Assembly: GCA_036365515.1 (NCBI GenBank)
Contig: CM070874.1
Coordinates: forward strand, 163,946,297-164,010,296
Reading direction: 5' to 3'
DNA from: Torymus aiolomorphi
Lineage: Eukaryota > Arthropoda > Insecta > Hymenoptera > Torymidae
DNA: 64,000 nt
The notes beneath the pieces are model-generated. The model was not told the DNA's origin, did no database searches, and worked only from the letters and a program-made list of their open reading frames with translations. Of the stretch, positions 1 to 64,000 are shown in pieces (position 1 is the stretch's first letter; every line of letters begins with the position of its first letter). The position numbers and the translations under genes were made by a program.

Positions 1-1360
1 CAGACTTGAACATAATTAATCTTTTGGTGGCCTTAAAATACAAAATAATAATTTTGAACTCTTCTATGTTACATACTATTTAAAGATGATCTACTTGTCA
101 ATTATCCTTGTTCTGATATCTCTGTAATAACAAAAAAAAAAATATTTCACAAAGTAACAATACTTATATTAATAACATTATTTTTTTTATTTTATAATGA
201 TAGTTTGCTACTTATCTGAAAATATATCTGAGATATACCAAGTCCATTTAATATCTATCGAATTTCAATGATGTAAAAAGTCTTGAATATAACTTGTATA
301 TAAATGATGATTGTATATGGACCAATGCGTAATATTGAAAGTTTTATGTATACATAAAATAATAAGGTTAGGTTGGTTGACCAGATATATATATATACCA
401 TATACTCTCTCTCTCTCTCTCCGTCGCTCTTCTCTTTCCCTCTCTCTCTCTCACTCTACCCCCTCACTCACTCTCTCTCTCTCTTTTGCCAGTCGGTCGG
501 ACAAAAATGCTATACTATGTACCGGTCGGACAAAAATGTATAGTTTGTGCGTACTGAAGAATATGGAGATTCGGAGATTCGGAAATAGTACATAAAAATA
601 TTCAGATCTCTAAATCTTTTGAATGAGACAATCTTTTTAAATGAAACCTTTCGATTTGAGTAGAGCAATGAAATGGCTTTCGATTAATAGGGATATGTTA
701 TATAGTTAAAACTAACGCAATAGGTATATAATCGCATTGAATTTCTCGTACATCCATTTCAAAGTATATAATCACGCGGTCGTCCTAAGGCTCTTCTATA
801 CTTGCCTTCGGAACGCTCCCGCGTTCCTTGATTCATTTAAAAAAATTATTTGATGTAATTTAACTATTCTAAAATAAGAATTTTCAAATTATTAAAATTT
901 CAACTCCACTAGAGTAATAAATGTGTATAATATAATAACATTTTTTTATATTATAGACTATAATTAATTATATTTCAGAGGAATATGGTGTTCTGATTAC
1001 ATCAAATAAATGCAAACTGTAAAATCGTTTAGGCTCATCATCCTAGCCCGTATGGATTTTGACTTGAGATTGCCGTTTTAGTTTCTTTGCGTCTAAATAA
1101 ACCAATTAACGGCTTCTTTGCGCATCGCCGAATTGTTTTTTCGTGTTGTAAATCGTACTTTCGGTTATAGAGTTAAGCGATATTCTAATTATTCTCAGAA
1201 TAAAAATGTTTTTTAAATTTTATCGCACCGTAAGATAATTGGAAATTTTACTCTTACTGTTGAGGTATTTGATTGTTGATTAACATTTAATCAATAATAT
1301 ATTAGGCCTTAGAGAATAGGAATATGTATTATGAGAGAGTTATATATATAGTTTTCAAAA
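1..1360. other. Non-coding AT-rich stretch
   Basis: No coding region is supported here. The one open frame at 311-595 runs through the CT microsatellite and reads as Leu/Ser repeats, so it is spurious. I see no RNA gene or transposon terminus. Confidence 0.6.
405..486. repeat. CT-rich microsatellite
   Basis: Imperfect (CT)n tract with short interruptions, preceded by a short (TA)n run near 386-398. It is simple sequence with no other visible role. Confidence 0.85.
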
Positions 1361-1735
1361 GCGCTTATAATCGAAACGTATACTAGCTCGCGACAATAAC
1401 AAAGTCGACGAAAGTCGTAGCGCGGCGAAACATAAACACTCGGCCGGTCGAGCAAGCCGCAAACTATAGGTATAGTTAGAATCTATAGCGGCCGAGTCCA
1501 GAAGCGCGGGAGCCGCGGAAAGAGAGATAGCTGCTACAGAGGCGTAGAGAGCGCAAACGACGGTCAGCAGTAGGGCCTGTGCTCGAGGTGCGGCGACGGC
1601 GCGGCGCACGCGGGAGAGCCAAGCGCCTACAGTATATAGGCATATATATAGGGCTCAACGGCTGTCGCGAGTGCACGCGCACCGAGAGCGCCGAATCTGC
1701 CCACGGCGAGACAGTGCCGACGCGCTGGCCAGTAA
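1361..1735. other. CpG-rich tract in AT-rich surroundings
   Basis: This stretch has many CG dinucleotides (repeated CGGC, GCGC and GCGG), in contrast to the AT-rich flanks. Overlapping short frames on both strands are typical of GC-rich non-coding DNA, and none resembles a known protein. TATA-like strings (tatatatag) lie at about 1340-1350 and 1640-1655. It could be a promoter-like island or a piece of an old element. I cannot tell which. Confidence 0.35.
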
Positions 1736-3508
1736 ACGAAGGTCTGAAATCGATTTTTTCGAGGGAATGGCTGCATTTTGGATATTTGGTAAAACACATC
1801 GTCTAAAAACGATGGTCAAAAATGCAGCCTCCAAAAACGCCGGCATCACCCCTAATTTGTCAAAAAACCACTCCCGAAAATGGATTTTCGCTTATAACTC
1901 GCGAACTATAAGAGATAACGAAAAAAGTCCCAAACAAAAATTGTAAGGCGTGAAATTTTACATAAGAATGATGTGTCACTTTTTAGCATTAGATAAAATT
2001 AAGCTTGAGAAAAGCACGCAGAAGTTGCAAACAGCAATCGGCTGAAGGAGAAGGGAGGCGGGACCTACCGCGCGCGGCTGCGGCGTCGGCGGCTTCTAGC
2101 TAGCCCAGGCGCCGCAAAAGTTTTCGCTTCTGTCTCCTTTTCTATACCGGCTGTTGCAATTGAATAAAGTAACCATCGTTCTTTTATAGATTTTGATTCG
2201 CAGAATCTAAATTTCTAGTTTACAATTTATCAAAATGGCAGGAACCTTAATTTAAATGCATTTGTTTAAACAAAAACGCCATTTAAACAAATATAAACAA
2301 TCTTTTGAGATCAGAATAATTTTTTCTTGAAAATTCAGGCAATTATAAAATTAAAATGTTGCATTCAACATATACGAAAAACCAATATTCAAAGAGTTAT
2401 AGATTTTTAAAATATTAATCTTCAGTATTTAAGAGATTTTTAATAATAGTCATAAAATTAAACATCGAGTAAAAATTATTACGGTTACTTATCGTTTACT
2501 ATCTAAAAAGAGATATGCAAATTTAATATTACTTTGTATCATAAATAATTATTCACATTAATATATTAGTAAATCTCAGGAACTCTTAACTTTTTGGGAA
2601 CTCCAATGTTTGAGCGCTGAAAAATGAGTTAAAGCTCAAAATGTTTGCCTTTCAAAAAAAAAAAAAAAGAAACAATTATAAATAAGGGTAAGGAATCTAG
2701 CTACGTACACAAAATTAAAAAAAAGGTCGACATTCAGTCATTTTTTATGTTGTTCATGTCCTTTTCCAATCAATATATTTATTTAATAGGAACAGGAGCA
2801 CATTTACGATCGTTGCACAAATTGTTTAGCTTTTTTGTTTGCCAAAACCGTCAATTTGAGCCCTGGTAGGTTGATGTGCTGTGAAAATTAGCCCAAATTA
2901 AGATTTTTAATTTTCTAAATTTTTTAAGAAATTTCAGGGGGAAAAAGTTACTGACATTTGTCAATACGTATTGATTAAATTTTCAAGGGGAAGACTAACA
3001 GCCTTATCTATATCTATATCGTGTGCAAAGATATTCCCTAAATATAAGTATTTGTTACTCGTAAAGAAAATTATTTTATAAACGTAAGTGTGCAGCGAAC
3101 CTCCACAAGTTTCCAATTTAAAAAATTAGTAATGCCAATGTGTAGCTAAAGCATAATTTGCCTGTCAACTGCTTTAGAGAGAGAAGAAAAACAAGTTTTA
3201 CTAATGTTTTTAATTGACATAATGAATATTTTTTCTACAAGATGCAATACTTTCTTACAAACATGTATTATTATTCTTTAAATAAAATAATTTTCTATTT
3301 AAAGCCAGGTTATACTTTTAAAATAGAAATTATCTTTTCAGTCTAAATCTGTCTCTAGATTCAAATACAGTTTTTCTTTCTATGAAGATTTGATTCCTAC
3401 TATCAGAAAAGTAATTATTTTTCTCCGCCCAGGATTTTCCTCTCAATATTCGTAATTAATAGTAGATAATAAAAAATGTTCCTTTGGAGAATAGAATGAA
3501 TTATGAGT
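1736..3508. other. No gene recognised; short GC-rich patch near 2040-2115
   Basis: Mostly AT-rich DNA. A second small CpG-rich patch lies at 2040-2115. A run of 14 A begins near 2656. The short frames here are not protein-like. Confidence 0.5.
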
Positions 3509-3552
3509 ATTATGACGAAATTTATTAACTTTTTAATAAATTTCGTCATAAT
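3509..3552. repeat. Perfect 20-bp inverted repeat with a 4-nt loop
   Basis: Bases 3509-3528 are the exact reverse complement of 3533-3552, separated by cttt. The stem centre reads TGACGAAATTTATTAA. It is AT-rich and not followed by a gene. It may be a terminal remnant of a foldback or MITE element or a chance cruciform. Confidence 0.8.
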
Positions 3553-3820
3553 TTATTAATATTTACATTATATGTATCTTAAGTTTTATTAAAAAACAAA
3601 TGAATCTTAACGATGACAAAGTGAAGAGATATGTAAGTTATTTACGTATTTGAAATTCCGAACGTTCATAATGAAAGAAATATTAATTTATAGTTTCTAA
3701 TTTTGGTTGGAATTCGTCGAAGTGATTTTATTGGTGACTGCTAGAGTGACAAGTGAAGAGATACAGTTATTATCATTTTTTAAATATATTAAGTAGTCAA
3801 CTTCGGCTAAATCTGAAAAT

Positions 3821-4300
3821 GCCGCGGAGAGAGAATTTTTTTCCGTCACGACCCCTATATAATCAGCTTTTTGGGGGTGTTCCGGGGAGTCGATTTGGTT
3901 CCTAATTTTTTTTCGGGTATTTTGTATCCTCAGAAAATAATTCCAGCTATAAAAAGTTTGGAAATACCAAACGCCGCGGAGAGAGAATTTTTTTTCCGTC
4001 ACGATCCCTATATAATCAGCTTTTTGGAGGTGTTTCGGGGAGTCGATTTGGTTCCTAATTTTTTTGCGGGTATTTTGTATCCTCATAAAATAATTCCAGC
4101 AATAAAAAGTTTGGAAATACCAAACGCCGCGGAGAGAGAATTTTTTTTCCGTCACGATCCCTATATAATCAGCTTTTTGGAGGTGTTCCGGGGAGTTGAT
4201 TTGGTTCCTAATTTTTTTGCGGGTATTTTGTATCCTCATAAAATAATTCCAGCAATAAAAAGTTTGGAAATACCAAACGCCGCGGAGAGAGAATTTTTTT
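3821..4300. repeat. Tandem repeat, three units of 152-153 bp
   Basis: The marker GCCGCGGAGAGAGAATTT starts at 3821, 3973, 4126 and 4279, giving periods of 152, 153 and 153 bp. Units two and three are almost identical; the first is more diverged. Because 153 is a multiple of three, long frames stay open on both strands (3871-4374 plus, 3697-4239 minus). I regard these frames as consequences of the repeat, not genes. Confidence 0.9.
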
Positions 4301-4779
4301 CTCTTAGGTCATCTTACGAATTCCGTGTTAGGGGTGGGGGTAGTTTGGAATGGATTTATTTTAATCAATTTTGATGTATTCTTCCATTATTTGTAGTACA
4401 TTATGTCATCCATGTGGAAAAAAGTGGTTTTTCGAAAATCGAATTTTCGTTGGATCGCAACGTTGCAAACTTCAAACCCATTTGTTTCACATGTATAGCT
4501 ATGCACTAAAAATAAGATATTCTGAAACATTTATGAGTAACTTGGATCAATAGTTTCTTTATATCATTGTTCAGTAGCTTTAAGAGCATTAAGAGATTTA
4601 GCTTAGTAATTTTTGTATTTATTTGAATATAAAATTTAATTATTCTGAGTTTTGTTGTTTAAATAAATTATTATTAAAAATATTACTTATGTCGACTGCA
4701 ATTTACTATCAACTTATAAGAATTTTTCCATCGGTCTTACAGTCTTACAAATTAAATTAAAATAATTAATATTTATGGC

Positions 4780-5474
4780 AGTCAGATTGCCTTTGTTTAT
4801 AATCACCCCCGCAGAATCTGAAATACAAACTTAATTAAAACCTGGAAAAAACTTTGTTAGCAAAGGACGATCTGACTGCCCCCCACCACCAAATTGCCCA
4901 ACGTTTCGAGCCCGCTCCGGCTCCTCCTCAGGGACTGAGCGATTCCAGGTGAAATCACTCGGATTTTTTTCGAGCTGTTTTTCAGCTGTAAAAGTACCAT
5001 GACACCGGCAGTTTTAAGGCGGCGGATTTTCCCCGGGATTTCCCTGCAATGGAATTCCGGATTTTCCCTTGCTTTTCAGGCGCAAACTTGGGCGAATGCG
5101 AAGCAGTGGTAGGGAACAAGGAATGTCGATAAGGTAGGTGGGCCGATCCGATAAACTGGCAGAGAATGCCAGCCTTACCGGCGGAGAGCTGGTCCTGAAA
5201 TATGGACCTTCTCCGGAGAGGCTTATCCTGGAAGACGGACCCGATGCCCCTCTGAGGGCAGAGAGCGGTGGCTTAACCAACATGGTGCGAGACTGAAATA
5301 TGTCCTCACCGGAAATGTCTTCCAAGAGGGTAAGAAATAGGTAGAATAATATGATAGGGAAAATAGTGAGCTCATAGGATTGGGCACTACTTCCACACCA
5401 AGGTGGTGGAAGGCCCCGGCCAGCTGGGCCAAATAAGCTGCGGTGGTAATGAAAAAAAAAAAAAAAAAAAAAAA
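4780..5474 (+). mobile_element. Poly(A)-ended retroposon fragment (3' end of a LINE or SINE)
   Basis: A moderately GC-rich block, unlike its flanks, ends in about 23 consecutive A residues (near 5452-5474). That is the signature of a 3' end copied by target-primed reverse transcription. No reverse transcriptase motif is visible, so only 3' sequence remains. The left boundary is a guess. A short match to the downstream flank (AACTTATA near 4713) could be part of a target duplication but is too short to trust. The minus-strand frame at 5014-5625 reads the poly(A) as poly-Phe and is not a gene. Confidence 0.45.
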
Positions 5475-5702
5475 ACTTATAGCGTAATATTTTTCTTATG
5501 TAAGTACATGTACACATACGTTGAGCATTTCCGCATGTAACAAATAGAATTTTCTCAATTGTGAAGTTTTTCGACTTCTTCCTATTTTTGTGTAGAAGAA
5601 TATCTATTGTAAATTTAGTATTCAAAGTAAATAAAGTTAGTCATTGTAAATAGAATCCTAAGACTTTTGGCGTTTGTCTCTTAGCAATGGATTAATGGTA
5701 CA

Positions 5703-7537
5703 ATGAGTGCAATGAACAAACAAATCGCTGCCATTATTGTTCAAACTTGTCCTGTTCGATCAACTATTGAAAACTATTTGAAAGAAATTCTACAGAATAG
5801 TTACAGAAGCGATAAATGGAAAAGTATATGTAGTATTTTACGTAAAACATCAAATGATAGGACAATAATTAAATATGCTAAAAGAGATTTCATAGTTGTT
5901 TGTAGAAATGAAAATGAAATCATTAAATTATCACATGAAATCATAGATCAAAATTCACGTTCACCTCCAATAGCACATTCAGACGTTCAAGAAATTGTGA
6001 TAAAAAACTCGTTTATCAAATTAATATGAATGGGCGTGGTCTAAACAACGATAAAAATTCAAATTCTTTAATGTCGCCGAGTACGTTGTTTGGGATAATA
6101 GTTCTAATGATCTTGTGTATGCTAGTGCAAATAAAGTTAAAAGTATTGTGGGATCGTCTTTGTCAGAAAAAGTCGGTGGATGCGACCTCTTGAAGGAAAA
6201 TTCCGATGAAAATACGACGTTAAAAAATAAAATAATTCATTATAATATGAAACATGCGGCATGTGAGGACAATTTTGGCAGTAAGGTATTGGCTAAAGAA
6301 AACAAAGATACTACAAATAATTCCGAATGCAATACAAATTACATGTTTTATAATAACAGCTTAGACTATGGCAAAGGTATGAACTATCCAATTAATGGCA
6401 AAAGCATAATACTACCAAAAAATTTCTGGGAGAAAAGCTGGGTACAAAGAAAGTCTCTGAAGGTCAACTGGACTGATGATTTTAACATCGAATTCACGAA
6501 AATCTATCCTCATTGCGTTTTGTCATTTAAGCGTCACTCCTGCAAAGTACAAAAAGAAAATGTTAACTAGACTGAAGAAACAGTTTGATTTTCTGCGTAC
6601 GCAAAGTGTTTGCATTCCTCTTGCACTTCTTTTAAAATTAAAGTTATTTCGAGTGCAATGATACCGTATCATGACACGCAAGTAAAAGTATTATTAAGTT
6701 CTCCTTATTGCCATAATAACGAAAACGCGAAAAAAGACAAGCTCTTGCGGCTCAATTAAGACTGGAGTACCCATCGAAAAAGCACTTGAAATTATTACAC
6801 GTCGTCCCTGATAGTGTCATTAAAGCCAGAAATTTGAATGGCGTTCCAGGTTAACAAGTCTTAAATCAATTTGCATGTGAATACAGCGCGAAAGATGATC
6901 TCGATAACGATCCTCGAGAATTCATAAGAATGCTCATAGAACAGTGTCAAGAAAAATGAATTAGTGAACACTTCACTGGATGCATTCAAATGTATTGCGA
7001 ATATCCATTTTATATTCTTTTAATGGCAGAGGCTGTTTTAAAATATGTTATTCAATCAAAATTAAGGCCTCTTTTTTATATTTAGATGCAACAGGATCTA
7101 TAGTAAGAGCTCCTCAAGGAATAGACAAACCGGCGTCCGCGTATCCCCTTGTTCTTGCAGGTACTGTAAACTGCAGTCCACTGGAAATAGCAAGATGGAT
7201 TGCTGCAGATCACGGAATACCAGATTTCATCATATGCGCTGAGAAAGTTACTCATGCGTTTAAGCTTTTAACCACTCGTAAACCTGTAATCGACAAAATT
7301 GAAAAAGACTTTAGTCTTGTTCTCTTGCAATGTATGTGCAAGGCTTTTAATCGGATAAAACTGTCAGTGTATTTGCGGCAAGTATATGATGAAATAACCA
7401 ACAGAAAGCCGAAAAGTGCTCTCATGGTCTTGCATATCTGCTCATCTCATTTGCTGAAAACAGCTCTAAAAATATTAAAACCTATTTTGTTGATGATGAT
7501 ATTATTCGATTGGCTGGAAAAGGTATTACGAAATTAA
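5703..7537 (+). pseudogene. Decayed transposase-like gene, frame broken several times
   Basis: Three open pieces on the plus strand (5703-6029, 6115-6570, 6980-7537) with ordinary protein composition appear to be parts of one gene. The last contains FLYLDATGSIVRAPQG, followed about 70 residues later by IEKDFSLVLLQCM and then HICSSHLLKTALK. The order Asp in LDATG, Asp in the DFS segment, then a His-Ile-Cys segment matches, from memory, a repeated transposase-like family common in arthropod genomes with an RNase H-type fold. I cannot name the superfamily. The region between the second and third pieces is protein-like in more than one frame (for example AAQLRLEYPSKKHLKLL near 6740-6800), so indels broke it. 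I see no flanking inverted repeats. Confidence 0.5.
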
Positions 7538-7539
7538 TA

Positions 7540-8266
7540 CATGTAACTGTGATGACGTCCAGACGGCCGTCTATACTTCCTTACAACTTTTGTCGTTTAT
7601 AGCCTGGTGCTACCCAAGAGCTAGGGAAGGCTAAGTCCTGCAGACGCTTGGTTTACGTTTTAAACATCTATACTTCGAGAAGGAAGGAAAAAGTATGAAT
7701 ATTTTTGAGAAGACAAGCGATTCCAGCTCTGCCCATTCGGCACAGAATGATCTGAGTGCTCCTCGGAAGTGGGTATATGTGAAGGAAGTTTTACTGAATT
7801 GATAAATAATAGAAAAGAAGAAATGAAATTTTGAGACAAATGGTTTAGTTGCTTACACTTAAGTTTATTCCAAATTTCCTTCCTGGGTTACAACGTGTTG
7901 TTGGCGGAGAAATGAGGGAAAACCTAGACTCGATTTTCTCCGTCTTTGCTCCCTCAACGGGTCTAGTTCCGGGGGTACTCCTTGCGAGGGAGTTTACAGT
8001 TATTTTGGGGAAAGTTGACTGGCCGCAGCGATATGGGCATTACAATTCGGGTAGGCCTAAGGCCCTTGGGTGCGGCGAATTGGCTGCGTGGGAGAAGGAG
8101 CATCCCCCAATTTTAGAACTATGGTATTCACTATTTCGGAGAGATGACGCTAGTTGTACTATTTTCGTGCTTAGTTAAGTACGTTGTTTATATAAAAATT
8201 CAGATTAAATATTTATTGTACAGTATTGATTCTAAAAACGACTTACTTTCTAATTAAATTTAATTC
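7540..8266. other. No gene recognised
   Basis: Mixed-composition DNA. An open frame at 7849-8178 (109 codons) has no motif, membrane segment or family resemblance that I recognise. It may be a fragment of an LTR or of the 3' end of the preceding decayed gene, but nothing supports either choice. Confidence 0.4.
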
Positions 8267-8470
8267 TCGGGAGAGCCTTATATTTTCGTCAGGGCGGAAA
8301 TTGTAACACTTCAAATTCTGAAAATTTACAACATAAAAACTATTTTGCACCCAAAAGGAGTACATTTTAAGCGTTTTCAGAGATGTATTTATGTCTGTAC
8401 GTATGTATGTGATCAAGTAACCCGATTATCTCAGCGAAATTTCGACGGATCCAAACGGGCTTTGGGGAAT
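8267..8470 (+). repeat. Dispersed repeat, copy 1
   Basis: This block matches 62535-62730 in the same orientation. Shared strings include gagccttatatttt, gagtacattttaga/agcgtttt, gtatgtatgt and gatcRagtaacc.gattatctca. The copies are diverged by point changes and small indels. They look like two old copies of one interspersed family; the ends are approximate. Confidence 0.7.
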
Positions 8471-8839
8471 ATACTCGTCTAATTATAAGTAAGACTTTTT
8501 GAAGTCATTAAAAAATAATGTAAAGTAAAACCAGGATGCATTCTAGTGAAATTTTTTATTATCAACTTAATAATACAAAGCTAATCTATGAATCCAGAAT
8601 CAATATGAAAAAAAAGCTGGAACACGAGTTCGTGAAATTTATTTTATAAAATATAAGAAAGTATAAAATAAGGCAAGTATAAGTTTTTCCTGGAATATAT
8701 AAAAATAAAAAGAATTATTTTCATATATGACTTCACAATTAATAGTATTGTTAATGAAAAATGTTATACTAATTTTAGATGGAAGATATCACCACATTCC
8801 AATGATTCGTGGTAATATGTATGGAAGGCATTGCTGGTG

Positions 8840-8965
8840 ATGAATAATGATTCCAGTGTTAGTACCCAAAAACCATACAAAAGAGAAAGCCGTAATACAA
8901 TAGATTATTCTTCGTTATCGGATAATCTGACAGATGTTAACAAGGATGATCTTACAACTGTGTAA
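8840..8965 (+). CDS. Possible small coding piece, 41 residues, unknown
   Basis: An ATG-started frame of 41 codons with protein-like composition (starts MNNDSSVSTQKPYKRESRN, rich in Ser, Asp and Thr) ends at TAA 8963-8965. An arginine-rich segment follows in another frame (8970-9020), as if a frameshift had split a longer gene. I do not recognise it. It may be an exon or a remnant; support is weak. Confidence 0.2.
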   Translation: MNNDSSVSTQKPYKRESRNTIDYSSLSDNLTDVNKDDLTTV

Positions 8966-9644
8966 AAATGCTAAGAAGGCGAAGACACAGTTTGAGAAGG
9001 TCTAGAAAGAATGATATGATAGGTTCACAACTTCCCATTTACAAGGTATAGAAATATCAAGATGTTTTATATTTTCTACTATAAAAGAATGTCGAGAAAG
9101 CTTTTTTCTCTCAATGATTCTGAGTTCACAAACTTTTGTTTTTAATTTTGCAATAATATAATTAATTTCAAAATAATATAATTAATGATTGGCTTATGGT
9201 GAGGGACGCCAAATGTTTCAGAGAAGCCATCTGTTCTGTGAATATATAGTCCATGAAACTATAATATAAATTTTACTATAATGGCTACTTTTTGAATCTG
9301 CAACCAATATTTTAATTTGCTAGTTGATTGTGATGCAGTAGTATGATTATTAGATCTAGTATTTTCATCTACTTCAAGAAATTTAGTCAATGTCCGTGCA
9401 AAGTACTTTTTATGGAAAGCGATTATATATCAGATAAGTTTAAACGTTTCTTTTCGTTTTTAAACTGTTCTTTTTTCAAGAGAATTGTTGCTTTGTGTAT
9501 TGTTTGTTATGTTTCTGACTAGTAGATCTCTTGAAGGCATTAAAATTCTACATGGTTTTAGCCGGAAAAATAAATATAACTTAAAAAAAAATAAAAAATA
9601 GATACTTTGTGAAAATTTTTTTCATTTTCAGATTATAGAATTTT
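8966..9644. other. No gene recognised upstream of the palindrome
   Basis: AT-rich DNA. It ends with a pyrimidine-rich stretch and CAG (9642-9650, ttttctcacag) that looks like a splice acceptor just before the RAD51-like fragment. Confidence 0.4.
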
Positions 9645-9650
9645 CTCACA

Positions 9651-9843
9651 GACTTTGACCTCTGGAACAGATTCTTATCAAAGGAGCAGCACCAGTAGTA
9701 ATACCAGTAACTTCTCATTACATCGGCAAAGTCTTCATAGGCTACAAGTAATACAATTAGACAGACTTTTAGGAGGTGGAATAGAAACAGGATCTATTAC
9801 AGAAATCTTTGGAGAATTTAGTTTTAATAGATTATCTAGTTGA
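9651..9843 (+). pseudogene. RAD51-like fragment ending before the P-loop (left arm)
   Basis: The frame contains LLGGGIETGSITEIFGEF near its end. This is the stretch that immediately precedes the Walker A P-loop in eukaryotic RAD51 recombinases. In the family the next residues form the ATP-binding GxxxxGKT/S loop. Here the frame diverges straight after FGEF and stops at a TGA. A splice-acceptor-like sequence (ctcacag) precedes the homologous stretch, so it may be a captured exon. Ser/Thr-rich sequence lies upstream (SYQRSSTSSNTSNFSLHRQS). Without the P-loop it cannot be an active ATPase. Confidence 0.65.
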
Positions 9844-10785
9844 AAATCTAGGTGAAAATAGTGTGCTTTTTTTGAGGGATTGGAAACTCACTGATAACAA
9901 ACTCAAAAAAGAATGTAGTGATCTGCCTGGTACAAGTGTATTATTGTCAAAAAGTGACATCTAATCAGTGTTTTGCGTTAAATTAAATAAAGTACTAGTA
10001 TGATGTGTTACATGATGAAATAAAATCAGTATTTATAATTAACAATTTAAATAAGTAGTGTAAATAAACAGTGTTATAACCAAAAATAAATAGTGATCTT
10101 CCCGATACAAATGTATTATTGTATTGTCAAAAAGTGATATCTAATCATTGTTTTGTGTTAAACAAAATAAAGTACCAGTATGATGTATTACATGAAATTA
10201 AATCAGTGTTTATAATCAACAATTTAAATAAATAAAAAAATAAAATAAAAAATAATAAATCATAGGCTACAAGTAATACAATTAGACAGACTTTTAGGAG
10301 GTGGAATAGAAACAGGATCTATTACAGAAATCTTTGGAGAATTTAGTTTTAATAGATTATCTAGTTGAAAATCTAGGTGAAAATAGTGTGCTTTTTTTGA
10401 GGGATTGGAAACTCACTGATAACAAACTCAAAAAAGAACGTAGTGATCTGCCTGGTACAAGTGTATTATTGTCAAAAAGTGACATCTAATCAGTGTTTTG
10501 CGTTAAATTAAATAAAGTACTAGTATGATGTGTTACATGATGAAATAAAATCAGTATTTATAATTAACAATTTAAATAAGTAGTGTAAATAAACAGTGTT
10601 ATAACCAAAAATAAATAGTGATCTTCCCGATACAAATGTATTATTGTATTGTCAAAAAGTGATATCTAATCATTGTTTTGTGTTAAACAAAATAAAGTAC
10701 CAGTATGATGTATTACATGAAATTAAATCAGTGTTTATAATCAACAATTTAAATAAATAAAAAAATAAAATAAAAAATAATAAAT
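9736..10785 (+). repeat. 525-bp tandem duplication inside the left arm
   Basis: CATAGGCTACAAGTAATACA occurs at 9736 and 10261, and the following 525 bp repeat almost exactly. The second copy therefore repeats the 3' half of the RAD51-like fragment without its 5' part. The same pair appears mirrored in the right arm (about 12989-14038). The tandem duplication thus preceded, or was converted along with, the inverted duplication. Confidence 0.9.
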
Positions 10786-11769
10786 AAAATCAACTTAATT
10801 TAACTTTTACTTTTTAAATTTGAGTTTCAAATATTTTGAGAGTAGCTCAAGTGTGTATTCATAAATAATATAAAATCTCTCTCTTCCTCTCTCCCTATCT
10901 ATCAATATCCGCCAAACTCTGTACCAAAAAATTTAATGAGAAATTTAACAACACAATTTTTGTACAGACCTTTTATTTCTTCGAATCTCATCTATTCAAT
11001 AAGCACTCTCTGCAAATGGTAATAATTTTTTTCATGACTGTACCAATAATAATATTGTTAATATAAAACTTTCTACGAAAGTATAAAATAAGGCAAGTAT
11101 AGATGTTTTTTCTGTATAATCTAAAAAATAATATTTATGATTTTTTAAAAGAAATCAAATAAATACTAGTGAAAAAGTCTTTTACTTCTTTGAGTCATTG
11201 TATGCTGAACAAATTATATGTTAGTAAGTACATTCAAATTGTTCACTGCAAATCAAACAAATGAAAGTTGTGAAATCAATTATCGATAGTCAAGTAATGA
11301 AACAACTCTCGGAAACAACTGTGTGACTGTTCTCAGAAATGTATTAAAATTTGTTCATCCTTCTATACAAATTAGACACAAGAAAGAACTGAAATCAATT
11401 TATTGTAGTCAAGTACCTATAAGTTAACTTGACTGAATAATACAACTTTTAATATGTAGAAGCAACCCATTTATACATTTTATCTGGTCTTTAAACATAT
11501 GATATTTATATGAAAATGACCATGTCTACACCTTAAACTGCAAACCTTCGGGCCCGCCAAGTATGTATGGGAGATTGGAGGTCCACCACTGCTAGAGCAG
11601 CTCTATAGACTTCTATTGTCTTCCCAAGATATTATAGAACTTTCAAAATTGAGAAAGAATAATGAAAAATGGGGATGTGGTGGTAACTATGTAATTTTTT
11701 TATATAGGCTTTGACTTTTCATAAATATATGATAAAATTCTTATGAATTTTAGAAATAAAAGGAAGGCA

Positions 11770-12545
11770 TAATAGTTATATAATTAAAATAATTTTCGCC
11801 CACACGGGCGTAAAGTGCGTAGGTTCTATAAAGTTTTGTAGGTGTATGTAAGCTATTGCGCTTGTTAGGCGTTAAGTAGTACTTTATGCCCGCTGGCTGA
11901 ATATTTTTGAAGTTACAACGTGGGCGTAAAATGTAATTTTACACGCAAGGTACTAAAAGTTCTATTATGTCCGTCAAGTTAACCTATGGTTACTTGACTA
12001 CAATAAATTGATTTCAGTACTTTCTTGTGTTTAATTTGTATAGAAGAATGAACAAAATTTGAACATGAGAACAGTCATACAGTTGTTTCGGAGAGTTGTC
12101 TGCATTACTTGACTATCGGTAATTGATTTCACAACTTTCGTTTGTTTGATTTACAATGAACAATTTGAATGTACTTACATATTATACAATTGAAATAATT
12201 TTTGCCCACACGGGTGTAAAGTGCGTCTATAAAGTTTTGTAGGAGTATGGGAGCTATTACGCTTCTTGGGCGTTAAGTAGTACTTTATGCCCGCTGACTG
12301 AATATTTTTGAGTAGGTACGAAAAGTTGTATTATTCAGTCAAGTTAACTTATAGGTACTTGACTACAATAAATTGATTTCAGTTCTTTCTTGTGTCTAAT
12401 TTGTATAGAAGGATGAACAAATTTTAATACATTTCTGAGAACAGTCACACAGTTGTTTCCGAGAGTTGTTTCATTACTTGACTATCGATAATTGATTTCA
12501 CAACTTTCATTTGTTTGATTTGCAGTGAACAATTTGAATGTACTT
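11770..12545 (+). repeat. Diverged tandem module in and next to the palindrome spacer
   Basis: CGCCCACACGGGCGTAAAGTGCG near 11797 recurs, slightly changed, near 12203. The segment with GTCAAGTTAAC at 11973 recurs at 12338. The spacing changes from about 406 to 365 bp because of an indel. The second module runs into the right arm. It is older than the arms, since its copies differ at many bases. Confidence 0.75.
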
Positions 12546-13930
12546 ACTAACATATAATTTGTTCAGCATACAATGACTCAAAGAAGTAAAAGACTTTTTC
12601 ACTAGTATTTATTTGATTTCTTTTAAAAAATCATAAATATTATTATTTTTTAGATTATACAGAAAAAACATCTATACTTGCCTTATTTTATACTTTCGTA
12701 GAAAGTTTTATATTAACAATATTATTATTGGTACAGTCATGAAAAAATTATTACCATTTGCAGAGAGTGCTTATTGAATAGATGAGATTCGAAGAAATAA
12801 AAGGTCTGTACAAAAATTGTGTTGTTAAATTTCTCATTAAATTTTTTGGTACAGAGTTTGGCGGATATTGATAGATAGGGAGAGAGGAAGAGAGAGATTT
12901 TATATTATTTATGAATACACACTTGAGCTACTCTCAAAATATTTGAAACTCAAATTTAAAAAGTAAAAGTTAAATTAAGTTGATTTTATTTATTATTTTT
13001 TATTTTATTTTTTTATTTATTTAAATTGTTGATTATAAACACTGATTTAATTTCATGTAATACATCATACTGGTACTTTATTTTGTTTAACACAAAACAA
13101 TGATTAGATATCACTTTTTGACAATACAATAATACATTTGTATCGGGAAGATCACTATTTATTTTTGGTTATAACACTGTTTATTTACACTACTTATTTA
13201 AATTGTTAATTATAAATACTGATTTTATTTCATCATGTAACACATCATACTAGTACTTTATTTAATTTAACGCAAAACACTGATTAGATGTCACTTTTTG
13301 ACAATAATACACTTGTACCAGGCAGATCACTACGTTCTTTTTTGAGTTTGTTATCAGTGAGTTTCCAATCCCTCAAAAAAAGCACACTATTTTCACCTAG
13401 ATTTTCAACTAGATAATCTATTAAAACTAAATTCTCCAAAGATTTCTGTAATAGATCCTGTTTCTATTCCACCTCCTAAAAGTCTGTCTAATTGTATTAC
13501 TTGTAGCCTATGATTTATTATTTTTTATTTTATTTTTTTATTTATTTAAATTGTTGATTATAAACACTGATTTAATTTCATGTAATACATCATACTGGTA
13601 CTTTATTTTGTTTAACACAAAACAATGATTAGATATCACTTTTTGACAATACAATAATACATTTGTATCGGGAAGATCACTATTTATTTTTGGTTATAAC
13701 ACTGTTTATTTACACTACTTATTTAAATTGTTAATTATAAATACTGATTTTATTTCATCATGTAACACATCATACTAGTACTTTATTTAATTTAACGCAA
13801 AACACTGATTAGATGTCACTTTTTGACAATAATACACTTGTACCAGGCAGATCACTACATTCTTTTTTTGAGTTTGTTATCAGTGAGTTTCCAATCCCTC
13901 AAAAAAAGCACACTATTTTCACCTAGATTT

Positions 13931-14123
13931 TCAACTAGATAATCTATTAAAACTAAATTCTCCAAAGATTTCTGTAATAGATCCTGTTTCTATTCCACCT
14001 CCTAAAAGTCTGTCTAATTGTATTACTTGTAGCCTATGAAGACTTTGCCGATGTAATGAGAAGTTACTGGTATTACTACTGGTGCTGCTCCTTTGATAAG
14101 AATCTGTTCCAGAGGTCAAAGTC
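13931..14123 (-). pseudogene. RAD51-like fragment (right arm, mirror copy)
   Basis: Exact mirror of the left-arm fragment on the minus strand, with the same pre-P-loop residues and the same stop. The identity shows that the fragment was already in its present broken state when the arms were made, or that conversion keeps them identical. Confidence 0.65.
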
Positions 14124-14129
14124 TGTGAG

Positions 14130-14570
14130 TTTGACTTGACACAGAAATATTAGGTATAAAAGTTATAGATAACAATAAAAAAATGTTTTTCTTTCAACAT
14201 TTCCATGTATAATCAATCCCTGGCGATCTAAACCTATAAAAACGATTTTTAACGCGTAAATGCACCTCATATAGTCGATTTTCGCTTATTATTTAACAGA
14301 ATTCGATTTGACACAAATATTTAATACAATAGCTATAAATACGATCAGAAAAATCAGTAGAACATTCAAAATATTATATAATTATAAAAATATAACATAT
14401 AAATTGATGTTGAACTAAAAGAATCAAAATTACGTAATATAAACACATATTAAAGTAATATTATATTTACCAAACAAAACTTCTGTAATGTATGTGCTGT
14501 GAAAGGGATGCTTTTACTCGCACGTTATACACAATTACTGATGTTCACTGATTTTTCAAATTTATTTTTT
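14130..14570. other. No gene recognised
   Basis: AT-rich DNA between the palindrome and the MITE-like element. No open frame or repeat is supported. Confidence 0.5.
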
Positions 14571-14774
14571 AACAGGTTCAGTACGGCATGAGTCAAATAT
14601 GACTGTAAAATCTGCCATATTCTTTAAATTGTTGTAAAACAAAAAACTTTTGCCCATAACACTTTTCATATCAGAAATAATAATATAATAATCTGAAAAA
14701 TTTCTTTGATTCTTTTTTTACTCTTTCTAAACTTAATGTACCTTTTCTTATACATTATCCGTACTGAACCTGTT
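14571..14774. mobile_element. Possible MITE, 204 bp, 16-bp terminal inverted repeats
   Basis: AACAGGTTCAGTACGG at 14571-14586 is the exact reverse complement of 14759-14774. The enclosed sequence is AT-rich and non-coding. No convincing target duplication is visible: TTAA overlaps the left end, but the right flank reads TTTG. This may be a non-autonomous DNA element with one altered flank. Confidence 0.5.
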
Positions 14775-15104
14775 TGAATACATAATTTCTCTAATATTGG
14801 AGCAGAGGTACATTCATTGAAGTAAATAGGTTACTCCTGGACTTTAATAATTTTTAAAATACAAAAATTGATTGAGAAATATAAAAATCAAATACAAAAA
14901 TCTAATATAGAAGTAAAATAGATATAGAAATAAAATTTAATACAGATTTTTTAAGATGACAAATTGCCATATACAAAGAAAGTACCTACCCGACTACCCC
15001 AACTACAAACAACTACTTACCCGAATTGCATTTAATCCCACACGCAGCACTTTTATGATTTCCCCAGTTCCTAATTACCTATCCCCTCACATTCTAAACC
15101 ACTG

Positions 15105-15850
15105 ACACTCGAAGATCACTGATGGAGCTGCAGAAGCAGCAAAGCGGGGCTGGACAGCCCAAGCTGGCACTACTCCATGGATGCCAGTCTACTCAGGATC
15201 ATCTATTAACAACTAGCAGCCATCCGCTAGGACAGTAGCTACACCATCTGGAAGGAAGGACTGGCAGAGACCTCCACTCGTGTCTTACTTTCAAGGACAG
15301 TCTCAGCCTAGGGATTGACAAAACACAAGCAGCAGATCAACTACTACTCTGGGAGCCAAGCGAGAAGAGTTAAGCACCTAAAAACCACATATGACTAATA
15401 AATAGATGAAACAAAAACATTACCATACGAAAAGAGAGTCTGCAGCAGTGATTGCTGTTCACTACCCTGACTGCACCCTAAAGTACACTAACACTTGAAG
15501 ATCACTGATGGAGCTGTAGATGCAGTAAAGTGGATCTGGACGGCCCAGGCTGGCACTACTACATGGATGCCAGTCTGCTCAGGATCATCTAATAAGTAAC
15601 TAGCAGCCATCCGCTAGATCAGTAACTACCCTGGGAGGGAAGACTGTCGGAGACCTTTGCTCATGTTTCACTGTCAGGGACAGAATCAGCCTGGGAGTCG
15701 ACCAAGGCACAAACATCAGATCACTACTCTGTCAGCCAAGCGAGGAGAGTTGAGTATCTAAAAACAACATATAACTAATAAATCGATGACACAAAAAAAC
15801 ATTACCATACGAAAGAAGAGTCTGACGCAGTGGTCGTTATTCACTCTCCT
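15105..15850 (+). repeat. Tandem duplication, period about 386 bp
   Basis: GATGGAGCTG... at 15121 recurs at 15507, and the similarity continues through GGATGCCAGTCT, CTAGCAGCCATCCGCTAG, the AGCCAAGCGAG segment and AACATTACCATACGAAA. The copies differ at many positions and by small indels. No frame stays open across a unit, so it looks non-coding. Confidence 0.85.
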
Positions 15851-17258
15851 TGCTGCACCAGCTACCTGTAACAAAAAGAAGTATCCTCAGCCAGAGCTAT
15901 CAAAGAGGTAAGGAAAATAAAAGTGCTTACCAAAACTGCTCTCGTCGTCGACCCCGCTGCTTTGCTGACGAGTTACCACCAGCAGACGGTCACGGCGAGA
16001 GGGACATCCATCAAGAAGCCGTAATACAGCAGTCTGCTGTCATCGCTGGGAACGCTGGGCGTCGCAATTGTATCACATACGCTGATATGGACACAGCAGC
16101 GCAAGAGGGCCGTGCGGCGTGCGCCCGTGCTGCGACAATAGTACTTTGCGCGGCCGCTCATGCACACGGCGCTAACGGTTTAGGCGCGGAGATCGAAAGA
16201 ATATAGCCAGGTAATAGCTAGATTCTCGAGTGCCTTAGTATGCTGACTGCTGAGCCTATTCCTTCGTTTCCTCGATCCTCTCCCTTTCATCGTGTTAGAG
16301 CGAGTGTGTACTTATGTGTGTGATGTGTGCGCGCCGGCCGCCGCGAGTAATTTTTCGAAATTGAGATTGTAATGCGCGTGGTATAAATTCGTCAGGGTAG
16401 GAGAGTCAACTTTGGTACTTTTTTTTTAATTAGGAACCCGAAAACATCGCTTTTATTTTCCCGGCAGTTAATATTTTATGCAAAGTATCGCGTGAGCAGC
16501 TAGACGTCTATCTTTCATTAAAACTAAAGACTGTTGGAGTTTTGATTTCATTCAGCCTAGTCCACTTCCGTATTTACTGCAGCCCGACTGCAGATTACGA
16601 TTTATGTACTTTTTACTTACCAAGTTATAAAAAAAAATTGATAAAATATTTCGACATACATACATACCTATTTTGCTTCCTCCTAGAGGAAGCTTTGTAA
16701 TAGTAAAATTTTCAACTTCGTTAAAACTCTCTATTGTTACTTCCGGAGACGTATTCTCATTTTAAAGAAAAAGCATAATTAGTATCAGATATTTCCTGAC
16801 ACAAAAGCGAGAATGCAACTTAATACTACGCAGCGTTCTGCTTATGCGAGCTAGTAACGTATAGTCACCCACTCAGGAAGACAACGCATGCAGTTTTTAA
16901 CATACGGTTGAGCTAGAATCCAAGCCATCGAACTCCGCGGCAGTCGAAAGGCCACACTTTGCATGCTCAGCATTTCGCTCAGGCATCGTACCGTAGAGCG
17001 TGTGACGTAGAGAGCCATCGACCTCCAGAAAACAGTGGCGTGCAATTTTTAACAAATCAGCATTTCACAATGCTACCGCTTAAATGCTACGCGTATAAGC
17101 CGCAACCGAAAATTTCTTAATAAAGATGATCTCAATTTATCATCTATAACCCAATTAAACCGCATAATAAAAACTGCGAAATGCATTACGCACGTCAGTC
17201 ACAGCGTACAAGAACCTGGAGAGCTCCGTGTAACTCTACGACATCGAGGAAGTTGAAA
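15851..17258. other. CpG-rich patch, then AT-rich DNA; no gene recognised
   Basis: Bases 15940-16350 are richer in CG than the flanks. They contain a 118-codon plus frame (15850-16206) and a minus frame over the same bases, which is expected by chance in GC-rich DNA. I see no domain, signal peptide or known motif. The rest to 17258 is AT-rich with no supported feature. Confidence 0.4.
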
Positions 17259-17358
17259 TCGTAAGCCTTACTCATCTAGCAAGCAGATCTTATAAATTAT
17301 TGAAATTGTAATCGTAAGCCTTACTCATCTAGTAAGCAGATCTTATAAGTTATTTATA
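17259..17358 (+). repeat. Short tandem duplication, period 53 bp
   Basis: GTAAGCCTTACTCATCTAG begins at 17261 and 17314, followed in both copies by YAAGCAGATCTTATAARTTAT. The sequence after it (to about 17575) has an AATAAA-like signal and could be the end of an old solo LTR, but no pair is visible. Confidence 0.7.
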
Positions 17359-17619
17359 GTAAATTTATAAAAACAAGTGTAAATTCTAAACGTAAAGAAC
17401 AATTATAGAAAAAGAATTGTAAGTAAAATTACAACGCATCGATCTATCAGAAGCCAGCAGATTGTATTGGTAAATAAATTATTGTATTTTATATAATAAA
17501 CATACATAAAACCAATTACTAGTTATTTCCACTTATTTCCGGACTTCACACTATAAACATCATTAGAGGTGTTAGAAGTTCGTTTCACATGATTTTAGAA
17601 AATGTCTGTATGGATGTGT

Positions 17620-18960
17620 GTGTATGTATACCGCTTTATCTCCGGATCTACGCGGTCGATTTTAACCACCATGTTCTCATTTTTTTTGTTTTTTTGTTCC
17701 GAATTCGGGAAGAAAATAATTTTTGACGATTTACTGATTAGTTTTTGTTTTATTTCAAATTTTTGATTTTCGAAAAATTTATTTTTGATTTTTTTTAATG
17801 ATCGGATTTAAATTTTTGAATCGGATGGGTCGCATTCGAAAGAGCATAAAAAACCTATAATTTAAAAAAACAAAACAAAATTATCTAGCTATCACGGTTC
17901 TCTTGTTATTAACAAAAACGTGTTTTTTTTTAAAAAGCTAATATAACTCCTAAACTAAACGGTCAATTTTTTGGAGAAAATTCACAATAATGCAGAATAT
18001 AAATTGCTATAATCTGTGAAAATTTATTCCATTCTGTTGGTTAGTTTTTGAAAAAAAAAAATTAAAAAATGGAAAAAATGTGTTCTCTATGTCGCACGTT
18101 TTATGGAGTAAACCAGGATTAATCGCTTTGTAATTTCTTATAGAGGTAGATTTTGGATAGATCTCGGCTAAGTTCTTTGGGCTACATGATCGGTCCATAA
18201 ATTTCTGAGATATTTGAGGTTAAAATGTTGTTAACCTTCTTTTCAAATCGAAATTTCTCGAAAACGGCTCTATGTATCTGAATCGGATGTGTGGCATTCG
18301 AAAGCGAATTTAAATACCTATATTTTCTAAAAAAATTATTTTTCTAGCTATCATGGTACTTTTGTTATTAATAAAAACGTAAACATAGAAAAATGAAAAA
18401 AAATGAGTTTGGTATGTCTAACCATTGCGGGAGTAAAAATTGACTTAATCGCTTCAAAATTCCTCGTAGAGGTGGATTTTGTACAGTTTTCGGTCGAGTT
18501 ATTTGGGCAAAATAATTGGTCCATAGATTTAAGAGATATTTGAGGTTAAAATATTTTCAACCTTTTTTCAAATTGTAATTTCTCGAGAATAGCTCTATGT
18601 ATTCGAAGGGAATGGGTAGCATTCGAAATAAAATTAGAATAGCTATATTTCCTAAAAAAAAATTTTCTTTTATAGGGTGCTCTGTTATTATAAAAAAAAA
18701 AACGTAAGCATTGAAAAATGAAAAAATAAAAAAAATGAGTTTTGTATGTGCAACGATTGCTGGAATAAAATTGACTTATTCGCTTCAAAATTTCTTGTAG
18801 AGGTGTATTTTTTAGATTTTTATGTCGATTTCTTGGGGCAAAATGATTGGTCCATAAATTTCAGATATTTGAGGTTAAAATATTTTTAGTAAAAATAATA
18901 AATGAAAAAAATTGAGCTTTGTATGTCTAGCGATTTTGGAAGTAAAATTGACTTAACCGC
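17620..18960 (+). repeat. Tandem array, period about 328 bp, diverged
   Basis: The marker GGTCCATARATTTM(G)AGATATTTGAGG occurs near 18192, 18520 and 18851. Each copy follows a GTAGAGGTGKATTTT segment and precedes a TTTCTCGARAA...CTCTATGTAT segment. A shorter copy of the head segment lies near 17630-17990. Units differ by 10% or more by eye. The minus frames here (18007-18198, 18546-18788) arise from A-runs and are not genes. Confidence 0.75.
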
Positions 18961-20829
18961 TTCTTTAAATCATTTATTAGATGCAATTAATAATGTGTCA
19001 ACACAAAAATATTTATGTTAAGATATAAATAATACAAAATAACCTACCTACTTGGAACGCAACTAATACACATTCAATTCACGATATATAAAAACCCTTT
19101 TCATAATTAATATTACCTCCAAATTATTTTACTGTGATATTTTGTATAATTAATAGATAATGTTTCTTAATAAAATTTCACAAATATATTGTTTATTCCA
19201 CACACAAGTTTTGTTATAAATTTCATTTTTTCACTTATAAAACAATTTATTATCGCTGTCAAGCGCGAAACCTTCTGTTATTTTCGTGTTCCGATGGTAG
19301 AATGATGTTTAAAATTTAACAATGGTCCGCGTTATACAAATTAATCAGACGTGTATATTTTTGTTTTCAATTTTGAAATACTTTATTTCTAATGGAAAAA
19401 ATTGGCGGTAAAACCTGTGTAATTGTAAATTGTTTCAGACGCAGAAGACAAATTGTAACTATATACATTCTGTTAAAGACTAGATTGTTTTATTTAAACA
19501 AAGCCTGTAATAGGCGTGACATATACATTTGAGAGTGTACATTTTATCTAATCGTTTTTCCGTTTTTACTTTTTGTATCAATAACTACTTATCAACTACA
19601 ACTACTTGCAGATATCATTAACTACAGCTGCTCTATGCCGTTCTGCTCTTGATTTGTATACCGTCAGTTGTTTGTCACATTCGTTTGCTCGTAGATGTTG
19701 CAATGGTGATGTTCTTTGAATATCGCTTTCAAAGGATACGAGCGTACGATCTAGTTTCTGGCAACGTAAGAAATAACGAAATTGAATTATTTTTGTGTTT
19801 AAACTGATTTTTTTGAATAATTGCTATCTAAAAAGTGAATATTTTCTTCTACGCAATTTCGAGATAAAAATTTTAAAGTTGAAACTTCTATGGGTTATGC
19901 TGATGATAGGCCATATTTATATTGGCACTATAAACTCTAACATATAGATACACAAAAGTAATGTATTTACAAATATGCCCTATCACTTGAGCCTACTGTG
20001 TCTATATAGTATATAATTATAAATTAGTTTGAGGAAGCTACGTGCCAATGAATTGGCAGCGGTTTTTTCTGTTTATCGTGAAACTAATAAAATGTTACAT
20101 TTTTCGAAAGGATTCGAAATGTAACGGATCTCCGGAGAAGTGCGGTCGTGCCTATAATGTAAAAACGAAGTTTTTACATAGGGAGGGGGAGGGCGACGAG
20201 CGAAGCGAGGAGAAGGTGTGTGTGTGGGGGCGGGGGGAGGGTGACGTGGCGAAGCCACGCAGAGGGGCTCGGCTCCCCTAGTTTTTATTATTCAGGGAAA
20301 TTTTTTTTTTATTGAAATATATACAAATATATACAAAAAGTAGCCCAAAACCACCTCTGTTGATCCAATTTTAGAGATTTTATAAACTGCACTGAACAAA
20401 ACACCTGTAAAAAAGGTATGTATTCAATGGCATTCGATCAATGTGTGCCAGTTCGAAGATACATATTTTTGGCACCCAAATAAAAAAATTTACATTGCCG
20501 TATTAGTCAAAAGCTGATTTTATTTTTTCTATTGCTAATAAGTCATAAGTTACTTCTTATTTATTAAAAAACTTGTATTTTTAATGATTTTATAGTGGAA
20601 CAGGAATTGAAAATTAAGGTGTAACCTGAAAGTCTCAATGTAATTTTGCAGTAAATATAATCTAGAAAATGAACCCAAAAAACCCAAATCCGTACATCAA
20701 AACTGGTTGCGCAAAACAACACAAACAATTACAAAAACTGATCATGCTTAAATATAACTTTAAACATAAGCAAATATATTTTAATGAAAAATTATATAAA
20801 TTACCTATCAAACAATTATTTACCGGTTA
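18961..20829. other. No gene recognised; GC-rich patch at 20180-20280
   Basis: AT-rich non-coding DNA. The patch at 20180-20280 has small self-complementary strings (CGAGCGAAGCGAGG; GTGGCGAAGCCACGC). The overlapping frames (20042-20281 plus, 20073-20258 minus) are low complexity. Confidence 0.4.
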
Positions 20830-21890
20830 ATGTTTACCAGCTTTGTAGTCTGTATGCTTGGCTTGTTTCGCTTTCTCTGCACGATGAAGCTTCTCTGATA
20901 TTTTGGAATATGCCAATACTCTCTTTGATATGTTTCATTCTCCTTTATTAAAAAGGCACCATAATGAAGAACCCTTTGGACATCTATTGCAGGTCTTTGG
21001 TCTGTCGATGAACAATGGTATAAACTAGCTTAGATGGCATCTTGCATACTCTTCAAATCATACATATTATTGACAATTGCTCTTCTGTAATATTTGTACA
21101 ACTCATTAATTTTAATAACTGTAACCTCTCCATCTGACTTTTCACCAAGCTTATCTTTAGTAGCAAATTCTCTGAGGCCTTTAATTACCCATTCGCTTTT
21201 GTACATGGTTGATGCATTCTTCTTATTATATTAAAATAGATTTTCCGTAAGCTACCACTTCATTAAGCCGAGTTCAAATTTTTGCATCTCCATCAGACAG
21301 AAGTGCTAAATACCTCATACCATTCTTTCGAACCAAGCGACTCCAAATGTTCACAGCAGCCTGGACTTCCATACTACCAGAAGCACCCTCATAATTGGCA
21401 TTACACTCTTGACTACTCTTGTGAGCTTCAAATCAGAAGTTATATTCTGGATATGATTGGTGAATTCTCCAGCTTTTCGGTTCACCACAAATGCTGCTTG
21501 TCTATTATTTGTAGATTCCATTCGTACACTTGTAAAATTTTCTCTGATAACAGTTTCACAATTTTTACACTATAAGACTAGTTTTACATACAATCCGTTT
21601 CTCTCAGTTATTGAAGCACTATTACATTTTCTAGAACAAGCACTACAAATTGTTTCTTTTTAAAAATTACAAAAGAAACTTGTATGAACCAAAATGAATT
21701 CATCGCTTTCACTTATATCAACAGGGCTATGTAGTTTAGTTTTCACCGCTGCCTTTTCAGGGCCTCTACCGCTATCAATTTTTTCGGTTATCCACCATCA
21801 TTCGCATTTGTTTTTTCTTTTTGTTAGAAACATATTTGCTTCTTGGCACATGTCATTTACTGAATAAAATGTGCATTTGCAAAACAAAAT
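20830..21890 (-). pseudogene. Decayed Mutator-like (MULE-type) transposase
   Basis: On the minus strand, 21390-21258 reads ASGSMEVQAAVNIWSRLVR and then KNGMRYLALLSDGDAKI. About 21220-20950 reads KGLREFATKD..., INELYKYYRRAIVNNMYDLK and ASLYHCSSTDQRPAIDVQ. The order (SG-MEV, GMRY, a DGDAK acidic motif, then a YYR-AI-N and SLYHCSS-D block) is that of a large family of Mutator-like DDE transposases widespread in arthropods. In-frame stops (after DGDAKI and after the DAI segment) and frameshifts break it. Upstream, to about 21890, conserved residues fade. No terminal inverted repeats are visible, so this is an old fragment. Confidence 0.6.
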
Positions 21891-22349
21891 TTAATATTTA
21901 CAAGAAGCAAACACTTTTTAATAATGGCCTTTTATTATTATTGAATTATGAATTAAATATTAATATTGTGTGATAAGTGTTATTAAACTTTTTCAATGGA
22001 TTTTAATTACAATTTTACTGCAGCAAAACTAAACAAATTTTTGAGTATAATATATAGGATTTTGTTACCAACTCAGAAACACAATAAACATGAAGTTAGA
22101 CCCGCTATATGTACAAAAAGGAAAGGAACAGATACATCAAGTTACATAGGTTACTATACCTATATAAGTATATGAGGAACAGCACTTGTATCTTATGTAT
22201 ATAGATATAGCGCCCATGTACTATACCTGTTCCCTGTTCCTTATTGCATGTAACGAACGGGCCGTAGTCGATAAGACGGTCAATATAGATGGCTCGATTC
22301 AAATGGAGTTTATTATAACAGCTGGACGACTTATTTATAAAATTATATG
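21891..22349. other. No gene recognised
   Basis: AT-rich spacer between the MULE remnant and the foldback element. The minus frame at 22105-22371 is Tyr/Ile-rich and unconvincing. Confidence 0.45.
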
Positions 22350-24297
22350 ACCTGTTCTCGAATTCACCCACGAATACAACAAAATCGGATAGAGTATAAA
22401 ATTCTGAACAAAAAGTTCCTCTACAATTTTTTCATAGGATCAATATTTACAGGTGTTGTTATTAACTAAAAATTAACATGTAACAGCTAATGAGCGTCGC
22501 CGGCGCGGCGCGTGGCAGGAAAGTGGGCGGAGCTAATGCACCGGGGCTGGAGAGGAAGGAGAGGCTCGGTCGCTGGAGGGGGCACACACGGCTATCCGAA
22601 TACACGTTTAGCAGGTCGAAATCTCTCACTCTCGCTCTCTCTTGTCGTATCATGCACTCACTAGCACTTCGTCACTCTCTCTTCTGTCTTTTACGTATAC
22701 TGATAGAAAGAATCATTTCCGATAAAGTCGGTGACTTAACTGTTAATGAATAGGCATTAGAAAAAAGTTAAAGTCACGTGCATTAACAGTTAAAGAGTGA
22801 ATCCATTGCCACAAGTACTTTACAAAACGCCATTTCTTAACTGTTAAAAAACGTATGGGATGCGTGGTCTACGTGTTCGGTGTAGCCGGTAATGGAGTCT
22901 AGGTGATGTGCACTGTAGATTTTTGCGGCTAGGTGTTGGAAATCCACAAATGCGTGGTCTAGGTGTTCGGGGTGGCCGATGACGGAGTCTAGGTTGTGCG
23001 CTCCGAAGTTTTTGACCTCTGCGTGTCAGACCGCATACATTGCGTGACCTAGGTGATCGAGGTAGCCGATGACGGGGCTAGGTGGTGCGCTCCATAGTTT
23101 TTAACCTCTAGGTGTTGTAAATCATCGGATGCGTGGTCTAGATGCTCGGGTAGTCCGATAATGGAGTCTAGGTGGTGCGCTCCGTAGTTTGTTTCAGCTG
23201 CTGGAACACATCGAAAACGTGATGTAAACTACGGTGCACACCACCTTGACTCCGTCATTGGCTACCCCGAATACCTAGATCAAGCAGTGGATGCGGTCTG
23301 ACACCTAGAGGTCAAAAACTACGGAGCGCATCACCTAGACTCCGTCATCGGTCACCCCGAACACCTAGATCACGCATTCGTGAATTTCCAATACCTAGAC
23401 GCAAAAACCTATAGTGCGCACCACCTAGACTCCATTATCAGCCACCCAGAACACCTAGACCACGCATCTGATGATTTCCAACACCTAGAGATCAAAAACT
23501 ATGGAGGGCATCACCTAGACTCCGTCATCGGCTACCCCGCACACCTAGATCAAGCAGTGGATGCGATCTGATACCTAGAGGTCAAAAACTACGGAACGCA
23601 GCACCTAGATTCCATCATCGGCCACCCCGAACACCTAGATTACGCATTCGTGGATTTCCAACACCTAGACGCAAAAACCTACAGTGCGCACCACGTAGAC
23701 TCCATTATCGAACACGTAGAACACGCATTCCATTCGTTTCTTAACAGTTAAGAAATGGCGTTTTGTAAAGTACTTGTAGCAATGGATTCAGTTAAGTCAT
23801 CGACTTTATCGGAAATGATTCTTTCTATCAGTATACGTAAAAAATGGAAGACGATGTGACGAAGTGTAAGTGAGTGCAAGATACGGCGAGAGAGAGCGAG
23901 AGAGAGCGAGAGCGCGAGCGAAAAAGTGAGTGAGTACGTAAAGAACGGAAGAGGGAGCGAGGAAGTGCGAGTGAGTGCAAGATACGGCAAGAGAGAGAGA
24001 GAGCGAGAGAGAGAGACGGAGAAAGAGAGTTGGGCCTACTGAACGTTTATTCGGATAGCCGTGTATGCTTCCAGCGGCCGGGCCTCTCCTTCCCCTCCAG
24101 CCCCGGTGCATTAGCTCCGCCCACTTTTTCGCCACGTGCCGCGCCGACGACGCTCATTGGCTATTAAATGTTAATTTTTAGTTAATAACAACACCTGTAA
24201 TTATTGATCCTATGAAAAAATTGTACAGGAACTTTTTGTTCAGAATTTTGTGCACTATCCTATTCCGTTGTGTTCATGGGTGAATTCGAGAACAGGT
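22350..24297. mobile_element. Foldback-type DNA element with internal minisatellite
   Basis: The ends are inverted: ACCTGTTCTCGAATTCACCC at 22350 matches the complement of 24278-24297. The inverted similarity runs inward about 500-560 bp, to near 22848 on the left and 23740 on the right. It includes GC-rich blocks and an imperfect CT/AG-rich part. Taking the left end as CCTGTTC..., the 8-bp flanks are TTATATGA and TTGTATGA, an imperfect 8-bp target duplication. The core is a second inverted structure of 90-bp units. It encodes no transposase, so it must be non-autonomous. An 8-bp duplication would suit hAT or P-type elements; the family is not established. Confidence 0.75.
22855..23730. repeat. 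Inverted 90-bp minisatellite in the foldback core
   Basis: The left half has units starting ATGCGTGGTCTAGGTG near 22860, 22950, 23039 and 23129. The right half (about 23225-23730) carries the same unit in reverse complement, with a short loop near 23186-23235. Because 90 bp is 30 codons, both halves read as a 30-residue repeat containing HHLDSVIGHPEHLDHA-like segments, on the plus strand on the right and the minus strand on the left. In-frame stops interrupt both (for example ...TCTGACACC near 23298), so I do not call a gene. Confidence 0.85.
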
Positions 24298-25205
24298 TGT
24301 ATGAGCAAACTAAGTTTAAACATCGAAATTGAATAGTAATTGTCTAGTTTCAAAGGAAAATTAGCGACGTACAGAGGTATATACATGAACTGGATTTGTC
24401 AAAAAGAGAAAAGTATTATAAAAAATACAAAAAAACGGTAAATTGCGTTTTTAACGAGAAATATTAAAATAAATCAAATTAAAGAATTATATAAAAATTA
24501 TGACATTAGGAGTAGGATTTCGGGTAGAAAAATGGCTAAAAAATAGTTCAAAACGATAAAAAAAAATCGATTGTTTGGCCAAAAATCGGTACCTTCTTCC
24601 GATTTTTTTTTTTAACATAACTTTAGTTGACTTTGCTTCTGGTATCCTCAAAAATTATTATTATGGGATCTATTTTTTGTGTGTACATATTGTATGCATT
24701 TGTCATTGTATAATTTCATATTCAACGTCGTATACACATGATTTCAAACCTAATTAACTATTGAATAGAATTTATATTGTTATCACATTTGTAGGCTTAA
24801 AACTAAATTAAAGAAAATATAATGAAATGACAATTGTCATTCACTCTTTTATAGGAGTACAATTTATTTAAATTTTAGAGACTAATTTTCTTAATACAAC
24901 AACCTTGCGTATAATTTGCAGTGCATTTTCTTTTCCGCAGTTTGGAAATTTTCCTTACTTTAGATTTTCGAATTGGCCGCTTTCCGATGAGATTATATAC
25001 TTCCGATCTAAAAATTTATATTGCTATATTAATGTGTTTGAAGTTCTGAACGTTCATCGTGAGCGAAATATCGAAAATTTCAAAATTCGGTCTTTTTGAT
25101 ATTACCTCTTAAAGATATGCATAAAACATGTACAAACTGCAAAAATGTTATTTCCAAAGTTTATCCCCCCAAATCATCCTTAAAACCACCACGACTAGAC
25201 AATAC
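24298..25205. other. No gene recognised
   Basis: AT-rich DNA without a supported frame or repeat. The short frames at 24575-24757 and 24905-25099 are Ile/Phe/Tyr-rich and unconvincing. Confidence 0.45.
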
Positions 25206-26122
25206 ATGACAAAAAAATTGATACCATCTGAGTTTCTTAATTTAACACAAATTTTATGGCTGATATTTCTTACAGATGTTGAGATAGCTTTGCAAAAAAA
25301 TTGGCGATATGAAATTCGATCCGGAACCTTTCGCTTGAGGGGTGCAAAGGGGCTAAAATAGCGGAAAATACACGTAAAACACCGAGAAAAAATCATGTCT
25401 CGCGAGTTTATTAATTTAAGACAAATTTTATGGCTGAAATTACTTCAAGATGTTACCATAGCTTTGTAAAAAAATTGCCGATATGAAAATCGATCCAGAA
25501 CCTTTCGCTTGGGGGGTGCAAAGGAGCTAAAAACGCGGAAAATACAAAAAAAAATACCGTGAAAAAATCATCTCTCGTGAGTTTATTAATTTAACACAAA
25601 TTTCATGGCTGATATTTCTTCCAGATGTTGCCATAGCCGTCTAAAAAAATTGACGATATGAAATTCGATCCGGAACCTTTCGCTTGGAGGGTGCAAAGGG
25701 GCTAAAATAGCGGAAAATACACGTAAAACACCGAGAAAAAATCATGTCTCGTGAGTTTATTAATTTAAGACAAATTTTATGACTGAAATTACTTCAAGAT
25801 GTTGGTATAGCTTTGTAAAAAAATTTTCGATATGAAAATTGATCCGGAACCTTTCGCTTGGGGGATGCAAAGGGGCTAAAATAGCGGAAAATACACGAAA
25901 AATACCGTGAAACAATCATCTCTCGTGAGTTTATTAATTTAAGACAAATTTCATGGCTGATATTTCTACCAGATGTTGCCATAGCCTAGCAAAAAAATTG
26001 GCGATAGGAAATACGACCCGGAACCTTTCGCTTGGGGGGGTGCAAAGAGGCTAAAATAGCGGAAAATACACAAAAAATACCGTGAAAAAGTCATCTCTCG
26101 TGAGATTATTAATTTAACACAA
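25206..26122 (+). repeat. Satellite array, about 175-bp monomer (left part)
   Basis: The marker CGTGAGTTTATTAATTTAA recurs at 25401, 25576, 25750, 25924 and 26099, with spacings of 174-175 bp. Each monomer contains TTTTATGGCTGATATTTCT, GATGTTGCCATAGC and GGAACCTTTCGCTTGGGGG. The array continues at 31662 after an interrupting transposon whose target duplication (ACAA) lies inside the monomer. Minus-strand frames in the array result from the periodicity. Confidence 0.92.
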
Positions 26123-26653
26123 GGCCCATTCTAAATGGATTCAACGAGCAAAAAAAAATGAAAGTCTGTGATTTTTTTGTAACTCTGAGGTCATATTCTA
26201 CATTAAATTTCATTAGACACGTGTTTTTTTTTGTCGAAAAATAGTTTTGGAGCCCTGTAGCGCAATATAAAAAATTACATTGTGAAAACGTTATTTTGAA
26301 AATGAAAATTCGCATTTTCTTCAAATGGCCGTAGTTTTGGCCCAAGTTATCGTATCGGGACGTTTTTTTTTTAAATTGTGCGGAATTTTACCAGCTTTCA
26401 TGTGATTTTTTCAGATTTTAAATAACTTGAACAGTTTTTAAGATAAATTGAAAAAACTGAATAAAGTGCTTTTTCTTCAAAATTGAATTTCTCAAAAATA
26501 ACACCTTTTTTCGTGAAATTTGGATATGTTTTTCGTGGCCAAATAAGCTAGCTTTCTACTAAACGGCAGCGTGCCATCTTTCTTCGTTCGGAATATACAC
26601 TCTTACAAAGATAATTGCGATTTCTACACGTTTAAGCCTCATATGCGTTATGT
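26123..26653 (+). repeat. Left terminal inverted repeat (531 bp)
   Basis: Starts GGCCCATTCTAAATGGATTC. The similarity to the right repeat stops after CATATGCGTTATGT. Small indels and substitutions separate the two. The frame at 26109-26345 (minus) is inside this repeat and is also seen at the other end (31437-31625), so it is not a gene. Confidence 0.88.
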
Positions 26654-27162
26654 GCAGCGATACATTTTACACAGGGGCTGGCTGAAAGTTCTAAAGTTAA
26701 ATCTGGCATCTGTGTGTGAGAGATTAAGGGTACAGAATACACGGATGATAGTAATATATACACGATTGTAGTACCCTAAGTGCCCGCTAGATGGCAAGCA
26801 CAAACGCGCCACATTCAATGAAAAACATCACCCCAAGTGTATAAGTAGGGGCCTGCGGCACTCACTCGATCTACTCATTATTACCACATTATTTTGCCTG
26901 ATATTATTTTGCCTATTTGTCTAATCGCCAATCGTTATTTTTGCACTACTTACTTATGGCCTATACCTTGGTTATTGCTTTATTTATTTGCTCGAACGTA
27001 CTTTACGTTTACAACATATTTTGCATCAACTTTACTTGCGAGTGGGTTGGTGCAGAGACTCTGTAATTAAGAGTCACTCAAATTTATTTTCTCTCGCTGA
27101 CAAACCCTGACTATATAACTTTTCGTATACATTCAATCATATACGGATACATATCAACAAAC
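26654..27162 (+). promoter_or_regulatory. Non-coding leader before the transposase-like gene
   Basis: About 500 bp between the left terminal repeat and the first open frame. A TATA-like string (TATATAACTT) lies at 27112-27121, about 50 bp before the ATG at 27163. This is where the element's promoter is expected, but no diagnostic site is visible. Confidence 0.3.
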
Positions 27163-29280
27163 ATGCAAAAGGCTAAGTTTAGTTCCAAGAGAACTCAGAA
27201 GTGTCCGGATATCGGCAGTATTCATAAAAAGTACGTTTATGAAGATAGTAAACGGCCATTTCAATTACTTGACGATGTAGCAAATGGATTATTGATGGCT
27301 AACGAATATAAAAACAAGGATATAACAGAATATACCAAAGTGTGTGGAATTTTCTATGAAAAACTGAAGAAAATATCTGAAGAAATTTTTAAAGAAGCAG
27401 GAAAGTCAACGCCAACAGAATCTACATCATCTAATCAAACGCCTGAATCTCAAATTACGATGCTGGCAGATTCTCAAACCTCAATTTGCAGTGTTGAGTT
27501 GTATGAAGAAGTGAATGAAATACTCACTAAGAAAAAATTGTCTCTATCGCCATTCAAGCTTCCGTCAAATGTTGACGCGACAGCATTGCCAAATTACGTT
27601 AATCGCAAGCGCAAGCAATTATTAGATACTTTTTATGAAGAAACTGATTGCAAAATTAGGAAACTGTATAACGTCTCGTGGCAGAAATTAGAGTTTAATG
27701 AATGCAAGATATGCGACGAATGGAATGAAAACTTAAGTTTGGTGTTAGAAAATGAAAATCTAACTTTCATAGAAAAAGTACGATTGATGACTGTAGTACC
27801 TTCAAGTCTCTCAAGTAATTATATTTTATTGCACATAAGAGGAACCACAGATTATACGATCAGAGCTTCACAAAAGCTCGTAAAAAGTAAAGGTTTATAC
27901 GAAAAGCCCGATCCATATTCTGGAAATCCTGTGAAGACTGAAGTTATTGAGTTAGTTGAAAGATATTATCTAGACGACGATTTGGACTGTTCCGACAAAG
28001 TTCTAACAAAAATGATGTGATGAATGTTACAATCAATGGAGTTATAGAAAAAAAATCAAACATTTTCTAACTCGGAGCATCAAGGAAATTTGCGATCTAA
28101 TTATGAAACAAAATCCAGAAGTTACTATTTCAAGATCCAAGATTTTTCAATTGCGGCCAAAATGGGTATTAATTCAACCTTTAAACAATTCCTGTTTATG
28201 TGTCTAATGCGTCAATTCGACCTTATCGTAACAGCTCTAAAAATTGTGTTAAAAAAGAGTAAATCCGAGTTTCTTACACTTAAACAAGAGATCTTATCCA
28301 TGATTGTTTGCTCTATAGAAAATGAGTCGTGTATTCTTCGAGAGTGTAAAATTTGCAAAGATAAAACGATAACCGAAGAAAATTTTCATTTGGAAGAAGA
28401 TTTACTATTTGATGAAATAACTTTTGCAATTTGGGAAAAAAATGATCTTGTAAAGAAAACTTGCACATTAGATGTTTATCTCAAAGAGCTGAACAGTTGC
28501 GCAAATACAATGAGCAAACATAGACGAATGAAAGAGCTCCAGCAACGTGAAATCAAATCAGTAAAAGAAGATGGACTTTCGAGTAAAAATCGTTTAATTC
28601 TACACGGCGATTTTGCAGAAAATTGGGCCATCATTCAGCAAGATGCCATTCAGGGGTATCACTGGACTAATACACAAATTTCTATTTTTACATCGGTGTG
28701 TTATGTGGGAAAGATTACTACGAGATTTGGCATAATGAGTGACGATAGAAAACACGATTCAGCGTTCGCTTTAGCAGCTATGAAATTGATAACAGATGAG
28801 TGTATGAAACTAACTGCAGATGGGAAAAATGATATTACCATAATATCTGACGGTACTGCCAGTCATTTCAAGAACAGATTTCAATTTTATGAATTGGGAA
28901 AAGAATTCCATAAAGCGAAATGGATTTGTTCTGCAACTGGGCATGGAAAAGGTGCGTGCGATGGCATCGGTGGCTTATTAAAAGATTTTGCTACAACTCA
29001 TAACTTGTCTGCACCACCCAGCGAACGTATCAAAAATGCTGACGATTTTGTAAAATATGTCAGTGAGTATACCAGCAAAATAAGAATTATACTTTTGAAA
29101 ACCGAAGAATTGCAAAATTTTCGCACTCAAAAGACCGAGGAATGGGAAAAAGTTCAATCGATTAATGGCATTCGCGATAGTCATATTTGGCAAGTTATCC
29201 GAGAGACTGATGATGCAGAAATTGTGAATGTCGAAAGGCGAATGAGAAAAACAAACACACACGAATTATATTATTACTAA
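27163..29280 (+). pseudogene. DDE-type transposase-like gene of the long-TIR element, frameshifted
   Basis: Two long open pieces (27163-28020 and 28090-29280) form one gene. The first has a CKICDEW cysteine pair. The second has ECKICKDK, then LILHGDFAENWAI, ISDGTASHFKNRFQF and GHGKGACDGIGG. The acidic residues in the GDFAEN and SDGTASHFKN motifs are candidate catalytic positions. The combination DG-ASHFKN plus HGKGACDG-GG belongs to a family I know from repeats in insect and cnidarian genomes, probably Sola. Between about 28018 and 28210 conserved sequence lies in changing frames (a segment with FQLRPKWVLIQP is out of frame), so the first 35-40 residues of the second piece are spurious. At least two indels make it non-functional. 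Confidence 0.6.
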
Positions 29281-29595
29281 CTATTATATCGAAATTAGAA
29301 GTGTAATATATCAAATAAATAAATGTACTTTTTTTTACTTCTATTTATATTGGACGTTGATTTACTCCGACTCTTCTACTTATTTCTACTTATGTGACAC
29401 TACTTTAAAAATAATTTTAAACACACCATATCGTAAAGTTAGTACTTCATTCTCACCGAGGTGGAGGAAAACTGCTACGTTAATTCCCTACCCCCACTCT
29501 AGTTCCCAGCGCCACGCACATGTACGCTCGCCTTCGGCTCGGGTACAAAATGTGCGTTGCGCTAGAAATGAGAGTGAGATTAGGGAATAAATCTA
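29281..29595. other. Non-coding 3' part of the long-TIR element
   Basis: It contains AATAAATAAATG just after the stop of the transposase-like gene (about 29315-29325), a likely polyadenylation signal. It then has a GC-richer patch with the inverted strings CTCGCCTTCGGCTCG. Confidence 0.4.
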
Positions 29596-30889
29596 CGAGG
29601 GTCATTTGATAAGTACCTAGCCTACAAATGAAAACACCAAAATTTTACAAAAAATAAAATTTATTTTTCAATGTAGTCTCCTTTTAGTTGAATACACTTG
29701 GTCCAGCGGTGTTCCAATTTTTTTAACCCCGTTGAAAAAAATGTTTTCTCTTGGTTTGCAAAATAGGCCTCCGTGGCGGCGATTATTTCGTTATTGGAGT
29801 GGAATCTCTTCCCGGCGAGCGAATTTTTTAGGTTCGAAAACAAAAAAAAGTCGCACGGAGCCAAATCTGGAGAATACGGTGGATGGGGCAGCAGTTCGTA
29901 GCGTAATTCGACCAATTTAGCCGTGGCGAGTGCAGAAGTGTGAGCTGTTGCATTATCGTGGTGGAAAAGCACTTTCTTTTTAGACAAATGGGGCCGTTTT
30001 TCTTCTAACACGGCGTCAAATCGGCTCAATAGTTCGGCGTAGTACTGTCCTGTGACCGTTTTGCCCTTCTCCAGATAGTCAATAAAAATCACACCTTGAG
30101 AATCCCAGAAAACAGTGGCCATCACCTTTCCGGCCGACGGGACCGTCTTCGCCTTCTTCGGAGCAGGTTCATCGGGTAAGGTCCACTGTTTTGACTGCTC
30201 CTTGGTCTCTGCAGTGTAGTAGTGAATCCATGTTTCGTCGACGGTCACGTAACGACGCAAAAACTCTTTTGGATTGCGATTAAACAGCTCCAAACACTGC
30301 TCTGAACTGGTCACACGGATGCGCTTGTTGTCTGCAGTCAGCAAACGCGGCACCCACCTTGCTGACAGCTTCCTCATGCCTAAAATCTCATGTAGCATGT
30401 GCCACACGCGTTCTTCTGAGATGCCTACTATCGCAGCTATCTCGTGCACCTTTAATCGGCGGTCTGACAAAACGATATCGTGTATTTTTGTCACGTTCTC
30501 CTCCGTAGTGGCTGTTTTCGGAGCACATGGGCGTGGATCATCAAAAACCGACGTACGACCACGTTGAAACTCGTTATACCAAAATTTAACGGCCGCCATC
30601 GAAGGAGAAGCATTCCCATATACTGCATCCAAGCGTTCTTTAATTTCACTGCGCGATTTCCCTTCCAAAAACAAGAATCGAATTACCGACCGATATTGTT
30701 CTTTCTCCATTTTTTCAAAAATCAACGGACACATTTGCTTTCACACGCTCTCAAAAATAAACTACAACTCTGATCCGGCTGAAATTTCGTCTGTAACCGT
30801 TTACAGGAAGATACTGCACTGTAGTGTATTTCTGGTGCGATAGTGGCACCATCTGGCGGTGAGGCTAGGTACTTGTCAAATGACCCTCG
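29596..30889 (-). mobile_element. Mariner transposon, complete with terminal repeats
   Basis: The 28-bp terminal inverted repeats begin CGAGGGTCATTTGA and end AAGTACCTAGCCT, with one mismatch between ends. TA dinucleotides at 29594-29595 and 30890-30891 form the target duplication typical of Tc1/mariner elements. The length of 1294 bp is standard. It lies inside the long-TIR transposon and reads opposite to its gene. An intact frame and near-identical ends suggest recent arrival. Confidence 0.95.
29661..30734 (-). CDS. Mariner transposase
   Basis: Open frame of 357 residues, close to the usual 345-350. An N-terminal helix-turn-helix region (about residues 8-120) binds the terminal repeats. 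The linker motif WVPRLL is present (WVPHEL-type). The catalytic core shows Asp in VDETWIHYY, Asp in HHDNATAH and Asp in SPDLAPCD. The last two are separated by 34 residues, the mariner D34D signature. The second in-frame Met (MEKEQYRSV) is a plausible true start, giving about 349 residues. No stop or frameshift is visible, so it could be active. The enzyme cuts the element out and inserts it at TA. Subfamily not assigned. Confidence 0.93.
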   Translation of the reverse strand: MCPLIFEKMEKEQYRSVIRFLFLEGKSRSEIKERLDAVYGNASPSMAAVKFWYNEFQRGRTSVFDDPRPCAPKTATTEENVTKIHDIVLSDRRLKVHEIAAIVGISEERVWHMLHEILGMRKLSARWVPRLLTADNKRIRVTSSEQCLELFNRNPKEFLRRYVTVDETWIHYYTAETKEQSKQWTLPDEPAPKKAKTVPSAGKVMATVFWDSQGVIFIDYLEKGKTVTGQYYAELLSRFDAVLEEKRPHLSKKKVLFHHDNATAHTSALATAKLVELRYELLPHPPYSPDLAPCDFFLFSNLKNSLAGKRFHSNNEIIAATEAYFANQEKTFFSTGLKKLEHRWTKCIQLKGDYIEK

Positions 30890-31128
30890 TACAGCCTTTT
30901 TCACTTCATCGGCAAAAAATGAGAATGAATATTACGATAGTAGTGTTAAAAAAATGTATATTGCACTCGCGAATATAGTAGGCTGTGCGAAACTGCGCGT
31001 TTGTCGCCCTTACTTCGCTCGGGCAACAACTCTCACGCAGGGAGCACACGGCTCACCTTATTCCCCTGGTGCATAATATACTATTATCTATGTCTAAAGT
31101 TATCTAAAACATTACATTACGAGCCTAT

Positions 31129-31661
31129 ACATAACGCATATGAGGCTTAAACGTGTAGAAATCGCAATTATCTTTGTGAGGGTGTATCTTCCGAACGAAG
31201 GAAGATGGCTCGCTGCCGTTTGGTAGAAAGCTAGCTTATTTGGCCATGAAAAGCATATCCAAATTTCACGAAAAAAAGGTGGTGTTTTTGAGAAATTCAA
31301 TTTTGAAAAAAAGCACTTTTTTCAGTTTTTTCCATTTATCTTAAAAACTGTTCAAGTTATTTAAAATCTGAAAAAATCACATGAAAGCTGGTAAAATTCC
31401 GCACAATTTAAAAAAAAAACGTCCCGATACGATAACTTGGGCCAAAACTACGGCCATTTGAAAAAAATGCGAATTTTCATTTTCAAAATAACGTTTTCAC
31501 AATGTAATTTTTTATATCGCGCTACAGGGCTCCAAAATTATTTTTCGACAAAAAGAAAAAACACGGGTCTAATGAAATTTAATGTAGAATATGACCTCAG
31601 AGTTTCAAAAAAATCAAAGACTTGAATTTTTTTTGCTCGCTGAATCGATTTAGAATGGGCC
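31129..31661 (-). repeat. Right terminal inverted repeat (533 bp)
   Basis: Inverted partner of the left repeat, ending GAATGGGCC at 31661 and followed by the ACAA duplication. It lies beyond the nested mariner, which shows that the mariner landed inside an already complete element. Confidence 0.88.
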
Positions 31662-32330
31662 ACAAATTTTATGGCTGATATTTCTTCCAGATGTTGCCAT
31701 AGCTTGTAAAAAAATTGGCGAGAAGAAATTCGATCCGGAACCTCTTGCTTGGGGGGTGCAAAGGGATTAAAATAGCGAAAAATATTCGTAATACACCAAG
31801 AAAAAATCATGTCTCTTGAGTTTATTAATTTAAGACAAATTTTATGGCTGAAATTACTTCAACATGTTGCCATAGCTTTGTAAAAAAAGTTGCCGATATG
31901 AAAATCGATCCGGAACCTTTGGCTTGGAGGGTGCAAAGGGGCTAAAATAGCGGAAAATGCACGAAAAATACGGTGAAAAAATCATCTCTCGTGAGTTTAT
32001 TAATTAAGACAAATTTTATGCCTGATATTTCTTCCAGATGTTGCCATAGCCTTGCAAAAAAATTGGCGATAGGAAATTCGACCTGAAACCTTTCGCTTTG
32101 GGGGTGCAAAGGGGCTAAAATAGCGGAAAATACACGAAAAGTACTGTGAAAAATCATCTCTCGTGAGTTTATTAATTTAAGACAAATTTTATGGTTGATA
32201 TTTCTACCACATGTTGCCATAGCCTTGTAAAAAAATTGCCCACAAGAAATTCGATCCGGAACCTTTCGCCGGGGGGGTGCAAAGGGACTAAAATAGCGGA
32301 AAATATTCGAAAAAATGTTTTCATATCGGC
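31662..32330 (+). repeat. Satellite array, about 175-bp monomer (right part)
   Basis: Continuation of the 25206-26122 array after the inserted transposon. Monomer markers lie at 31815, 31990 and 32162. The array ends with a degraded monomer near 32330. The phase matches the left part once the transposon and one ACAA are removed. Confidence 0.9.
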
Positions 32331-33361
32331 AATTTTTACTAAGAGTACAACAATGGTAAAGACCATTGAGGCGAGGACTTAAAGAAGAAAAACATGATTA
32401 CAGCTGACCCGTCAATTCCAAAGAAAATGGGATTTTTGTATTTAAATAAACGCTGCATTTGATATAAAATTTTTTTCCTTCTTTTTTTAATAAAAATAAT
32501 GTTTATTGAAATTTATTCGCTTAATTAACATTGCCTGTATAAGATTCGAAATATTTGTTTAGTTTATCGTTGTGACCTAATTTTTCTAATTGGTTTACTG
32601 CATCTACCGTTAATTGTGACACAGTATCCGTAGATGATGAAGTCGGTTCCTGGTTCTTGAAGGACTGAATGTTAGACCTTACGATTTTAATTTTTTTATT
32701 TAAGGTTAAATTAATGAATTTTTCTACTTCACTTTGATTCTTTTGTTTGATAAATTCTTCTCGTGGAAGCCAGGCTTCACCTTCAAGAGTCTTTCCCCGT
32801 TTGAAATTCTTCAGAGCCGTCTTTCACGCTCTCATGGGTATTTTCCTCTTTACCGGAACTGTTTTATAACCCTCACAATCTGGGTTCATCTACAATGAAT
32901 AAATTATGCATTTGTTAGAAATACTTCGATTATATATCATTATTTATTTATTATAATTAAATTTATTAATGATTTATTATTATTATTATTAATTAGTATT
33001 TACTTAATTTATTAATTATTTACTTATCATTAATTATTTATTTATTGATTATTACTAATTATTTATTTATAATCACTAATTTATTTATTTAAATATTGTT
33101 TATTATTTACTATTCTATTTTTAAATTGCTCAAGGCTCTTTCTAGTTTAAGAACTTCAGCATCCTCAAAATTGTTGCTTATTTATCTACTGAAAACCCTT
33201 ATGAACTGATTTGGTTACGCTAATCTGTAATCCGTGATATTTGTTCCCCCTCCAGTTGTCGGAATCTTTCGTTATTATGCTGACCGGCTTCTATAATCGT
33301 ATTAATTATTTTGCGCAATTTTCGGATTTTTATATAGAGCGCTAAATAACGTTACGGCAAT
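32331..33361. other. No gene recognised; AT-rich simple sequence
   Basis: Includes a long run of TTATTTATTAATTA-like simple sequence at about 32935-33110. No supported frame. Confidence 0.45.
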
Positions 33362-33420
33362 AATTCCCCTTTTTATCAACTTTTCTACGGAAAGAAAATT
33401 TGATAAGAAGGGGAATTACC
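33362..33420. repeat. Short imperfect inverted repeat
   Basis: AATTCCCCTTTTTATCAA near 33363 is complementary, with a small bulge, to TTGATAAGAAGGGGAATT near 33400. The loop is about 20 bp. It may be the remains of a transposon end; the broken gene at 33435 follows directly. Confidence 0.55.
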
Positions 33421-33434
33421 CTGATGCTAAAGCA

Positions 33435-35060
33435 TTGCAACGAAAGGTGGTCGATAACGAAATCGATATGGCCGCCCGACACACAACTACGTTGAATGAA
33501 GTAGCTAATTTTTTTAGACATTTAGTTCTGGTTTTCGGAACTGAATTTTTGTCTAAAAACTTTACAAAACCGAAAAAGAATATATTGAGTATGATTTTGA
33601 TAGTTCAATTCATAATGATTTTATAAAAGATTCACCTTTTTAAAAATACTTCGTCGAAGTATATAAAACTACACTTATGAATGTTGACTTGATGGGGCAA
33701 AAAAATAAACAATATTCTCAGGACTTCATGGACTACTTAATGACTACGTTAATGGCGTATTTTCTTCTATCATCCGCAGTTATGATTAAAGAGTTTAAGA
33801 TTACTAGAGACACAAATGCAACAGTGGAAAATTGGAGGAAAATTGAGAAATATTTCAACTTTGATGGAGTTAAAAAAATTTGGCTCCGAGGCATATACAA
33901 GAAAAAGAGTCAATCTTGAAACAGCGACTTCGTGAACGAGAACTTGATCTCTTAACTACAAGACAAGATCGTAACAAGAATAAGAAAAAAAAAAAGACTT
34001 AAGAAAGAAACGGTTACAAAAACAAAGAAACAGAAAAGAAAATTTGAAATAAAAGAAAAATGTTATATAAACTCAAAAAAGAGGATGAAAATGAAAAATT
34101 CCTGGAAGAGTGTTGGAAAAGATCTAATAAGAATAATTCTTATTTCGAAACATCGAAATTGTTGGGATCAAATCAAAATAAAATGACTAAATTAGATGTT
34201 GAAAATGACTTTCCAGGGTTGAGAGAAAATGTCGAACTACTGCAAGATGTAAAGGAATTATCCGAATCAAAGATAAACATGGATTCTTCCGCAATAAGCG
34301 AAGACGAAAATATACAATTTGATTTACCAAAAGTTGAAATCCAAAATGGTTCATCAAGTATGATAGAAATTAAACATAACAATCTAAAACTTCAACCAAA
34401 GATCAATTTAAAGATGAAGATTTTAAATCACAAAAATGTGAAGCTTCCACGATTAACAAAGAAGAACTTTTTAACAATTGTTGGAAAAACTTTTTGTCGC
34501 ATGCGATTACTTGACCGCTTAACTATCTAAAAATCAATAAATCATTAGATGGGTTAAACATCAATGATTCACCCATGAAATCATTAAATCGAAATGAATA
34601 AGTTGACGACAATCAATGCATTCACAGGATAACGACTAATGCTAGAAAGTTTTTATACTAGCACTTAATTTATACTTCACTGATAACATAATAAGAAATA
34701 GTCAATTGTTAAATGGTTTCCACAACTACATGTCATCGATCGATTTTACATCATACAGAATTTTCCTATTTCCCATTCACATAATCTACTCAGCACATTA
34801 CACATTATTAGTAATTGTACCACAATATGAACTGTTCATATACCTAGATTCTATGCATGGAATGCCTCCCAGAGGATTTATTGAAAAAATGATGTCAATA
34901 TACCAAAAATATATATGTGATAAAAGGAAAGTCCTAAAGGATCTGTGAATTGGGAAAACTGAACACTGCATGTACCACAAGGCATACCGAAACAAATTCA
35001 CGCAAACTGCAGAGTCCATGTATGTACATTGACGTACATAATTTGTTCAGGTACTAACAC
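33435..35060 (+). pseudogene. Broken gene with an Ulp1/C48 peptidase-like C-terminal end
   Basis: Open pieces at 33435-33626, 33677-33919, 34060-34530 and 34706-34948 lie in a row on the plus strand. The third is Lys/Glu/Asn-rich and probably disordered. The fourth reads HIIYSAHYTLLVIVPQY and then IYLDSMHGMP, the His...Asp part of a Ulp1/SENP cysteine peptidase (usually HW and LDS). After a stop, 34950-35040 continues HVPQGIPKQIHANCRVHVCT, which matches the Gln...Cys part, but with NCRV where DCGV is typical. So key positions are altered and frames broken. Such peptidase domains occur in several DNA transposon families. The earlier segment DTNATVENWRKIEKYF fits that origin. Function is lost. 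Confidence 0.5.
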
Positions 35061-35429
35061 ATATACAGATAATGATATGAACTAAGCACGAAAAAGTATC
35101 GCTACTATGATAACTTGTTATGAAAACGAATATCAAGTACTAAAGCAAAAAAAAAAAGCAATTCCTAAAAGTAACCCAGAAATTTTAAATATCGTACACA
35201 AAAACTAAATGAGATACCAAAGGAAACCTCCAATTTTGGGGTTTATGAGAACTATAGCGTTGTTAGCATCACTATCATTGTTAGTAGATAATTAATTTTG
35301 ACATGAAAATTTTTCTGAGCTTCTTTCAGATGTGTAGTAAATACTCAGGTATTTAAAAAGAGGTCTATTAACTCCATGCATATAACTCGTGGCAATTGCC
35401 GGACACAACCTACAGCGGTCAACGTATTT
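35061..35429. other. No gene recognised
   Basis: AT-rich spacer between the peptidase-like pseudogene and the satellite. Confidence 0.4.
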
Positions 35430-36704
35430 TGTTGGTTGAATTATTCATTTATTTAATAAATAATTGGTGTGCCACTTTTGGCCCGTTCCGCGATTGTTGG
35501 AGATGCTTCTTAGATAATCTCTATAAATTTTCAGAACATTAGGAGTTGACCGGTGCCCGTGGCTGCCGATTAACTATGAAAATTCCGTATTTTGTTAGAT
35601 AAATTATTTATTTATTAAATAAATAATTGTTATGCCACTTGGAAATCGTACCAGAATTGTTGGGGATGCATCCTAGATAATCTATATGAATTTTCAGAAC
35701 TTTAGGAGTGGACCGATACCCGTGGCTGCTAATTAACTATGAAAATCCCGTATTTTGTTAGTTAATTTATTTATTAATTAAATAAATAATTGTTGTGCCC
35801 ATTTTGGCTCGTTCCGGGATTATTGGGGATGCATCTTAGATAATCTCTATGAATTTTCAGAACTTTAGGAGCTGACCGGTGCCCATGGCTGCTGATTAAC
35901 TATGAAAATCCCATATTTTGTTAGTTAAGTTATTTATTTATTAAATCAATTATTTTTGAGCCACTTGGAAATCGTACCAGCATTGTTGGGGACGCATCTT
36001 AGATAATCTCTATGAATATTCAGAGCTTTAGGATTTGTTCGGTGCCCGTGGCTGCTTAGTAACTATGAAAATCCCGGATTTTTTACTTCATTTATTTATT
36101 TATGAAATAAATAATTGTTGTGCCACTTTTGGCTCGTTCCGGGATTATTGGGGATGCATCTTAGATAATCTCTATGAATTTTCAGAACGTTAGGAGTTGA
36201 CCGGTGCCCGTGGCAGCTGATTAACTATGAACATCCCGTATTTTATTAGTTAAGTTATTTATTTATTAAATAAATAATTGTTGTACCACTTGGAAATCGT
36301 ACCAGAATTGTTGGGGATAATCTATATGAATTTTCAGAACTTTAGGAGTGGACCGGTGCCCGTGGCTACTGATTAACTATGAAAATCCCGTATTTTGTTA
36401 GTTAATTTAGTTATTTATTAAATAAATAATTGTTGTGCCAATTTTGACTCGTTCCAGTATTGTTGGGGATGCTTTTTAGATAATGTCTGTCAATTTTTAG
36501 AACGATAGGAGTTGATCGCTGCCGGTAGCTGCGAATTAATTATGAAAATCCCGTATTTTGTTAGTTAATTTATTTATAAAATAAATAATTGTTGTGCCAC
36601 TTGAAAATCGTATCAGAATTGTTAGGGATGCATCTTAGATAATCCCTATGAATTTTCAGAACTTTAGGAGCTGATGGGTGCCCGTGGATGCTTATTAACC
36701 CTTA
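35430..36704 (+). repeat. Higher-order satellite: alternating A and B monomers of about 163 bp
   Basis: Monomers with CCACTTTTGGCTCGTTCC (type A) and CCACTTGGAAATCGTACC (type B) alternate strictly. Markers lie at 35471(A), 35634(B), 35797(A), 35960(B), 36122(A), 36285(B), 36437(A) and 36596(B). Shared parts include GGGGATGCATCTTAGATAAT and GACCGGTGCCCGTGGCTGC. The repeating unit is therefore a dimer of about 326 bp. One B monomer (36285) has a deletion. The array resumes with an A monomer at 54813. Confidence 0.92.
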
Positions 36705-38153
36705 AACTGCCAAAATACCATAAATTGCTCCAACTTTTCAACTGCTGTGTTCTTTAGGAAAAAGTTGTTTAATATTTACAAAAATTCAAATCATATAGTA
36801 TTTTTTCACACTCTTTCCGAATCTGACCTCAGAATCGCTCCATCTGGCACCATTTTTTTTTTAAGTGGCGTCTAAAAGCAAAAAAATGGCACATTACAAA
36901 ATTTTTTTTTTCAAAAATTTGTAAATTTGAACAAGAAGTCATGAACGTAGATTGCTAATCCTCTGGATCTGGTGGCATATAATGTTTCTCTAACAGATAG
37001 GACCGATAGTGAGTTGAAATCCAATATGGCGGCCGAGACCAGGTAGAAAACAGCGATTTTCAAAAAATCAATCGATTTGGACCAAATTTGGTTTATAAAG
37101 ATTTTCGGTGTCGCTGATTACGAGTCTGAGCTCTGATTTGCAAAATTCAAGATGGCGGAACCAAGATGGCGGACGAAACTTTTGAAATTCAACGGATTTG
37201 GACCAAATTTAGTATATAATGGTTTTCGGGGTTGCTGATTACGAATCTGAGGTTAGATTTGCAAAATTCAAGATGGCGGATCCAATATGGCGTACGAAAT
37301 CCTGAAAATAAATCGTATTTGAACTGAAAAGTGTACATTTAGGTTTTTTCAGTCGCTGATTACGAAACTGGGATTAGATTTGATACCCTAATTTGATGAT
37401 ATAGAAACCGATATAATTATTTTTTTCGTATATTACAATAACAAAAATTAAAAAAAAAAATTTTAAATTAAAAAATATAAAAAGAATTAAAAAAACCAAA
37501 AAAGGAGAAAAAAGAAGAGATAAAAAAGACTCATTAGATCATCGACCTCCACGTTGGTATGAGTTGGGCAATGTGTCGATCAGATAGAGCAGACAGACGA
37601 TACGCCTTTCTGGAATTTTAAAATTTGATTCCTGATTAGTTATGATCGAATACAAAAACCTATGCATGCAATTTTCCATTCGAATTCCATAAAATTAAAA
37701 ATTTAATCCGCCATATTGGATTCGCCGTTCGGTAAATTTCATTTTCCGGTTCAAGTACGATCTATTTTCAGGATTTCGTCGGTCATATTGGATCCACCAT
37801 CTTGAATTTTGCAAAGCTGACCTCAAATTCATAATCAGCGACACCGAAAACCTTCATGTACAAAATTTGGTTCAAATGGGTTGAATTTTAAAAATTTCGT
37901 CCGCCATCTTGGTTCCGCCATTTTGAATTTTACAAATCTGACCTCAGATTTGTAATCAGCGACCCCGAAAACCTTATATAGAAAATATGGTCCAAAACGG
38001 TTGAATTTCAAAAATTTCGTCCGCCATCTTGGTTCCGCCTTCTTGAATTTTACAAATCTGAGCTTAGATTCGTAATCAGCGACCTCGAAAATCTTTAGAA
38101 ACCAAATTTGGTCGAAACCGATTGATTTTTCGAAAATCGCCATTTTTACCTGG
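36705..38153. mobile_element. Foldback-type element, proximal part (interrupted by the Gypsy element)
   Basis: The sequence 36722-37080 (from AAATTGCTCCAACTTTTCAACTGC) is inverted at 54455-54786, beyond the Gypsy insertion. Inside lie tandem units of about 121 bp. On the left, GCTGATTACG occurs at 37113, 37234 and 37355. In reverse complement on the right, AATCAGCGAC occurs at 37833, 37954 and 38074. Units carry AAGATGGCGGAACCAAGATGG-type strings. The middle (37390-37700) is A-rich. No transposase gene is present. The element interrupts the A/B satellite between a B and an A monomer. Its outer ends are uncertain by about 20 bp. Confidence 0.75.
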
Positions 38154-39217
38154 TGTTACGTCCGGGTTACGTGACAATACAAGAAGAGAGAAAATGAAAC
38201 TTCATTAGTCTAATGGCTAAAAGCGCGTAATGTGACTTTTCCCGATTCGGACACAACGTGCATTGCTCCAGGATGGGACGGCAGGTAGGAAAATGACACG
38301 GACACGCGGTACGCCTCGAGACAGTGTGTAGAATTTTACTGACTTACCTTAGAATTTCCAACAGCCCTTGTGTGAATCTGTACTCCCGCCGTGACGCTTA
38401 TAATGATAGTGGACGGTTGCCGCTCTGTGGAAGTTTTGGTGTGAAGAACGGAGATACGGAGAGTTTAGGATTCTTATAATCTCGAAATAATGAATACTTA
38501 ATATGGATTTAAACACAACTTAAACTTTATTAACTTGTCAGTACAAAACTAAGTAAAAATTACAGTGATGAGAGCTGATGTGAAGTCTACGCGAGTTGGC
38601 TTCTGAGTGAGCCATACCAGGAGTCTTCGTCCCCTTTTAAAGGTAAAAAGTTGTAAATCTTCCTGCCGTCGCCTTTTTGATTTGCCTAGGTGTTGCTGCC
38701 CCGCTTTTCTCGATGATCTTTGATGATTTCGGCGGCGCACCCTTTGAGAATATTCGGCGAGTTCGGATACATAAATTATTTTAGAATACGCTACGCATAT
38801 CGGGTAGGAGTGAAGGGAAAGGACAAGAAAACTGACTCTAGCTTGATTCAGTATTGTGCGCTGGAGTACTAATGCTTACTCCTCTAACTGGCGGCGAATC
38901 TCTGATGCTTGCGTGGATGTGCGTTTTGGTAATAAAAAACGCATAAAACTGCAGCAGGGGAGTGGCACACACTTAAGAGAGAATGAAAGGAAAACTAAAG
39001 GAAACCGCGTCTTCGTGCCTCCGTTCGAGGATCTTTTTGGTAACTATTCTTTCTGGATGGCGGCATCTTTTGAGCGTTTATGCGTATCCCCCTTTTTTTT
39101 ATCGTGTGGGAGAATATGAAGCAAGCGGCAATGCAGCAGGTTCGTTGGGAAAGATGAAGAAAGGAAGGAAAACAGCGCACACCGGCAACCACATCGGCAA
39201 CGTCGCACGACGCGACA
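38154..39217 (-). repeat. 3' LTR of the Gypsy-class element
   Basis: 1064 bp, downstream in the direction of transcription. It differs from its partner at about four positions that I can see (near 39086-39103 and at 39156, in and near a T-run and a purine tract). The short frames in it recur in the other LTR and are not genes. Confidence 0.95.
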
Positions 39218-39228
39218 CCTCCCCCCTT
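39218..39228 (-). other. Polypurine tract
   Basis: On the minus strand AAGGGGGGAGG directly precedes the 3' LTR. This is the expected plus-strand primer site for reverse transcription. Confidence 0.85.
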
Positions 39229-39359
39229 GAGGTAGTTCAGACCCGGGGGCTGAATTATCACATTGAATATTGGGATCGTCTCCAGTGTGTTGGCAAGATT
39301 TCCGCTTGCGAGTCCATCTGTTGTGGCCTACGTCGTTCATTAGGTACTCCGCAGGGTTC

Positions 39360-39609
39360 AGCGCACCTTGTAATTGATCTTGATGCCGGCTGAGTTGTTC
39401 CACATGAGTATCATTAACTGGTACCATTGGTCCCGAGGATGTTTGCGGAATCCTGGCATTCTGGGTCCATCGCTGAAGAAAGTCTCGTGCCCCTTCCGTA
39501 CTTGATAACCATAGCGTATCATTGCTTGACGTACACGTTCATCTAATGTTTGTAATATGTCTTGTTGTTGCTGCGAGGTTTGCTCCATGTTGAAATTCTC
39601 CGTGGCCAC
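39360..39609 (-). CDS. Possible accessory ORF D before the 3' LTR
   Basis: A frame with protein-like composition, likely starting at an ATG near 39588 (MEQTSQQQQDILQTLDERVR), continues RQAMIRYGYQVRKGHETFFS. It then seems to carry on in a second frame (39427-39218: NDTHVEQLSRHQDQLQGALN), so one indel may split it. No family is recognised. It could be a small accessory protein or the tail of an old gene. Confidence 0.3.
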
Positions 39610-40180
39610 TTCTCTTCTGACGTCTCTTTCTTTACTGACCCCTCGTCCTTTAATGGAAACTGAAAACGACCTGCATCTTTCCTAGATGTGGTTGGTGGCG
39701 TAGCGGGGATAAGAACGTCCAAAAAGATGTGGGTTTTCTTTTTTTTTTTTTTTTTTATCTGGTAGGGCGTGACACTGAAGGTAAAAGGAAGGTGGTAGTA
39801 AAAATGAGTGTCTAGGATAATGTGGGACAAAAAACAAAAATAGGTAGTGACTTAGATATGCGTGCGTAGTTGATACGTATTTTCTTAGTCTTGATTACTT
39901 ATTAATTATTAATGACCATGGATTACTTGGATTTTAATTTGCTTACTTCATTTGTAGATAACTATCAAGTATTCGCTGTTAATTTCTAGTGGTTAAACAC
40001 AAAATTATTTCACCATTACACCTGTGGTAAAACACAAATTGTTCGTTGCTACACAGAGTGGTTTAATACAAAATTAGTCGTTGTTATACATAGTGATTGA
40101 ATACAAAATTAGTCGTTGTTATAAAAAATTATTTGTCATTACCCGTAGTGGTTAAATACAATTTGTTCGTTATTATACAA

Positions 40181-40223
<43 letters not shown>

Positions 40224-40465
40224 TATCTTATTTTAAGTTCACAATACAATGTTGCATTTTTATCTGCAAGTTTTTTTAGGAATATATATATTTTACAACT
40301 ATTTATTTTAGAAATTATTTACCTAGATTACGACATTTGGTTGTGCTTACTTACTACGTTAATACCTACTGTTTCTATGTTTTGCTTAATTACAGAAATA
40401 AATGCTTGATTATATCATGCAAGAAAGTTACCTTGTTCTAAACCCCTTTTTTTTATCTTTTGTTG
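39610..40465. other. 3' non-coding region of the Gypsy-class element
   Basis: AT-rich. It holds a T-run of about 40 bases (about 40180-40220) and several diverged copies of a short unit like AGTGGTTWAATACAAAATTAKTCGTTRTTA between 39985 and 40170. No gene. Confidence 0.6.
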
Positions 40466-42499
40466 CTAAAGGATATTGGAACCTGATTGATTACCGTTTG
40501 TATTTTCTTGTTGAACTATATATTCTTCTAATTTATTATTTACGTATTCTGCGTCTAGCATATTAAATTCCCTTATCTCTACATTTCGAGACAAAACAGG
40601 ACTTGGAGGAGGAGCTGGTGGTTCAACTTTAACCGGTGGAAAACTCGGTGGCGAAAGGTTGTATCGAATGGTCTGATTCAATGGCCGCATCGGCACGTAT
40701 TTCGGCTCCTTCTCCTCCTTCTTTCCAATTTTCTCTCGTTTATGAAGTTCCCCTATCTCTACATTTTGAAACAAAACAGGAGTCGGATGAGGAGCTGGAG
40801 GTCCAACTTTAACCGGTGGAAAACTTGGTGTTGCATAAACATGCGGTGGGGGTGAAAAGTTGTATCGAATGGTCTGATTTAATGGTCCTATTGGCGCGTG
40901 TACCGGCTCCTTCTTCTCCTTTCCTGTTTTCTTTCGTTTACCCTGATACCACCTTATGGTAATTATAATTATGAGGATTACCGTAAATGTAATAATTATA
41001 ACACTTAAATATACGTCGACCTTGGTGTTATCAATACTAATTCTATGATAGGTAGATGGGGGTGCGGAATCCTTTTGTTCCCCTTCTATAATAACAAGTT
41101 GTAGAGGAGGTAAAATATAAACGTTGGATATCCTCATTAGATCAGAGGTACGGTACAATTTACTTTCAATTTCAACATAACATGGTTCAGGGATTATTAT
41201 TATTCCCGATCGTCCTAAGGTCATAAATGAAAAATGCTCACCGCAATGTACCCGTACAGTTGTTGGCCGTGGGACTGAAAAGAACCATTGTCTGGGGTGA
41301 GCAGTTCTCACCAGCACCGCTTCATTGACCTCCTCATGCTGTATTTTACAAGTCTGATATGTAGTATATTTTGGATCCACGAGCAATTCGCTTTCACATT
41401 GAAGTTTTTTAATAATTGGAGTTTTTCGTTCACACAAATAGTTAGACCTTAAACCTACGCATTCCCTTAAATCGTCCCGGTTAAGAAAGACAAACTCCTT
41501 TTTATCTTTAGAGACAGCGATATACTCGCTTCTAGGGCGAATGTAAGCCGCTTTCTTTAATTGCGTTAATGATAATTGAAATACTGGTACGGCTATCATT
41601 CTGTACAGAAGATATGGCTGTTTTTCGAGTATAGGCACTGTAATCTGTAATATTACTCTTCCTTGTATCACGATTATATCTGTTCGGGTTCCCTCCTCTA
41701 GTGTAGCAGCATTTATTTCTTCTATGGTAATTGGCGCTCTTCCTGGAGTTTGATGTTCAGCAATTTTAATCGCCTTTTCCATCACTCTAGTTGGTAAGGT
41801 AAATCGACGTGCTTCCATGAATTTGACTATTTCTTTCGCAAGATAAATGTTTTCTCCTACTAGTCGTATTGCCTCGTTCAGAATGTTTTCTATTTGTGAT
41901 TGTTTAATATCCGTTACTCCAAATTCCTGCTGTATAATTGTCAAATTACTTTTAAGTAATAACACGTCTGTTGAAAATTGTCGTCTAGCACGGTCTATTG
42001 CGTTGTCAGTTATTATTTTTCGTGTTTTATTTAGTACCATGCTTTCCTGATTCTTACGCCGCAATTGTTCGATATCCTGAAGAGTTTCGGCTGCTGTGTT
42101 GTTGCTTAGGTAGTCTTCGTTTTCTCCCTCCTGGAATGGCACTACCCATGGTGCATAAGAGTGTGCTAGATTCACATAGGCTATTTGTAACTGAGTCAGC
42201 TCTTCAATTTTCTCCTGGAAGACGTATTTTTGTTCAATCAGCACTGGATCCGACAATCTTGTATAAGTATCTGTTTCAGAGATATTTTTCATTGCTTTAA
42301 TAAAAAAATCTGTTGTAGAAAATACTACTCGGGCGTTTACTGATGTTATTATCTTCCATTCTTGCTTAATGAAATCCAAACCCCTGTCTTGATTAAAAAT
42401 AATGCCTGGATTGTTGCGCTCAAGGATACGCACTTCTGGTGATTTTATGGCTGCTATTAAAGCAAGGGTCATCATGAAGAACACTGTCTTTGTCATCAT
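40466..42499 (-). CDS. env: F-type envelope (errantivirus/baculovirus F-like)
   Basis: 677 codons from ATG 42499. A signal peptide (about residues 3-18) is followed by an ectodomain with a furin-like RARR at about residues 167-172. A long helical region comes next, then a Cys-rich C-terminal part (RDDLRECVG, NYLCERKTPIIKKLQCESELL, YQTCKI, VHCGEHF). This order is typical of the Baculo_F family used as Env by insect errantiviruses. A membrane segment lies at about 493-515 (VYLSVIIITFTVILIIIITI). The cytoplasmic tail (about 160 residues) is Pro-rich and has an internal duplication (PLNQTIRYN...PPVKV-PPAP). The frame is intact. Presumed role: fusion of particles with cells. Confidence 0.72.
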   Translation of the reverse strand: MMTKTVFFMMTLALIAAIKSPEVRILERNNPGIIFNQDRGLDFIKQEWKIITSVNARVVFSTTDFFIKAMKNISETDTYTRLSDPVLIEQKYVFQEKIEELTQLQIAYVNLAHSYAPWVVPFQEGENEDYLSNNTAAETLQDIEQLRRKNQESMVLNKTRKIITDNAIDRARRQFSTDVLLLKSNLTIIQQEFGVTDIKQSQIENILNEAIRLVGENIYLAKEIVKFMEARRFTLPTRVMEKAIKIAEHQTPGRAPITIEEINAATLEEGTRTDIIVIQGRVILQITVPILEKQPYLLYRMIAVPVFQLSLTQLKKAAYIRPRSEYIAVSKDKKEFVFLNRDDLRECVGLRSNYLCERKTPIIKKLQCESELLVDPKYTTYQTCKIQHEEVNEAVLVRTAHPRQWFFSVPRPTTVRVHCGEHFSFMTLGRSGIIIIPEPCYVEIESKLYRTSDLMRISNVYILPPLQLVIIEGEQKDSAPPSTYHRISIDNTKVDVYLSVIIITFTVILIIIITIRWYQGKRKKTGKEKKEPVHAPIGPLNQTIRYNFSPPPHVYATPSFPPVKVGPPAPHPTPVLFQNVEIGELHKREKIGKKEEKEPKYVPMRPLNQTIRYNLSPPSFPPVKVEPPAPPPSPVLSRNVEIREFNMLDAEYVNNKLEEYIVQQENTNGNQSGSNIL

Positions 42500-42539
42500 T
42501 CTTAAAAAGAAAAAATAAAAAATGATTGCATATTATGTT

Positions 42540-42866
42540 TTACTCAGTACTCTCTCGAGGGCGTTTATGTGTCGTGGAAAGGTCGCAAGGCGGGGGTTCC
42601 ATTGACTCTGAGGCATTTTCTAAAGCTCCTATTATTTCATTTAATATATCCTCGTCAGGGATATTGAGTTCTTCTAACGGGCTTATAACTGCATGGTTTC
42701 GAGTACTCTGCCTATCCGTAATAATCTCTCTCTCCTGCATTCTATATTCTCCGCGTTTCCTCTTATTAGATATGGATGCTTCTCGCCCCGGTGGTAGTTC
42801 ATATAAATTTTCGCCAAGCTGGTGACGTACAAAATTAAATAAGGTAGTGTTGGCAGTATCCACCAT
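42540..42866 (-). CDS. Accessory ORF C: small acidic protein with a basic patch
   Basis: 108 codons from ATG 42866. It has a KRKRGEYRMQER basic patch that could act as a nuclear signal, then an acidic helix-forming part (LEELNIPDEDILNEIIGALE) and a polar tail. No family is recognised. A second frame over the same bases (42871-42683, hydrophobic N-terminus) is an alternative reading, but I favour this one because it spans the interval between ORF B and the F-type envelope, stopping 40 bp before the latter. Confidence 0.45.
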   Translation of the reverse strand: MVDTANTTLFNFVRHQLGENLYELPPGREASISNKRKRGEYRMQEREIITDRQSTRNHAVISPLEELNIPDEDILNEIIGALENASESMEPPPCDLSTTHKRPRESTE

Positions 42867-42874
42867 ATCATCGC

Positions 42875-43216
42875 TTAAAATGCAACCACCGCGTTTCCTT
42901 CTGGAATCTTTAAACCCTTGATTTTTTCTATCGCGCAGCCTTGTATCTCTACATCCAATCTCCCTTTATTTACAAATGTTTGTTTTATGTTTTGTTTCAG
43001 AAAAGTTATTGGGATGCGACATAGTGAACATATTTTTACGTTGATTTTTATGCATGTGGCAATGGTAGCCCGTACCACTACTTGATTGTACAAGATGCGA
43101 GTGTATGGTCCAATTCTGAACTTGTAGCAATAGAGACATATTCTTGCTCCCACATGTTCATAATATACTAATTCGCGGTTCCTTAGTGGTATCTCATTGT
43201 AGTTGGCTCCTTCCAT
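42875..43216 (-). CDS. Accessory ORF B: small protein with two CxxC pairs
   Basis: 113 codons from ATG 43216. CLYC (about residues 28-31) and CSLC (about 62-65) lie some 30 residues apart and could hold one zinc ion. The rest is mixed, with a C-terminal GRLDVEIQGCAIEKIKGLKI segment. I do not recognise a family. Its position among accessory ORFs on the same strand, with only 9 bp to ORF C, suggests that it belongs to the element's 3' transcript. Confidence 0.5.
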   Translation of the reverse strand: MEGANYNEIPLRNRELVYYEHVGARICLYCYKFRIGPYTRILYNQVVVRATIATCIKINVKICSLCRIPITFLKQNIKQTFVNKGRLDVEIQGCAIEKIKGLKIPEGNAVVAF

Positions 43217-43295
43217 TCTTTTTAGAGGTGATGGGTTAAAAGTAACTAAAGAAGAAAGAAAAAATAAAAAAATAGCGGATAAATGATAATGTTAA

Positions 43296-43673
43296 TCAAA
43301 GATGTATGGAATATCTATGTTTAATTTTTCGTAAGTCTTCTAAACTGGAATGAATGCGTTTCGCGTGTCCCATCGCTTGATGTAGAGAAACGTAAATGTG
43401 CGGTTTACATATATAACGCTTAATCTCCGGACGCAGTCCGCGTAAAAATGTTTCGATAGCCATTTTTTCTCTAACTAACGAGGAATCGCATACCTCCCTA
43501 AACTCAACCTGTGATATTTTTCCTAAATTGTTGTATTCATGCAACATTTTTTCCATTCTACCGCAAAATTCATAAAAATCCTCATCACTTCTTTGAGCTG
43601 CCCATGCAAGTTTCATTCTTAAAGTCATTAGATTAGAAAACATGTTATGTTTTTCGGAGGGAGTTAGAGGCAT
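43296..43673 (-). CDS. Accessory ORF A: small second Gag (capsid C-terminal-like)
   Basis: 125 codons from ATG 43673. It contains SNLMTLRMKLAWAAQRSDED, EDFYEFCGRMEKMLHEYN, IETFLRGLRPEIKRYI and YVSLHQAMGHAKRIHSSL. The pattern (a Gln/Arg-rich helix, a D-FY-F-R segment, FLRGL, then an A...A-RIH helix) parallels the capsid part of the main Gag (FFIRGLHWVIKARM followed by EKATAEAIEIERD), but the sequence is quite different. There is no zinc knuckle and no protease after it. It lies between the two envelope genes. It may derive from another Gypsy element and could modify particle assembly; that role is inference. Confidence 0.6.
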   Translation of the reverse strand: MPLTPSEKHNMFSNLMTLRMKLAWAAQRSDEDFYEFCGRMEKMLHEYNNLGKISQVEFREVCDSSLVREKMAIETFLRGLRPEIKRYICKPHIYVSLHQAMGHAKRIHSSLEDLRKIKHRYSIHL

Positions 43674-44073
43674 TTTCCTTTATGAAAATAAAAACAAAAG
43701 TAATAAAAATGAAAAAATCTTGCTTACAAGACGGCTCAATCTACTTATTACTACGGTAATTACCCTCTTCTTTTTTTTATTAAACTATTATTACAAAAGA
43801 ATTAAACAAAATTACATTTAATAGATTTACATAAGCGCTACCATTAATCTAATTTCTTATTATTTATTTACTTTAATCAATTATTCATCGTCATTTGTAC
43901 GATTATTCCGCGGTGGTAAGGATGGGATATCTGGGTCAGTTGCTAAAGTTGGATAAATTCTTGGTATTGTTGGAGTAGTACAGTTTACTTGTACTCCTCC
44001 CCTCTCGCCGGAACCTGCACCACCGCGTGCTGGCTTTGAAATTTCGAAAAATCAGAAAATGACGGAGGCGGGG
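43674..44073. other. Spacer between the glycoprotein and accessory ORFs
   Basis: AT-rich, no supported frame. Bases 43880-44070 have some coding-like composition but no open frame. Confidence 0.35.
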
Positions 44074-44370
44074 CTAGTGGTGTTGTTGGTGGAGCGCTCG
44101 TGGTTTTTTTACAGAGCTATATTCTTCTTGAGCCCGCTTCTTTTCTTCCTTTCGAGTGGGCTTATGCCGTGCAGTGTGCAATAGCAATTGCGTTACCGAA
44201 TTCCAAATGGCTCCTATAATATGAATTGACCAGCCATATAAACTATATAATGCATATCCATGCAGAATTGTATCAATTAAAAATTTTATTACACGACCTA
44301 TCATAATTATTCCTATTATTCCTGCACTTATAGAACCGAAAGATAGAAATTGACCCCATATTTTTTCCAT
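44074..44370 (-). CDS. Membrane-anchor part of the class III glycoprotein, in the -1 frame
   Basis: 98 codons overlapping the end of the ectodomain frame by 43 bp. It opens WGQFLSFGSISAGIIGIIMI, then IKFLIDTILHGYALYSLYGW and a further hydrophobic stretch (about residues 45-65), and ends in a basic tail (RHKPTRKEEKKRAQEE). This is what the C-terminus of the glycoprotein should look like, so the two frames are probably one gene. The switch is near a T6 run at 44361-44366. It could be a mutation, a sequence error or, less likely, programmed frameshifting. Confidence 0.6.
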   Translation of the reverse strand: MEKIWGQFLSFGSISAGIIGIIMIGRVIKFLIDTILHGYALYSLYGWSIHIIGAIWNSVTQLLLHTARHKPTRKEEKKRAQEEYSSVKKPRALHQQHH

Positions 44371-45977
44371 GTATCGTTCGCAAGTGCAGTTAATGCTTCC
44401 TCATCGAACAAGCGTGCTATAGACATACCATTTTTGTCCGTTGATCTGCCTGACATACCCATGGCTAAAGAATTCAACATTGCACCTCGCTCGACTGGAA
44501 ACATTAAATGATGTCTTAACGCTTGTATGTCTGACTGTGTGTAAATACCGCTTTTTGCTAATTCGAGAGGTTCAGTATAATTCCAATTGTTTTTTGTGGC
44601 TGGTTTGAGGATAGCGGGTTTAATTCCTTTTGTGGTACCATGAGGCAGTACCGTGTACCAATCTTCGCCTAGTAGAAACATAGGTGGGATCAATGGGTTG
44701 CAAGTAGTTTCAGTACCGTATTGCTTTAAAATATGTGTTTTAGGAGATAAAAAATAATTTTTTTCGTCTTTTACTACAGGCAACTCTTGATAGCACCTTG
44801 GTGTTTCTCGTCTTTGAACATCTATTTGCACACATTTCATTAAATGAACTACTTCCCCCGCTACCAAACCCATATAACCACTTTTTTTCATTATTTGATA
44901 GGCGAACAGATCTGGTTCGGTACTTGCGATACTTAATGCGTTCGCTATAACTCTTTTTTCTAATTCGCATTTTTGCATAATTAAATCTCGATATAAGCGC
45001 TTTAATTCCCCTTTTATGTGTTTTTCGACATAAACAAATTTAGAATTAACATATGCAAAGATATCCAAGTTATGTACTGTAGGATGTTTAATTTTTCCAA
45101 ATGCTTCTATAGCAGGAGCCTCAAAGAAAAATAATTTAGGATGTTCTGTGCGTATTAAGTCATATGAGCAAACTGAAATAGTACCGACTGCCGTAAATGC
45201 AAAAGTTATTTCGCTTGACTCCATTACATAAACTGGATGTCTCTCATTTCCTTCCTCTATTATTTTATTTACATACCCCGCGTATAATTCTGAATACTTA
45301 TGTTCTTCGCATGATGACACCGGTAATGGTTCCCAGAAAGCGTACCCTGCTTCAATATCTATACATATGTCTTCATTAAATTTGCAACGAGTACCTGATT
45401 TTAGTATAACCTCATTAGCATTTAAATTCACAGGAGTATAATAATCTTGTAAGGTTATTGTGACATAACCCATGACTACCGCATCATCGAATACTCCATA
45501 CGGGTCGGAGTATGTACCTGGATTACTACAATCTCCCGCCTGATCTATTTTCCCCACAAAAGTCATTGGATAAACGATAGTCCCATTATGTTTTAAATTT
45601 GAGATAAGCTCGTCGCGAACTCTATGGCTGCGATGCACATGCATTCGCCGACATTCTTCATTAGTAATTTCGTCTAGAAACTTAACTTCCCCCCTATTCT
45701 TGTCTTTTCGATGCGAGAATGCCCCACAATATGTAACTGAACGCTTAATTTCTACCTTACATAGTCTTACATGAGTGCTTCCGAAATCGTTCAATTGTAA
45801 TAATCTAACATAAACCTTGGTAGTATTGACCACGGGCTCCGCTATGTCACATTCCCCGACGTTTATTAATGAAAATGTGGTGAGGTTCGAGACTTGCTGA
45901 GAGCAGTCGTAACCAATTATGGTATTAACTGTTTTTGATGTTAGCAGCAATGCTAGTACACAAAAAACGATTTTCAT
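44328..45977 (-). CDS. Class III glycoprotein-like gene (resembles chuvirus G), ectodomain
   Basis: Starts at ATG 45977, with a hydrophobic signal peptide (about residues 3-18, IVFCVLALLLTS) followed by IIGYDCSQQVSNLTTFSL. The ectodomain of about 520 residues has many Cys, several N-glycosylation sites (NLT, NTT, NGT), CGAFSHRKD, EAGYAFWEPLPVSSCEEHKY and a GEVVHLMKC segment near the end. This cysteine layout and N-terminus recall the glycoprotein of chuviruses (negative-strand RNA viruses), a type known to have been captured by insect retroelements. It is unlike retroviral or F-type Env. The frame ends just before the expected membrane region, which continues in the -1 frame at 44370. Its presumed role is cell binding and fusion. 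The family call is from pattern memory only. Confidence 0.55.
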   Translation of the reverse strand: MKIVFCVLALLLTSKTVNTIIGYDCSQQVSNLTTFSLINVGECDIAEPVVNTTKVYVRLLQLNDFGSTHVRLCKVEIKRSVTYCGAFSHRKDKNRGEVKFLDEITNEECRRMHVHRSHRVRDELISNLKHNGTIVYPMTFVGKIDQAGDCSNPGTYSDPYGVFDDAVVMGYVTITLQDYYTPVNLNANEVILKSGTRCKFNEDICIDIEAGYAFWEPLPVSSCEEHKYSELYAGYVNKIIEEGNERHPVYVMESSEITFAFTAVGTISVCSYDLIRTEHPKLFFFEAPAIEAFGKIKHPTVHNLDIFAYVNSKFVYVEKHIKGELKRLYRDLIMQKCELEKRVIANALSIASTEPDLFAYQIMKKSGYMGLVAGEVVHLMKCVQIDVQRRETPRCYQELPVVKDEKNYFLSPKTHILKQYGTETTCNPLIPPMFLLGEDWYTVLPHGTTKGIKPAILKPATKNNWNYTEPLELAKSGIYTQSDIQALRHHLMFPVERGAMLNSLAMGMSGRSTDKNGMSIARLFDEEALTALANDTWKKYGVNFYLSVL

Positions 45978-46019
45978 CTGCAAACATTACAAAGTATTAA
46001 TCTTTTTGATTTCAAGAAA

Positions 46020-46387
46020 AGAAAATGGCAAAAATGCTCTATTTATCATAAAGAAAAAGAGAACATCATAGAAACTGCACTAATGTTAAAACAGTAACAT
46101 ATATCAAAATTAACTTAAAAAAAAAATAATAGTTGGTTTAAAATAATAAAATTAATAGTATTACTAGTTTTCTCTTTTTCGCATTTTTGCTATTTATTAG
46201 TTATAATATATTTTGCGTTATATTTATAGTTATAATAATATTTTTATAGTTATAATAATATATTTTGCGTAGTAAATATTAACCTACTACAACGTGCCAT
46301 TATCAAAGAAATCGTGCTTATTATCCTTATTTATATATAATGTAACTTAGAAAGCAAGCGTAGGATTAGGTATGTTAAAGCAACGAT
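46020..46387. other. AT-rich spacer between integrase and the glycoprotein gene
   Basis: Contains short imperfect duplications (TAGTTATAATAATAT twice near 46225-46265, and TATTTTGCGT twice). No frame is supported. A splice acceptor for a subgenomic envelope mRNA would be expected here; none can be fixed by eye. Confidence 0.4.
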
Positions 46388-48202
46388 TTAAGCTTGTTTT
46401 TGCTCTACATGTGATTTGCGCAGGCGATTAATGTGCACTATTTTACTTTTAGTACTACTTAATTGTATCCTCACATTTCCATTTACAGAAACGTCTAAAA
46501 CTAAATACGGCCCCGTATATTGACTATCAAATTTGTGTGGTTTCGGTCCCTTTTGCAACCACACGTAGTCCCCAATTTTTAATGTTAAATGATTTACTTT
46601 TCTGTCATAGTATTTTTTTGATCTTATTTTGGCTCGCAATAAATTTTCTCTTGCTATATTTTGCAAGTAGTTTATTCGTGTTATGAGAGTTTCCATATAG
46701 CCCTTATAAGTAGGCGCTAGATCCTCACTTTCTATCGGCTCACTACCTGGCGTTCGAGCTAAACGACCAAATACTAATTCGAAAGGTGAGTGCCATGTTG
46801 CCTCACTTATGCCTGTGTTAAAATTAAATGTTGCTAACTCTATATAGTCATCCCAATCCGACTTATTTTCTTGCACAAAAAATTTTAAAAACTCGATAAG
46901 ACTTGAATGTGATCTCTCCAAGGACCCATTTGTTTGTGGATGAAAAGCCGTAGTGTTGACTTGTTTGATTCTAAATCTTTTTGCCACTCGTTTCATTAAT
47001 TTGCTCATAAAATTAGTGCCCTGATCCGTTAAAATAACTCGCGGTGCCCCGAACACACATATGACCCTCTTAATTAGACTGTTTGAAACGTCTATTGCTG
47101 TAGTTTGTGCTAATGGTTCCGCTATTGCAAATTTCGTAAATAAATCTTGGAAGGTTAATATATACTCATTGCCTTTATTAGATCTAGGCAATGGCCCTAC
47201 AATATCCATACTAATGCGATCCATCGCATGTGCCCCAGAGTTAGTAATAATCATTGGCACACGTGTTTTTACCCTGACTAATTTTTTTAATTGACACTGC
47301 ACACATTTTCGAATAAAATCCTGTACATCTTCTTTTAAATTTTCCCAGTTGTAAGCTTGTTTAATTCTTTTGTATGTCTTAGTAACTCCCCTATGTCCGC
47401 CTATTACCGAGCTGTGTGCTTCTTGCATAATGGGGTCCCTTTCCTCGAGGGGAGGATACCTGACTATCCCTAAACACACTACCAGTTTGATGGTACTCTT
47501 AGAAAATGGATCTCTTAATTTTCTTATTACTTGTTCCCATTCTAAATTTTCTATTATTTCCGTTTTTGCTATACTTATCGACCGCGCGTCGATTTTGTTT
47601 AAGATTGGTAGTAAATTAGTACAAAGTAAACTTAAATTATTGTTTATTATGCTCAAGCCTACTCTGTTTTGCGTACGTAGTGGCATGACTATGTGTATTT
47701 TAGAATTTGTTTTTATAACTTCTGGTATTCCTATTGTTAAATTTTTAAAACGTGGGAGCTTGTTCTGTAATTTTAATTGCATGGCACCGTCGTCGCATGG
47801 TTCACCTTCGGATGTAACAAAATACAAATAATTATCTTTTCTCATAAATAATTTTTCACGGCAGAAAATAGTTGAATGAGTCGGGTTTAAATTTTCCAAC
47901 ATAATTTCATCTTCCATCTCCCCGTTTTCTTTCGATAGTTTGTCTCTCTCCTCTTCCTCCGAGAGAAGGTTACTCTTATTCATGTTGGTCTGTGGGTCAC
48001 CCCTACTTCGTGTTTCGTTCAGTATGCTATTGTCTTCCTCGCCTTCGGTTCCCGCTGATGCGGTAATATGTTGTGCATCTCTACCGCTGACCTTTTCCTT
48101 TTCTATTACGCATTTATTTTTATCGTTTTTCGGCAGTTTTTTCTTTTCTGCTTCAATGTTTTCTTTGTTCCGCTCACGGGCTATGCGTCCCCTCGTGACC
48201 AT
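46388..48202 (-). CDS. pol: Pol: integrase, with a charged N-terminal extension
   Basis: 604 codons from ATG 48202. Residues 1-115 are Lys/Glu-rich and probably disordered. A zinc-binding HHCC domain follows (HSSVIGGH...CVQCQ). The catalytic core shows Asp in MDIVGPLPRS, Asp in LTDQGTNF and Glu in NGSLERSH, the DDE triad that joins viral DNA to the target. The C-terminal part (KIGDYVWLQKG, YTGPYLVLD) is SH3-like, as in Gypsy integrases. All key residues are present. The frame is -1 relative to RNase H, with an overlap of 22 bp. This could be natural or an indel near CCCC at 48189-48192. Confidence 0.88.
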   Translation of the reverse strand: MVTRGRIARERNKENIEAEKKKLPKNDKNKCVIEKEKVSGRDAQHITASAGTEGEEDNSILNETRSRGDPQTNMNKSNLLSEEEERDKLSKENGEMEDEIMLENLNPTHSTIFCREKLFMRKDNYLYFVTSEGEPCDDGAMQLKLQNKLPRFKNLTIGIPEVIKTNSKIHIVMPLRTQNRVGLSIINNNLSLLCTNLLPILNKIDARSISIAKTEIIENLEWEQVIRKLRDPFSKSTIKLVVCLGIVRYPPLEERDPIMQEAHSSVIGGHRGVTKTYKRIKQAYNWENLKEDVQDFIRKCVQCQLKKLVRVKTRVPMIITNSGAHAMDRISMDIVGPLPRSNKGNEYILTFQDLFTKFAIAEPLAQTTAIDVSNSLIKRVICVFGAPRVILTDQGTNFMSKLMKRVAKRFRIKQVNTTAFHPQTNGSLERSHSSLIEFLKFFVQENKSDWDDYIELATFNFNTGISEATWHSPFELVFGRLARTPGSEPIESEDLAPTYKGYMETLITRINYLQNIARENLLRAKIRSKKYYDRKVNHLTLKIGDYVWLQKGPKPHKFDSQYTGPYLVLDVSVNGNVRIQLSSTKSKIVHINRLRKSHVEQKQA

Positions 48203-48777
48203 ATTATGAACGCACTCCTCCCCGTTTGTTCGGTGACCGCCTCTTTTTCTTGCTCTTGCTCTTTTAGTTTTTCAGCCAGGGCAGCACTTCTTGTGACAAT
48301 TAACACTCGATCCACCGGATTTCGAGAGAGAGCATCCGCTACATTCATTCTCCCTGGTCTGTATATCACCTCAAAATCATATTCGGCCAGTGTTAAACGC
48401 CACCTCATAACACGTGAATTTGGATCTTTATGTGTCTGCATCCATACTAGAGGGCGATGGTCAGTAATTACATAGAATTTTCTCCCAAAAAGATAAGGTC
48501 TAAAATGTTTTATAGAAAATACCAACGCTAGTCCCTCTTTATTGAATGTATCCCATCTTCCCTCTACCTCTGATAACACACGTGAGACATATGCAACTGG
48601 TTGATCATAGCCTATTTTACCCTGAGATAAAATTCCTCCTATCGCATAACCCGATGCGTCTGTAGTTAGGTTAAAAGGTAGTTCGAAATTTGGAAAAGCT
48701 AATATAGGTTCTTTACATAATTTATCACGTAGAATTTCAAAAGCATACTGCGTATCATCGGTCCATTTAAATTCCAT
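48181..48777 (-). CDS. pol: Pol: RNase H domain
   Basis: 198 codons beginning in the RT connection region. RNase H motifs are visible: NLTTDASGYAIGG (Asp), FNKEGLALVFSIKHFR (Glu) and YVITDHRPLVWM (Asp), then GRMNVADALSR, which ends the domain in Gypsy Pol. It degrades RNA in the RNA-DNA hybrid. Its frame is the same as the RT frame, with a broken stretch of about 200 bp between (48778-48972) that carries two T-runs. Its end overlaps the integrase frame by 22 bp at a C4 run. Confidence 0.85.
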   Translation of the reverse strand: MEFKWTDDTQYAFEILRDKLCKEPILAFPNFELPFNLTTDASGYAIGGILSQGKIGYDQPVAYVSRVLSEVEGRWDTFNKEGLALVFSIKHFRPYLFGRKFYVITDHRPLVWMQTHKDPNSRVMRWRLTLAEYDFEVIYRPGRMNVADALSRNPVDRVLIVTRSAALAEKLKEQEQEKEAVTEQTGRSAFIIWSRGDA

Positions 48778-48972
48778 TTCTTTTTTTAATAAGTTTGTGA
48801 GAGGTTTAGCTATTTTTGAAAATTGATGAATGAAGCGTCTGTAATAGCCTGCTAAACCTAAAAATTGTTTAATATTTTTTTGCGTTTTTTGGCACTGGAT
48901 AATTCCGAACAGCTTCCAGCTTCCTTGGATCTGGCCTTACGCCCTCTGCGCTTATTAAATGCCCTAAATAAG

Positions 48973-51051
48973 TTACTTTTTTTTGAAAAATTCACATTTT
49001 TCCGGTTGTACTTTTAATACCGCCTTTCGTAATCTGATGAATAATCTTTCTAATCTTTGTATGTGTTCAGCAAACGTGCGTGAGTAAACAATTATATCGT
49101 CAATAAAACAAAATAATTCCTTATTAACTAAACCCGCGAGCGCTATAGATAGTGCTCTTGAAAATGTCGCCGGCATAGTTCTTAGCCCAAAACTACCTCG
49201 ATTAAAGTGATAGAGCCCACCATTTGTCACAAAAGCTGTTTTGTGGCGGTCGCGCTCATCGATTTCTAACTGATGGTAGCCTGATGCGAGATCGAACACA
49301 GAGAAGTATTTTGATCCTCCCAACTGGTCAAGTATTTCGTTAATATTTGGAAGAGGAAATTGATCATCGAGTGTTTCGTTTAATTTTCGATAATCAATTA
49401 CCATTCTGTACTTTCTATTGCCATGTATATCTTCTTTCTTTGGTACTAAAAAACAAGGACTAGAGTATGAAGATGTAGAAGGCTCAATTATGCCATTTGC
49501 CAATAACTCTGCAACTTGTCTTTCTATCTCGTTTTTATGCACTGGTGGCAATCGAAACTGTTTTGAAGTAACTGGCACTTCATCTACGGTTGGGATAGTT
49601 AATTTTAATATAGGTGTAGCCGTTAATTTTTCACCCGGAATGTGAAAAATATCGCTAAATCTTTCTATTAATTTTGTTATCTCTGTACGCTCTTCTGACA
49701 GCAAATGTTCAAAACGCAATAAAGATTTAATCTGACCGACGCGTTCGTTTGACAAAACTCTTTCTACCCGACAAATTACATGTTTCTCAATTTTTGAATT
49801 TGTAGATTTCCCTTTAAGAAGTTTTTTCCACTTTTCTATTACTTCTAAACAATCATCAATCAGATATGTGCACGATGAGTCGTCGAATGATCTGAGCTCA
49901 AAATGCGTTTTTAAATCGCGAAACATTTTGTAGTGCTCGTTAAAAAACTCATTCTTATTTATTATCTTCAACAATATTTCAATTAATATTTCTATATCTT
50001 CGGCATTATCATATAAAATACTGTAATTTGCTTGGCTTTGATTGAGTAACTTTTGTAACATTATCAATCTTTCAAAAATGAACTCCTCATTAATTCCTTG
50101 ATTGTTACTTGTATTAAAATTTGCTTTGTCTTTCTTTTTCTTAGAATTATCTCCAGAATTTAATTTAGCATTTATATCCAAACTTGATTCCTCTTTCCCT
50201 TTTGAGTTAGAATTTTTATTTTGTTCTGAATTTCTTTTCGAATTTTCGTTTGCACTCGAGTTTGTTTTAATCCAAGACGAAAAATTTTCTTTAGAGTTTG
50301 ATTTCAAATTTTCTTTTGAATTTGAAAAATTTTTATTAGAATTTGGATTTGAGCTAGGATTTTTATTAGAGTTCGCACTCGAGTTAGGATTTTGATAAAA
50401 ATTCGCAATTGAGTTAGAATTTTGACAAGAATTTGCATTTAAGTTAAAATTTTGATAAGAATTTGTAATTGGGTTAGCGTTTTTACAAGAATTTGTACTT
50501 GTATTGAGATTTTGACAAGAGTTTGTACTTGAGTTAGGATTTTGACAAGAATTTTTATTCAAGTTAGAATTTTGATAAGAATTTATGATTGAGTTAGAAT
50601 TTTGACAAGAATTTGTTCTTGCATTAGGATTTTGACAAGAGTTTGTAACTGAGTTAGAATTTTGATTTACTTTGTGATTTTCTTTTGAATTTAATAAATT
50701 AACGTCTTCATTAGAATTTGATATAAAAGTAGAATTTGATTTAGAATTTTCATTTGAATTTGATCTAAAAGTAGAATTTGTTTTCGAATTTTCGTTTGAA
50801 TTTAACAAACTAAATTTCACATCTCTCAAGTGGAGATTTTCGTCAGCGTTTGAGCTAACTCCAATAATTATTTTTAAATTTTTATAAGAGTCCAATTTTA
50901 ATGTGACATTTTGATTTGCAAAATTTATTTCTTTTATATTATGTAAACTTAAAATCTCTTCTGTTTCAAGTTTAGCTTGCTCCCGGTTGCTGGTGACCGT
51001 TCCTATTTCGATAAAGTTACTTTTGACTTGTGTTGGAGTTTGGGGTTCCAC
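48973..51051 (-). CDS. pol: Pol: Asn/Ser/Lys-rich insert followed by reverse transcriptase
   Basis: 692 codons, opened by a non-ATG codon because it continues an upstream frame. Residues of about 85-300 are low complexity, with a repeated motif of about 12 residues such as TNSCQNPNSS, and no known fold. Reverse transcriptase follows (about 440-690): YRMVIDYRKLN, YFSVFDLASGYHQLEI with the first catalytic Asp, and CFIDDIIVYS with the catalytic Asp pair. It copies the RNA genome into DNA. The frame stops after EKCEFFKKK beside a T8 run (48977-48984), and the connector to RNase H is split between frames. The Asn-rich insert between protease and RT is unusual. Confidence 0.85.
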   Translation of the reverse strand: MEPQTPTQVKSNFIEIGTVTSNREQAKLETEEILSLHNIKEINFANQNVTLKLDSYKNLKIIIGVSSNADENLHLRDVKFSLLNSNENSKTNSTFRSNSNENSKSNSTFISNSNEDVNLLNSKENHKVNQNSNSVTNSCQNPNARTNSCQNSNSIINSYQNSNLNKNSCQNPNSSTNSCQNLNTSTNSCKNANPITNSYQNFNLNANSCQNSNSIANFYQNPNSSANSNKNPSSNPNSNKNFSNSKENLKSNSKENFSSWIKTNSSANENSKRNSEQNKNSNSKGKEESSLDINAKLNSGDNSKKKKDKANFNTSNNQGINEEFIFERLIMLQKLLNQSQANYSILYDNAEDIEILIEILLKIINKNEFFNEHYKMFRDLKTHFELRSFDDSSCTYLIDDCLEVIEKWKKLLKGKSTNSKIEKHVICRVERVLSNERVGQIKSLLRFEHLLSEERTEITKLIERFSDIFHIPGEKLTATPILKLTIPTVDEVPVTSKQFRLPPVHKNEIERQVAELLANGIIEPSTSSYSSPCFLVPKKEDIHGNRKYRMVIDYRKLNETLDDQFPLPNINEILDQLGGSKYFSVFDLASGYHQLEIDERDRHKTAFVTNGGLYHFNRGSFGLRTMPATFSRALSIALAGLVNKELFCFIDDIIVYSRTFAEHIQRLERLFIRLRKAVLKVQPEKCEFFKKK

Positions 51052-51082
51052 GGGAAAATTTATGAGTCGAAAAACTTCCTCT

Positions 51083-51564
51083 TTATTCTGACTTAGAATT
51101 TTTTTTTATAGCTTCAGCCGTATCTTCAGTTTTCTTTTCACTCCTATTTTTATGTTTTATAATTTCCGAGTATACTTCCTCCGCTGTATCATTCTGGTCT
51201 ACTTTGTGTGCGTAATTAATGCGTTTACTAGAATTTACTAAAGTTTTTTCATTTTTTTCATAGAACGGAATAGACAAATCACCAATGATCAGTTGTTTAG
51301 TTCCATAGTCGATTTTTGTTCCTAACTGAGAGAAAAAATCACTCCCTAGTAATCCATCTTCGTTTATTGGAAAATCGTTATTCACAATATGAAATTCAAT
51401 GGCGAATTTAAAAAATATAGTTTTATTTTACCTAAAGTAAAAATGCTACTGTCTGTTATGCCTTTCAATTCCAAAATTTCATTTTTATTAATTGCTGTTT
51501 TTTCAGCTAAATTGTTCTTTTTTAACAGATTTGGTCCCGCGCCTGAATCTAATATTAAAAACAT
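51083..51564 (-). CDS. Retroviral-type aspartic protease, frame broken
   Basis: The first piece (51564-51382) has LILDSGAGPNLLKK, with the Asp-Ser-Gly-Ala active site of retropepsins. The second (51385-51083) has GLLGSDFF, the second conserved segment of Gypsy proteases. The frame changes between them near an A6 run (51410-51415). Another break lies near a T9 run (51099-51107) before the next domain. The enzyme matures Gag and Pol; each active unit is a dimer. It is in the -1 frame relative to gag. Confidence 0.78.
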
Positions 51565-51620
51565 TTCTCTGTTATTACTCGGATTACTAAAGGAAATTAT
51601 TGGTGATTTGCTATTTTCGC

Positions 51621-53324
51621 TTAACCGAACGTGTCTTTGGATGATTGCAGATTGTTCTGCTTTTCGTCTGGGCGCTTTACTAAGTCCGTCTCCCGTCTCG
51701 CGCCTTGTTGACGGGGACTCTGACTGTTTCCCGCCTGTACTTGTGTATTTCTCTGACTATTGTTGTATGCGAGTTTTCGACAGTTTATTATTTCATGCCC
51801 CTCTTTTTTACAATATCGACAAAATAATTTCGTTAGTTCATTATTTGAAAATGTGGCGTTCTGTCTTTGTACATATTGGTCTCCCGTATTTCGTGGAGCC
51901 TGCGCGGGTCTATCCTGTGTCCATTGTGTCGGCGCGCCCGATCTCCGCGGGTCCACCCAGGTAGGTAATGGTTGCCTATTTTGGAAGTTTGGTGGTTTCC
52001 CTGTGTATTGCCAGCAGTTTAAAGCAATATGACCTCTTCTGTTACATATTTGACACGTTTCTATAGTTTTACTATCCACTAAATATAATTTATCTTCTCT
52101 TGAAGAATTAGTTTTCTTTTCTGTAATTATTTTAATAGTGTCATTTAATTCTTCTGGCTCATAACACACGAAGTCCCTTTCGATTTCTATTGCTTCCGCA
52201 GTGGCCTTTTCTAAAGTTCTTGCTTCTCCCATGCGTGCTTTAATTACCCAATGTAGACCTCGAATAAAAAATTTTACCAAGTCTTTTTCCAATGCTTTTT
52301 GAGAATCTCGCGTAGATCTCTTCTCACGATGTTCTGACTCAGTAATTTCGTGTCCTATCGCACGCACTCTATTTGAAAAAACTACTACGCTTTCATCGCG
52401 TTTTTGTTTTACACTAGCTAATTGCCCGTGTAGTTGGTGATACGTTTTAGCCGAACCGAAAATATTGTCGAAAAAATTCGCTATATCATTTATTGATTCA
52501 AATATCTTTTTTGCTGCACTTTTTAGTGCCTCGCCGTATAAACGTAATTTTATTAATTTTGCTAAATCTACCTCAAATTGTTCTGGGATAATGCTACATG
52601 CTTCCCGACAGCCTTGTATAAATTGTGTTAAAGGAATATTTACTCCATTATATTTCGGAATTAATTCTAACGCGTCCTTAATTGACAACGGCCTAACTTG
52701 CCCTAGGGTACTGTTTCCGGAAAAATTATTCATCCTTTGTGACAAATTATACTTTGGATTTATCAAATATGTATCCGAATTAAATGGTGTGCTGTATTTA
52801 AGCTGATCGTTAGGTAAAAAAAAATTTTCGCCGTTTCCTGAACTTATTTTATTTTTTTCCTCGTCTGATGATTTTTGTAAAGATGTTTTATTATTTTTTA
52901 ATATGGAATAAAATTTTGTGTTGTCGGCCGTAATTTCTGGATTATCGAAACTTATGTTGTTGATTATTAATTCCGATTTTGCTGTTACAGCCCCCGTGAT
53001 ATATTCGATAATATATTTTGGATCGATTCTTTGATTTATTAAATCTCCGAGCGCTTCAATTAAATATTTATCTTAACAACATTCTATTATATCGTCTTTA
53101 CTAACATGATCTGTTAAAATTTCAATAAGTGATTCTATTCTTTTATCCTTTGTTTGCACTTCCGCGTCTAGAAAACCGCTTTCGTTACGGCTTTTAAAGA
53201 AATCTAAAATATTTGTTAGCGTTTGTCCCTCTGGTAAGTTAGGTTTTAGTTTTAACGCCTGTTTTAGCAGAATAGCCTCTGCTTCTTCATTACGCCTATC
53301 GTCACCTTCCTTGGCTACCGACAT
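51621..53324 (-). CDS. gag: Gag polyprotein, with one in-frame stop
   Basis: The gene starts at ATG 53324 and stays in one frame to TAA at 51621, except for a single TAA at 53075-53073. The part before the stop is about 83 codons; 102 open codons and then 381 residues follow in the same frame. The middle (about 52640-52150) is helical and capsid-like. Two CCHC zinc knuckles are visible: CQICNRRGHIALNC and CRYCKKEGHEIINC. These bind RNA during particle assembly. The C-terminal tail is Gln/Asn-rich. Protease follows in the -1 frame, as in many Gypsy elements. The internal stop is either a mutation or a site of readthrough. Confidence 0.82.
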
Positions 53325-53367
53325 ATCATTCAAGCCCGCAAAACAAAAACTATCTGCCTAATCCTTT

Positions 53368-53384
53368 CTAAGGAGGGGCCCCCA
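53368..53384 (-). other. Primer-binding site
   Basis: On the minus strand, two bases after the 5' LTR, the sequence reads TGGGGGCCCCTCCTTAG. TGG at this place is complementary to the CCA end of a tRNA. The first bases resemble those used with tRNA-Pro, but the match is not long enough to name the tRNA. Confidence 0.65.
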
Positions 53385-53386
53385 AT

Positions 53387-54450
53387 TGTTACGTCCGGGT
53401 TACGTGACAATACAAGAAGAGAGAAAATGAAACTTCATTAGTCTAATGGCTAAAAGCGCGTAATGTGACTTTTCCCGATTCGGACACAACGTGCATTGCT
53501 CCAGGATGGGACGGCAGGTAGGAAAATGACACGGACACGCGGTACGCCTCGAGACAGTGTGTAGAATTTTACTGACTTACCTTAGAATTTCCAACAGCCC
53601 TTGTGTGAATCTGTACTCCCGCCGTGACGCTTATAATGATAGTGGACGGTTGCCGCTCTGTGGAAGTTTTGGTGTGAAGAACGGAGATACGGAGAGTTTA
53701 GGATTCTTATAATCTCGAAATAATGAATACTTAATATGGATTTAAACACAACTTAAACTTTATTAACTTGTCAGTACAAAACTAAGTAAAAATTACAGTG
53801 ATGAGAGCTGATGTGAAGTCTACGCGAGTTGGCTTCTGAGTGAGCCATACCAGGAGTCTTCGTCCCCTTTTAAAGGTAAAAAGTTGTAAATCTTCCTGCC
53901 GTCGCCTTTTTGATTTGCCTAGGTGTTGCTGCCCCGCTTTTCTCGATGATCTTTGATGATTTCGGCGGCGCACCCTTTGAGAATATTCGGCGAGTTCGGA
54001 TACATAAATTATTTTAGAATACGCTACGCATATCGGGTAGGAGTGAAGGGAAAGGACAAGAAAACTGACTCTAGCTTGATTCAGTATTGTGCGCTGGAGT
54101 ACTAATGCTTACTCCTCTAACTGGCGGCGAATCTCTGATGCTTGCGTGGATGTGCGTTTTGGTAATAAAAAACGCATAAAACTGCAGCAGGGGAGTGGCA
54201 CACACTTAAGAGAGAATGAAAGGAAAACTAAAGGAAACCGCGTCTTCGTGCCTCCGTTCGAGGATCTTTTTGGTAACTATTCTTTCTGGATGGCGGCATC
54301 TTTTGAGCGTTTATGCGTAACCCCTTTTTTTTTATTGTGTGGGAGAATATGAAGCAAGCGGCAATGCAGCAGGTTCGTTGGGAAAGATGAAGAGAGGAAG
54401 GAAAACAGCGCACACCGGCAACCACATCGGCAACGTCGCACGACGCGACA
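53387..54450 (-). repeat. 5' LTR of the Gypsy-class element
   Basis: 1064 bp, equal in length to the 3' LTR. As the upstream LTR it should carry the promoter for the minus-strand transcript. I cannot place the start site. Confidence 0.95.
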
Positions 54451-54454
54451 CTGG

Positions 54455-54786
54455 TCTCGGACGCTATATTAAATCCGCCATATTGGATTTCAACTCACTA
54501 TCGGTGCTGTCTTTTACAGAAACACAATATGCCACCAGATCCAGAGAATTAGCAATCTAGATTGATGACTTCTTGTTCAAATTTACGAATATTTGAAAAA
54601 AAAAAATTTGTAATTAGCCATTTTTTTGCTTTTAGCCACCATTCAAAAAAAATGGCGCCAGATAGGGCGATTCTGAGGTCAGATTCGGAAAGAGCGTGAA
54701 AAAATACTACAGGGTATGAAGTTTTGTAAATATTGAACAAATTTTTCCTAAAGAACACTGCAGTTGAAAAGTTGGAGGTAATTTAT
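54455..54786. mobile_element. Foldback-type element, distal part
   Basis: Inverted counterpart of 36722-37060, including ATTGCTAATTCTCTGGATCTGG in reverse complement and the GATAGTGAGTTGAAATCC block. It abuts the Gypsy target duplication CTGG (54451-54454). The satellite resumes directly after it. Confidence 0.8.
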
Positions 54787-54942
54787 TTATTTATTAAATA
54801 AATAATTGTTGTGCTACTTTTGGCCCATTCCAGAATTGTTGGGGATGCTTCTTAGATAATGTCTGTCAATTTTTGAACCATTGGAGTTGACCGGTGCCCG
54901 TGGCTGCTAATTAACTATGAAAATCCCGGATTTTGTTAGTGA
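54787..54942 (+). repeat. A-type satellite monomer after the nested elements
   Basis: One A-type monomer (marker at 54813) of the alternating satellite seen at 35430-36704. It is in the phase expected after the last B monomer at 36596. Confidence 0.88.
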
Positions 54943-54947
54943 TGGGA

Positions 54948-55181
54948 TGTTGGTTGAGGATGAGGTGAAATAACGAGTCACAGTATATTTGAACGTTGAG
55001 GTTTATTGAATAAGTCTTTCTCTCTCTCTCGCACACACACGTTCGCCCGGGTCCGGCGCTCTGGGAGAAGTGGCGCTCGCGGAGAGAGCCGCACGTAGTG
55101 CGGAGGGGAGGGCGCTCCCTCCACTCACATACACAGACACTCGCACACACACACACGCGGGAAGCGCGCATACTTCCAACA
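54948..55181 (-). repeat. Copia element 3' LTR
   Basis: The block begins TGTTGGTTGAGG and ends CTTCCAACA, so its ends are inverted (TGTTGG/CCAACA). On the minus strand it is preceded by the purine tract GCGGGAGGGAA (55182-55192), as expected for a polypurine tract. It sits at the end of the satellite monomer. No partner LTR is found to the right within the window. Confidence 0.7.
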
Positions 55182-55316
55182 TTCCCTCCCGCGCTTTACG
55201 CGTTCGCTTAACAAATACTCTTATTTATATATAATCTAAAGTACACAAATAAATATTTAGATTTTCTATCTCGTGGGATCTATGGAGATTCATGGTTTAT
55301 TGCCTGAAACATATAA

Positions 55317-56378
55317 TTAAAAATTCATAATTAGTTTAATCAAATTTGTATGTAGATCAAATGATAGAGGTTTTGTTAATACATCCGCAATCTGTCGCTT
55401 TGACGCTAACGAGTTTACTTTCACCAGCTTTCGCTCTACGCATTCTCGTACATAGTAGTGCTCTTTAATATCAGTCATATGTCTGAGCTTACTACCAGCG
55501 TTCGTTTTAGCACTCGCTTCTGCCGCTTTATTATCGTACCATAGTACAACGGGAGTAAAATCCCTATCTAGAACCCTTTTAAGACAATTATGAATTGACA
55601 TTATTTCCTGACAACAATCGCTCATTGCCACGTATTCTGCCTGACAGGTAGACAGAGCAACGTAATTTTGCTTCTTCGTTCGCCAAGTAATCGTGTCATT
55701 AAACAATTTTATTACGTAGCCGCTTGTAGTCTTGGCTCCTTTACAGTCACCAAAACTTGCGTCAGAATATCCTTGCATGTCATTACCGTCTCCGTGGTAA
55801 TTAATGCTGTGAGTCTTTGTACCCTTCAAATATCGAAGCATTCGATCAACCATCTTCCAATCTTCCTCTTTAGGATCAATTTGATGTCTGCTTAGAACTT
55901 TCACTCCATACGCTATATCAGGTCTGCTGGCATTCGCTAAGTACAGCAAGGATCCTACGATTTCTCTGTACAATCTGTTATTTTGATTCTCTGCTCTTGC
56001 AAAGATGCTGTTTTCGTTCTCTATCTCACGTCCTATTCTTCCTTTATTGGATACTTGATTCGTTACCATTGGGGTTCTTTGAGGGTGACTGTTTTCGTAA
56101 CCAAATCTTTTCAAGATTTTGTCAATATATTTTTGTTGACTTAATTTTAATACTTTCGCTTCCTTGTCTCTTTCGATTTCCAATCCGAGATAATTTTTCG
56201 GCTCTCCAATATCACTCATTTCAAAGTCTTGGTTTAACTTTCGCTTGACTTCTTGAATTTTCTCACAATCATTTCCAGTGATTAAGATGTCATGAACATA
56301 CAAAATCAGTATTAAAACTTTATTATTTTCATTCCAACTGAATAAGCAAGGCTCATCAGGATCGGGTGTCAAACCCAT
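55317..56378 (-). pseudogene. Copia RT (C-terminal part) and RNase H
   Basis: 353 codons. The RT catalytic loop reads LILYVHDILITGND. The usual YVDD has become YVHD, which removes an essential Asp. Then NYLGLEIERD, LLYLANASRPDIAYGV, YSDASFGDCKGAKTTSGYV (RNase H Asp), ALSTCQAEYVAMSDC (Glu) and LWYDNKAA (Asp) follow in order to the end of Pol (ADVLTKPL). RNase H motifs are intact, RT is not. Confidence 0.88.
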
Positions 56379-56563
56379 TTTTGCAGCCTTTTCTTAAATT
56401 TTTCATTCCAGCATTTCGGACTCACTTTCAGACCATACAATGGTTTTTCTAAATTACAAACCTTTCGCTTCCTTACTTCATTCGAGCATTCTATTCCTTC
56501 CGGAATTTCCATGTAAACTTCACTCTGAAGTTGTCCGTTCAAAAAGGCTGTTTTGACGTCCAT
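56369..56563 (-). pseudogene. Copia RT, N-terminal part
   Basis: MDVKTAFLNGQLQSEVYMEI carries the first catalytic Asp of Copia RT (DVKTAFLNG). EKPLYGLKVSPKCWNEKF matches the following conserved segment, with Val where Gln is common (LKQSP). It overlaps the next piece out of frame by 10 bp. Confidence 0.85.
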
Positions 56564-56598
56564 TTGACAAATATGGAAATCACATTTGTTTGCTATAG

Positions 56599-57330
56599 CT
56601 AGTATAGTTCGTATTTCTCATACTCATTGCGATCCTTAAAACCTCTTATTACAAGTCTAGCCTTGTATCGTACGCTGTTATCTGACTCTATCTTACGTTT
56701 TAACACACACCTCGAATCGATTATGTTGGGTTTTCTGTTCTCACTGATTATCGAGGATCGATCAACGAGCTTCCAGACTTGATTTTTGTTTAATGAGTCC
56801 AATTCGCTTTCTATAGCTTCTATCCATTCAAGTTTGTCAGGTCTATTTATAGCCTCTTTGTATGTGACAGGGTCACCATTTATATTTGCCAACAAGGCAT
56901 GCGTATCATCGTCTGTAATTTGAATATCATCGTTCGCTTTGTTCTTTCGCGGTCTTCCTCTTCCTCTTTTCATTTCTTCTTTCGTTTCTACATCTTCTGT
57001 TTCTTTCTCGAATTCTGTAAACCAGGTATCTGAATCTATTTCAGTTTCAACCTTTTCCCAGTGTTCAAGTTCCTTAACCTTGTATTTATTGACAAATACC
57101 AATTTCTCATTAAATCTAACATCCCTGCTTTCGTACAGTTTTCCTTCATCTGGACTGAACAGGACGTAACCAGTGGTTTTATAACCAACTAGAATCACTC
57201 GCTTTCCTATGGATCTGAATTTTGGTCCAGTCTTTCGCTGTATTTTCATGTACGCCAAACATCCAAAGCGTTTTATCTGCATTAAGTCAGTCTTATAGTC
57301 AGGCTTGAACACTTGAATAGGAATTTGCAT
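56599..57330 (-). pseudogene. Copia integrase C-terminal region and RT start
   Basis: The start ([15 protein letters not shown]) is the conserved segment after the Copia integrase core. KRVILVGY and [12 protein letters not shown] follow. A basic patch GRGRPRKNK resembles an AT-hook. [20 protein letters not shown] and NQVWKLVDR open the RT. It ends in a frameshift after [15 protein letters not shown]. Confidence 0.82.
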
Positions 57331-57553
57331 ATCTATAGACGTATGTGGAGTTCTGTTTTAAGCGTATACGGCTGCTCCTAGAGCTAAATCCCACATGTTT
57401 TCGGATAGTCCAGAGTCATTTATCAACGTTCGCACTTTCTTTTGTGTCGTTTGATTAAATCTTTCGCTACTTTATTATGCTGAGGTGTATCAGGACAGGC
57501 ACGTTGTAATTCCGTACCCAGCTTACCCAAAACTTTCGATATTTTACCGCCAG

Positions 57554-58045
57554 TTAATTCTGCCCTTGATCGGATATTAAATAGCACACTTTCGCATCTT
57601 TCCCTAATAAATTTCGGCCGTTCTTGACAAAGGAGTCGAAACAGAACGCAGTTTCGTCTTTTGTATTCATATGGTATGCCATGGCAAGGCGAGAATAGTC
57701 GTCTACAAACACCGAAATGTACTTGTATTTCTTTGGGTAAGTGACTGGACTTATCATCCCCATTGTGTGCGAATGCACAATTTGCAAGGGCTCTGTCGCT
57801 CTAAGTCGAGTTCGTTTAAGACACAATCGATTTATCTTCAAGATCATACATACTTCACAATCAAGAATTCCGTTATCAAAAACCGTTTGATTTAAATCTT
57901 TAATATGCGGATACTTTCGCTGCATTGCCTTCAAGTAGTTTAATGACGCATGTCTCATTCTTGCGTGCCACAGCATAACTTTATTATAGGTAGAAGGTTC
58001 GTTCTGGGTTTCTGTGTATGTGTCATAATTTTTCTTTTCGCTCAC
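57554..58045 (-). pseudogene. Copia integrase: zinc-binding domain and core
   Basis: LWHARMRHASLNYL and CEVCMILK form the HHCC zinc site. In the core, VHSHTMGMISP stands where Copia has an Asp (VHSD/IHTD type), so the first catalytic residue is His here. The second Asp is in YLISDQGQN, where the frame breaks. The third catalytic residue falls in the broken stretch 57331-57553. Confidence 0.82.
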
Positions 58046-58271
58046 TTATTTCACTTTCGCTAATATTTAACTTTCGGTTTAACACAGTATTTTCTAAATC
58101 AGCATTTTCGACGCTTTTGTTATTCTACCCTCAACATAACTTTCACTTTGATCATTTCTTTCGTTCTCTTTCACAGTTTCAGTATTTATTTGATTTTTCA
58201 TACGCCTAGTAGTCACGTACGCTACAACTTTATCATTTAATTGATCTCTTTCGCTACCTTTGTGGTTAATT

Positions 58272-58589
58272 TCAAATTTTATTACCCAGTATGGCCCTTT
58301 TTTTTTGATTGATCAATTTGTCTATCCAAAATAAAAAATGAAAATGACCTTCTCCCTCCGATCTTAAATTAGCATACTCATTTTTGTTTGCGCATTTAAT
58401 TTCTTTCGCTTGTTTATTAAAAGTTTTAAATATGAGCCTCGAATTCGTTAAATGTTCAGTAGCACCTGTGTCTACTAAAAATTCGGCCAGTAAAACATTC
58501 TCATTTTTCTTTCTTTCTAAATTCGTGACATTGAGAGCTCTATTCTTCTCTATTTCTAACTTTCGCTTTATACCTTTACGCTCTGTCAT
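58272..58589 (-). pseudogene. Copia protease
   Basis: FLVDTGATEHLTNSRLIF contains the Asp-Thr-Gly-Ala active site of the Copia aspartic protease. The rest of the domain is short and runs out in a frameshift. Confidence 0.75.
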
Positions 58590-58621
58590 TGAGTACTCAC
58601 AATTTTCTTTGTTATTGTTAT

Positions 58622-59063
58622 TTAGTCTTTATCTCTTAGCGCTATTATCGTATTTTCTTTCATTATTTCGCTTAGTGCCTCTACTTTCGCTTCTATTTCT
58701 GTTATAGTTATGAAAAACTCTACTTTCGTACCTTTGTTGCGAGTTCTTCCGACCTTCCCTCGCAAGTCTTTTAGGACATTGAGCGGCGATGTGGTTGGTG
58801 AGTTGCTTGCACTCAAAGCATACTCCCAATCATGTGCCGACATGTGGGCAGTTTCTTCCCAAGTGTCCAAAGTCGTCGTAGTTGTAACACTTGATCGGTG
58901 TGGTGTCGACCACAAGGTTTGTCGCCATCGCTGCAGCTTGTCTTTTCGCCTGGTCTTTCGCTTGGATTCTTACGCTTTCAATCTGTAATACAAGCATCTT
59001 TGTTTGATCAAAACTGAGGGGTTTATCAGCTGTACTTCTCATCATGAAGTCAACACTTTGCAT
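58622..59063 (-). pseudogene. Copia gag C-terminal part with zinc knuckles
   Basis: Two overlapping frames. One has CYNYDDFGHLGRNC, a CCHC knuckle whose second Cys is replaced by Tyr. The other has CFECKQLTNHIAAQC, a knuckle with one extra residue before His. A basic Arg/Asn/Ser-rich tail follows. A close copy of the second knuckle lies at 60165-60240. Confidence 0.75.
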
Positions 59064-59080
59064 TTTTTTGTTTGATCAAA

Positions 59081-60129
59081 CTACTGCGTTATAAAATACA
59101 TCACGAATTTCTTCGGCAGACAAAGTTTGAATTCCCAAAAGATTATTGTAATTGCGAACAACTTCTTCAAATTTATCAATAAATTCGTTTGGTTTTCTTT
59201 CTCTGGCTTATAATGCATATTATATAACTGTCTCCTTAGTGTATAAGAAGTTGTATTGACTTTACTCATTTTAATTTCTTTAATTCTATTTAACAAAACT
59301 GGATCTTTAATATCCATTACTTTCGCATGATATTCATTGTCAATGTGGTTTATCAGAATGTCTCGTACCTTAAATTTGTGTTTTTCTTTCGCTGATTCGC
59401 TCAAATTATCATTCGCTTTGACAGTCTCATCGATTACATACAAAATATCATTCGCTATTAATTCTGACGTCAATAAATATTCAAACTTTGTCTGTTTAGT
59501 TAATTTATAATCTCATTTAAAAACAGATCCTTTTTCCGATAGTCCGGACTTTAATGTTTCTCTTAATTCTCTCGATGCAACAATAAAACTTCCGTTATTT
59601 GAATCGTTCGCTTTATTTATCCTTCACAATTCGTCTAACTATCTGAATCACTTCCGTTTTATTAATATTATCAGAAGACATTTGTGGAACTTAAACACGC
59701 TTGTTTATTGAATGATTGTTCTTCATTATCATCAGAGATATTATTTTCTACCTGTTCGCTCACTTCGATCCACATCGTGTTTAGTTCCCTATCCATGTAC
59801 TCAAATACTTGGTTGTGATTTTCCTCAATCTTGTCAGCCAGCTTCTTTTGATTTAACTCCATTCGCTTCATCCGCTTATCCATTTCTGACAACTGGCGTT
59901 GGATTTCTGTCAAAATAGAGTCAAAGAGTTTAGATTCAATTACATTTACATACCTGTTTATGAAAATTTTGTTCATAGAAGTTATTGTTTGTATATTTTT
60001 AATTTTTGGTTGACCTGCCAATGTTGTAATTATTTTCTCATTTTGACATTCGCTTGCCGAAATGTTGTCTGCCGCTAGTTTTACAATGTCTTCCGATGTT
60101 CTTACTTTCTCAGCTGTCGCTGCTTTCAC
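59081..60129 (-). pseudogene. Copia gag N-terminal and coiled-coil parts
   Basis: Two frames. Frame 59473-59081 reads MTSELIANDILYVIDETVKA and DPVLLNRIKEIKMSKVNTTS, similar in layout to the helical Copia gag domain. Frame 60129-59671 has a coiled-coil-like stretch (QRQLSEMDKRMKRMELNQKK). Whether the second belongs to gag or to an earlier inserted piece is unclear. Confidence 0.5.
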
Positions 60130-60159
60130 TATTCCGTCTGCCAGTTTTTTTTTTTTTTT

Positions 60160-60470
60160 TTATTTTTAGGACATTGAGCAGCAATGTGCTCCGTGAGTTG
60201 CTTGCACTCAAAGCAGACTCGGAGTCCCGTCCTGGCACGTGAACTGCCAAGTTCATTATGCTCTTTCGCATTTTCTTCATTACGCTCTTTCACCTTTGTT
60301 TCATCACGCTCTTTCGCTTTGATTTCATCACGCTCCTTCGCTTTGACTTCATCACGCTCCGTTGCTTTGACTTCATCACGCTCCTTCGCTTTAGTTTCAT
60401 CACGCTCCTTCGCTTTATGTTTGGCACGTTCTAACTCGCTATCATTACAATAGGAGTTAGATTATAATTG
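60160..60470 (-). pseudogene. Second knuckle with an 8-residue charged repeat
   Basis: On the minus strand a frame without ATG reads six or seven copies of an eight-residue unit (AKERDEVK and variants), encoded by a 24-bp repeat at about 60275-60425. It is followed by RVCFECKQLTEHIAAQCPK, a near copy of the knuckle at 58.8 kb. A long A-run ends it. The region probably arose by duplication inside the element or from a related copy. Confidence 0.6.
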
Positions 60471-60685
60471 TTATTCAATTTTGCTGCACACAAGCCATAT
60501 TGAATATAGGAATTAATTGTACCGAGTTTGTATGTCACTCCTGTTTCTGCTATAAAGATTATGTCCTTTTCGGTTACTTCCACCCACATTCGCTCGTCCG
60601 CGTGTTTTATTGGAAATTCATGAATGACCCCTTGAGTCTTCAGAAAAAGCAGTAAGGCAGTGTCATCTATTGTGGAATAGATCAA
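60431..60685 (-). pseudogene. Unrecognised open frame upstream of the Copia gag remnants
   Basis: 84 codons with protein-like composition (MWVEVTEKDIIFIAETGVTY). No known motif. It may be part of the gag region of the Copia element or of a related element. Confidence 0.3.
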
Positions 60686-60831
60686 ATTATTTTAGTAATA
60701 TATCGATATATTTTTCATTATTATTATCGGTAAATTGTTCATGAACACTTTATTGTGTAAGTGTTTAGTTTTAATTTATTTATTTAGACTGCGCAGTCAG
60801 TTTTCAGTTTGAGTTTTTCAATGCATGCATG

Positions 60832-60836
<5 letters not shown>

Positions 60837-60898
<62 letters not shown>
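60837..60898. repeat. (TA)n microsatellite
   Basis: About 60 bp of uninterrupted TA dinucleotides. The plus frame through it (Ile/Tyr) is spurious. Confidence 0.95.
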
Positions 60899-60900
<2 letters not shown>

Positions 60901-61069
60901 CGTTCGATATGTATATTAATTCAGTTCGCGCCGTTCGCTATCTTTCTATGCTTTTTGTCTGCAGCTTCCGCGACACACGGCGTCTCGCGTAAGTCCACAT
61001 CAGCGCAAGGCATACATGTATACAAATGTGCGCGCACGCGATGTCTTTCGCGTCATCGGCTGATAATAC

Positions 61070-61260
61070 TCGCACGCGCGCCTACCGTTTCGGCTCACGG
61101 CCGCCTTACGCTTGCGCGCGCCTACCGCTGTGGTTCGGGGCCACTATACACTCGCGCGCGCTTGCCGCTGTGGCTCACGGCCACTTTATAACGCTTGCGC
61201 GCGCTTGCCGCTTTGGCTCGCGGCCCCTTTTACGCTTGCGCACGCCTGTCGTTTCGTCTC
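61070..61260 (+). repeat. GC-rich minisatellite, about 40-bp unit, five copies
   Basis: The marker C(C/T)TRCCG after GCGCGCG occurs at 61081, 61121, 61161, 61204 and 61244, and TTYGGCTCACGGCC follows in most copies. Because of the GC content, long frames stay open on the plus strand (61026-61703 and 61112-61486). I do not accept them as genes. Confidence 0.85.
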
Positions 61261-62534
61261 TCGCTCCCTCCGATGTTCGCGCGGGAAGGCGGCGCGCGGC
61301 CATGTTGATCAGGCACAGCCGCGCATGCTCCCTCCGATCACGATCGTGCCTGTATTTACGTGCCGGCGAGAACTCATCGCGAAGCACGTGCCGATTCCGA
61401 GAAACGCGTCCGCCTCCCGTCACCGGTATAAACAACCGAAAACTCTTGTTCGAATACGCTCGGCCGACACAAACAATATACCGTGATTTGAGATTCCACG
61501 AACTTAGGCAGTTTAGTTATTTCAATTTTAGCTTCCGAATTAATCTTATTCTATATAGTTTGCTTTCCGATTTTACGTTTTTATGTATAACTTCCGAATC
61601 ACTCTTACTCCATATTCTTACACTTTTATCTATAACTTTCGACCTTCGCTCACTTTTATCTTTCGAATTATTCTTACTCTATATCGACGCCTCCTGTTCA
61701 TAAAATGCCAATTCAAACGCGAGAGCAACCAAATTCTAACTGAGCGGATCGTATAATATAATTCTTATTCGAAGATTTGTGCAACAAAATTCCAATTGAA
61801 AAGTTTACGCAACGAAATTCTAATTCAAAATGTTCTGCAATAAAAGTCTAACTAGCGCGAAGAAGCAATAAAATTCTTATTCATTGAAAAATCATTATAA
61901 TGCTAACTCAAAAAAGAGAACAATATAATGCTAACTCAAATATCTCTGCATTACAATTCCAATTCAAATGATTCGTGCAATAAAATGCTAACTTAACTAC
62001 AAAATGCACATACAAAATTTAACGATTATCTGCAATATGTAAATAAATGTTTTTCTTGATAAATAATTATATTATAAACTTTTTTATAATTAATTAAGCA
62101 TATTATATAAGGTAATAAATAAACTTTTATAATAATTGCCTTGGCTTCTGAAATCTTGATGCTAAATAAACTTTTTTATACATCGTCCATTTATTATTAT
62201 TCCTATATTTTGATTTCGAGATAATTAATAAATAAAGCTAATAAAAAAAGTATTCAAAATTCATTCAGTGGTTGTAAAGTTAATGGAAAAAATAATAGCG
62301 AGATCCACGTAAAAATGCTTGCAAGTAAGCCAGCCATTAATTATTCGTGAAAAAAATGTTCATAACAAGAATAGGCGCGGTAGTCCCCTGCTTTACTAAA
62401 TGGAGTAAGTTAAGATGCCTCGCAGTTGATGTTACAAATTTTTTGCTAAATTATAGGTTTAAATTTAAACCTATATAATTGCAAATCATTTTTTTACTAT
62501 TTACTGAAAACTCACTTTTAGTCACAACCGTTTT
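61261..62534. other. No gene recognised; diverged short repeats at 61700-62000
   Basis: Bases 61261-61480 are CpG-rich. At 61700-62000 a short AT-rich unit like CAATAAAATTCTAATTCAAA recurs eight to ten times in diverged form. The rest is AT-rich and non-coding. Confidence 0.45.
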
Positions 62535-62730
62535 TCGGAAGAGCCTTATATTTTCATCAGAGCGACAGACTTGTAATTCTGAAAAGTTAATACATTAAAA
62601 CTAATTTCCACTCAAAATGAGTACATTTTAGACGTTTTCCGGAAGGTATGTATGTTTGCCTGTATGCCTGTATGTGATCGAGTAACCAGATTATCTCAAT
62701 GAAATTTGATCGGATCTGTCAAGAAAAGAT
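62535..62730 (+). repeat. Dispersed repeat, copy 2
   Basis: Matches 8267-8470 in the same orientation (see that entry). The two short frames that start near 62700 fall at its end and are not genes. Confidence 0.7.
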
Positions 62731-63319
62731 ACCAGACCTTTGTCTTATTATACAGATACGCTGTATCTATTTTCATAAATGTTCGTTCAAATTGGAAATG
62801 CGTGAGCAAAGATACAAATTTGAAAAAATCGACACAGGGGAAAAAAAGAAAATTTTGTTCGCAAAATGTTTTTACTTTTGCACATAATTTTTAATCAAAA
62901 TAAAAAATAGAAGCCCGTTTATGGAGTACCAATATTTGTATGCACATAAATTTAATAGTTATTAACGATAATATGCTATATTCTACACAAGAAAAAAAAT
63001 TGTGCACTTTACGGAAAAAGATGAAATTCAGTAATGTGCTAAAATTGTTGTGCACAATAACATAAAATAATATCTCAATTAAAATAAGTCTTGTACACTG
63101 TGCTCATTTATCGTGCACGTAACATAGCGAAAAAACTTAATATATAAATAATATATACTGTAAAGGAGCATAAAACCATTTTTTTTCAGACAAATTCAGG
63201 CAAAAGTTACTATATATATGATACTTTCACAATTAAAGACAAAAACTTCAATAAATTTCCTAATTTTTGTTTTTATCCGATCTTAACGAAATAAAGCTTA
63301 TTTTGTTTATTGAGAAATT
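62731..63319. other. No gene recognised
   Basis: AT-rich DNA with two short frames at 62699-62894 that overlap each other and lack any motif. Confidence 0.45.
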
Positions 63320-63720
63320 TCAGGGGGGGTCCATATATATAAGGAAGTTACGTAGACGTGCGGCACTATTATTTAAATAATTTTTAAACCCATGTAGCCG
63401 GGGGACGCGAGGTCTAAATTAAGCTTCTCACACGTAGTCGTGCGACACGAAGCAAGACGATTATTTGCAAAATTTTGAAACCCAAGAAGCTGGGGGACGC
63501 GAGGGACTAACCCACGCATATAAGGAAGTTGCGTAGACGTGCAACACAATTATTTGAATAATTTTTAAACTTAAGTAGCCGGGGGATGGGTGGTCCACGT
63601 ATATAAGGGAGTTACGTAGACTTGCGGCACGCTTATTTAAATAATATTTAAATTCAAGTAGACGGGGGATGCGAGGTCCACGCATATAAGAGAATTACGT
63701 ATACGAGCAACACTGTTATT
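63320..63720 (+). repeat. Tandem array, about 86-bp unit
   Basis: Units contain CATATAAGGRAGTTRCGTAGACGTGC, ATTATTTAAATAATTTTTAAA and GTAGCCGGGGGAYGCGAGG. GGGGGAYG recurs near 63401, 63491, 63577 and 63664. One unit (about 63410-63490) is diverged and contains CTAAATTAAGCTTCTCACACGT, which recurs alone near 63788. Confidence 0.82.
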
Positions 63721-64000
63721 TATAATAATTTTTAACACTCCATGCGCAAAGCTGGATTTCGTACACGCTCTAATAAAAAAGCATGCCCTAAATTAAGCTT
63801 CTCACACGTCGTGTCAATAAATTGTGTTCGATACACGCTTTACTCGGGCTTTGCTCGGGCGCAAACGTCCACACGAGAAAAAAATCACTTTTTCGCACTT
63901 GTATCGAAAATAAGTATTTTTTAACGGGGTTTGTAAAACTCGCCTTTTTGTGCTTTGCGTGCGCGAAGTAAGTAGCTGTTTTACACACGGCGTGCGCGAA
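63721..64000. other. No gene recognised
   Basis: Contains a second copy of the AATTAAGCTTCTCACACGT string and imperfect GCGTGCGCGAA repeats at the window end. Confidence 0.4.

What the first reader, a model, noticed from the sequence alone, without database searches (positions are those of the whole stretch)
40466..45977. One Gypsy-class element carries two unrelated envelope families
Within a single LTR pair with a clean CTGG duplication, the 3' half encodes both a class III, chuvirus-G-like glycoprotein (45977-44074) and an F-type, Baculo_F-like envelope (42499-40466), on the strand of gag and pol. Known insect retroviruses usually carry one. The structure suggests capture of a negative-strand RNA virus glycoprotein by an element that already had, or later gained, an F-type Env.
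Basis: partly seen in the sequence, partly recalled or inferred. Interest (0 to 1): 0.92.

Follow-up and report, generated by a model that had tools for sequence, protein, structure and literature searches.

The report
Insect retroelement with two envelope genes
A retrovirus-like mobile element in an insect genome carries two unrelated kinds of envelope protein gene, and comparison of its copies suggests that selection kept both, as if a virus had been caught while adding or swapping its entry machinery.

Summary
Confirmed. One Gypsy-class element (minus strand, 38154-54450) has 1064-bp LTRs with 4 differences and a CTGG duplication. It holds a chuvirus-type class III glycoprotein G and a Baculo_F-type envelope F. 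In the window copy G and pol are broken.

It is no nested insertion or one-off: 49 of 49 loci checked for both carry G then F in the same order. Between them lie two more genes: X, resembling the element's gag, and Y, unknown. Between subfamilies all four show a shortage of protein-changing differences in their own frame only; F is least constrained.

Of many other G and F places in this genome, the 68 best G and 72 best F never lie within 15 kb of each other, and 4 of 4 sampled other G places have no F, X or Y in the next 2.4 kb beyond chance-level hits. So G is probably the older envelope and F, perhaps with X and Y, a later gain. That G fuses membranes and F assists, like GP64 and F in group I baculoviruses, is inferred, untested.

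The parts
53387..54450 (-). 5' LTR
   Evidence: Identical but for 4 bases to the other LTR
38154..39217 (-). 3' LTR
   Evidence: a G-rich purine run (minus strand) adjoins it, read by eye
38150..38153 (.). target-site duplication CTGG, left
   Evidence: by eye
54451..54454 (.). target-site duplication CTGG, right
   Evidence: by eye
51621..52766 (-). gag-like ORF, 381 aa
   Evidence: Named by position; zinc-knuckle match only at E 0.21, below the Pfam cut-off
48973..51051 (-). pol ORF with reverse transcriptase and a repetitive N-terminal part
   Evidence: PF00078 E 4.9e-25. No protease match was found for the neighbouring ORF 51083-51385
48181..48777 (-). pol ORF with RNase H
   Evidence: PF17917 E 2.9e-35, PF17919 E 9.1e-31
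46388..48202 (-). pol ORF with integrase
   Evidence: PF17921 E 1.2e-18, PF00665 E 1.2e-11
44328..45983 (-). G, class III glycoprotein, N-terminal 551 aa
   Evidence: PF24664 E 3.5e-184; fold like herpesvirus gB and chu-like virus glycoproteins
44074..44370 (-). G, C-terminal part in another frame, with hydrophobic span
   Evidence: PF24664 E 8.2e-28; hydropathy
43296..43673 (-). X, 125 aa, gag-like
   Evidence: BLASTP to the element's gag-like ORF E 1e-5, 0 of 2000 shuffles; dN/dS 0.06-0.24 in 7 rows
42540..43216 (-). Y, unknown; two ORFs in this copy (42875-43216, 42540-42866), one frame of 225-227 aa in 9 of 20 copies
   Evidence: dN/dS 0.08-0.21 (first part, 7 rows) and 0.21-0.40 (second part, 10 rows)
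40466..42499 (-). F, Baculo_F-type envelope, 677 aa
   Evidence: PF12259 E 4.3e-20; PDB 9w4d E 1.6e-5; one basic cleavage-like site and one membrane span

Best explanation
It is a young insertion of a multi-copy Gypsy-class endogenous retrovirus whose 3' half encodes, in order, G (class III glycoprotein), X (gag-like), Y (unknown) and F (Baculo_F-type envelope). Shown: both envelopes lie in one LTR-bounded unit, the order is the same in every locus checked, and all four genes carry the mark of past purifying selection. Inferred: an ancestor with G as its envelope gained F, perhaps with X and Y, by recombination with an F-bearing element. G does the membrane fusion, and F serves as a second surface protein (attachment, release or choice of cell), as GP64 and an F homologue coexist in group I baculoviruses. 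X and Y may act in assembly or against rival elements.
For: LTRs and duplication. 49 of 49 checked loci with G then F. dN/dS below 1 between subfamilies: G 0.13-0.23 (8 rows), X 0.06-0.24 (7), Y 0.08-0.21 and 0.21-0.40, F 0.37-0.45 in seven divergent rows; the coding frame is the significant one for each gene and none of the 24 other-frame tests reaches p 0.05. G fold is class III. G more constrained than F. Other G places lack F downstream (4 of 4), and the best G and F places do not coincide (0 pairs). Group I baculoviruses as precedent: passages of PMC6085415.
Against: No expression, particle or fusion data. G is broken in the window and in 0 of 20 of L009-L028 fully open, while F is open at 677-688 aa in 14 of those 20; these loci were chosen as good F, poor G matches, and many G breaks sit at single-base runs. 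Among ten divergent copies F is near full length and open in only one. Three nearer F copies gave dN/dS 0.71, 0.98 and 0.40. F lacks the published fusion-peptide motif, but so do three other F proteins of this genome, so that test says nothing about loss. Only four other G places were looked at, and their pol was not seen.
Confidence: 0.6

Rival explanations
1. F is the working envelope and G is a relic: the element has switched to F and G is being lost.
For: In L009-L028 F is open in 14 of 20 and G in 0 of 20, with G breaks shared by many copies.
Against: Those loci were selected for good F and poor G. Two of seven loci selected for G have a 699-aa open G. G has the lower dN/dS. Shared breaks lie mostly at runs of six or seven identical bases, where slippage or assembly error is likely.
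Confidence: 0.15
2. Both proteins are full fusogens used in different tissues or stages, a two-key system for cell range.
For: Both genes constrained; F keeps a basic cleavage-like site in the window and in 15 of 15 other open copies read.
Against: F shows no published fusion-peptide motif, though neither do three control F proteins; F is the less constrained.
Confidence: 0.18
3. X-Y-F is a nested, dead insertion of a second element, or an assembly join.
For: X resembles a piece of gag, as a truncated second element would show.
Against: 49 of 49 checked loci have both envelopes in the same order; no internal LTR pair; X, Y and F constrained in their own frames. An old recombination that brought X, Y and F in is part of the best explanation.
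Confidence: 0.03

Closest known systems
Insect endogenous retroviruses / errantiviruses with env-F (Metaviridae)
   Same: LTRs, Gypsy-type pol domains, an F-type envelope downstream (PMC12992720 passages)
   Different: They are described with F as the one envelope; here a class III G and two more genes come first. No RT tree was made.
Anakin, a BEL/Pao element with a chuvirus glycoprotein (PMC7642597, passages)
   Same: Chuvirus-type G captured by an LTR retroelement and multiplied with it
   Different: BEL/Pao rather than Gypsy, mosquitoes, no F-type envelope mentioned in the passages seen
Gypsy elements with type III fusion glycoproteins (mentioned in PMC13172572 passages; Chary and Hayashi 2025 not held)
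   Same: Gypsy class with a class III envelope
   Different: I could not read whether any has a second envelope
Group I nucleopolyhedroviruses (GP64 plus F homologue)
   Same: One virus with a class III fusogen and an F-family protein (PMC6085415 passages for the pair; PMC2288602, search listing only, for class III)
   Different: Large DNA virus with unrelated replication; GP64 is another class III lineage (recalled). An analogy, not kinship

Membership tests
Gypsy/Ty3 (Metaviridae) LTR element | LTR pair with target-site duplication | tested here: met
Gypsy/Ty3 (Metaviridae) LTR element | RT, RNase H, integrase in that order with Gypsy-type domains | tested here: met
   PF00078, PF17917/PF17919, PF17921/PF00665 in order; that these domains are typical of Gypsy is recalled
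Gypsy/Ty3 (Metaviridae) LTR element | gag and protease | tested here: inconclusive
   No gag or protease family above cut-off
Errantivirus (insect endogenous retrovirus) | F-type envelope | tested here: met
   PF12259 E 4.3e-20
Errantivirus (insect endogenous retrovirus) | cleavage site followed by the published fusion-peptide motif | tested here: inconclusive
   Basic site present, motif absent; three other F proteins of this genome also lack the motif
Errantivirus (insect endogenous retrovirus) | place in the errantivirus clade of an RT tree | not tested
   No reference RT set at hand
Class III viral fusogen (G) | gB/VSV-G fold | tested here: met
Class III viral fusogen (G) | fuses membranes | not testable with these tools
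   Needs a cell assay
Anakin-like (BEL/Pao plus chuvirus G) | BEL/Pao pol | tested here: not met
   Pfam domains found are the Gypsy-type ones
Group I baculovirus-like division of labour | class III protein is the fusogen and the F-family protein auxiliary | not testable with these tools
   Needs expression and fusion assays

The most novel reading that the evidence does not exclude
A true dual-envelope retrovirus lineage: a Gypsy-class virus whose particles carry a class III fusogen and a second, F-derived surface protein, with a kept gag-derived accessory gene (X) and a new gene (Y). It would be a retroviral counterpart of group I baculoviruses, caught while envelopes are being exchanged.
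Probability: 0.35. Interest if true: 0.85.

Novelty: new variant of a known kind. Interest (0 to 1): 0.68.

Why it matters
Retroviruses change hosts and tissues by swapping envelopes, but a genome that holds two unrelated envelopes at once is rarely seen. Here the arrangement is preserved in dozens of copies with measurable selection on each gene. It makes testable whether an F-family protein kept beside a class III fusogen becomes auxiliary by a common route in baculoviruses and retroelements, and it adds two conserved extra genes to a Gypsy-class element.

Tried and rejected
Viral contig scans with G, F and the 30-row G alignment found no relative. Two of the three protein searches went to F and gave nothing at E 0.001 or better, although a profile and F proteins of the same genome match; that search needs shared five-residue words. 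A lone-sequence fold of X was poor (mean pLDDT 45.3) and was not searched. Y has no Pfam or NCBIfam match and no PDB match below E 0.11; X has no PDB match below E 0.026.

That F has lost its fusion peptide was tested by motif and left open, because three control F proteins fail the same test. A G-dead, F-driven lineage was weakened by the sampling bias and by the single-base runs at the breaks. The column open_frame_aa was not used: for the locus L023 it disagrees.

Full report
The element. The window lies at G000:C2:163946297-164010296 of a 1.08-Gb, 21-contig assembly. On the minus strand, 38154-54450 is one LTR element. Its LTRs are 1064 bp with TG...CA ends and 4 differences, flanked by CTGG. 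In transcription order it has a gag-like ORF (so named by position; its only hint is a zinc knuckle at E 0.21, below cut-off), RT, RNase H, integrase, G, X, Y, F, and about 1.2 kb without a large ORF before the 3' LTR. No protease was identified. Pol runs over several frames in this copy and G is split in two frames near its C end.

Not nested, not unique. DNA searches scored the best 40 of 232 first-look candidates for G and the best 40 of 105 for F. Fifteen loci are in both lists, with F 1566-1605 bases downstream of the G query on the same strand. Of the 25 F places without a listed G, I fetched 20 (L009-L028): 20 of 20 match the window from F through G into integrase in the window's order, with the 3' LTR in place. 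L015 lacks X and part of Y, L016 a small piece, and L021 has 551 N. Of the other five, four have a G of this family at the right distance (compared by eye). The fifth, C1:125648151, has the X-Y stretch, but its G is in none of my lists. Of the 25 G places without a listed F, I checked the ten most divergent: 10 of 10 have F, 93-98% identical. The other 15 were not checked for F; 11 of them are followed by the X-Y stretch (compared by eye). So 49 of 49 loci checked for both have both. With a Nasonia G as query, 63 of 101 scored places (1534 candidates) are 59-66% identical in their main match and the other 38 are 45-49% (counted by eye), so this family stands apart.

Selection. The window's frames were compared with other copies by counting codons away from gaps. 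dN/dS was 0.13-0.23 for G (8 rows), 0.06-0.24 for X (7 rows), 0.08-0.21 and 0.21-0.40 for the two parts of Y (7 and 10 rows), and 0.37-0.45 for F in seven divergent rows. Three nearer F copies gave 0.71, 0.98 and 0.40, with fewer changes and some stops. In one search two copies per gene were tested in three frames. In the coding frame the shortfall of protein-changing differences had p 1.4e-9 and 1.8e-7 (G), 6.6e-4 and 5.3e-5 (X), 3.2e-5 and 4.7e-5 (Y first part), 0.028 and 0.017 (Y second part), 1.4e-5 and 1.0e-5 (F), 1.1e-6 and 2.6e-6 (first 500 residues of F). The 24 other-frame tests gave p from 0.063 up. Rows share ancestry and are not independent; only two comparison copies per gene went into.

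State of copies. In L009-L028, F is open at 677-688 aa in 14 of 20, X at 125 aa in 17 of 20, Y at 225-227 aa in 9 of 20, and a full G in 0 of 20. These loci were picked as good F, poor G matches. Of L002-L008, picked for G, two of seven have an open G of 699 aa. Of the ten divergent pieces L029-L038, F is open near full length in one. Frame breaks in G recur at a few sites in mixed combinations across 34 copies, most of these sites at runs of six or seven identical bases. I cannot tell slippage from assembly error, so the brokenness of G may be overstated.

Origin. The genome is rich in both families: 1956 first-look candidates for the G family (68 scored, 722-809 bits) and 1542 for Baculo_F (72 scored, 117-203 bits). 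The 68 and 72 best places never lie within 15 kb of each other; these are capped samples. This family's F scores lower against Baculo_F (72 bits) than any of those 72. By BLASTP it matches all three that I read (E 3.7e-17, 1.1e-13, 6e-10), while phmmer on the same three listed only one (E 3.4e-22). The nearest G is a Nasonia protein, sister with 100/100 support among 30 rows. The simplest history is an older G-bearing lineage that gained F, perhaps with X and Y. X resembles the element's gag-like ORF (BLASTP E 1e-5; 0 of 2000 shuffles), which fits a piece of another Gypsy element brought in with F. The host may be a chalcid-like wasp; this is inferred only from the Nasonia kinship of G.

What is in print. 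PMC10084718 (passages) reports Gypsy fragments beside chuvirus-type glycoproteins in Hymenoptera and no clear evidence of capture by Gypsy. PMC7642597 (passages) describes Anakin. PMC13172572 (passages) mentions gypsy elements with type III fusion glycoproteins and cites Chary and Hayashi 2025, which is not held. PMC12992720, PMC12440569, PMC6085415 and PMC12859917 were seen in passages, PMC2288602 in a search listing only. I saw no description of one element with both envelope classes in what searches listed; the unread eLife paper could hold one.

Verdict. The working mechanism is inferred. It is a new variant of a known kind, the envelope-bearing Gypsy element.

Noticed in passing
50299-50693: Nine overlapping register copies of a 30-base tandem repeat give the N-terminal part of the pol ORF an Asn/Ser-rich repeated stretch.
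   Followed up: no
40554-40921: The proline-rich cytoplasmic tail of F contains a tandem duplication (repeat families D8 and D9).
   Followed up: no
L021, L023, L027, L028: LTR stretches of these four copies match the window's at only 85-96% in places, while the internal part is 98-99% identical, which suggests LTR exchange between subfamilies.
   Followed up: partly
36000-36750 and 54776-54934: Both flanks of the element hold related repeats with a period of about 152-163 bases, so it may have landed in or beside a repeat array.
   Followed up: no
55317-58045: Remains of a Copia-type element: RVT_2, SH3_retrovirus, gag_pre-integrs and rve matches on the minus strand.
   Followed up: no
29661-30734: A 357-aa open frame of a mariner-type transposase (Transposase_1 E 1.6e-24, HTH_48).
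   Followed up: no
G000 whole genome: Very many envelope-family genes of both kinds: 1956 first-look candidates for PF24664 and 1542 for PF12259, many of the scored ones with long open frames.
   Followed up: partly
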